Assembly: GCA_028687375.1 (NCBI GenBank)
Contig: JAQUAG010000022.1
Coordinates: 1 to 35,796, forward strand
Source: Arcobacteraceae bacterium
Lineage (GTDB): Bacteria; Campylobacterota; Campylobacteria; Campylobacterales; Arcobacteraceae
Length of the DNA stretch: 35,796 bases
Reading direction: 5' to 3'
Shown here: piece by piece, positions 1 to 35,796 of the stretch
How positions within the stretch are numbered: position 1 is the stretch's first letter
Layout: each line of letters starts with the position of its first letter
The notes under the pieces: generated by a model
Told to the model about the DNA's origin: nothing
The model's input: the letters and a program-made list of their open reading frames with translations, nothing else
The model's database searches: none
Translations under genes and position numbers: made by a program

Positions 1-6
1 ATTTAG

Positions 7-27
7 TTTGTAAAGATTATTTACAAA
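7..27. repeat. Short perfect inverted repeat at left edge
   Basis: TTTGTAAA (7-14), a five-base loop, then TTTACAAA (20-27) form a perfect 8-bp hairpin. It is followed by no T tract in either direction, so it is not a classical terminator. It lies in the leader of the minus-strand transcript proposed at 107-112 and could be a processing or operator-like element. Its function is unknown. Confidence 0.4.
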
Positions 28-85
28 ACCATTAACATTAGATTGTGTGTATAGAACATTTCTTTAAACTCTCAAAACCTTTTGG

Positions 86-112
86 TCCGTCTGTTTAAGG
101 ACGGGAATTATA
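86..112 (-). promoter_or_regulatory. Candidate minus-strand promoter with GC-rich start region, reading out of the window
   Basis: On the minus strand a perfect TATAAT occupies 112-107, followed by a C/G-rich stretch that folds into a hairpin (86-91 with 100-105). A GC-rich discriminator just after the -10 is typical of stable-RNA promoters under stringent control. The roughly 100 bases that follow hold no ORF of note, as expected of an rRNA or tRNA leader. No convincing -35 is visible, but Campylobacterota promoters often lack one. The -10 core ATTATAAT is palindromic, so plus-strand use cannot be excluded. What is transcribed lies outside the window. Confidence 0.3.
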
Positions 113-155
113 ATGGGTTGATGCTTAGATAAAGCTTAATGTAATCAAAAAGATA

Positions 156-1286
156 TCAAAAATTTGAAAGAAATTTTTCAACTACTTTAAAAGAGCCAAA
201 AACTAGGTATTCTTCCTCTTTTTTTATCATTTCAAATTTAAAAATATCTGCTTTTAATGATAATTTCTTAAGAATATTGAGTAAAATATTTTCATCTATC
301 ATTCTTTCATCATCACATTGTATCACCAAAACTTCTTTTATGATTGGTTTGAGTATTGTTAAAATCTCTTTGAAATCTTTATCTTTATAACTATTATATA
401 TAAGTGTAATTTTTTTGTTTTTAAATTCTTCCAATATTACATTTGCAGCAAGTGGATTATGTCCTACATCAATAGTGATATTTTCTTTAATCTTTTGGCA
501 ACGACCTTCAAGCACTTCTAAAATAAAATCATTTTTATACAATTCAAGATATTTCATTACACTAAGTGCTAATGTTGCATTTTTTATAATATACTCAGGT
601 ATTTGTTTCGGAAAATTAAAATCAAGATTCTTTATATATGGTATCTCTTTTTTATCTTTTAATATTGTATCTTTTAATGCAATTACTTCTTTTGGAAAAT
701 CATCTCCAAAAATATAGCAATTATCACAACTTCGTAACTTTGTTGAAGCTATCTCTATTATTGTATCACCTAAAAAATCTTTATGATCAACTCCAATTGA
801 TGGAACTACTGTTAGATTATTAACTACTACATTGGTAGCATCAAACTCTCCACCAAGTCCAGCTTCTAAAACTATAAAATCAAAATTTGAACTTAAAAAA
901 AGTGCCAAAAGCGTTGTGTATTCGAAATAAGTTAATTTAGCAAGAAGATTCTCTGGTAAGAGTTTTATGATTTGTTGGTGTGCATTTTCAAGTTGCTCAT
1001 CTGTGACATTTTCACCATTTATCCATATTCTCTCGTTAAACTTTATAATATGTGGTGATGTGTAATGGAGAACACTTTGATTTTGTTGTTGAAGGAAAGT
1101 TGCTATAAACCTTCCAGTTGTCCCTTTACCATTCGTTCCAACAATATGGATAACATAGGGAAGTTTTATATGTTTTGATAATATTTCCCAAGACTTTTTG
1201 ATTGTGTCATATTCTATTTTTGTATAGAAAAGTGTTTTTTGATTTAGAAAATCTAAAAAACTCTCATTTAAATTTGTTTCTATCAT
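156..1286 (-). CDS. folC: Bifunctional dihydrofolate synthase / folylpolyglutamate synthase
   Basis: A cytoplasmic ATP-dependent Mur-ligase-family enzyme that adds glutamate to dihydropteroate or folate. The P-loop GTNGKGT lies at residues 50-56, followed by the family motifs YTSPHIIKFNERI, LEAGLGGEFDATN, GVDHKDFLG and, in the C-terminal domain, DVGHNPLAA. At 376 aa it is somewhat shorter than the roughly 420 aa of E. coli FolC, in line with compact relatives in this phylum. It is the last gene of the yajC-secD-secF-leuS-lptE-folC run, 7 bp after lptE. No clear hairpin terminator follows it; the 155 bases beyond hold a promoter-like element on the same strand. The family call is firm; whether both activities are present is inferred. 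Confidence 0.93.
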   Translation of the reverse strand: MIETNLNESFLDFLNQKTLFYTKIEYDTIKKSWEILSKHIKLPYVIHIVGTNGKGTTGRFIATFLQQQNQSVLHYTSPHIIKFNERIWINGENVTDEQLENAHQQIIKLLPENLLAKLTYFEYTTLLALFLSSNFDFIVLEAGLGGEFDATNVVVNNLTVVPSIGVDHKDFLGDTIIEIASTKLRSCDNCYIFGDDFPKEVIALKDTILKDKKEIPYIKNLDFNFPKQIPEYIIKNATLALSVMKYLELYKNDFILEVLEGRCQKIKENITIDVGHNPLAANVILEEFKNKKITLIYNSYKDKDFKEILTILKPIIKEVLVIQCDDERMIDENILLNILKKLSLKADIFKFEMIKKEEEYLVFGSFKVVEKFLSNF

Positions 1287-1293
1287 CGTTTAT

Positions 1294-1806
1294 TTACAGT
1301 GAATGAATCGCTATTTTTGAAAACACATCCGATAAAGCTTTATTGATTGCTAATTTGATAGCTTCCTCTTTTTTCGATTGTGTCACAACTGAATCATCAG
1401 AAACAACAAAATCATAATAATTTGAAACTGTAAAATCTCTCACTTTTTTATCAATTCCAACATAAGAGATATAAACAATTACATTTTCTCTATAAACTTT
1501 AGTATATCCAGCTAAATCTGTATCCATTGCTATTTCTGAAACACTTTTAAGTTCCCCATAAATTGATGTTGTTGCCAAATTTTTATCTTTCACTATCTCA
1601 ACATCTAATTTACTTGCTATTATATTGATAAGAGCATCTTTGATGAGGATACTATTATTTAAATTTTGTACATCAATCTTTACATCTATAAAAACTTTCC
1701 CACCAATTGTATGTTTTGCTATACTTGTTGTTGGTTTATAACCACATCCAGCAAATACAATCAAAGATAGTAGTAAAGAAATAAATACAAAAAATTTATT
1801 TTTCAA
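1294..1806 (-). CDS. lptE: LPS-assembly lipoprotein LptE
   Basis: A 170-aa lipoprotein. A charged start (MKNK), a hydrophobic stretch and a lipobox VFAGC place the lipidated cysteine at residue 21, followed by GYKP, the usual opening of LptE/RlpB proteins. LptE plugs and stabilises the outer-membrane translocon LptD, which delivers LPS to the cell surface. The body is a low-similarity beta/alpha domain with no catalytic motif. The position directly after leuS (2-bp gap) matches the leuS-lptE linkage known in Proteobacteria and supports the call, since LptE proteins diverge strongly in sequence. It is transcribed with folC, 7 bp downstream. Confidence 0.8.
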   Translation of the reverse strand: MKNKFFVFISLLLSLIVFAGCGYKPTTSIAKHTIGGKVFIDVKIDVQNLNNSILIKDALINIIASKLDVEIVKDKNLATTSIYGELKSVSEIAMDTDLAGYTKVYRENVIVYISYVGIDKKVRDFTVSNYYDFVVSDDSVVTQSKKEEAIKLAINKALSDVFSKIAIHSL

Positions 1807-1808
1807 AT

Positions 1809-4280
1809 TTACCCTTTAATAACGATATTAACAAGTTTATTTGGAACAACAATCTCTTTAATTATCTCTTTTCCATCTATCCATTTTTTTGCTAATTCGC
1901 TATTTTTCACTATCTCTAAAACTTCAGCGTTACTCAAATTTGGTTTCATCTCAATGTCACCTCGTTTTTTACCATTGATAGTAATTGCAAGTGCTACACT
2001 ATCAAGTTCAAAAACTTCTTGCTTAATTTCAATTGCTTGTGAGAAATTTGCTCTTCCAAAAAGTCTATCAGCAACCTCCCAACAAGCATGAGGGATAATC
2101 GGTTCTAAAATATTTGTTAAAATATAATAACCCTCAAGTAAAACATCTTTATTTGACTGAACATTTAAAGCATTAAGTGCTTCCATTGAAGAAGCAATTA
2201 AAGTATTGAATGCAAAAGTTTTATTCATAACTTCATGTGCTTTTTGAAGTGCTTCATATACTTTTCTTCTTGCAAGTTTTTCATCACTATTTAAACTACT
2301 ATGATTAATATTATTTAAATCAAATGCAGTTCCATCAAGTTCGCCACTTCTTTCATAAAATCTTCTAATAAATTTAAAAGCTCCTTCAACTGCACTATCA
2401 TTCCACTCTAATTCTTTTGTAGGAGGTGCAGCAAAAAGGATAAAAAGTCTTGCCGTATCAGCTCCATATTTACTCAAAATTAGGTCTGGGTCTACAACAT
2501 TTCCTTTAGATTTTGACATTTTTGCCCCATCTTTTAAAACCATCCCTTGTGTTAAAAGATTTGCAAATGGTTCACTACTATTTGTATATCCAAGCTCGTT
2601 TAATGCTTTTGTGAAAAATCTTGCATATAAAAGATGCAAAATCGCATGTTCAATCCCACCGATATATTGATCTACATCCATCCAATAGTTACTATTTTCT
2701 TTATCTATTCCACAAGTTTCCCATTTTTTAGGATTAGTTGCATATCGTAAATGGTACCAACTAGACTGTACAAATGTATCAAGTGTGTCTGTTTCCCTTA
2801 GAGCATCTTTTCCACATTTTGGACATTTGCAGTGTTTCCAAGTTGGATGATTGTCAAGTGGATTTCCTTCACCTGTTATCTCTACATCATTTGGAAGAGC
2901 TACTGGAAGATTTTCTAATTTTTCAGGAACTAGTCCACAAGCAACACAGTGGATAAATGGGATTGGAGCACCCCAATATCTTTGTCTGCTCACACCCCAA
3001 TCTCTTAGTTTGAAGTTTATTTTTTTATTTCCTAAACCATTGGCTTCAAAAAATTTAATAATCTCATCTTTTGCTTTTACATTTGGCATATCAGTAAAAG
3101 TTCCACTATCAACCAAAATCCCCTCTTCTGTAAAAGCTTCTTCTAGATTAATTATTCCATCTTTTGTATCGATAACTATTTTGATATCAAGGTCATATTT
3201 TTTTGCAAATTCAAAATCTCTTGCATCATGCGCAGGTACAGCCATAACTGCTCCACTTCCATAACTTGCAAGTACAAAATTAGCAACCCAAACAGGAACT
3301 TCTTCTTTTGTAATTGGGTGGATAACTGTTAATTCAAGGTCAAGTCCAGCTTTCTCTTCAGTTGCTCTATCTCTTTCTGTTAATTTTTGCATCGCTTCGA
3401 TTTGAGCAATTTTTTCATCACTTAGCAATCTATTTTTGATTAAATGTTTCACTATCTCATGCTCTGGCGCTAGTGCTGAATAAGTTACTCCATAAATAGT
3501 ATCTGGTCTTGTTGTAAACACTTTATATTTTTCAAAATTTCCACCAAGTTTCTCTTTTGAAGTTGGACTAAGTTCAAATTCAAACTCCAAACCTGTACTC
3601 TTCCCTATCCAATTTCTTTGCATCGTAAGAACTTGTGATGGCCATTTTCCCTCTAAAGTATCAAGGTCATTAAGTAATTTATCTGCATATTGTGTAATAC
3701 CTACATAATATCCTTGCATCTCTTTTTGAGTAACTTCATTATCACATCTCCAACAACAACCCTCTTCCACTTGCTCATTAGCTAAAACTGTATGACAATC
3801 GTCACACCAATTTACAGTAGTTGATTTTCTATAAAGGAGCCCAGTTTCATACATTTTGATAATAAATTCTTGTTCCCATTTTGTATAAAGTTCATCACTT
3901 GTAGCAAATTCTCTAGTTTTAGAAAAACTAAGTCCTAAAGCGTTTAATTCATCTCTCATATAGTCAATATTTTCATAAGTCCATTTTTTAGGATGCAATT
4001 TATGTTTTATCGCTGCATTTTCTGCCGGCATTCCAAAACTATCCCAACCGATTGGATGGAGAACATTAAATCCATTTTTTCTAAAATGTCTAGCAAATGC
4101 ATCACCTAAACAATAATTTCTCACATGCCCCATATGAATTCGTCCACTTGGATATGGAAACATACTTAAGATATATTTTTTGGGTAATCCACAAGACTCA
4201 TCTTGTGGTTCATTTGTATTATTTTCCGACCAAAATGTTTGCCATTTTGTTTCTATATTTTTTGCTTCATAGCTACTCAT
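1809..4280 (-). CDS. leuS: Leucyl-tRNA synthetase
   Basis: A class I aminoacyl-tRNA synthetase that charges tRNA-Leu in the cytoplasm. The HIGH-type signature HMGH is at residues 49-52 after FPYPSGRI, and KMSKS at about 587-591. Two cysteine-rich knuckles (CDDC...CCWRC and CVACG...CKCPKCGK) look like zinc-binding insertions. The editing (CP1) domain contains TRPDTIYG and [15 protein letters not shown]. The length of 823 aa is normal for bacterial LeuS. A clear ribosome site (AAGGA) lies upstream of the start in the 29-bp gap after secF, one of the larger gaps in this operon. Confidence 0.97.
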
Positions 4281-4309
4281 TAAAATCTTTTCCTTACTTA
4301 TTTATAAAA

Positions 4310-5281
4310 TCAAACAGTTCCTTGCTCAAATTGAGCTCTCATTCTCTCTTTTTCTTTTTTATCTTTCTCTTTTTGTGCTTCTTTATTTCTATAATCAGAG
4401 ATATTAAATCCAAACTGCATCAAGAGTGGCGATGCTATAAAAATAGATGAATAAGTACCTATGATAATACCAACTAAAAGAGCAAAACTAAACCCATAAA
4501 TAATCTCTCCACCAAATAAAAAGAGTGTTAAAATAACAAAAAATGTTGTTAATGAAGTAAGTGTCGTTCTACTTAAAGTATTTGATACAGACTCATCAAT
4601 TACTTTACTTAATTCATTCTCTTTTGAATTTGTAAGTCCCTCCCTAATTCTATCAAATACAATAATCGTATCATTAATCGAGTATCCAAGAAGAGTTAAA
4701 AGTGCTGCTAAAATATCAAGATTTACATCAATATTAAAGAATACAATAAATCCAACAGTGATAGTAATATCATGAACAAGTGCCAAAACAGATGCGATAG
4801 CAAATCTCCATTCAAATCGAAGTGACACATAAACGAGTATCACTAAAAGAGCTAAGCTAAGTGCCATAAGCCCTTTTTCTTGCAAAGCATCTCCCACTTT
4901 TGGTCCAACCATATCAACTCTTCTAATTTCAAACTTTCCAGTTGAGAGAAGAGTTTCTCTTAATTCATCTCCAATATCTTTTTGTATTGAAGTTGAAGAT
5001 GTTGGAATTCTAATGACAATCTCATTATCACTTCCAAATTTAGTAACATTGGCTTTTTGAAATTTTTCTGTTTTAGCTAAAATTGTTCTTACATTCCCAA
5101 TAGGTGCTTTTTGCTCATATTGGACTTGGATAAGTGTTCCACCTGTAAAATCTATACCAAAATTTAACCCTTTTGTAAAAATCAACACCAAAGATGCAAT
5201 AAATAAAAAAGCAGACAATCCCATAAATGGGATTCTTTTTTGCATAAATGGATAAACTCTATTATTATTAAATACTTCCAT
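4310..5281 (-). CDS. secF: Protein translocase subunit SecF
   Basis: An inner-membrane RND-type subunit that works with SecD and YajC to use the proton-motive force in late stages of Sec export. The first transmembrane segment is followed by the periplasmic motif GIDFTGGTLIQV; the conserved membrane motif GYSINDTIIVFDRIRE and four further membrane segments follow. The tail is charged and glutamate/lysine-rich. The start used here is the ATG whose first base overlaps the last base of the secD TAA (TAATG), giving 323 aa and the usual MEVF opening. An upstream in-frame ATG at 5299 would add six residues and lies inside secD with no better ribosome site. Confidence 0.95.
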   Translation of the reverse strand: MEVFNNNRVYPFMQKRIPFMGLSAFLFIASLVLIFTKGLNFGIDFTGGTLIQVQYEQKAPIGNVRTILAKTEKFQKANVTKFGSDNEIVIRIPTSSTSIQKDIGDELRETLLSTGKFEIRRVDMVGPKVGDALQEKGLMALSLALLVILVYVSLRFEWRFAIASVLALVHDITITVGFIVFFNIDVNLDILAALLTLLGYSINDTIIVFDRIREGLTNSKENELSKVIDESVSNTLSRTTLTSLTTFFVILTLFLFGGEIIYGFSFALLVGIIIGTYSSIFIASPLLMQFGFNISDYRNKEAQKEKDKKEKERMRAQFEQGTV

Positions 5282-6852
5282 TAATTTACCCCAAACCATT
5301 TCTTTTTATTATTATCGATTGATATCTTTCTCATCATCGAATTATAGATTCCATGTGTTCCCAAAATTGCTGTTATCATAGAGGCTATTATACCAATACT
5401 AATTGTTACGGCAAACCCTTTAATAGGACCCGTTCCATAGGCATATAAAATAACTGCAACCAAAAGAGTCGTAATATTTGCATCAATAATTGAACTCATA
5501 GCATTTTTATACCCATTTTCTATTGCTTTTGGGATACTCATCCCCGTAGATAAAAGATCACGAATTCTTTCATGGATAATAACATTTGCATCAACTGCCA
5601 TACCAATTGTTAGGACTATTCCAGCCATACCAGGTAGGGTTAAAGTTGCTCCAAACATAGCCATTACAGCGATAATAATAAAAATATTTACAATAAGCGC
5701 TATATTTGCAATAATTCCAGCAATTCTATAATAAACAATCATAAATACAAAAACAGCAGCAAATCCAGATACTAGTGCTATTAAAGCAGCTTTGATACTT
5801 TCTGCACCAAGGCTCGGTCCAACACTTCTTTTTTCTAAAACAATTACAGGTGCTGGTAATGCTCCACTTCGTAGTGCAATAGCAACACTTCCAGCTTCTT
5901 CAACACTAAAACCACCACTGATTTGTCCACTTCCACCACCAATTCTTTCACGAATTACAGGGGCAGAAAATACTTTTCCATCAAGAACAACAGCTAGTCT
6001 AGTTCCAACATTTTTACCTGTATAGTCACCGAAAACTTTCCCACCAAATGCACTTAAAGTAAAATTGATAATAGGTGATCCACCTTGAGAATCAAAAGCA
6101 ACTCTTGCATCAACAACTTCAGCACCTGTTAAAATAGGAATTTGTTTAACTATATATTTTTTATTTAAATCAGCAACATCACTTAAAAGGATATGTCCGC
6201 TCATTTTTGCTTCTTCATCAGTCATAGTTAAAGCTTGATCTGCTAATTTTTCATCAATTGCCATAAGCTCTAAGTTTGCAGGTTTTGCAATAAGTTCCCT
6301 TGCTCTTTGCTCTTCAGCTTCAGTTTTAATACCTGGTAATTCAACAACAATATCAGTATTTCCTTGTCTTGTTACGCTTGGTTCTGCAAGTCCAAATTGG
6401 TCAAGTCTATTTCTTATCGTTTCAACCGCTTGATTTACAGCTAAATCTTTTGTAATACCTTGTTCAAGAAGAGTTAAAGAGATTTTATATTCAAGAGTAT
6501 CTTTTTTAGTAATTTCCAACCCTTGGATAGTTGCCAACATCGAATCGATATTTTTAACTTCCGCTTCATCAAGAATAATAAAAGTAAGATTATCTGGATT
6601 GATTGTTAATCCCTCCATCAAAATATCATTTTGATCTGCATAATATTGAACAGCTGCAGCAATTGATTTTATTTTAGTCTCAACTGCTTTTTCAGTTTCA
6701 ACACCAAGTAACATATAAATACCACCTTGAAGGTCAAGTCCTAAAGTTATTTTTTTCCCTTCATTACTTTGCATAAAAGATGGAATAGAAAAAACTATCC
6801 CAAAAATAGTTACTAAAGCAAAAATAACTAACCTATAGTTTAAAAGATTCAA
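5281..6852 (-). CDS. secD: Protein translocase subunit SecD
   Basis: The inner-membrane partner of SecF. It has an N-terminal membrane segment, then the hallmark GLDLQGGIYMLLGV near residue 38, a large periplasmic region (P1) containing VETIRNRLDQFGLAEPSV, and a C-terminal block of membrane segments with GMAVDANVIIHERIRD. The 523-aa length fits the compact Campylobacterota SecD rather than the longer E. coli form. It lies 3 bp after yajC and shares one base with secF, so the three are almost certainly translated from one transcript in matched amounts. Confidence 0.96.
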   Translation of the reverse strand: MNLLNYRLVIFALVTIFGIVFSIPSFMQSNEGKKITLGLDLQGGIYMLLGVETEKAVETKIKSIAAAVQYYADQNDILMEGLTINPDNLTFIILDEAEVKNIDSMLATIQGLEITKKDTLEYKISLTLLEQGITKDLAVNQAVETIRNRLDQFGLAEPSVTRQGNTDIVVELPGIKTEAEEQRARELIAKPANLELMAIDEKLADQALTMTDEEAKMSGHILLSDVADLNKKYIVKQIPILTGAEVVDARVAFDSQGGSPIINFTLSAFGGKVFGDYTGKNVGTRLAVVLDGKVFSAPVIRERIGGGSGQISGGFSVEEAGSVAIALRSGALPAPVIVLEKRSVGPSLGAESIKAALIALVSGFAAVFVFMIVYYRIAGIIANIALIVNIFIIIAVMAMFGATLTLPGMAGIVLTIGMAVDANVIIHERIRDLLSTGMSIPKAIENGYKNAMSSIIDANITTLLVAVILYAYGTGPIKGFAVTISIGIIASMITAILGTHGIYNSMMRKISIDNNKKKWFGVN

Positions 6853-6855
6853 AGT

Positions 6856-7128
6856 CTACTCTTCCCATTTGCTTGTAACAAATGTTTTTACAAGTCTTGA
6901 TTCTGCACCGTCACTATGTTTTACTTTAAAAAATCCCTCTTCTACTTTAGAAATTTCTACTATTAAGCCACCACTTGTTACAATTTTATCCCCTTTAGCT
7001 AAAGATTCAAGCATTGCACTATGCTCTTTTTGTTGCTTTTGCTGAGGACGAATTATTAAAAAATAAAATATACCAAATAATACGACAAGAGGCAATAATG
7101 ACCCCAATAAACTTCCAGATTGTTCCAT
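6856..7128 (-). CDS. yajC: Preprotein translocase accessory subunit YajC
   Basis: A small (90 aa) single-span membrane protein associated with SecDF. One hydrophobic segment near residues 12-28 ends in the signature FLIIRPQQKQQKEH, followed by a small cytoplasmic domain with LAKGDKIVTSGG, both diagnostic of YajC. The ribosome site AAGGA stands six bases before the ATG, so the start is well defined. That site lies inside the first codons of the divergent lnt gene: the two start codons overlap by two bases. This is the first gene of the minus-strand operon, so its promoter must lie within lnt coding sequence. Confidence 0.95.
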   Translation of the reverse strand: MEQSGSLLGSLLPLVVLFGIFYFLIIRPQQKQQKEHSAMLESLAKGDKIVTSGGLIVEISKVEEGFFKVKHSDGAESRLVKTFVTSKWEE

Positions 7129-7130
7129 GA
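7098..7130 (+). CDS. Possible 10-codon leader ORF coupled to lnt
   Basis: A strong ribosome site AAGAGG (7087-7092) stands five bases before an ATG at 7098, which opens the ten-residue peptide MTPINFQIVP. Its TGA stop (7128-7130) overlaps the ATG of lnt in the classic ATGA coupling arrangement. lnt itself has no visible ribosome site, so the leader could recruit ribosomes that then reinitiate on lnt. The leader lies antisense to the first codons of yajC. With only ten codons, chance cannot be excluded; the combination of spacing and overlap is the evidence. Confidence 0.35.
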   Translation: MTPINFQIVP

Positions 7131-8260
7131 TGATTCCTTCTTTTTTTAAATTTAAGAGTGGAGATTATACAAGTTATAAAATTACAAAAGGCTTTATAGT
7201 AGCTTTTTTATTGTCATCGTTCATTTATCTTGAATACTTTGGACTACAGAACAAATTAATCAATACTATTTTTATTTTATTAGCTTATTATCTTTTAATA
7301 ACTATTGATAAGAAATCACTTTTCTTTGCTGGATTTTTTACAGGACTTTTATGGTTTTGGTGGATTGGCTATAGTTTTATATACTATGATTTAGTCTATT
7401 TAATCCCTTTTATCGTCCTTTTCTTTGGTGTAGCTCACGGAGTATTTTTTTGGTTTACAGCAATTATTGATAAAGTTGTGATGCGAATCATTATGCTTTA
7501 TTTACTCACTTTTTTTGAACCCTTCGGATTTAATTGGTTTAAGCTTGATTTACCCCTTATAAATACTTACTTCAACACTTATGAAAGCAACATTAAAGAG
7601 GCAAATCTAAAAATCTATATGCCTTCATATAATATAGCTCAAGATAAAAAATGGGACAAACAATTTGTCAGCGAAGTAGTTGAAACAAATCTTGCCAATA
7701 TTGATGATGCTATAAAAAATGGTTACGATATAGTAATACTTCCTGAAACTGCTTTTCCATTACCATTAAATAAAGAATATGAACTTTTAGAGATACTTAA
7801 AGAAAAATCAAACCATATCTCTATTATAACAGGTGCCCTTTCAGTTGAGGGAGATAATTATCTCAATTCTACTTATCTCTTTGAAAATAGTATTTTTAAA
7901 ATAGCAAATAAGGTAGTACTAGTCCCTTTTGGAGAGGAGATTCCACTTCCAAAGTTTTTAGTAACTTTTATAAATGACACTTTTTTTGATGGAGCAAGTG
8001 ATTACGCAAAAGCATCAGCTCCTACAACATTTACAATCAAAGGGATAAAGTTTAGAAATGCTGTTTGTTATGAAGCGACAACTGATGCAATCTATCAAAA
8101 TCTTGATACTCCGTATGTGATAGCTACTTCAAATAATGCGTGGTTTACCCCATCAACTGAGCCAACACTTCAAAAGTTGCTTTTAAGATACTATGCAAAA
8201 AAATATCATACTTTAATCTACCATGCAACAAATAGTTCACCAAATATGGTTGTAAAATAG
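7127..8260 (+). CDS. lnt: Apolipoprotein N-acyltransferase
   Basis: An inner-membrane enzyme that adds the third acyl chain to lipoproteins, needed for sorting of proteins such as the LptE encoded nearby. Several membrane segments fill residues 20-130, followed by a nitrilase-like periplasmic domain. The catalytic triad is visible: Glu207 in LPETAFP, Lys262 in ANKVVLVPFGEE and Cys314 in NAVCYEA; the Lys-Cys spacing of 52 equals that of E. coli Lnt. The protein (377 aa) is much shorter than the 512 aa of E. coli and ends right after YHATNSSP, without a C-terminal membrane helix, as in other small epsilon-type homologues. The ATG at 7127 is adopted because of the leader-ORF overlap; the ATG at 7130 is an alternative. 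Confidence 0.88.
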   Translation: MMIPSFFKFKSGDYTSYKITKGFIVAFLLSSFIYLEYFGLQNKLINTIFILLAYYLLITIDKKSLFFAGFFTGLLWFWWIGYSFIYYDLVYLIPFIVLFFGVAHGVFFWFTAIIDKVVMRIIMLYLLTFFEPFGFNWFKLDLPLINTYFNTYESNIKEANLKIYMPSYNIAQDKKWDKQFVSEVVETNLANIDDAIKNGYDIVILPETAFPLPLNKEYELLEILKEKSNHISIITGALSVEGDNYLNSTYLFENSIFKIANKVVLVPFGEEIPLPKFLVTFINDTFFDGASDYAKASAPTTFTIKGIKFRNAVCYEATTDAIYQNLDTPYVIATSNNAWFTPSTEPTLQKLLLRYYAKKYHTLIYHATNSSPNMVVK

Positions 8261-8299
8261 TGATTTGGTTATTTTTTATACATTAAAATAATCAAATTA
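8261..8299 (+). terminator. A/T-rich hairpin after lnt
   Basis: Directly after the lnt stop, 8261-8275 can pair with 8285-8299 (15 bp with two G-U wobbles, nine-base loop). The stem is A/T-rich and the T-run lies inside the left arm rather than behind the hairpin, so it would be a weak terminator. It separates lnt from the antiporter gene, which has its own -10 element. Confidence 0.4.
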
Positions 8300-8314
8300 C
8301 TATAACTTCTTGTT

Positions 8315-8320
8315 TATAAT
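8315..8320 (+). promoter_or_regulatory. Candidate -10 element immediately upstream of antiporter start
   Basis: A perfect TATAAT ends only five bases before the ATG at 8326. A transcript started at the normal distance would begin at or within a few bases of the start codon. No ribosome site is present between them, so a leaderless mRNA is possible. A second, weaker TATAAC at 8301-8306 could give a short leader instead. Confidence 0.4.
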
Positions 8321-8325
8321 TCGTC

Positions 8326-9921
8326 ATGGAAAATTTACTACTCGCAATCTTTTTAACAATAGCAATAGCTACAGTGTTAAATATTATTTTAAAAAAATTT
8401 GGTATCTCCCATATCATAGGGTATATCATCACTGGAACTATCATCAGTTATCTTTTTGGATTTAACGGTCTTAATATCCACTCACTTGACTTAATCGGAG
8501 AGTTTGGAATAGTTTTTTTGATGTTTACAATTGGACTTGAGCTAAGTCTTTCTAAAATCAAAAAGATGAAAGAGATACTTTTAGCCAATGGAATGCTTCA
8601 AGTAATATTGAGTGTCGTGGTGATTTTTGTACTCTCTTTTTACATTTTTGGGCTTGATTTTAATAGCTCAATCATCATCTCTTTGGCATTTTCACTCTCA
8701 TCAACTGCCATAGTTTTGACATATTTAAAAGAATCAAAAGATATCCACACGCCATACGGACAAAAATCTATGGGGATACTTATATTTCAAGACTTAGCAG
8801 TTATCCCTATTTTGCTCCTTATCTCATTTTTAACAAATGAGACTTTATCTATCGCTGAAGTTTTAACAAAAACTATCCTTTCAGCTATTTTGGTTGTTGC
8901 ATTTATGTTTACTATAGGAGAAAAAATAGTAAATGGTATGTTGTCATTTTCAGCAAAAACTCACCTTGAAGAGTTGTTTTTAGGTTCAGTATTTTCGATA
9001 GTTTTAGGAGCTTCACTTTTAGCTCATCAAATGGGATTTACCTACTCTTTGGGTGCTTTTATAGCTGGGATGATAATAGCTGATACTAACTACAATGTAA
9101 AAGTTGAATCAGATATAAGTAGCTACAAAGACTTACTTCTTGGGGTATTTTTCTTTAGTGTTGGGACAAAAATAGATGCACTTTATTTTTTTACAAATAT
9201 CCATATTATCATCTCAATTTTTACTCTTGTTATGATTTTCAAAGCTATTGTGATTTATTTTATAATTAGACGAAAAGAAGATAAAAACACCTCTGCAAAA
9301 ACAGCACTTGCACTTGCGCAAATCGGAGAATTTTCATTTGCTATCTTTGCATTGGCTGGTTCACAACAACTTATAAGCCAAGAGATGGCTAGTTTTTTGA
9401 TACTTGTGAGTGTTATTTCGATGATACTTACACCATTTGTGATAAGTAATATTTATAAACTTTCATCTTATTTTGAAAAAGAGTTTTACGAATCGGATGT
9501 TATTACACCTATTGGATTAAAAAATCACATTATCGTTGTTGGATTTTCAACTTTAGGGAGAATCGTTGCAGGTGACTTAAAAACAAAAGATGTTCCGTTT
9601 GTTGTTATTTCAGATAACTTAAAACATGTACTTTTGGCTAGAAAACTTGGGATTATGGCTTACTTTGGACACTTAAATAAACTTCCCGTTTTAGAATCAC
9701 TCGAAGTTGATGAAGCAAAAGCAGTTATCATAACTGTTAGTAGCGAAGAGAATAAAAGGCTTATTAGCGAAGCTGTTTTAAAATTCTCAAAAGTGCCAAA
9801 TGTTATAGTAAAAATCGATACAATCGATGAGAGAAAATCTATGAGAGATTTAGAAGAAGTTGAGTTTATAGATGCAAACTATGAGATCTCAAATCTTCTT
9901 GTCAAAAAAGCGATTGGTTGA
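8326..9921 (+). CDS. CPA2-family monovalent cation:proton antiporter with RCK domain (Kef type)
   Basis: An inner-membrane transporter of 531 aa. About twelve hydrophobic segments fill residues 1-385 and include the CPA2-typical stretches GYIITGTIISYL, GIVFLMFTIGLEL and FQDLAVIPILLL. From about residue 400 a cytoplasmic Rossmann-type RCK/TrkA-N domain begins (HIIVVGFSTLGRIVAGDL), ending near residue 520 without a TrkA-C domain. Kef-like proteins exchange K+ or Na+ for protons and can be gated by nucleotides or glutathione; which ion is used here cannot be told. It is followed by a hairpin terminator overlapping its stop codon and faces the glycan operon convergently. Confidence 0.88.
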   Translation: MENLLLAIFLTIAIATVLNIILKKFGISHIIGYIITGTIISYLFGFNGLNIHSLDLIGEFGIVFLMFTIGLELSLSKIKKMKEILLANGMLQVILSVVVIFVLSFYIFGLDFNSSIIISLAFSLSSTAIVLTYLKESKDIHTPYGQKSMGILIFQDLAVIPILLLISFLTNETLSIAEVLTKTILSAILVVAFMFTIGEKIVNGMLSFSAKTHLEELFLGSVFSIVLGASLLAHQMGFTYSLGAFIAGMIIADTNYNVKVESDISSYKDLLLGVFFFSVGTKIDALYFFTNIHIIISIFTLVMIFKAIVIYFIIRRKEDKNTSAKTALALAQIGEFSFAIFALAGSQQLISQEMASFLILVSVISMILTPFVISNIYKLSSYFEKEFYESDVITPIGLKNHIIVVGFSTLGRIVAGDLKTKDVPFVVISDNLKHVLLARKLGIMAYFGHLNKLPVLESLEVDEAKAVIITVSSEENKRLISEAVLKFSKVPNVIVKIDTIDERKSMRDLEEVEFIDANYEISNLLVKKAIG

Positions 9922-9946
9922 AGCTATTTTCTTCAACTAATCGCTT
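9904..9946 (-). terminator. Strong intrinsic terminator of the 27-gene glycan operon (partly bidirectional)
   Basis: Positions 9908-9923 pair with 9931-9946 in a 16-bp stem (one G-U wobble, seven-base loop). Read on the minus strand the hairpin runs straight into six T residues (9909-9904), a textbook rho-independent terminator for the operon ending at 9953. On the plus strand the stem includes the antiporter stop codon (9919-9921) and is followed by a much weaker T-run, so it may also stop plus-strand transcripts. Confidence 0.85.
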
Positions 9947-9952
9947 CCAAAT

Positions 9953-10195
9953 TTAGCGAAAAAAATAAGGTAAAAAGAAAACCATAACACTTACCATAGC
10001 GGTAATCACACCATAATAAAATTTTCCCAATCCAGTTTTGTCTGGATTCTTTCTCATATCGTCATAAGTTTTATTATCTTTGTATGCCAATATTAATGCT
10101 TGTAGACTCTTAAAAATTAAAAATAAAATCACTAATCCTGTCACAATTGTCATACTTTGAGCACTATATTGTATAGCTTCTAAAATCTCGTTCAT
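9953..10195 (-). CDS. Small two-span membrane protein of unknown function
   Basis: An 80-aa protein I do not recognise. Hydrophobic segments near residues 17-37 and 60-79 flank a short charged loop (YKDNKTYDDMRKNPDKTG), giving a hairpin-like inner-membrane topology. It is the last gene of the glycan operon, 4 bp after the NDH-2-like gene with a normal ribosome site, and is followed by a strong terminator. The tight spacing suggests it is a real gene co-expressed with the flavoprotein; it might serve as a membrane partner for it, but this is a guess from position only. Confidence 0.65.
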   Translation of the reverse strand: MNEILEAIQYSAQSMTIVTGLVILFLIFKSLQALILAYKDNKTYDDMRKNPDKTGLGKFYYGVITAMVSVMVFFLPYFFR

Positions 10196-10199
10196 TTTC

Positions 10200-11381
10200 T
10201 TATCTCCTTGTTCTAAAACTATTATTGAGTCGTAATTTTAAGCCATAATGATATGACTTTGTGATGATTTTTTTCAGCAAATATGCCATATAACCTTTGA
10301 GCTTAAGAGTATCAAACATCGTTCCTACGGCGTATTCTCCACCAAGAGCCACAAACATTCCATCCATTTTTCCATCGTATTTTATAAGTGGTTGATTATC
10401 AAGTTTTCTTAAAATATTTTTTGCTGCTACACTTGCACACTGTTCTGCTATTTGAGAAGTTGGAGGGAGTATATCTCCTTTTAGATTTCGTATCTCTGCA
10501 CAATCTCCAATCGCGTAAATATCTTCAAATCCTTCAACTCTTAAATAACTATCAACTATAAATTGATTTAATCTATTTTTCTTAACATCGAAAATATCAT
10601 TGATACCAATAGCTCGGATTCCACCTGTAAAAATCATAAAATCAAACTCTAAATTTTCCCCAGTTTTAAGATGAACTGTATTTTGTGAAACACTATCTAT
10701 AAAAGAGTTTGTCATCACTTTTACACCAAGGTCATCAAGTCTAATCAGTGTATTTTTGACAATATAACTATCCATTCCATTTAAAATCGAATCATAAGCC
10801 TCAATAAGATAGATATGAATATTTCCCTTTTTTATCCCAATACTATTGATAAATTTTTGTGATATATACGCCATCTCAGCAGCTATTTCAACTCCACTAA
10901 GCCCTGCTCCACCTATGATAATATTAAACTCTTTATGGTCACTATTTTTAACTTTTTTATAAATTATCTCTTCAAATTGCGTCTTAAACTGATATGCACG
11001 ACTAAGCACTTTCACCCCATGAGAAAACTCTTTAAGCCCTTCTATAAAAGCTGGGAAATTTGTTTTTGCTCCAGTTGCTATTATCAATTCATCATAAAGG
11101 ATAGTTTGCCCTTTTGTTTGGATAGTTTTATTATTTGTATCAATTCCTATACACTCATCTTGTATAAAATGAATATCCCTAGAAAAACCTTCACACCAAC
11201 TTTTAATATCAACTGTAATATCACAAATATCAAAATTACCAGCAATATATCCATAAGCCTCCGTTTGAAGATAATGATAAGGATTTTTATCAATAAGTGT
11301 TATCTCTACATTTTTTCTTTTTACTAACTTTTCAACAGCTCGCAGGCCTCCATAACCAGCACCAACAATTACAACTTTCAA
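10200..11381 (-). CDS. NDH-2-like FAD/NAD(P)-dependent oxidoreductase
   Basis: A 393-aa two-dinucleotide-binding-domain flavoprotein. The FAD Rossmann motif GAGYGG is at residues 7-12, the NAD(P)-binding motif GGAGLSGVEIAAE sits mid-protein, and the C-terminal FAD contact YAIGDCAE is clear. The overall pattern fits type II NADH:quinone dehydrogenase; a basic, hydrophobic tail (GYMAYLLKKIITKSYHYG) could bind the membrane peripherally. It overlaps the waaF stop by 4 bp, so it is transcribed with the LPS core genes, an unusual place for a respiratory enzyme. It lacks a plant-type [2Fe-2S] ferredoxin domain, so it is not the DdhD/RfbI reductase expected for the dideoxyhexose pathway. Confidence 0.85.
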   Translation of the reverse strand: MKVVIVGAGYGGLRAVEKLVKRKNVEITLIDKNPYHYLQTEAYGYIAGNFDICDITVDIKSWCEGFSRDIHFIQDECIGIDTNNKTIQTKGQTILYDELIIATGAKTNFPAFIEGLKEFSHGVKVLSRAYQFKTQFEEIIYKKVKNSDHKEFNIIIGGAGLSGVEIAAEMAYISQKFINSIGIKKGNIHIYLIEAYDSILNGMDSYIVKNTLIRLDDLGVKVMTNSFIDSVSQNTVHLKTGENLEFDFMIFTGGIRAIGINDIFDVKKNRLNQFIVDSYLRVEGFEDIYAIGDCAEIRNLKGDILPPTSQIAEQCASVAAKNILRKLDNQPLIKYDGKMDGMFVALGGEYAVGTMFDTLKLKGYMAYLLKKIITKSYHYGLKLRLNNSFRTRR

Positions 11382-12334
11382 TCCATTTCCTTTATTTTAT
11401 TTAATACATCTTTTGCTTTTATCTCTTTCATACATTGATGATAAACATTTCCTTTTAAGGGACACTCTCTTTTCATACAAGGCATACAAGAAAAATCTTT
11501 TTTAACAATCACACTTTTTTCATTTTTCCATTGGGATGTTTCAGTAAACTTTGTTGGTCCAAAGATACAAATTGTAGGTATTCCAAAAGCAGCTGCAAGA
11601 TGCATTGGTCCGCTATCATTTGTAATAAACAAATCAAGATTGGCAATTTTTTCAATAAGTTCTTCAACAGATGTTTTACCAGCTAAATTTTGATAATTTG
11701 TGATATTACTTCCTAAAAGTTCATCCTCAATATCTTTTGCCATATCAACTTCACCATTGCCCCCAAAAATCACCGTATCATACCCTTTTGAAAGCTCAAT
11801 AATCACTTCTGCAAACTCTTTTGGATACCATCTTTTAGCACTTCCATAAGTTGCCCCAGGATTGATTCCAAGGAGTAGTTTACTATTTTCTTTTTTTTCA
11901 AATCCATAAATTTTTAGCTTTTGTGGAGTTGTTTCGAGATTTAAACTTCTATTTATAAAATCGTTATACCGTATCACTAAATGGATCTCATCGTGCGTCA
12001 ATCTTTTATATCTATATTTTTCACTTGCATCTACAAACCATAATAAAAAGGTAGAGGTAAAATTTCTTCTAAAACTAAAAGCGATATCAACATCACCTAC
12101 ACTTTTAGCTATTTTATAAAGATTCGTATACCGATTTCCACTTTTTTTAGAGTCATCAATTATCAATCTTTTTACATTTGGATGATAAGTAAAAATTTTT
12201 GTACTTACAAATGAACCTAATATCGTAAGCTCACAATTTGGATAAATCGAGACAATATTTTCAATTGCAGGTGTTGCCATAACAGCATCTCCAAGCCAAG
12301 TTGGTATCTCTATAAATATTCTTTTATTTTCCAT
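11378..12334 (-). CDS. waaF: ADP-heptose:LPS heptosyltransferase II (GT9)
   Basis: A GT-B glycosyltransferase that adds the second heptose to the LPS inner core on the cytoplasmic face of the inner membrane. The N-terminal IPTWLGDAVMATPAIENI is typical of WaaF, as are the C-terminal donor-site motif TNDSGPMHLAAAFGIPTICIFGPT (shown here as neighbouring pieces TNDSGPMHLAAAFG and IPTICIFGPT) and the cysteine-rich segment CMPCMKRECPLKG. The length of 318 aa is slightly short of the usual 340-350. It overlaps the upstream glycoside-hydrolase-like gene by 11 bp and the NDH-2-like gene by 4 bp. No waaC, hldE or gmhA lies in the window. Confidence 0.88.
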   Translation of the reverse strand: MENKRIFIEIPTWLGDAVMATPAIENIVSIYPNCELTILGSFVSTKIFTYHPNVKRLIIDDSKKSGNRYTNLYKIAKSVGDVDIAFSFRRNFTSTFLLWFVDASEKYRYKRLTHDEIHLVIRYNDFINRSLNLETTPQKLKIYGFEKKENSKLLLGINPGATYGSAKRWYPKEFAEVIIELSKGYDTVIFGGNGEVDMAKDIEDELLGSNITNYQNLAGKTSVEELIEKIANLDLFITNDSGPMHLAAAFGIPTICIFGPTKFTETSQWKNEKSVIVKKDFSCMPCMKRECPLKGNVYHQCMKEIKAKDVLNKIKEMD

Positions 12335-13412
12335 TTTGACTTTCTTCTACCATTTTCTTAAATTCATAAAATGCTTTTGTTTTTCGTATTTTCCCATCTC
12401 TATTATCAACCAGTCCATAACCAGCAGAAATTAGCTGATGCCAAAATACTTTTTGTACCTTTTGTGAATGTGCTACAATACTAAAATATTCTAGCATATA
12501 CGTAGCATAGTCATCTTCACTCACACACTCTTTCTCACTTGTAGGAGCATATGGAGCAGTTCCTTTAAGTGGCCAGTTTGTTTCAGTAATATATATTTTA
12601 TCCTCACATTTTGATGAACTTTTTACAATCGTATCCAAAAACTCTACTTTATTTTGCAGGTCAAAAAGCCCATACTGAGTATTTTTTGGACTACCACGAC
12701 GGTCAACATATAATAAACTAGCAACTTTATCAAAATGAATTTTAAACCCATTAAACAATGTTCGAATCGTAAAGTGATACTCAAAATCTATCACGGAAGT
12801 TCCTATAAGTTTGAGTGTTGGAAAGTTTTCATCTCTCACTTGTTGGATAATTTCAAAGAAACTCAAGTACTCTTCAATCGTCACAAATCCCCATTTAATA
12901 CGGTTTATTGCATTTCCTATCATAAACTCATTTGTGATTGAACTAAACTTTTCAAAAACTATTTTTATATCTTTTTGTAAAAGTTCTTTATCTTCAATAT
13001 GTGCCCTACTTTGGATAATCGTGAGCATTATCTCTTTATCATCTCCCTTGTGCTTGTCACTCTCTTTGAGAAATGATTTTACAAACTCTAGATATTTATC
13101 AATATGTTCCATATCAGATAAAAAGAATCGTATCTGCAAAGATTTTACACCAAGTTCTTCTATAAGTCCAACTTGCTCCATACCCTTATCAAGATTGACA
13201 CAAATTCCATAAAAAGAGATATTTTGAGAAGTAGGAGATTGTATTTTTGATTTCAATAAAAACTTTATAAATAGATAAGGAAACCAAATAAAATTTGTCA
13301 AAAGTAATTTAAAAAAATCAAATATTCTCCCCCTCCGTAAAGCTTTTTTATCTGTTTTTTTTAAAACTTCAGGTTGATCTGAGGGATGCCACGCATAGTT
13401 TGAAAATATCAT
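12324..13412 (-). CDS. Glycoside-hydrolase-like (clan GH-A-type) protein of LPS core cluster
   Basis: A 362-aa protein with no firm family assignment. From residue 65 it reads like a TIM barrel: regular strand/helix alternation, a strand-4-like segment FMIGNAINRIKWG (164-174) and a strand-7-like ITETNWPLKG with Glu277 in the place of a retaining-hydrolase nucleophile, then KVFWHQL. The position where clan GH-A enzymes carry the acid/base Glu (Asn-Glu) shows Asn167-Ala168, so the acid/base may be absent. A hydrophobic, basic N-terminal stretch (29-55) suggests membrane association rather than a cleaved signal. It shares 4 bp with the GT9 gene upstream and 11 bp with waaF, hence a role in LPS core assembly or trimming is inferred. 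Confidence 0.6.
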   Translation of the reverse strand: MIFSNYAWHPSDQPEVLKKTDKKALRRGRIFDFFKLLLTNFIWFPYLFIKFLLKSKIQSPTSQNISFYGICVNLDKGMEQVGLIEELGVKSLQIRFFLSDMEHIDKYLEFVKSFLKESDKHKGDDKEIMLTIIQSRAHIEDKELLQKDIKIVFEKFSSITNEFMIGNAINRIKWGFVTIEEYLSFFEIIQQVRDENFPTLKLIGTSVIDFEYHFTIRTLFNGFKIHFDKVASLLYVDRRGSPKNTQYGLFDLQNKVEFLDTIVKSSSKCEDKIYITETNWPLKGTAPYAPTSEKECVSEDDYATYMLEYFSIVAHSQKVQKVFWHQLISAGYGLVDNRDGKIRKTKAFYEFKKMVEESQNGK

Positions 13413-14281
13413 AAAAACTCTACAACTTTTTTTAATACATCATCTACTTTTATACTATTAATTGATTGATATTTATCTCCAACAAGAAAAACTTTTTGAT
13501 TGTTAGAATTAAACCATTCTTTTAAAGTACCCTCAACCCTTCCATTTTCATTACTAAATAAAATAATTGTTTTTACATCACTAATTTGTGCAAAATGAGA
13601 TGGTCCACAATCATTAGCAATAACAATACTAGAACTTTGAACTATCTCTTGAACATCTACAATATTTTTATCATAATAAATCTCAAAGCTTTTATCAATC
13701 TGATCTTGAAATTGACTTTCTTTCTTTCCTAAAAGAAAGCAAACTTTATAATGATAATTCGTTGTTAAAATATTAGCCAATTCTAGATAATTATTTATAC
13801 CCCAAATTTTGTTATCACCTCCTGCACCAGGAATTATTAAAATTCGTTTTTGTTTAGGTATTGATTCGAGTTCAAGCCTTTTCCCTAATAAATTCAAATA
13901 ATTTTGTGCTCTGTAAACTTGTGTATCATATAACTCAACTTTTGTAAATAATAAACTTGATATTAAGCTTTTAAAACCTATTTTTTCACAAAAATTTGTA
14001 AATGCTATCATCGCATTTATAAACAACGAACTTTTTCTTAAATTAACTGTTAAACTTGCTTTACATCGTATGTACACTAACATTGTACTAAACTTACTTT
14101 TTTCGATTTTAATCTCATCAATGAGGTTTAGATCTAGTAATATACTAGATATTTCATTTGGTGAAAAAATTATTAATTTACTATTAGGATATAACTTTTT
14201 CAACTCTTTCAAAAGGGGAATATGTACTATTTGAGCTCCCAAAAAGTCTCGATTTTGCATAAAAACAACTATATTCTTCAT
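13409..14281 (-). CDS. GT9-family (heptosyltransferase-like) glycosyltransferase
   Basis: A 290-aa GT-B protein. The N-terminal FLGAQIVHIPLLKELKKLYP matches the GT9 acceptor domain opening, and the C-terminal IVIANDCGPSHFAQ is the GT9 donor-binding signature (usually SGPMH). A strand GAGGDNKIWG marks the start of the second Rossmann domain. It probably transfers heptose or another sugar from a nucleotide donor to the LPS core; the acceptor cannot be deduced. It starts in a 4-bp ATGA overlap with the GT4 gene upstream and ends in the same way with the hydrolase-like gene. It is shorter and more divergent than the WaaF-like protein nearby. Confidence 0.78.
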   Translation of the reverse strand: MKNIVVFMQNRDFLGAQIVHIPLLKELKKLYPNSKLIIFSPNEISSILLDLNLIDEIKIEKSKFSTMLVYIRCKASLTVNLRKSSLFINAMIAFTNFCEKIGFKSLISSLLFTKVELYDTQVYRAQNYLNLLGKRLELESIPKQKRILIIPGAGGDNKIWGINNYLELANILTTNYHYKVCFLLGKKESQFQDQIDKSFEIYYDKNIVDVQEIVQSSSIVIANDCGPSHFAQISDVKTIILFSNENGRVEGTLKEWFNSNNQKVFLVGDKYQSINSIKVDDVLKKVVEFL

Positions 14282-15321
14282 TTTAATTCCCCATAAATTT
14301 TCTCATATCTTTCACACATCATCTCTATAGAAAAATTCTCGATTGTTTTATAAGCTTCATTTGCCAATTTTTCCCTCAAAGTTTGATTAAGATATATTTT
14401 TTCTATAGCTTCAAAGATTGCTTGAGCATTTTTAACTTCTACTAAAAGACCATTTTTATTATCTTTAATAATATCTGGTATTCCCCCAATATCTGAAGCC
14501 ACTATAGGCACTTTTGATTGCATAATATCAAGTAAAATAGAGCCCAATCCTTCATTAAGAGATGGAAATGCAAATCCATCCATACATGCTATATAGTCAC
14601 CAACATTATCAACAAATCCTTCAAAAGTTATATTTGATAAATTTGCTGATTGATTACGATAATTTTCTTCATCTTTACCACGACCTAGAAAAATAAAGTG
14701 AATCTTTGGATATTTTTTTTCTATCATCTTTGCAGCTTCTATTAAATAATACTGCCCTTTGTGAGTATTATCAAGCTCTCCAATATTTCCTATAACAAAT
14801 TTACCTTCAAATCTTTTTTTGAGCATTTTTACATTTTCTTCATCTATTTGAAGTTTTGTATATGCACTTGGTATGATTTTTATTTTTATTTTTGGACTAA
14901 TTTTCAAAGTTTCATATTCTATTGCTTTTGAAAGGACAACAACACAAAATGCATTTTCATACATCTTCTTATTAAAAAAATTATTTTTGATAGAATTATC
15001 AACTCGTCTTGTGATAATATAGGGAATACGATAAATCATATTTACAAAATAAGCTAATTGTGCCGCTTTTGTCTCATGTGCATGTACTATTGACGCTCCA
15101 TTGAAAACATTTAAGTGGAAAAGATATGGTTTACCTATCGCTATTATTTCAAGATTTGAAAGTTGTAGTTTTTCTAGCCTAGATGCCAAATCTGAGTTTT
15201 GTCTCACAATCAGCTTTTGATGATAGTCTTTTTTTGATAACTCTTCGATAAGCAACATTGTCTGTCGCTCACCACCTCTGAAGCCTTTTGCTAGATTTAT
15301 ATGCACTATATTTTTTTGCAA
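14278..15321 (-). CDS. GT4-family glycosyltransferase
   Basis: A 347-aa GT-B retaining glycosyltransferase. The N-terminal domain has HINLAKGFRGGERQTMLL, including the GGxE-type motif near the acceptor site; the C-terminal Glycos_transf_1 domain shows IGNIGELDNTHKGQYYLIEA and the E-x7-E donor motif within PSLNEGLGSILLDIMQSK, followed by VPIVASDIGGIPDII. Such enzymes add hexoses or heptoses to LPS core on the cytoplasmic side. It shares 16 bp with the GT2 gene upstream and 4 bp with the GT9 gene downstream, consistent with translational coupling in one core-assembly group. Donor and acceptor are unknown. Confidence 0.85.
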   Translation of the reverse strand: MQKNIVHINLAKGFRGGERQTMLLIEELSKKDYHQKLIVRQNSDLASRLEKLQLSNLEIIAIGKPYLFHLNVFNGASIVHAHETKAAQLAYFVNMIYRIPYIITRRVDNSIKNNFFNKKMYENAFCVVVLSKAIEYETLKISPKIKIKIIPSAYTKLQIDEENVKMLKKRFEGKFVIGNIGELDNTHKGQYYLIEAAKMIEKKYPKIHFIFLGRGKDEENYRNQSANLSNITFEGFVDNVGDYIACMDGFAFPSLNEGLGSILLDIMQSKVPIVASDIGGIPDIIKDNKNGLLVEVKNAQAIFEAIEKIYLNQTLREKLANEAYKTIENFSIEMMCERYEKIYGELK

Positions 15322-16055
15322 TTTATATACCTTTTTGTATATCTAAAAAATTTACCATTAAAATTTGACATAGCGATCACAAATCCTCTCCAACCATCTA
15401 AAAATCCAAGCTGTAAGAAATAAGTCTTCAAAAATGCCCATTTAGCTTTTGCCAAAACAACTAAAAAGTAACAAGTTTTTTTATCTTTTGAAGCTAAATC
15501 AGAATATTTGATTATCTTAATCAAAAACTGATTTATATCATCGACAGCATTATGCTTAAAGCTATTGTTTAAGGTTGTTTTTTGTGTATTTTTTGTTATT
15601 TCTATGAATTCGTGTACCATATTTTGATTGAATTGGTGACTATTTTTATTATAAAGTCTTACTAAATAATCTTTTCCCCAACCACTATATTTCACCTCTT
15701 TCCCCAAGAAATAGTTATCTCTTTTGATAACAAAAACCTCTTTTGTATTTTCTAGATTTATCTCTTTTAGTTCTAGAAGCAATTGTGGTAAGATTACTTC
15801 ATCACTATCAAGTGATAATATCCAATCATTTGAAGCATAAGATGATGCTTGATTCTTTGTAGGTCCAAAACCCGAAAAATCACCATCTACTATTTTCACA
15901 TTTAAATACTCTCTAGCTATTGTTTCAGTATTGTCTGTTGAATTATTTATATATAAAACAACTTCATTAAAGTCTACTAAACTATCCAAAGTTTCTTTTA
16001 TAGTTTTTTGTGCATCTTTTGCAATAATAACTGGCGTAATATTTTTAATCAACAA
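15306..16055 (-). CDS. GT2-family glycosyltransferase (WaaE/LgtF-like)
   Basis: A 249-aa single-domain GT-A enzyme. Motifs in order: IIAKDAQKTIKETLDSL, LYINNSTDNT, FGPTKNQASSYASNDWIL and the metal/nucleotide-binding LSLDSDEVI; a basic segment YSGWGKDYLVRLYNKN follows. This pattern is that of the WaaE/KdtX and LgtF group, which put glucose on the first heptose of the inner core. The C-terminal portion is enriched in aromatic and basic residues and may touch the membrane. Its start overlaps the WaaP-like gene by 11 bp and its end overlaps the GT4 gene by 16 bp. The exact sugar is inferred from family resemblance only. Confidence 0.82.
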   Translation of the reverse strand: MLIKNITPVIIAKDAQKTIKETLDSLVDFNEVVLYINNSTDNTETIAREYLNVKIVDGDFSGFGPTKNQASSYASNDWILSLDSDEVILPQLLLELKEINLENTKEVFVIKRDNYFLGKEVKYSGWGKDYLVRLYNKNSHQFNQNMVHEFIEITKNTQKTTLNNSFKHNAVDDINQFLIKIIKYSDLASKDKKTCYFLVVLAKAKWAFLKTYFLQLGFLDGWRGFVIAMSNFNGKFFRYTKRYINCKKI

Positions 16056-16779
16056 CTTTTTTCCCTTTCAACCTTTTTTTAAAATTTTTAAAATTTTTAT
16101 GTTTTTGAGAATATTTCAAAGCTCTTGAAATACAATCTATCTCTTCTTCTTTTACAAGTTTTGCATATTCTTTTATGATAATTTTCAAATCTTCATCTTT
16201 TGCCCAAAGTTTTGCAAAATTTTCAAGGCATTCATCTAAACTAAGCTCTTTAAAAGTCATCCGATTAATATCTACTATTTTAAAAATATACTTATTCTCT
16301 TCTTTTTTAATAAGTATATTTCCAGGACTATAATCTTGATGATAGATACCATTTTGATGTAAATCATAAGTAAACTTTGCAAACTGTTTAAATACTAGAT
16401 TTTTATCTTCAAAATTAATATCTAATAAAGGCTCTCGTATAGTAAAATCATATTTAAAATGTTCGCTTATAAAATAACTATCTTCAACCAAACCAAACTT
16501 AGTAAACTCCACATATCCTATTGGTTTAGGTACAAAATTAATAATCTTTATACTATTTTCGTATGATTTTTTAGCTTTACTATCTTTAAAGAAAGCGTAA
16601 ACAACTTTATTTATAAGATGTGGCACTTTGAATGATTTAATTACCAAGTCTTGAGAATTATAGTTGATAATTTTAATCTCATTTCTTGCCTTGTGAATAG
16701 AATTAGTAGCATCAAAAAAATAGATACGAATCTGCTGTAAAAATTCAAGAAATAAATTATTTTGAGTTACTATTTTCAT
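16045..16779 (-). CDS. WaaP/InaA-like lipopolysaccharide core kinase
   Basis: A 244-aa protein-kinase-fold enzyme. The catalytic loop reads HQDYSPGNIL, with His147, Asp149 and Asn154; the metal-binding segment follows as IVDINR with Asp170. An N-lobe Lys within LVIKSFKVPH (residue 48) is the likely ATP-binding lysine. Members phosphorylate heptose or Kdo of the LPS inner core, a change that stabilises the outer membrane. The position among core glycosyltransferases supports an LPS substrate rather than a protein one. It begins 4 bp after the GT52-like gene and overlaps the GT2 gene by 11 bp. The precise target residue (Hep or Kdo) is unknown. Confidence 0.75.
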   Translation of the reverse strand: MKIVTQNNLFLEFLQQIRIYFFDATNSIHKARNEIKIINYNSQDLVIKSFKVPHLINKVVYAFFKDSKAKKSYENSIKIINFVPKPIGYVEFTKFGLVEDSYFISEHFKYDFTIREPLLDINFEDKNLVFKQFAKFTYDLHQNGIYHQDYSPGNILIKKEENKYIFKIVDINRMTFKELSLDECLENFAKLWAKDEDLKIIIKEYAKLVKEEEIDCISRALKYSQKHKNFKNFKKRLKGKKVVD

Positions 16780-16783
16780 TGTT

Positions 16784-17776
16784 TTAAATTTCTAATTCTT
16801 GAAGAGTAATAATTTTATCTTTTTCTATTGAAGAATAATAATCTTTTAATGATATATCAAAATATTTCTTATCAATCATCATATCTCTAGTTAATTCTAT
16901 ATGCTTAAATTCTGTTTGTTCTAAAAGAAAAGAAAGAGTTGTTAAAGCTGTTGAAAAAAATGAAAAAACTTTATCAGGTACAATTCTTTCTTGAATAAAA
17001 TAAACTTCAATTGGCACATCTATAAACTTAATTTCAAATAAATCATTCTGAAGTTTTTTAATTTCTTTCCTCATAACGTTTGTTTCAGCTCTATGAGGAA
17101 TATAAATAAACTTCTGTTTATATTTCTTTGATAATTTAAGTAGAACTTTTTTATAAATATCTAAATCTAAAAATCTTTCAAGTGGTTGTCCAAGAAAATA
17201 TATCAAATCATCTTTCTTACTTTCAAAAAAATATGTTTTTTTGAAATAACTAAGTGTATTTTTTATAATAACATTGTTAAAAGGCTTTAAGTCAAAATAA
17301 GTAAAAAAATTAATTGTATCTTTTATTTTTATCTTTAATCCAAAAAATAAAAATCTTAGCATCCTCGAATCATAGCTATTTATACGATTATTTTTAAAAA
17401 AATTGTTATAAAATCTTACTGTTGCAGTCCCATCATCAAGATAAAAAACATTATTTTTCATAACATTTGCAATAATGGCTCTTTGAATACTTCCAAAATT
17501 ACCAAAAAATAAATAATTATAGCTATCCACTTTTAATCTTTTAATTAATTTAACATAATCAAAAAATTTAGATTTTTTTCCATCTTCTAACTCAATAATT
17601 TCTAACCAATTATAATTATTTAACAACTCTTTAATTTGTTTAGTATTAGTATCTAAAGAATTGTAAATAAGTATAACAACATTATTTGTTAATTGAAAGT
17701 AATTAATAGCTTCCAATGCATTTATAACTTGAATCGGTGATCTTATTATAAACAAATTTTTTAACTTCATACTCAT
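16784..17776 (-). CDS. GT52/polysialyltransferase-like glycosyltransferase, candidate Leg transferase
   Basis: A 330-aa protein. Three motifs shared by GT-B bacterial sialyltransferases occur in order: the acidic D/E-D/E-G motif as Asp114-Asp115-Gly116 in FYLDDGTATV, an HP-like motif as His228-Arg229 in YIPHRAE, and the S-S/T motif as Ser275-Thr276 in FFSTAL. A GQPLE segment (197-201) also recalls GT52. Such enzymes move sialic-type sugars from CMP donors. The gene lies 4 bp after legF, whose product makes the CMP donor, so transfer of legionaminic acid to the LPS core is the natural inference. The start has a good AAGGA site seven bases upstream. The gene is visibly more A/T-rich than its neighbours, suggesting transfer. 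Confidence 0.62.
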   Translation of the reverse strand: MSMKLKNLFIIRSPIQVINALEAINYFQLTNNVVILIYNSLDTNTKQIKELLNNYNWLEIIELEDGKKSKFFDYVKLIKRLKVDSYNYLFFGNFGSIQRAIIANVMKNNVFYLDDGTATVRFYNNFFKNNRINSYDSRMLRFLFFGLKIKIKDTINFFTYFDLKPFNNVIIKNTLSYFKKTYFFESKKDDLIYFLGQPLERFLDLDIYKKVLLKLSKKYKQKFIYIPHRAETNVMRKEIKKLQNDLFEIKFIDVPIEVYFIQERIVPDKVFSFFSTALTTLSFLLEQTEFKHIELTRDMMIDKKYFDISLKDYYSSIEKDKIITLQELEI

Positions 17777-17780
17777 TAAT

Positions 17781-18473
17781 TTATCCTTGTATCATAAATT
17801 CTGCTATCTTAAAATCAATCTCTTCATCAATATCAATAGAACATTTTCTATCCATCACATAAGCAAAAATATTATCTTTCAAAAAAAAGCTTTTTTCCTC
17901 TAAAATCTTCTCAGTCTTACATATATAAATAGCACCATTTAATCTATAATATTTATCCAAATCTTGACTTCTTTTATTTAAAATCTCATCTTTCAAAAAA
18001 CTATTCATATTTCCACCTTGTGGTAATGTATTACTCCAAAGTGGACTATGATCCATTTCACATACACCAATCACAGCATCTGCATTTCTTTGTTCTAAAA
18101 GTTCAATAGCTTCATCAATATGATTTTCATTCCTAAGTGGACTTGTAGGTTGTAGTAAAACTATATAATCATATTTTTCAAGATTGTCAATAGTGTGTTT
18201 TATAGTATCAAAAGTTGTGGCTGTGTCACTTGCAAGTTCATCAGGTCGTTTAATAGTTTCAGCTCCAAACTTTTTTGAAATATTCAAAATTTCATCATCA
18301 TCACTAGTAACAACAACTTTATCCACATATTTACTATTTAATCCAGCTTCTATACTCCAAGCGATTAATGGCTTACCACATAAGTCAAGTACATTTTTTC
18401 TAGGCAATCTTTTACTACCACCTCTTGCAGGGATTATAGCTAAAAATGTTTTACTATTAATCATTTTTTTCAT
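17781..18473 (-). CDS. legF: CMP-legionaminic acid synthetase (NeuA/PtmB family)
   Basis: A 230-aa cytidylyltransferase. The signature IIPARGGSKRLPRKN lies at residues 13-27, followed by VVTSDDDEIL, LLQPTSPLRN and the metal-binding end CSIDIDEEIDF. The enzyme joins a nonulosonic acid to CMP. Substrate choice between Neu5Ac, pseudaminic and legionaminic acid cannot be read directly, but legB, legC, legI and legG upstream make Leg by far the likeliest. The ORF starts at an ATG within the end of the GtrC-like gene; the ATG at 18464 (fourth codon) is an alternative. In C. jejuni the homologue lies close to ptmE; here the two are parted by eight inserted genes. Confidence 0.88.
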   Translation of the reverse strand: MKKMINSKTFLAIIPARGGSKRLPRKNVLDLCGKPLIAWSIEAGLNSKYVDKVVVTSDDDEILNISKKFGAETIKRPDELASDTATTFDTIKHTIDNLEKYDYIVLLQPTSPLRNENHIDEAIELLEQRNADAVIGVCEMDHSPLWSNTLPQGGNMNSFLKDEILNKRSQDLDKYYRLNGAIYICKTEKILEEKSFFLKDNIFAYVMDRKCSIDIDEEIDFKIAEFMIQG

Positions 18474-20028
18474 TCAATATACTAACTGTTATCATAGTTA
18501 ACTTTTTAACTTCATCTAAATACAAAGCATAATTAGTAAATTTCATAAGTAAAAGTTGATATATTAAACTTTTATTATTATTTGACTTATAGTTATAAGA
18601 TATTTGAACCAATATAGACAATGATTTTCCCCAAGTATTAAAATTGTATTGTTTATATTGTTGCAAATTATTTATTTTCTCTATACTCTTGTATTCATCA
18701 AATGTAATCATTAATCTACTCTCATCTTTAAAAACTTGTTTCAGCATACCATTCCATTCATAAAATGGTGGTTTTCTTTTGTACATTAACTCATTTCTAA
18801 TATTATTATTGACAATAAATGTTGCATTATTTTGTATTTGTTGATTATCTTTAAAATTCATCATGATTGATGTCATATATAGACTATCAACTTGCCATTT
18901 ATAACCATCATATAAATTTTTTCCTATAAATGAACAAATTACTATAATGAGCAAGACTACTTGTATATGATTTTTTAATTTAAAATAATTAACTAAAAGA
19001 TTAATTCCAAAATAAAATATAAATGCTAGTCCCAGAGGAGTTAGCAATTGATATCTTGTCGAAAAACCTTCCATTTGAGGTAGTTTTGAAAGTGCTACAT
19101 AAGGAAAAATAGCTAAGAAAAATAATACAAAACCTATATAGAAAAAACTATTACTGTAACTATTTATTTCTTTATTCACAAACCATTTTTTTATGTATAA
19201 AAAAATAATAAAAGATAAAAGTAACGAAAATGGTAATAATAAATACAACGATTGATGCAGCACATCAAAAAGCGAAGTATAAACACTTTTAATCAACTTT
19301 AGAAAAATTTCAATGATTGATACATTTCCCAAAGAATTATATCCTTCATATGAACCATAGGGTTTAAAATAAATAATTTTAATCACAAAAAATACAATAG
19401 GTAAAAGGATAAAATCTACACATTTGAAAGAAAAGTTCTTTATATTGTTTATACTAAAATAAAATTCATATTTTTTATAAAAAATATAAAGTAAAACTAC
19501 TCCATAGAAGACCAAAATTGAGTTAGTATCAAAAGATAAGTAAAAACCAATCAAAACTAGAATTCTTAAAAATAATAAATTGTTCTCTAAATATTTTGAC
19601 AAAAAGAAAAAAGTAACAAAAAAAATCAAAACAGGGAAAAAAAAAGGAATGATAGAAGGAGCAATTTTTGAACTAGCAACTGGCATAATCAAATATAACA
19701 ATGTAAGATAAAAAATATCATCTTTATTTAATTGCTTTATTGTTTTTAATACAAAATAAACCATGATTGCAGTTATAAAATTTGCAATGTAGATGAATGT
19801 TCTAGATGCTAAAAGTGGGTTATCAAATGTTAAAATTATTTTAACAAAGATACCTTTTAAACCGTGTTGTATCATATTCATAAAAGTATTAATTGTTTGT
19901 TCCTCTTGATTAATCATACACCAATCGTCCCAATATAACCCATCAAAATTTGATATAAATAATATTGATGATAAAGTATAAAGAAGAAAAAAGATTGTTA
20001 TCTCTTTAAGACTATCCCTATTGGTCAA
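18457..20028 (-). CDS. Multi-span GT-C membrane glycosyltransferase (GtrC-like)
   Basis: A 523-aa inner-membrane protein with about eleven hydrophobic segments up to residue 385 and a soluble C-terminal domain of about 130 residues. The first external loop holds GLYWDDW with Asp34-Asp35, the acidic pair typical of GT-C enzymes that use polyprenyl-phosphate sugars. It would transfer the sugar loaded by the GT2 partner onto periplasmic lipid-linked glycan. It follows gtrB with an 11-bp overlap and completes a gtrA-gtrB-gtrC order as in serotype-converting phages. GtrC proteins share almost no sequence, so the name rests on topology and context. A run of nine T (coding strand, 19645-19637) lies at about codons 128-131. 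A/T content is high even for this genome. Confidence 0.68.
   Translation of the reverse strand: MTNRDSLKEITIFFLLYTLSSILFISNFDGLYWDDWCMINQEEQTINTFMNMIQHGLKGIFVKIILTFDNPLLASRTFIYIANFITAIMVYFVLKTIKQLNKDDIFYLTLLYLIMPVASSKIAPSIIPFFFPVLIFFVTFFFLSKYLENNLLFLRILVLIGFYLSFDTNSILVFYGVVLLYIFYKKYEFYFSINNIKNFSFKCVDFILLPIVFFVIKIIYFKPYGSYEGYNSLGNVSIIEIFLKLIKSVYTSLFDVLHQSLYLLLPFSLLLSFIIFLYIKKWFVNKEINSYSNSFFYIGFVLFFLAIFPYVALSKLPQMEGFSTRYQLLTPLGLAFIFYFGINLLVNYFKLKNHIQVVLLIIVICSFIGKNLYDGYKWQVDSLYMTSIMMNFKDNQQIQNNATFIVNNNIRNELMYKRKPPFYEWNGMLKQVFKDESRLMITFDEYKSIEKINNLQQYKQYNFNTWGKSLSILVQISYNYKSNNNKSLIYQLLLMKFTNYALYLDEVKKLTMITVSILNEKND
19637..19645. repeat. A9/T9 homopolymer inside the GtrC-like gene
   Basis: Nine consecutive A on the plus strand (T on the coding strand) encode part of IPFFFP around codon 128. 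Slippage by one base would truncate the protein early. Phase variation of glycan genes is common in Campylobacterota, although mostly at G/C tracts, and A/T runs of this size are not rare in such A/T-rich DNA. Confidence 0.35.
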
Positions 20029-20953
20029 AATTTATCCTTTCTTTTTCAAATACAAGAGGGCGATTTAAGACTTGTGTATAAATTGCGCCTATGTATTCAC
20101 CAATGATACCAATAAAAAACAACATTATCGAAAACATTAAAGAACTCATTATTATTAATGGTGCGACACCAAGAGACATAGTGTCCCAATACAATAATTT
20201 TGCAATAAAATAACCAAATCCCACCAGTAAACTAATTATCCCAAAAAATACACCCATAAAAATAGCCATTCTCAACGGTACCTTAGAATTATTGATGATT
20301 CCAAGCATTCCGATATCATACAATGTATAGAAATTATTTTTTGTAATTCCTCTGAGTCTAACTGGTTGGTCATAGCTAATTTTAGAAACTTTAAATCCAA
20401 CTTCTGCAATCATCCCTCTAAAAAATGGGTAAGGGTCTTTTAATTCTTTAACCGCATTCATAACTTTTTTGTCATAAAGCCCAAAACCTGTATAATTTTT
20501 AAATACTTCGACTTCTGATAGTTTACTTAGTAAGTTATAATATAATTTTCTTATTTTAAACATCAGTTTATTCTCTTCACTTGATTGTTTTATAGCTAAG
20601 ACAATATCATTTCCAGATTCCCATTCTTTAATAAAATTTGGAATCATCTCAGGAGGATCTTGCAAATCTGACACAATAGATATGATTACATCACCTGAGG
20701 CTTGAAACATACCATAAACAGGAGAGCACATATGTCCAAAATTACGAGAATTTACAATTACTTTGACATTTCTATCTTGATTTGCGATAGATTTTAATAT
20801 ATTTACTGTATTGTCAGTTGAAGCATTATCTATAAAAATATGTTCGTATCTGTAATTATCTAATAACCCCATAGTCGCTTTCACCCTACTATATAACTCT
20901 TCTACATTATCTTGCTCATTAAAACAAGGCGTTACTATACTAATTAATTTCAT
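20018..20953 (-). CDS. GtrB/DPM1-like polyprenyl-phosphate glycosyltransferase (GT2)
   Basis: A 311-aa protein. The cytoplasmic GT-A domain has VTPCFNEQDNV, FIDNASTDNT, NFGHMCSPVYGM and the catalytic SDLQDPPEMI; two C-terminal hydrophobic segments (about 230-255 and 265-290) anchor it in the inner membrane, ending with GEYIGAIYTQVLNRP, typical of GtrB/ArnC-type enzymes. It would load a sugar from a nucleotide donor onto undecaprenyl phosphate. It overlaps GtrA by 4 bp and the GT-C gene by 11 bp. The donor may be UDP-glucose as in phage GtrB, or the CDP-sugar made by the genes just upstream; sequence alone does not decide. Confidence 0.82.
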   Translation of the reverse strand: MKLISIVTPCFNEQDNVEELYSRVKATMGLLDNYRYEHIFIDNASTDNTVNILKSIANQDRNVKVIVNSRNFGHMCSPVYGMFQASGDVIISIVSDLQDPPEMIPNFIKEWESGNDIVLAIKQSSEENKLMFKIRKLYYNLLSKLSEVEVFKNYTGFGLYDKKVMNAVKELKDPYPFFRGMIAEVGFKVSKISYDQPVRLRGITKNNFYTLYDIGMLGIINNSKVPLRMAIFMGVFFGIISLLVGFGYFIAKLLYWDTMSLGVAPLIIMSSLMFSIMLFFIGIIGEYIGAIYTQVLNRPLVFEKERINFDQ

Positions 20954-21324
20954 TTTTCCAATCCCCCTTTAAACACATAATATTTATTCAATACAAAAGA
21001 TATAATAGCACTTGGAAAAGTAGCTATTAATCCAGCTAAATATTCATCAAAGCCAAAATCCTTAAATACTTTTATCAACACAATATTTACTATAAATACA
21101 AGACCATAAACACCAAAAAATTTAATAATTAATTTGTTATCAATCGAATTAAATACATATTTACCAATAGTCTTAAAATTAAATAAAACACCTAAAACAG
21201 TGGCGAAAAAAACGGCTAAAATATAATGGAAACCTATAAATAAAAACAGAGCATACAATCCGTATCCAACAACTGTATTAATAACTCCAACTAATATAAA
21301 ATTAACTATTTGTTTTTTAAGCAC
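20950..21324 (-). CDS. GtrA-family small flippase-like membrane protein
   Basis: A four-span membrane protein of about 124 aa. It opens with LKKQIVNFILVGVINTVVGYGLY, which in pieces (FILVGVINTVVGYG) is the GtrA signature, and ends with FVLNKYYVFKGG, also typical. GtrA proteins are thought to help flip polyprenyl-phosphate sugars to the periplasm. The start chosen is the GTG at 21324, preceded by an AGAGG ribosome site; a TTG at 21345 would add seven atypical residues. It overlaps the ddhC stop by 8 bp and gtrB by 4 bp, tying the flippase to dideoxysugar synthesis at the level of translation. Confidence 0.82.
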   Translation of the reverse strand: MLKKQIVNFILVGVINTVVGYGLYALFLFIGFHYILAVFFATVLGVLFNFKTIGKYVFNSIDNKLIIKFFGVYGLVFIVNIVLIKVFKDFGFDEYLAGLIATFPSAIISFVLNKYYVFKGGLEK

Positions 21325-22642
21325 AAAACCCTCTAATCTTCTCAATCATATACTCTATAGCCTCATCACCCATACCAGGATACAATCCTATCCAAAAGCT
21401 ATTGGTCATAATCATATCTGTTACCGTTAAGTCTCCTACTACTCTATAGTCAGTACCAAGCACCATACTATCAAACATTGGGTGTCTTGTCATATTTCCT
21501 GCAAAAAGATTTCTTGTTTGGATATTGTTATTTTCTAGATCTTCAACTATCTCATTTCTAGTAAATTTTGCTTCATTTGTAAGTGTCATCATAAATCCAA
21601 ACCAGCTAGGGTCTGAGTTTGGTTGAGTCTCTACAAGTTGAACCTCTTTGAGGTCTATAAGGGCATCATAGAGTTTCTTTTGGTTTTCTTTTCTTTTTAG
21701 TACAAAGCTTGGGAATTTTTCTAACTGAGCTACACCAACTGCTGCTTGCATATCAGAAACTTTGAGGTTAAATCCAAAGTGAGAGTAAACATACTTATGG
21801 TCATATCCTTTTGGCAAAGTTCCGAAACTTTGTGAAAATCTACATCCACAAGTGTTATCTATCCCACTTTCACACCAACAGTCTCTTCCCCAATCTCTCA
21901 TACTAAGCATAATCTTTTTAAGAAGTGGATTATCTGTATATGTTGCACCACCTTCACCCATTGTCATATGATGTGGTGGATAGAAACTTGAAGTTCCTAT
22001 ATCTCCCCAAGTTCCAGTTGGTTTTCCTTCATAAGTTGAACCAAGTGCGTCACAGTTATCTTCTATAAGCCAAAGATTGTGTTTATCACAAAACTCTTTT
22101 ACAGCTCTAAGGTTAAATGGATTTCCTAAAGTATGAGCTATCATAATAGCTTTTGTTTTAGGGCTAAGAGCAAGTTCAAGTTTTGTAACATCTATGTTTG
22201 CACAAGTTAGTTCCATATCTACAAATACAGGTACTGCACCATATTGCACTATAGGAGCTACAGTAGTAGGAAATCCAGCAGCAACAGTGATAACTTCATC
22301 ACCTCTTTTCACTTGTCTCTCTTTTAAAAGTGGTGAAGTCAATGCATAAAAAGCAAGTAAGTTTGCAGAACTTCCAGAGTTGACTAAAAATGCCCACCTT
22401 ACATTTAAAAACTTAGCAAGCTCTTTTTCAAATTTTTTAGAGTAATCACCATAAGTTAACCAAAAATCCAAAGAACTATCTACAAGATATTGCATCTCTG
22501 TTTCATCAAATACTCGTCCTGCATAGTTTACTCTTGATTTTCCTGCTACAAATTCTTTTTCTTGAACTGGTTTGTGAACTAATTCATAGTATTCTTTTGT
22601 TTTAGCCAGTATCTCTTGTTTTAACTGTTCTGCTTGTGTCAT
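21317..22642 (-). CDS. ddhC: CDP-4-keto-6-deoxy-D-glucose 3-dehydrase (E1)
   Basis: A 441-aa PLP-dependent iron-sulfur enzyme (RfbH) that removes the C3 hydroxyl of CDP-4-keto-6-deoxyglucose. The aminotransferase lysine is replaced by His (His224 in FYPPHHMTMGEGG), the mark of dehydrases. The [2Fe-2S] ligands fit the E1 spacing exactly, C-X57-C-X1-C-X7-C, at Cys197, 255, 257 and 265. Its partner reductase E3 (DdhD/RfbI, FAD plus ferredoxin domain) is not in the window. The start is taken at 22642 because AAGGA stands six bases before this ATG (ATGATG pair); an in-frame TTG lies further upstream at 22660. It shares bases with the SDR gene stop and overlaps gtrA. Confidence 0.93.
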   Translation of the reverse strand: MTQAEQLKQEILAKTKEYYELVHKPVQEKEFVAGKSRVNYAGRVFDETEMQYLVDSSLDFWLTYGDYSKKFEKELAKFLNVRWAFLVNSGSSANLLAFYALTSPLLKERQVKRGDEVITVAAGFPTTVAPIVQYGAVPVFVDMELTCANIDVTKLELALSPKTKAIMIAHTLGNPFNLRAVKEFCDKHNLWLIEDNCDALGSTYEGKPTGTWGDIGTSSFYPPHHMTMGEGGATYTDNPLLKKIMLSMRDWGRDCWCESGIDNTCGCRFSQSFGTLPKGYDHKYVYSHFGFNLKVSDMQAAVGVAQLEKFPSFVLKRKENQKKLYDALIDLKEVQLVETQPNSDPSWFGFMMTLTNEAKFTRNEIVEDLENNNIQTRNLFAGNMTRHPMFDSMVLGTDYRVVGDLTVTDMIMTNSFWIGLYPGMGDEAIEYMIEKIRGFCA

Positions 22643-23568
22643 CATTCTTCCTTTTTCCAAATTTTATCTATCTCTTTAAGATATGGGTCATTTATGATTA
22701 CTTCTTTATCCAAATTATCAAGATTGTAACTAAAATATTCTCTCATTTTTATTATGGCATCTTTGTGTGAAGTAAATTTGAAATCACTAAGTTCTCTCAT
22801 AACTTTTTCATTATTTGAAGTGTATTCATTATTGAAGCCATCATTTAAGACTCTAATTTCAGATTGAAAATCACTTGTCTCATTAACTAAATCCGCCAAA
22901 GTTAACAAATCTACTTTTTTACCAGTAGTTACATTGTAAATCTTTTCTTTAGCATCATTATGAATAAACCAATCTATCATTTTTACCAAATCATCGATAT
23001 AAATATAGTCAAAATAAACATTTTTATTTATCACTATTGGTAACTTCAAAAGATTTTTCACTATCGCGTTTGATATAAATTTAAATCTATAATTTTCATA
23101 CTCACCATAAGCTCCAAAGATACGAAGTTGGACTATTTTATCGGTCTTTTCTATATATTTTGAAGTGATAGATTTATAAAAACCATACTCATCAAAGACT
23201 TGCGTGTTCAAATAGTCTTCCTCTTTAGCCTCAACAATAGGCTTATGTTTCCCATATTCTGCACCACTTCCAAAAGAGATGATTTTTTTCACATTTTTTT
23301 CATGTTTTGCGATATTGAAAAATATTCTCAGATTGTACTCTGTAACATTTTTCATATCTAAGGTATCTCTTCCACCACCACGATTTGCTAAATGGATGAT
23401 AATATCTATTTTATTTGATAGTATGTAGTCATCGACTGCATGTTCATCTGCTAAATCTAGTTCATAACTAGGTGGAACAAATAAAGTGTATTGTGAATAA
23501 TTTTGACTCAAATAAACTTTGAGATGAGAACCTACGAAGCCATTTGAACCTGTGATGAAGATGTTCAT
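22642..23568 (-). CDS. NAD(P)-dependent SDR sugar reductase/epimerase (YerF- or RfbJ-like)
   Basis: A 308-aa extended short-chain dehydrogenase. The cofactor motif GSNGFVG is at residues 7-13, a Ser in SFGSGAEYG precedes the Tyr-x3-Lys motif YGFYK, and FDYIYIDDLVKMIDWF is the typical later strand/helix. In dideoxyhexose clusters such an enzyme reduces the 4-keto group (RfbJ, RfbS) or, after action of the thiamine enzyme YerE, the ketone on the two-carbon branch (YerF). Placement directly after a YerE-like gene (TAATG overlap) and before ddhC favours the second role. The sequence alone gives only the SDR family, so the exact reaction is inferred. Confidence 0.78.
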   Translation of the reverse strand: MNIFITGSNGFVGSHLKVYLSQNYSQYTLFVPPSYELDLADEHAVDDYILSNKIDIIIHLANRGGGRDTLDMKNVTEYNLRIFFNIAKHEKNVKKIISFGSGAEYGKHKPIVEAKEEDYLNTQVFDEYGFYKSITSKYIEKTDKIVQLRIFGAYGEYENYRFKFISNAIVKNLLKLPIVINKNVYFDYIYIDDLVKMIDWFIHNDAKEKIYNVTTGKKVDLLTLADLVNETSDFQSEIRVLNDGFNNEYTSNNEKVMRELSDFKFTSHKDAIIKMREYFSYNLDNLDKEVIINDPYLKEIDKIWKKEE

Positions 23569-25313
23569 TATTCTTCCATTGGCTTAACAATCATGAGAGA
23601 ATGTAAATCTTTTTTATCCAAAAATGGATGCATATCCTCAATTGGTTTATTGACAATTAACTTTGGTTCCACTGTGGTCATCTGAACTGGCAATTCAATA
23701 TTTATTAACTCAGGTCTATTGGTAGAAAAAATATTTTCTAATTCCACATCAAGGCTGCCTACATCAGTTATAACTCTTGAATCAATTTCATAGGCTTTAG
23801 CAATATTAACTAAGTTAGGAACACTATAATCATCAATCGTACCCAAATACTTTTTATCAAAATAAAGTTCCTGAAATTGTCTTACCATACCCAGATTTTT
23901 ATTATTTAATACAAATATTTTAATTGGTAGATTTCGTCTCTTTATCACTTCAAGTTCTTGAATATTCATCTGAATACCGCCATCACCAGCTATAACAATT
24001 GTTCTCTTATTTGAAGCGATACACGCCCCAATCGAACAAGGAAGTGCAAATCCCATAGCACCCATTCCACCAGAGAAAAGTACTCTTTGATTCTCTTTTG
24101 TATCTAAAGATTGTGCTGTCCACATTTGATGTTGTCCAACATCAACACAGATGATTTCATCTTTTAAATAGTGTGCTATTTTTGACACTACTATATTTGG
24201 TATTTTTTCTTGATTATCTATTCCAACCGTTGAAGAAAATCTATTTTTGTACATATTGATATGTTTTCGCCACTCTTTAGTATCTATTTTTAAAGATTGT
24301 ATATCTAGTTTCTCAATAAACTCTTTTACATCTAAACATATCTCTAAATCTACTTTTATCTTAGAACCTAATTCATTTTTATCAATATCTACTTGTATTA
24401 TTTTTGCTTCTCTTGCAAAGGTTTCCAAATTTGTCCCTGTTTGTCTTGTATCTAGTCTTGAACCAAGTACAAGTATCAAATCACTATTTGCTAAAGCTAA
24501 ATTTCCATATCTATTTCCATACGAACCAATAAGTCCCATATTGTATTGATACTCTTCACTAATAGCATCTTTCCCCATCAAAGAATAAACAACTGGTAAA
24601 TGATATTTTTGCAAAAAATTTAACAATTCAGTTTGAGCATCAGAAATTCGAACACCACCACCAACTAATACAATTGGTCTTTTTGAAGCATTCAAAAGTG
24701 ACACTACTTCATCTATAGAATATTCATTTTGAGCATTAAGTTGTTGATATTCTTCGCTATCAAAAAATGATTTTAAACTCTTAATATCAGCTTCGCTTCT
24801 TTGAACATCCATAGGAATATCAACTAAAACTGGACCTTTTCTACCATGTTGCGAAATGTAATAAGCTTTTTCTAACTCATATCTTATATTTTCAACTTTA
24901 TCAATCATTACTGCATATTTAACTATTGGCTTGACAATACTAACTATATCAGTTTCTTGAAAGCCAATTTGTCTTACTGGTTTGTCATATTTATATTCAT
25001 AAGTATTTACTTGCCCCGTTATAAACAAAGTTGGGACAGAATCAAAATAACAACTACCAATTGCCGTTATTAAATTTGTAGCCCCAGGTCCACTTGTAGC
25101 AAAAGTTACCCCAGATTTTCCAGTTATCCTTGAATAGCCCTCAGCGGCAAATGCTGCACCTTGTTCATGAATGCAATTAATAATTTCGATATTATCATTT
25201 TTCGCGATAGAATGATAAATATGAGCTACAGCTCCACCTATATAGCCAAATACTTTATTGATTTGTTTATCTAATAAAAATTCTATAACAAAATCAGATA
25301 TTTTAGTTTTCAT
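23568..25313 (-). CDS. ThDP-dependent enzyme, YerE-like (acetolactate-synthase fold)
   Basis: A 581-aa protein of the acetohydroxyacid synthase superfamily with three domains. Catalytic Glu50 lies in CIHEQGAAFAAEGY, the middle FAD/nucleotide-type domain holds PIVLVGGGVRIS, and the C-terminal ThDP/Mg motif runs from GDG (443-445) to NN (470-471). A generic annotation would be acetolactate synthase, but it sits inside a CDP-dideoxysugar gene set without a small subunit. In Yersinia, YerE uses pyruvate to add a two-carbon unit to C4 of CDP-3,6-dideoxy-4-ketoglucose; this is the best-fitting role. The start is at the ATG overlapping the ddhB stop (ATGA); an in-frame upstream start at 25322 would add three residues. 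Confidence 0.8.
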   Translation of the reverse strand: MKTKISDFVIEFLLDKQINKVFGYIGGAVAHIYHSIAKNDNIEIINCIHEQGAAFAAEGYSRITGKSGVTFATSGPGATNLITAIGSCYFDSVPTLFITGQVNTYEYKYDKPVRQIGFQETDIVSIVKPIVKYAVMIDKVENIRYELEKAYYISQHGRKGPVLVDIPMDVQRSEADIKSLKSFFDSEEYQQLNAQNEYSIDEVVSLLNASKRPIVLVGGGVRISDAQTELLNFLQKYHLPVVYSLMGKDAISEEYQYNMGLIGSYGNRYGNLALANSDLILVLGSRLDTRQTGTNLETFAREAKIIQVDIDKNELGSKIKVDLEICLDVKEFIEKLDIQSLKIDTKEWRKHINMYKNRFSSTVGIDNQEKIPNIVVSKIAHYLKDEIICVDVGQHQMWTAQSLDTKENQRVLFSGGMGAMGFALPCSIGACIASNKRTIVIAGDGGIQMNIQELEVIKRRNLPIKIFVLNNKNLGMVRQFQELYFDKKYLGTIDDYSVPNLVNIAKAYEIDSRVITDVGSLDVELENIFSTNRPELINIELPVQMTTVEPKLIVNKPIEDMHPFLDKKDLHSLMIVKPMEE

Positions 25314-26407
25314 AAAGCCCACTCAATATTTTTTTCTTTTGCATCAGCCACATAACTTTCTAAATCCTCTTGGGTTAAAAACACTTTATCATTTTCATAA
25401 TAAGACTTATACCATTTCACAGTTTTTTCAAATGTCGTTTCACTATCCCATACATCTTTCCATTTTAAAAGAATATGTGCTTTTGAACAGTCAAGCTTCA
25501 AAAGGTTTGCTTCATGAAGTTGATGTGGGTCACTGTTTATCTCATAATCTATCTTATCCCAATGTTTTTTAACATTTTTGACCACCTCTTCTACAGTGAT
25601 ACTCCCCTCATCACTTGGACCAAAATTCCAAGCTTCACCGAATTCTACTTTTTCTTCAAGAAGTTTTTGTCCTATATGAAGATATCCGCTTAAAGGTTCA
25701 AGTACATGTTGCCAAGGACGCGTTGCATATGGATTTCTAATACTTACTTTTTTGTTTTGAGAAACAGAAAGCATGATATCGGTAATCAGTCTATCTTTTG
25801 CCCAATCCCCTCCACCTATTACATTCCCAGCTCTACAAGATGCTAATAATGTATTGTGAGTTTTCTTGTACTCTTTTGGATTAAAATAGGAACTTCGATA
25901 TGAGTTTGCCAAGATATCAGCACACCCTTTTGAAGAACTATATGGATCATACCCACCCATTGGATCATTTTCTCTATATCCCCATATCCACTCTTTATTT
26001 TCATAAGCTTTATCACTTGTGATATTTACAATAGCTTTTACATTATTTTTTCGACAAGCTTCAAAAACTTTGAGTGTTCCTATCACATTTGTTTCATAAG
26101 TTTCTATAGGATTTTCATAAGAGAGTCTTACAAGAGGTTGAGCAGCAAGGTGAAATACGATATCTGGTTTGTACTTTTCAAAAGTTTGATTGAGTTTTTC
26201 TAAATCTCGTATATCTCCGATGATAGAAGTGATATCAAGATTTAAAAGTTCAATATGATTTGGAGTAGTTGGAGCTTCTAAAGAATATCCTACTACCTTT
26301 GCACCCATTTGTGTTAGCCAATAGACAAGCCATGAACCTTTAAATCCAGTATGTCCTGTAACAAGTACAGTTTTATCTTTATAAATTTGCGAAAATAAAC
26401 TTTGCAT
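25310..26407 (-). CDS. ddhB: CDP-glucose 4,6-dehydratase
   Basis: A 365-aa extended SDR (RfbG). The NAD motif GHTGFKGSW and the segment LAAQPLVRLSYENP are diagnostic of CDP-glucose dehydratases; NITSDKAYEN supplies the catalytic Thr/Asp/Lys region and DPYSSSKGCADIL the Tyr-x3-Lys pair; later ATRPWQHVLEPLSGYL is also characteristic. It turns CDP-glucose into CDP-4-keto-6-deoxyglucose, the substrate of DdhC. The start is the ATG in the TAATG overlap with rfbF, with GGAAG eight bases upstream; an upstream ATG at 26422 has no ribosome site. It is coupled to the thiamine enzyme by a 4-bp overlap. Confidence 0.94.
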   Translation of the reverse strand: MQSLFSQIYKDKTVLVTGHTGFKGSWLVYWLTQMGAKVVGYSLEAPTTPNHIELLNLDITSIIGDIRDLEKLNQTFEKYKPDIVFHLAAQPLVRLSYENPIETYETNVIGTLKVFEACRKNNVKAIVNITSDKAYENKEWIWGYRENDPMGGYDPYSSSKGCADILANSYRSSYFNPKEYKKTHNTLLASCRAGNVIGGGDWAKDRLITDIMLSVSQNKKVSIRNPYATRPWQHVLEPLSGYLHIGQKLLEEKVEFGEAWNFGPSDEGSITVEEVVKNVKKHWDKIDYEINSDPHQLHEANLLKLDCSKAHILLKWKDVWDSETTFEKTVKWYKSYYENDKVFLTQEDLESYVADAKEKNIEWAL

Positions 26408-27180
26408 TACCAAGTCTTCCATGGGGCTTTATTTGTATCCCAAAGTTTATTTAAATCATTTTTATCTTTTAAGCTATCCATTGGTGACCAAAATCCCTCA
26501 TGTTTATAAGTAAAAAGTTCTCCATCAAGTGCCAGATTTTTTAAAGGTGCTTGTTCAAAAACTGTCTCATCACCTTCAGTAATATAATCAAATACTTTTG
26601 GCTCACACACAAAATACCCAGCATTTATCCAATGCCCATCACCTTTTGGTTTCTCTTTAAACTCTTCTACTTGATTGTTTTCATTGATATTTAATGCACC
26701 GAACCTTCCATCTGGTTGATGTGAAGTCATTGTGATAGCCTTCCCATGCAATTTATGAAATGCTACAAGTTCTTCTATATTGATATCACTGACACCATCT
26801 CCGTAAGTAAGCATAAACGGCTCATCTCCAACTATTTTTTGTGCTCGTTTGATTCTTCCACCTGTCATACTATGAAGTCCTGTATCCAAAAGTGTTATCT
26901 TCCAAGGTTCACTTGAATTATTTAAAACTTCCATTTTCCCTGTTTGCATATCAATAGTAACATCACTTTGATGGAGAAAATAATTAGCAAAATATTCTTT
27001 TATGTAATAGCCTTTATAACCCAATAAAACTACAAATTCATTAAATCCATATTTTGAGTATATTTTCATAATATGCCATAAAATTGGCTTTCCACCGATT
27101 TCAACCATCGGTTTTGGTCGGGTATCTGTTTCTTCTGAAAGACGAGTTCCAAATCCACCTGCTAATAGTAATACTTTCAT
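26407..27180 (-). CDS. ddhA: Glucose-1-phosphate cytidylyltransferase
   Basis: A 257-aa nucleotidyltransferase (RfbF) that makes CDP-glucose from CTP and glucose-1-phosphate. The N-terminal LLAGGFGTRLSEETDTRPKP is the nucleotide-binding signature in the form usual for CTP-using RfbF; LTYGDGVSDI marks the metal-binding Asp; INAGYFVCEP and the ending HEGFWSPMDSLKDK are also typical. It is the first gene of the CDP-sugar block and stands behind the largest gap of the whole operon (28 bp, with a GGAGA ribosome site), so this is the likely left boundary of the inserted block relative to ptmE. Confidence 0.95.
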   Translation of the reverse strand: MKVLLLAGGFGTRLSEETDTRPKPMVEIGGKPILWHIMKIYSKYGFNEFVVLLGYKGYYIKEYFANYFLHQSDVTIDMQTGKMEVLNNSSEPWKITLLDTGLHSMTGGRIKRAQKIVGDEPFMLTYGDGVSDINIEELVAFHKLHGKAITMTSHQPDGRFGALNINENNQVEEFKEKPKGDGHWINAGYFVCEPKVFDYITEGDETVFEQAPLKNLALDGELFTYKHEGFWSPMDSLKDKNDLNKLWDTNKAPWKTW

Positions 27181-27208
27181 TTTATTTCTCCATTTTATTA
27201 TTTATTCG

Positions 27209-28255
27209 TTAAAAAACTTCCATATATTCTTCATTTGCTTTTTTATATTCTTCGATTCTCCCAATATCAAGCCAATATTCTCTAAGGGGAAATGATATGG
27301 CATTTTGTTTTTCACTTATGATTTTTTCAAAAAGTGTCGGCATATCATAAAATTCATTTTCTGGAATGTACTGTAGGACATCAGGGCTTAGCATATAAAT
27401 ACCAGCACTCACAAAAAACTTATGTGTAGGTTTCTCTTCAATTGATAGTATATGGCTTCCATCAATATTCACAACACCATAAGGCACTTGAAAGTCATAC
27501 TCTCTTACACACATTGTCCCCATAGAGTTATTTGCTATATGAAAATCGTGTAAATGCTCATAGTTTACATTTGTAAGTAAGTCACCATTCATCACAAAAA
27601 AAGGCTCTGTTGGTTTTTCTTTTAGAAGACTCAAGGCTCCTGCTGTTCCCATCCTTTGTTCTTCTAAAATATACTCTATATTTACTCCAAAACTACTTCC
27701 ATTACCAAAATAGTCTTGGATGATGTGTGACTTATAGTTGACACACATCACTATATTTCCATATCCATATTCTGCGAATTTTTCTACGATAGTTTGCAAA
27801 ATTGGTTTATTACCTACTTTGAGCATAGGTTTTGGAGTGTTTTCTGTAAGTGGTCGCAGTCTTGTTCCAAGACCTCCTACCATAAGAATCACTTTGTTTG
27901 TCTTTCCTTTTGGTTTTATAAGTTCTTCTATCTCTTGAATCCCTAAAATTTTCCCATTATCGTCAACGATTGGTATTTGATGCAGTTTTTTAGAAAGTGC
28001 AAGTTGTAAAATTTCCTCTTTTGTATCACTTATTTTTGCAATAGTAGGTGTTTTAAAAATAATAGACTCTATAGAACTATTTAAATCAAGCCCTTTCAAA
28101 AGACCTCTTCGTATATCTCCATCGGTTAATGTTCCCAATAACTTATCATTTTCATCAACTATCAATGCTATTTGCATCGCTCCACCATCAATGATTTGTA
28201 ATGCTTCTTTTATGGTTGCATTTACAGTAAGTTTTATATTTTGTATATTTTTCAT
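27209..28255 (-). CDS. ptmE: CBS-domain sugar nucleotidyltransferase PtmE (GDP-glucosamine branch of Leg pathway)
   Basis: A 348-aa fusion. Residues 1-118 form two CBS repeats (TLTDGDIRRGLL and HQIPIVDDNGKILG), which sense adenine nucleotides in other proteins. From about 122 a nucleotidyltransferase domain follows: LMVGGLGTRLRPLTENTPKP, EEQRMGTAGAL, MNGDLL. In C. jejuni PtmE (Cj1329) forms GDP-glucosamine at the entry of the legionaminic pathway, making it distinct from the UDP route to sialic acid. It begins 1 bp after legG, the same gene order as in C. jejuni (legI-legG-ptmE apart from the insertion). The companion genes ptmF, ptmA and pgmL are not in the window. Confidence 0.87.
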   Translation of the reverse strand: MKNIQNIKLTVNATIKEALQIIDGGAMQIALIVDENDKLLGTLTDGDIRRGLLKGLDLNSSIESIIFKTPTIAKISDTKEEILQLALSKKLHQIPIVDDNGKILGIQEIEELIKPKGKTNKVILMVGGLGTRLRPLTENTPKPMLKVGNKPILQTIVEKFAEYGYGNIVMCVNYKSHIIQDYFGNGSSFGVNIEYILEEQRMGTAGALSLLKEKPTEPFFVMNGDLLTNVNYEHLHDFHIANNSMGTMCVREYDFQVPYGVVNIDGSHILSIEEKPTHKFFVSAGIYMLSPDVLQYIPENEFYDMPTLFEKIISEKQNAISFPLREYWLDIGRIEEYKKANEEYMEVF

Positions 28256-28256
28256 C

Positions 28257-29441
28257 TTAACCTTTTAAATCATAAAATGACTTTTTTAATATATTTTGTA
28301 AATCTACTTTTTTTAGTTCTTCAATAATTTTTTGACTTGCACATCCATTTCCATAAGGATTCTCACAGCTTTGTAATACTAATTGAAACTCTTTTGAATA
28401 TAGTTTGACAAAAGCTTGATGAATCGAACTTTTATTTGGTTTGCAATCAATCACACTAGCAGCTTTTATACGTCCCTTTTGTCTATCTCCAATATTAATA
28501 GTTCCTATTTTAAAACTTGGAGTTTCAGCAAGTCCACTTGAGCTATTCCCCACCATAGCATCTACAAACTGTAAAGCACTCAAATATCTTAGTTGTCCTA
28601 AAGAAGTAAATCCTACAGATTTATAAGCATTCTTAGCTACATATTCATCAATCATTTGATTTATAATTCTTCCATCTGTATCACTATTTGCTTTTGTAAA
28701 GATAATATTTGTATCTTCTAGCTTATCAATAGCTTCTAAAAGTTCTTGAAACTGCTCTTTTGCTGTACTGTTTTCTAAAGTTACAGGATGAAAAGTGACT
28801 AAAATATTTTTTTTGTTTAATTTAAAATCTATCGATTTTTCAAATTCTTCTTTTGTTAAAAGTTTTAATCTTTTGATATTTTCAATCCCCATCCCACCTA
28901 CATTAAAAACTCTATTTGGATGTTCACCTAGTTGAATAACTCTATTTTTATATTCTTCTGTGCCAGTAAAATGCAAGTGAGACATTTTTGTAATACTGTG
29001 ACGAATTGACTCATCAAAAGCACCTTCAGTTGTCTCTCCACCATGAAGATGAGCGATAGGAATACGAGCTATCATAGCAGCACTTGTAGCACTAAATATT
29101 TCATATCTATCTCCAAGAACGATAACAATATCTGGTTTTAACTCTTCATAACTTTCCGCAAAAGATATTTGAGCCAACCCCATAGACTTCGAGATACCAA
29201 TAGAAGTATCAGAAGACAGAAGCATCTCTATTTTTTTATCTATTTTAAACTCTTTTTCTATCTCTTTATAAGTCAATCCAAATTCTGGACTTAAATGCAT
29301 ACCAGTAACTATAAGTTGAAGTTCTAAATCCTGTTCCTCTTCAATCTCTTTCATAAGCCAATAAAGTAGTCCATATTCAGCTCTTGTACCAGTTACTACA
29401 CATATTTTTGTCCTCGTTCCTGTGGAATTACATCTAGTCAT
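28257..29441 (-). CDS. legG: Hydrolysing 2-epimerase of the Leg pathway (NeuC family)
   Basis: About 394 aa, UDP-GlcNAc-2-epimerase fold. It removes the nucleotide and inverts C2 of the diamino sugar, giving 2,4-diacetamido-2,4,6-trideoxymannose for LegI. Motifs: VVTGTRAEYGLLYW, VLGDRYEIF, HLHGGETTEGAFDESIRH, and MVGNSSSGLAETPSF in the C-terminal domain. The start overlaps the yhcG stop (ATGACTAG, 8 bp). Homologues normally begin within a few residues of the KICVVTG strand; here about ten extra residues (TRCNSTGTRT) come first and no nearer in-frame start exists. A TTG at 29459 would make the extension longer. The odd N-terminus may be a scar of the yhcG insertion. Confidence 0.9.
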   Translation of the reverse strand: MTRCNSTGTRTKICVVTGTRAEYGLLYWLMKEIEEEQDLELQLIVTGMHLSPEFGLTYKEIEKEFKIDKKIEMLLSSDTSIGISKSMGLAQISFAESYEELKPDIVIVLGDRYEIFSATSAAMIARIPIAHLHGGETTEGAFDESIRHSITKMSHLHFTGTEEYKNRVIQLGEHPNRVFNVGGMGIENIKRLKLLTKEEFEKSIDFKLNKKNILVTFHPVTLENSTAKEQFQELLEAIDKLEDTNIIFTKANSDTDGRIINQMIDEYVAKNAYKSVGFTSLGQLRYLSALQFVDAMVGNSSSGLAETPSFKIGTINIGDRQKGRIKAASVIDCKPNKSSIHQAFVKLYSKEFQLVLQSCENPYGNGCASQKIIEELKKVDLQNILKKSFYDLKG

Positions 29442-30483
29442 TGTTTTTTTCACTTTCAAGTAAATTTTCTAATCTTTGGATTATTTCATTTGGTGTTGGC
29501 AATAAATCTTTGAATTCATAGGGTAAAGATTCAGTGAGCTTATAAGTAGCTACTCCTATTGGCTGATTACTCTCTTTGAGTGAATATTCCACTGTTGTTC
29601 GTTTTTTCTCTTTGCAGATAATGATACCGATAGATGGATTTTCATCAGGCAGTTTTATAGTGTCATTGAGCACTGAAAGATAGAAATTCATTTTCCCATC
29701 ATACTCTGGTTTGAACTTACCTATTTTTAGCTCAATAGCTATAAGAGACTTTAATCTTCGATGGTATAAAAGGATATCTATGAAATATTCTTCATCATCC
29801 ACTTCTAGTTTATATTGATTTCCTAAAAAGGCAAAATCGCTACCCATCTCATTTAAAAATTCTCTTATTTTATTGATAAGTCCTATTTCAAGTTCTCTTT
29901 CGTTGTATTCATTACTCAACTCTAAAAAGTCAAAATTATATTCATCTTTTACGGCTAGTTTTGCTTGATGTTGGTATTTTTCTACTAATGTATTATCAAA
30001 ATTTGTTTGATTTAAAAGAAATTTCTCATACGATTTATTTTCTATATGATTTATCAATACATCTTTTGTCATACCAAATTTAATAGTAGTTTTGATATAA
30101 AATTCTCGTTCTAAATTATCTTTGCATTTTTGAAAAATAACAACATTTTTAGTCCAACTAATTTCTCCAACCATTGGTTGGAGTTTTTCATTTTTATAGT
30201 ATTCAAGATAAAACTGTCTCATATTCCAAAGATTCTGAATACTAAACCCCTTTACTCCCACAAACTCTTTTTGAAGTTCATATGAAAGATTTTGTACTAC
30301 TGATTTTCCCCAGCCATATTTCTCTTGTTTTTCTACGATATTTTTGCCAATCTCCCAATAAAGATTTATAAGCTCTTTATTTACAGCCTTTAAGGCTTCG
30401 TATTGGGAAGAGAGTATTTTAGTTTTTATATCTTTTACAAATTTTGTAAAATTTTCATCTATAGTTGAAATTTCTTTTTTCAT
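29434..30483 (-). CDS. YhcG/DUF1016-family PD-(D/E)XK nuclease-like protein
   Basis: A 349-aa protein in two parts. Residues 10-150 match the DUF1016 N-terminal region (LINLYWEIGKNIVEKQ, GWGKSVVQNLS, GFSIQNLWNMRQFYLEY). The C-terminal domain from about 190 carries the nuclease core Asp236 in EYFIDILLYHRR and Glu251-x-Lys253 in IAIELKIGKFKPE. The family is frequent near restriction-modification and other defence genes; its precise action is not settled. Here it lies between legI and legG, genes normally adjacent, with a 4-bp overlap at its start and 8 bp at its end. No transposase, repeats or partner gene were seen. A role in sugar synthesis is unlikely. Confidence 0.85.
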   Translation of the reverse strand: MKKEISTIDENFTKFVKDIKTKILSSQYEALKAVNKELINLYWEIGKNIVEKQEKYGWGKSVVQNLSYELQKEFVGVKGFSIQNLWNMRQFYLEYYKNEKLQPMVGEISWTKNVVIFQKCKDNLEREFYIKTTIKFGMTKDVLINHIENKSYEKFLLNQTNFDNTLVEKYQHQAKLAVKDEYNFDFLELSNEYNERELEIGLINKIREFLNEMGSDFAFLGNQYKLEVDDEEYFIDILLYHRRLKSLIAIELKIGKFKPEYDGKMNFYLSVLNDTIKLPDENPSIGIIICKEKKRTTVEYSLKESNQPIGVATYKLTESLPYEFKDLLPTPNEIIQRLENLLESEKNND

Positions 30484-31481
30484 ATCAACTCATCTTCACC
30501 ATAGTCTTTGAAAGCGACACTTCCAACTATTTCATCCCATCTCATTGGATTTATCCCATTTCCAGGTCTTTTTATAGTGATATTTTCTTCGCTTAATTTA
30601 TCGCCTTTTTTTATTTCAGTTTTTGCAACTATAGATTTTCTAGCTATTTGCATATTTGGAATTTCACTTTTTGATGGTTTTTTGATACTACTTCCAAGAG
30701 CTAATTCTATATTTCGTATAGCTTTTACCATCGCTTTTAATTCATCTGGTTCAAGACTTGCCTTATGGTCTGGTCCATCCATAGTTTTATCTAAAGTAAA
30801 ATGCTTTTCAATACAACTTGCCCCCATAGCAACAGCAGCAATATCTACTTCTATTCCTAAAGTATGGTCACTATACCCAAAAGGAATATCAAAGGTATTG
30901 CCAATCGTGACCATAGCTTTTAAATTTACATCTTCCATAGGGGTTGGGTACATAGTATTTGCATGTAAAACTGTGATATTTTCTTTTTTAGTTCCTGAAT
31001 TTATCAAAATATTTAAGGCATCTTCAATTTCACCTAATCTAGCCATCCCAGTTGAAAGAATCACTTTTTTACCCAGTTTTCCTATATGTCTGAGGTATGG
31101 TAAATTTGTAATTTCACCACTTGGTATTTTAAATATTTCAAGCCCGAGAGTCTCTAAAAGCTCTATGCTATCGTGGTCAAAGGGAGTAGATAAAAATAGT
31201 ATATTTTTAGTTTTACAATAAGAAATAAGTTCTTTGTGTGCTTCTTCATTTAATTCTAACTTTTTAACCATTTCAAATTGTGTTTCTTGATTGTTATTTG
31301 TATTTTCTATCTGATAATCAGCTTTTTTAGCATCTTTTGATATGCAAAGTTCTGTTTTAAAAGTTTGAAATTTAACAGAATCAACACCTGCTTGAACCGC
31401 AACATCTATCAATTTTTTCGCTAATTCAATACTTCCATTATGATTTACACCTGCTTCTGCTATTATAAATACTTTTTTCAA
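30480..31481 (-). CDS. legI: Legionaminic acid synthase (NeuB family)
   Basis: A 333-aa enzyme condensing phosphoenolpyruvate with the LegG product to form legionaminic acid. The TIM-barrel NeuB domain begins IIAEAGVNHNGSIELAKKL and includes VDSVKFQTFK, STGMARLGEI, ANTMYPTPMEDVNL and GYSDHTLGIE; near the end a SAF-type antifreeze-like domain (about 272-333) starts at ARKSIVAKTEIKKGDKL. The length is normal for NeuB/LegI. It overlaps the MaoC-like gene by 4 bp upstream and yhcG by 4 bp downstream. Choice of Leg rather than sialic acid rests on the companion legB, legC and ptmE genes. Confidence 0.92.
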   Translation of the reverse strand: MKKVFIIAEAGVNHNGSIELAKKLIDVAVQAGVDSVKFQTFKTELCISKDAKKADYQIENTNNNQETQFEMVKKLELNEEAHKELISYCKTKNILFLSTPFDHDSIELLETLGLEIFKIPSGEITNLPYLRHIGKLGKKVILSTGMARLGEIEDALNILINSGTKKENITVLHANTMYPTPMEDVNLKAMVTIGNTFDIPFGYSDHTLGIEVDIAAVAMGASCIEKHFTLDKTMDGPDHKASLEPDELKAMVKAIRNIELALGSSIKKPSKSEIPNMQIARKSIVAKTEIKKGDKLSEENITIKRPGNGINPMRWDEIVGSVAFKDYGEDELI

Positions 31482-31912
31482 TTTCTATCCCTTGGAATAT
31501 AGATTTCTGCATCACCATCAGTTACAATTTTATTTTTAACTTTGCATGTAGTTTTAAAAAATACTCTATTTTTTTCTAAGTCAATTTTTACAACTTCGAC
31601 AGTTGCAATTACAGTATCTCCAATATATATTGGTCTTTTAAAATTTAAAGATTGTGAGACATAAACACACCCTTCTCCAGGTATTTTTGTTCCAAAAAGT
31701 GCAGAGAAGTATGAAGCTGTCATCAAACCATGAGCAATTCTTTTTTTGTATCTTGAATTTTCAGCATAGTGTTCATCAAGATGTACTGGATTTCTATCCC
31801 CTGATATTCCTGCAAAAGCTTTTATATCCGCGTCTGTAATAGTTTGCGAATAACTAGCACTCATACCAATTCCAATTTCTTCAATAGGAATCAAATTTAA
31901 AAAATCAGCCAT
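31478..31912 (-). CDS. MaoC-like (R)-specific enoyl-CoA hydratase
   Basis: A 144-aa hot-dog-fold protein. The full hydratase-2 signature is present, AFAGISGDRNPVHLDEHYA, with catalytic Asp39 and His44. Such enzymes hydrate crotonyl-CoA-type substrates to (R)-3-hydroxyacyl-CoA. It starts directly after legH (no gap) and overlaps legI by 4 bp, so it belongs to the leg operon, where no such step exists for plain diacetyl-Leg. A reasonable inference is that it supplies a 3-hydroxyacyl-CoA, for example 3-hydroxybutyryl-CoA, for N-acylation of the sugar by LegH or another transferase. A dehydratase acting on a sugar derivative is possible but has no support in the motif. Confidence 0.85.
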   Translation of the reverse strand: MADFLNLIPIEEIGIGMSASYSQTITDADIKAFAGISGDRNPVHLDEHYAENSRYKKRIAHGLMTASYFSALFGTKIPGEGCVYVSQSLNFKRPIYIGDTVIATVEVVKIDLEKNRVFFKTTCKVKNKIVTDGDAEIYIPRDRN

Positions 31913-32572
31913 TTAACTTCTCCTTTTAATATTTTCTTTAGTAAATTCAATAGCTGGATTTCCAAAAACCACTTTACCTGCTAGCACACTTTTAGTTACA
32001 ACAGAACCAGCTGCAATAATTGAGCCTTTTCCAATCTTCAATGGTTTATTAGCTTTTCCTTGGTGAATTATTACTCCTGTGCCAATATAAACATCATCTT
32101 CAATTATTACATTACCATTACATTTTACAGATGGAGCCAAAGTTACATTATCACCTATAATACAATCGTGTGCAATATAGCTATATATATTTGCTTGAAA
32201 ATTCTTACCTATTTTAACATTTGAAGTTAATGTTACAAATGGACAAAGAATAGACCCCTCATCTATTTGAGATGATTTTGAAACAAATGAACTTTTATGA
32301 AAAATATTTGGAAAATTTACTCCTTTTGATTTTAATTCTAAATATATTTTACTTCTTAATTGATAATCTGCAATTGCAATAACTACATTATCATTTGCAG
32401 TAAAATTAAATTCTCTTTCATTTCCTAAAAAAGGAGCTTGATAGGAATACTTTTTATATTCTATTTCACTAATATCAAAGTAACCTTTAATTTTATAATC
32501 ACCATTATCTAAAGTATATTCTGTCACTTCACTAGCAAAGCCACTAGTTCCAATAATATATATTTCTTTCAT
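31913..32572 (-). CDS. legH: Left-handed beta-helix sugar N-acyltransferase (NeuD/PglD/LegH type)
   Basis: A 219-aa protein. The N-terminal Rossmann-like domain (IYIIGTSGFASEV) binds the sugar nucleotide; from about residue 95 hexapeptide repeats form the left-handed helix, with YSYIAHDCIIGD giving the likely catalytic His and later VYIGTGVIIHQG, IIAAGSVVTKSV and GNPAIEF. LegH/PglD enzymes acetylate the 4-amino group made by LegC. It follows legC in function, though the rhuM-like gene is wedged in between with a 4-bp overlap. The neighbouring MaoC-like hydratase raises the possibility that its acyl donor is not acetyl-CoA; residues deciding this cannot be judged by eye. Confidence 0.83.
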   Translation of the reverse strand: MKEIYIIGTSGFASEVTEYTLDNGDYKIKGYFDISEIEYKKYSYQAPFLGNEREFNFTANDNVVIAIADYQLRSKIYLELKSKGVNFPNIFHKSSFVSKSSQIDEGSILCPFVTLTSNVKIGKNFQANIYSYIAHDCIIGDNVTLAPSVKCNGNVIIEDDVYIGTGVIIHQGKANKPLKIGKGSIIAAGSVVTKSVLAGKVVFGNPAIEFTKENIKRRS

Positions 32573-33414
32573 TTTAGCTTTCCCATAAACTCAACTAAAT
32601 CTATATTTAATTTACTAAAAGCAAAAGTCTTACTACCCAAATCTTTTAAACTAGCTCCTATATGATAAAGCTCGTTATTGTCTATGAGTAGAAATCTATC
32701 ATGAAACTTGGTTAAAGTTTTTAATTCTATATTTGAATATTGTTTATTATATTTTTCAACAGCCAACAATAACTGTTTAGAGATATTTTGAGTATATATT
32801 TCTACCTTAGTGTTTTTATTATTTGAAAATAGCATTAAAGTTGTTTCATCTATATAATTATCTACTAAAATTATACTTTTCTTTGCTTCTTTTATTAAGT
32901 TTATTACAAATAAATAAGCATCGAAGATTGCTCCGTTGTAAAATATACCTTGTTTTATTTCTATTGTATTGTTTGTTATTTTTGATTTTACAAACTGCAT
33001 ATCATTTTCAAGATTTAACAATCTTTGCTCTGTTATTTTATGAGTATTTATAGCATAGCCATTTGTAATATACTCTTTTAGAACTCTTGTTGACCACTGA
33101 CGGAATTTTGTCGCTTTTTTGCTATTTGCTTTATACCCTATAGAGATAATAACATCTAAATTATAGTGAGAAATATCTCGACTAACCTCCCTATTCCCCT
33201 CTTTTTGAACTATCCTGAAATTCCGGATAGTTGAGTTTTCAAACAGCTCTTCCTCATTATATATAGTTTTTATATGCTCGTTTATTGTTCTTACATCTTT
33301 ATCAAAAAGCTCTGCTATTTGCTTTTGTGTGAGCCAAATAGTTTCGTCATCTACAGATATTTTTAATTCTATTTCACCATCTGAATATATAGCTATATTT
33401 TGATTTGTATTCAT
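32569..33414 (-). CDS. RhuM-family protein with C-terminal PLD-like region
   Basis: A 281-aa protein. Residues 1-125 form the RhuM region: ETIWLTQKQIAELF, a helix-turn-helix-like RTINEHIKTIY, IRNFRIVQKEGNREV and ISHYNLDVIISIGYKANS. A coiled stretch (125-155) leads to a C-terminal part resembling a single phospholipase-D-type half-site: KFHDRFLLID with His238, Arg240 (Lys in true HKD motifs) and Asp245, then YHIGASLKDLG. RhuM genes are often found in restriction-modification and pathogenicity islands; their biochemical role is unclear. It starts on the base after the legC stop and ends in a 4-bp overlap with legH, so it is neatly embedded between two consecutive pathway genes. No mobile-element remnant flanks it. 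Confidence 0.82.
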   Translation of the reverse strand: MNTNQNIAIYSDGEIELKISVDDETIWLTQKQIAELFDKDVRTINEHIKTIYNEEELFENSTIRNFRIVQKEGNREVSRDISHYNLDVIISIGYKANSKKATKFRQWSTRVLKEYITNGYAINTHKITEQRLLNLENDMQFVKSKITNNTIEIKQGIFYNGAIFDAYLFVINLIKEAKKSIILVDNYIDETTLMLFSNNKNTKVEIYTQNISKQLLLAVEKYNKQYSNIELKTLTKFHDRFLLIDNNELYHIGASLKDLGSKTFAFSKLNIDLVEFMGKLK

Positions 33415-34551
33415 TTAGATTCTCACACTACTTGGAATATTTACAACTCTTTCTTCAAGATATTTTGCATTTTTTAAATCTGTTTTTTGACAATCTTTAA
33501 ACATTTCAAGTTCATTCATAAGTTTCCAAATAGGTCGTGTCATCACACCATTTTTATTTGTAAATTCTAAAAATTCATTTCGTTGATTAATATCATCCAA
33601 TAAAACTGCTTGAAGCCAATAGTTTGATTTACACTTTTTTGGCTCTTCTATAAAAGTTATACTTTCATTTACAAAAAATTCTTTATATTGTGTTGCCAAA
33701 TCTCTTTTTGAAACTAAAAATTTTTCTAATTGTTCAAGTTGAGCAACTAAAAGGGCAGCGTTAATATTAGGAAGTCGATAGTTGTATCCTATCTCATCGT
33801 GTACATACTCATAAGGGTGTGGAATTTTTGCAGTAGTTGTCATATGTTTTACTCTTTTAGCTAATATTTCATCATCTGTAACGATAACTCCGCCACCACC
33901 TGAAGTTATGATTTTATTACCATTAAAAGAAAAAGCTCCTAGTTTTCCAAAAGTTCCTGTATGTTTATCTTTATAATAACTCCCTAAACTTTCCGCTGAA
34001 TCTTCAACTAGAATAACATGCCACATATCGCAAATCTCTTTTATCTCATCTATTCTACAAGGATGCCCAAAAGTGTGCATTGGGACACACGCTTTTATTG
34101 TTTTTCCAGTTGTTTTATTTATACACTTACTATCTTTGATTTCACAATTTATTTCTAAAAAGTTTTTCAAAGATTCAGGACTCAAACCCATCGTATCCAA
34201 ATCAACATCTACAAATATTGGCTTTGCTCCAATATAACTAATAGCATTACAAGTAGCGATAAATGTAAGTGGTTGAGTAATAACTTCATCATCTTTTTTC
34301 ACATCTGCTAACAATAAAGAAATGTGAAGAGCAGCTGTTCCATTTACAGTAGCTATTGCATATTTACTACCAACAGTTTTTGCGAATTCTTTCTCAAAAG
34401 TATCCACATATTTACCCACACTTGATACAAATGTAGAATCTATACAGTCATTGAGATATTTTTTTTCATTGCCAATAAATCTTGGTTCATGGAGAGGAAT
34501 AAACTCTTGAGTGTTAAAAATTTGTTTTATAAAATCAACTATTTTTTGCAT
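33415..34551 (-). CDS. legC: PLP-dependent 4-aminotransferase of the Leg pathway (DegT/DnrJ/EryC1)
   Basis: A 378-aa sugar aminotransferase that converts the 4-keto intermediate from LegB into the 4-amino sugar, with glutamate as donor. VNGTAALHISLLLADV binds the PLP phosphate, LVEDSAESLGSYY holds the ring-binding Asp, and the Schiff-base Lys213 lies in FSFNGNKIITSGGGG. The tail with NYWLQAVLL and MTRPIWKLMNEL fits LegC/PglE/PseC-type enzymes. It shares one base with legB (TAATG), as expected of consecutive steps, but is cut off from legH by the rhuM-like gene. Confidence 0.92.
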   Translation of the reverse strand: MQKIVDFIKQIFNTQEFIPLHEPRFIGNEKKYLNDCIDSTFVSSVGKYVDTFEKEFAKTVGSKYAIATVNGTAALHISLLLADVKKDDEVITQPLTFIATCNAISYIGAKPIFVDVDLDTMGLSPESLKNFLEINCEIKDSKCINKTTGKTIKACVPMHTFGHPCRIDEIKEICDMWHVILVEDSAESLGSYYKDKHTGTFGKLGAFSFNGNKIITSGGGGVIVTDDEILAKRVKHMTTTAKIPHPYEYVHDEIGYNYRLPNINAALLVAQLEQLEKFLVSKRDLATQYKEFFVNESITFIEEPKKCKSNYWLQAVLLDDINQRNEFLEFTNKNGVMTRPIWKLMNELEMFKDCQKTDLKNAKYLEERVVNIPSSVRI

Positions 34552-35741
34552 TACATCTTCCCATCAAGATATTTACCAGTTTCTTTATGTCCAAAATCTG
34601 GAATCATAGAAAAAAACTCTTTTACGATATCTTCTTTTGTCCATGTTAAATTTGATTTAAAGTTTTTGATTGTATTCTCAAAATGGTTCAACTTATCTTC
34701 ATCAAATAAAGCTTCATTTTTAATAATTCCAAGATTTTCAAATCTAGCCATATCTAAAACTTCTTTGTCTGTAAAAAACTCTTCAAAATCTTTTTCACCT
34801 GTCGTATCACTAGCAGTAAATAAACACGGCCATTTACCTTGAGCAGGTAAAGTGTTCGCTAATTCTCTTGCCTCATCTTCTGTTTCACATAAATAAGGTT
34901 CATAGCCAAGATTGTTTAAATATTTTACTGCAATATCAGCAAAAGTGATAAGATGTAAATTTTCACTAAGTTTTGGGAAAAATATATCTCTCTTTTCACC
35001 AAAAATACAAGACATAAGACAAAGTTCACCACTTTCTTGTGGAGTTACAAAGTATCTTTTTATATCATTTGGAGCAACTATAGGTTGATTTTTCTCTATT
35101 CTTTGATTAAATCCATGAAGTAAACTTCCATCACTAAAAGCTACATTTGCAAATCTAGCCATTGAGACATTTATTTGTTGAGATTTTCTCATTACAAACA
35201 TCTCCATAATTCTTTTACTTGCACCCATCATATTTACAGGATTTGCAGCTTTATCTGTACTTACACAAAAATATTTTTTAGTTCCATTTTCAATAGATTG
35301 TTGAAGTGTTTTATCTGTATTAAAAACATTTGTTTCAATCATTCGCATAAGAGTAAATGGGTCTTTTTCACTTCTTACATGTTTTAAAGCAGAAAGATTC
35401 AAAACATAGTCATATTTTCCATCAGCTTTAATAAAAGCATCATATTCGCTACTTCCAATATCAAGTGCAAAAGTAGCAAACTCACCGTCAATATATCCAA
35501 AACTACTTCGTATATCTCGAACAAGTTCAACCATATTGTTTTCAGAAATATCAACCACATGAAGTTTTTTAGGGTTTCTTTTAAATATCTCTTTTGTTAC
35601 AGCTTGACCAATACTCCCAGCTCCACCGATAACTAAAAATGTTGAATTTAATATTATTTCTCTTAGTATTTTCTCATTATTATTTATATCTTCACAGAAA
35701 AGTTCTTTTGTTCGACCTATTAAATTTAATATTTTATTCAT
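34551..35741 (-). CDS. legB: NDP-N-acetylglucosamine 4,6-dehydratase of the Leg pathway
   Basis: A 396-aa extended SDR of the FlaA1/CapD class. The NAD-binding motif GGAGSIGQAV is at about 39-48; VDISENNMVEL, LNLSALKHVRSEKDP and STDKAANPVNMMGASKR follow. The usual catalytic Tyr of Tyr-x3-Lys is Met172 (Lys176 kept), as in this dehydratase class. A C-terminal extension with GKWPCLFTASDTTGEKDFEEF is typical of the C. jejuni Cj1319 group, which acts on GDP-GlcNAc. It begins the operon as seen in the window; an AGGAA ribosome site stands before the start, 10 bp after a probable upstream gene end, so the promoter lies beyond the window. Confidence 0.92.
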   Translation of the reverse strand: MNKILNLIGRTKELFCEDINNNEKILREIILNSTFLVIGGAGSIGQAVTKEIFKRNPKKLHVVDISENNMVELVRDIRSSFGYIDGEFATFALDIGSSEYDAFIKADGKYDYVLNLSALKHVRSEKDPFTLMRMIETNVFNTDKTLQQSIENGTKKYFCVSTDKAANPVNMMGASKRIMEMFVMRKSQQINVSMARFANVAFSDGSLLHGFNQRIEKNQPIVAPNDIKRYFVTPQESGELCLMSCIFGEKRDIFFPKLSENLHLITFADIAVKYLNNLGYEPYLCETEDEARELANTLPAQGKWPCLFTASDTTGEKDFEEFFTDKEVLDMARFENLGIIKNEALFDEDKLNHFENTIKNFKSNLTWTKEDIVKEFFSMIPDFGHKETGKYLDGKM

Positions 35742-35751
35742 TTATAAATTC

Positions 35752-35796
35752 CTAATTTTTTTGTAGATTTGTCATTTTAAAGCCTTGATTTTTTAT
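35752..35796 (-). CDS. Possible 3' end of an upstream gene (partial)
   Basis: The minus-strand frame ending with a TAG at 35754-35752 is open to the window edge and reads IKNQGFKMTNLQKN. The 10-bp distance to legB and the ribosome site overlapping this stop match the tight packing of the operon. Fourteen codons are too few to name a product, and chance openness is possible. Confidence 0.35.
   Translation of the reverse strand: MKNQGFKMTNLQKN

Follow-up and report, generated by a model that had tools for sequence, protein, structure and literature searches.

The window, by which we mean the whole stretch of 35,796 nucleotides from an Arcobacteraceae bacterium (contig JAQUAG010000022.1), encodes between a legionaminic acid (Leg) pathway and a lipooligosaccharide (LOS) core locus a protein that we infer to be an active, CMP-Leg-dependent and inverting GT-B transferase directed at the LOS core, a reading that we consider rather likely. 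The protein belongs to a GT38-like clade in which the His-Pro (HP) motif of bacterial sialyltransferases is replaced by His-Arg (HR). An earlier note on this DNA had located the open reading frame correctly and omitted its strand, which is minus, the plus strand of 16784-17776 carrying many stops. The 330-residue translation contains Asp-Asp-Gly (114-116), His-Arg (228-229) and Ser-Thr (275-276) exactly where they had been described. The gene directly follows the one that had been called legF, starting 4 bases past the stop of the CTP_transf_3 cytidylyltransferase gene at 17781-18473, and a kinase-like gene follows 4 bases past its end. The gene and the codons discussed below, with the corresponding residues of the Mannheimia haemolytica GT38 enzyme MhPST, are as follows.

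16784..17776, minus strand: candidate nonulosonic-acid (Leg) transferase of 330 aa, GT-B fold, GT38-like, based on the ORF, motifs, alignment and predicted structure
17729..17731, minus strand: Q16 codon, aligned with MhPST Q44 and kept in 29/31 proteins
17429..17437, minus strand: D114-D115-G116 codons, D115 aligned with the MhPST catalytic base E153
17090..17095, minus strand: H228-R229 codons, H228 aligned with MhPST H291 and R229 at the Pro position of the HP motif
17006..17008, minus strand: codon of the invariant E257, the probable counterpart of the ribose-binding MhPST E323, one column off and beside a gap
16949..16954, minus strand: S275-T276 codons, aligned with MhPST S339-T340 (phosphate contacts)

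Relatives of the protein occur in 4 of 60 related genomes, and a five-sequence profile found matches in 27 of 398 genomes sampled from the order. A scan of named genomes with alignment A1 yielded 14 loci, mostly from Campylobacterales (with Sulfurimonas, Sulfurospirillum and Arcobacter in their titles), plus one each in Balneolaceae, Spongiibacteraceae and Flavobacteriaceae; an earlier scan of named-genome contigs with the single window protein had found no relative. From 57 matching ORF rows we assembled a family alignment (A2) of 31 proteins, comprising the window protein and 30 relatives that are 22-47% identical to it, leaving out same-place repeats, fragments and weak rows (L028, L029, L030/L035, the second copy at L036, L049 and L032). 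All 31 proteins have [DE][DE]G, all 31 have HR and all 31 have Ser or Thr at position 275, while E257, T159, E22, A23 and F27 are invariant. Thus, the three-motif order of GT-B sialyltransferases with Arg for Pro, as pointed out in the earlier note, is kept across the family, and because of this conservation the motifs are not there by chance. Lys or Arg two positions before the motif His was seen in 0/31 proteins, the window protein having I226. Among the rows outside A2, the second copy at L036 has HR and the weak relative L032 has HP. An NCBIfam scan over the 31 members touched 3 families only, all at chance level. In locus L034 (105-2027) a relative is fused behind approximately 290 extra N-terminal residues and is followed by a second copy, and tandem copies also occur at L009 (1501-3499) and L036 (6001-7990), the second L036 copy being split across separate ORFs.

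The fold comparison proposed in the earlier note was then carried out on a predicted structure. The AlphaFold2 model of the window protein, made from an input alignment of 14 sequences, has a mean pLDDT of 88.0 and a pTM of 0.85. Foldseek against the PDB placed MhPST at the top (5wcn, E 1.5e-12; 5wc6, E 5.4e-11), followed at ranks 3-5 by a Neisseria GT52 enzyme (E 5.8e-8 for 2yk5, to 4.1e-7) and then by epimerases and heptosyltransferases. VIA-align likewise favoured MhPST (Z 22.2, rmsd 4.9, 318 residues aligned, 21-22% identity); the next different enzymes were GT80 sialyltransferases, from Z 16.1 downwards, interspersed with other GT-B enzymes at about 14. The GT52 structures 2yk5-2yk7 were absent from the best 50 VIA rows, an absence that does not by itself exclude GT52. 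Since MhPST lies about 6 Z units above the next different enzyme, the protein is predicted to be of GT-B type, with GT38 clearly its nearest match.

Sequence comparisons point in the same direction at the level of the family. The GT38 model PF07388 matched 12/31 members at E up to 1, the best at 2.7e-12. When ten members were scanned singly, 4 matched at E up to 0.01, of which L040 (43.4 bits, residues 6-301) and L004 (32.8 bits, residues 21-270) exceeded the 23.3-bit cut-off, each covering a large part of the model. The window protein itself matched nothing in Pfam at E up to 1 (PF07388, PF01973 and PF06002 included), an NCBIfam scan of it gave nothing meaningful, and we found no PF07388 match in its own genome. 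PDB sequence searches with the window protein, with a profile of the 31-protein family and with relative L040 gave no credible match, and one with L079 was uninformative; the residue mapping was therefore routed through an MhPST-type relative. L077, a distant protein from Campylobacterota, is genuinely related to MhPST (phmmer E 3.1e-42), and an hhalign comparison of A2 with L077, L078 and the MhPST stretch returned E 1.5e-5 and a probability of 79.7 over 268 columns. This alignment pairs D115 with E153, H228 with H291, R229 with P292, S275/T276 with S339/T340, and Q16 with Q44. The residue roles in MhPST, where E153 is the catalytic base and others contact ribose and phosphate, are those given in PMC5517516; those residue numbers of that structure paper that were compared with the MhPST stretch showed the expected letters there, except for K69. 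Taken together, fold, mapped catalytic residues and the gene linkage described below give good support to the earlier proposal of a nonulosonic-acid transferase resembling GT-B bacterial sialyltransferases.

The family label needed revision. The earlier note had offered "GT52/polysialyltransferase", and the fold bears out the polysialyltransferase (GT38) half of it, whereas GT52 membership was rejected on sequence, with 0/31 members matching PF07922; in the fold comparison the GT52 structure ranks behind GT38. Own-genome searches for PF07922 and PF06002 gave no match either, but their controls were equally blank, so that these two results do not demonstrate absence. We further rejected membership of the Maf family (PF01973), which the window protein does not match and whose one match in the genome lies elsewhere, and of GT42 (PF06002), again for want of a match in the window protein. 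As for GT80, the HP motif is absent (HR instead). The evidence thus supports a GT38-like clade with His-Arg for His-Pro, moved away from GT52; we do not file it as GT38, because the window protein lies below the PF07388 cut-off and lacks the HP motif.

That motif change can be set against published work. According to Freiberger and colleagues (PMC2169525), HP is kept throughout GT38, GT52 and GT80 apart from a single HA case, and the P279A variant of NmB-polyST retains less than 10% of its activity. A 2026 paper (PMC12887879) describes a wider motif, (K/R)xHP, in which Pro packs on the cytosine and Lys/Arg usually bonds it. Both the (K/R) and the Pro are replaced in all 31 clade members, which suggests a different mode of CMP binding in the clade; probably, by this reasoning, either CMP or the sugar carboxylate is gripped differently. 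In further PF07388 matches from the phylum (L079, L092 and L082) the His lies in KPHxx or KPHP, and the motif is plainly His-Pro in L079 and L092. The HR clade, whose normally fixed active-site Pro is always Arg (31/31), has received little description; we recognised no paper on it in the open-licence PMC full text.

We next asked whether the family keeps company with nonulosonate genes. Across 26 genomes, the distance from a relative to NeuA/NeuB is no more than 5 kb at 17/29 places and no more than 300 bases at 7/29, against 2/44 and 0/44 for a control, the GT4 that neighbours the target in the window (best 44 of the rows listed), and at most 0.52/29 and 0.07/29 expected from gene density. 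The 29 places are 30 profile rows minus three (a fragment in G035, a weak row in G158 and the second G351 piece), plus two G002 places. For NeuB all 53 rows were used; for NeuA the list was cut at an E of about 2e-22, which left 38 rows, since weaker ones could be KdsB. These counts take places singly and ignore relatedness; on a tree of the 31 proteins, the near/none label switches at least 5 times and the Leg/Pse context at least 4 times, with context labels taken partly from phmmer likeness instead of NCBIfam. By NCBIfam the nearby synthases are PseI in L052, L055, L074, L070 and L072 and NeuB/LegI-like in L068, L058 and L059, with L054 just under the NeuB cut-off. Because Leg and Pse contexts both occur and alternate on the tree, the family appears to follow nonulosonic acids in general.

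The donor identity is accordingly not fixed by the family, as relatives sit with Pse or Neu-like clusters. In the window, however, the cluster is a Leg cluster, and for this reason the donor is taken as Leg, so that the choice of Leg in the earlier note holds for the window context while relatives also sit in Pse clusters. LegC, NeuC/LegG, NeuB/LegI and NeuD-type genes are above cut-off and are accompanied by LegB-, PtmE- and LegF-like genes.

17781..18473, minus strand: CMP-nonulosonate (CMP-Leg) synthetase of legF/neuA type, CTP_transf_3; 182 bits against the PseF equivalog, below its 205.7 cut-off
27209..28255, minus strand: PtmE-like sugar-1-phosphate nucleotidyltransferase (NCBIfam scan)
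28257..29459, minus strand: NeuC/LegG-type 2-epimerase (TIGR03568, 498 bits, cut-off 236)
30480..31481, minus strand: NeuB/LegI-type synthase (TIGR03569, 519 bits, cut-off 400)
31913..32572, minus strand: NeuD/PglD-type acetyltransferase (LegH role), above the NCBIfam cut-off
33415..34551, minus strand: LegC family aminotransferase (TIGR04181, 571 bits, cut-off 420)
34551..35741, minus strand: 4,6-dehydratase (LegB role), below equivalog cut-offs

Since the gene at 17781-18473 lies inside a Leg-type cluster, legF is a fair name for it, and the PtmE-like gene presumably serves the Leg activation step, as in the C. jejuni pathway. A MaoC-like dehydratase gene (31478-31912, minus strand) adjoins the NeuB/LegI gene, and a YhcG/DUF1016 nuclease gene (29434-30483) and a RhuM-family gene (32569-33414), both on the minus strand, lie between the biosynthetic genes of the Leg operon. 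A further row of minus-strand genes at 20950-27180 encodes a glucose-1-phosphate cytidylyltransferase, a CDP-glucose 4,6-dehydratase, an acetolactate-synthase-like TPP enzyme, an SDR and an RfbH-like DegT protein; it looks like a CDP-linked branched dideoxysugar pathway, which we take to be of the yersiniose type, and it adjoins GtrA, a GtrB-like GT2 and a 523-aa protein with no Pfam match.

The likely acceptor is suggested by the genes on the other side of the target.

16045..16779, minus strand: kinase-like gene directly after the target, weakly of the Kdo/WaaP family
12324..16055, minus strand: further core-locus genes, namely GT2, GT4, GT9 and an unclassified 362-aa protein (Pfam and NCBIfam scans)
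11378..12334, minus strand: lipopolysaccharide heptosyltransferase II, which marks the core locus (TIGR02195, 154 bits, cut-off 135)

The 362-aa protein (12324-13412, minus strand) is above no Pfam or NCBIfam cut-off and has homologues near the target in L037/L055, L038/L051, L056, L060 and L061. The genome's single Maf match (PF01973) is on another contig (C34), apart from the Leg cluster and together with a flagellin gene, PseI and PseF, and of the transferases adjoining the Leg genes the target is thus the strongest candidate. This flagellin/Maf/Pse cluster (L076, 8091-19470) also contains B12-binding radical SAM and sugar O-methyltransferase-like genes. PF04932 (O-antigen ligase/polymerase) was not matched in the 99.67% complete genome, while 9/14 control genomes had a match. 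The adjoining core genes, the separate Maf/flagellin/Pse cluster and the lack of a PF04932 match thus point to the LOS core over flagellin or an O-chain. Of the two targets envisaged in the earlier note, the core is therefore plausible on grounds of synteny, and an O-chain is less likely in a genome with no PF04932 match.

Several features of the data leave room for other readings. GT38 enzymes polymerise, so that a single-residue cap is an assumption; the window protein itself scores below PF07388; and HP is altered at a site known to be important in NmB-polyST (P279A, PMC2169525). In addition, nonulosonate genes are lacking within 5 kb at 12/29 places, some of them on short contigs but G115, G366 and G276 (13.6 kb) with ample flank. 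Legionaminic acid forms a homopolymer in the LPS of Legionella serogroup 1, and the closest solved fold, MhPST, is a polymerase. A processive enzyme that extends an LOS or capsule primer with an oligomer or polymer of legionaminic acid would fit these two points, as well as the report of Leg in Legionella serogroup 1 LPS in PMC11356810. We nevertheless regard it as unlikely: the target has 330 aa against 382 in the MhPST chain, its neighbours are of core type, PF04932 is unmatched, and mono-sialyltransferases have the same fold. We judge about equally improbable a nonulosonic-acid transferase with another acceptor, such as an undecaprenyl-linked O-unit, a capsule or a glycoprotein glycan. The Leg and Pse transferases of Tannerella target an S-layer O-glycan (PMC6388019), and in 16 of the 20 loci that have NeuA/NeuB within 5 kb, core-type genes are missing from the surrounding 8 kb, although flanks vary and some contigs are short; against this, the core locus follows the target at once in the window, and the kinase-like core gene also adjoins it in L051, L055 and L056 (3/32 loci besides the window).

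Two further alternatives were weighed. A transferase for a different CMP-sugar, for example a GT99/GT107-type retaining Kdo transferase, one of which matched GT38 mainly in its C-terminal domain (PMC12887879), would suit the weak resemblance of the adjacent gene to Kdo kinases, but the NeuA/NeuB linkage, the full-length GT38 match and the conserved DDG base make it very improbable. More improbable still is a GT52 sialyltransferase, for which the third Foldseek rank of 2yk5 and the common motif order speak, and which is countered by the PF07922 result and the better GT38 match.

In the preferred reading, the CMP-Leg-dependent LOS-core transferase, the upstream legF-type gene product would supply CMP-Leg (Leg probably being Leg5Ac7Ac), and Leg would be transferred with inversion onto a sugar of the LOS core built by the downstream genes. 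By analogy, the enzyme probably works like a GT38/GT80 inverting transferase: as in MhPST, D115 would serve as the base, the CMP phosphate would be held and stabilised by H228 and S275/T276, and E257 would contact the ribose. R229 would stand in place of the cytosine-packing Pro, with the usual Lys/Arg of (K/R)xHP lost (I226). More tentatively, we suggest that the HR clade could form a separate, unclassified GT family scattered in Campylobacterales and serving Leg/Pse (perhaps Neu-like) sugars, in which the invariant Arg would re-make the CMP-donor site and which would cap LOS independently of Maf and flagella.

Enzymes that attach Leg and Pse are poorly known, and a 2024 paper calls information on legionaminyltransferases "very limited" (PMC11356810); a clade linked to Leg and Pse genes thus offers candidates for assay and for glycan making. 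Moreover, with His-Arg throughout, it departs from a motif reported to be kept, one exception aside, across GT38, GT52 and GT80 (PMC2169525), and so provides a test of the role of that Pro.

Compared with known systems, Maf flagellin glycosyltransferases also use CMP-Pse or CMP-Leg but form the PF01973 family, with the genome's own copy in the flagellin/Pse cluster. The pseudaminyltransferase KpsS1 (GT118), compared by description only, likewise moves a nonulosonic acid but is retaining and KpsC/WbbB-related (PMC12887879). The Tannerella forsythia enzymes GtfS and TFUB4_00887, also compared by description only, resemble the target as non-Maf, cluster-encoded transferases of Pse and a Leg derivative with D/E-D/E-G, and differ in their 442-445 aa, HP and DXD motifs and S-layer glycan target (PMC6388019). 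The Neisseria LOS sialyltransferase (GT52, 2yk5) shares the GT-B fold and motif logic and acts on LOS, but is a weaker structural match than GT38, and the target lacks a PF07922 match. GT80 sialyltransferases (PmST1 and Photobacterium enzymes) are GT-B proteins with the same motif logic and the second-best VIA matches, but are only 10-15% identical to the target in the VIA rows and have the HP motif. The closest counterpart is MhPST: the target is shorter, has HR instead of HP with no Lys/Arg two positions before, lies below PF07388 and belongs to a family linked to Leg and Pse genes, yet it shares the MhPST fold over 318 of its 330 residues, with the D/E-D/E-G base, the His, the Ser-Thr and the N-terminal-loop Gln all in register.
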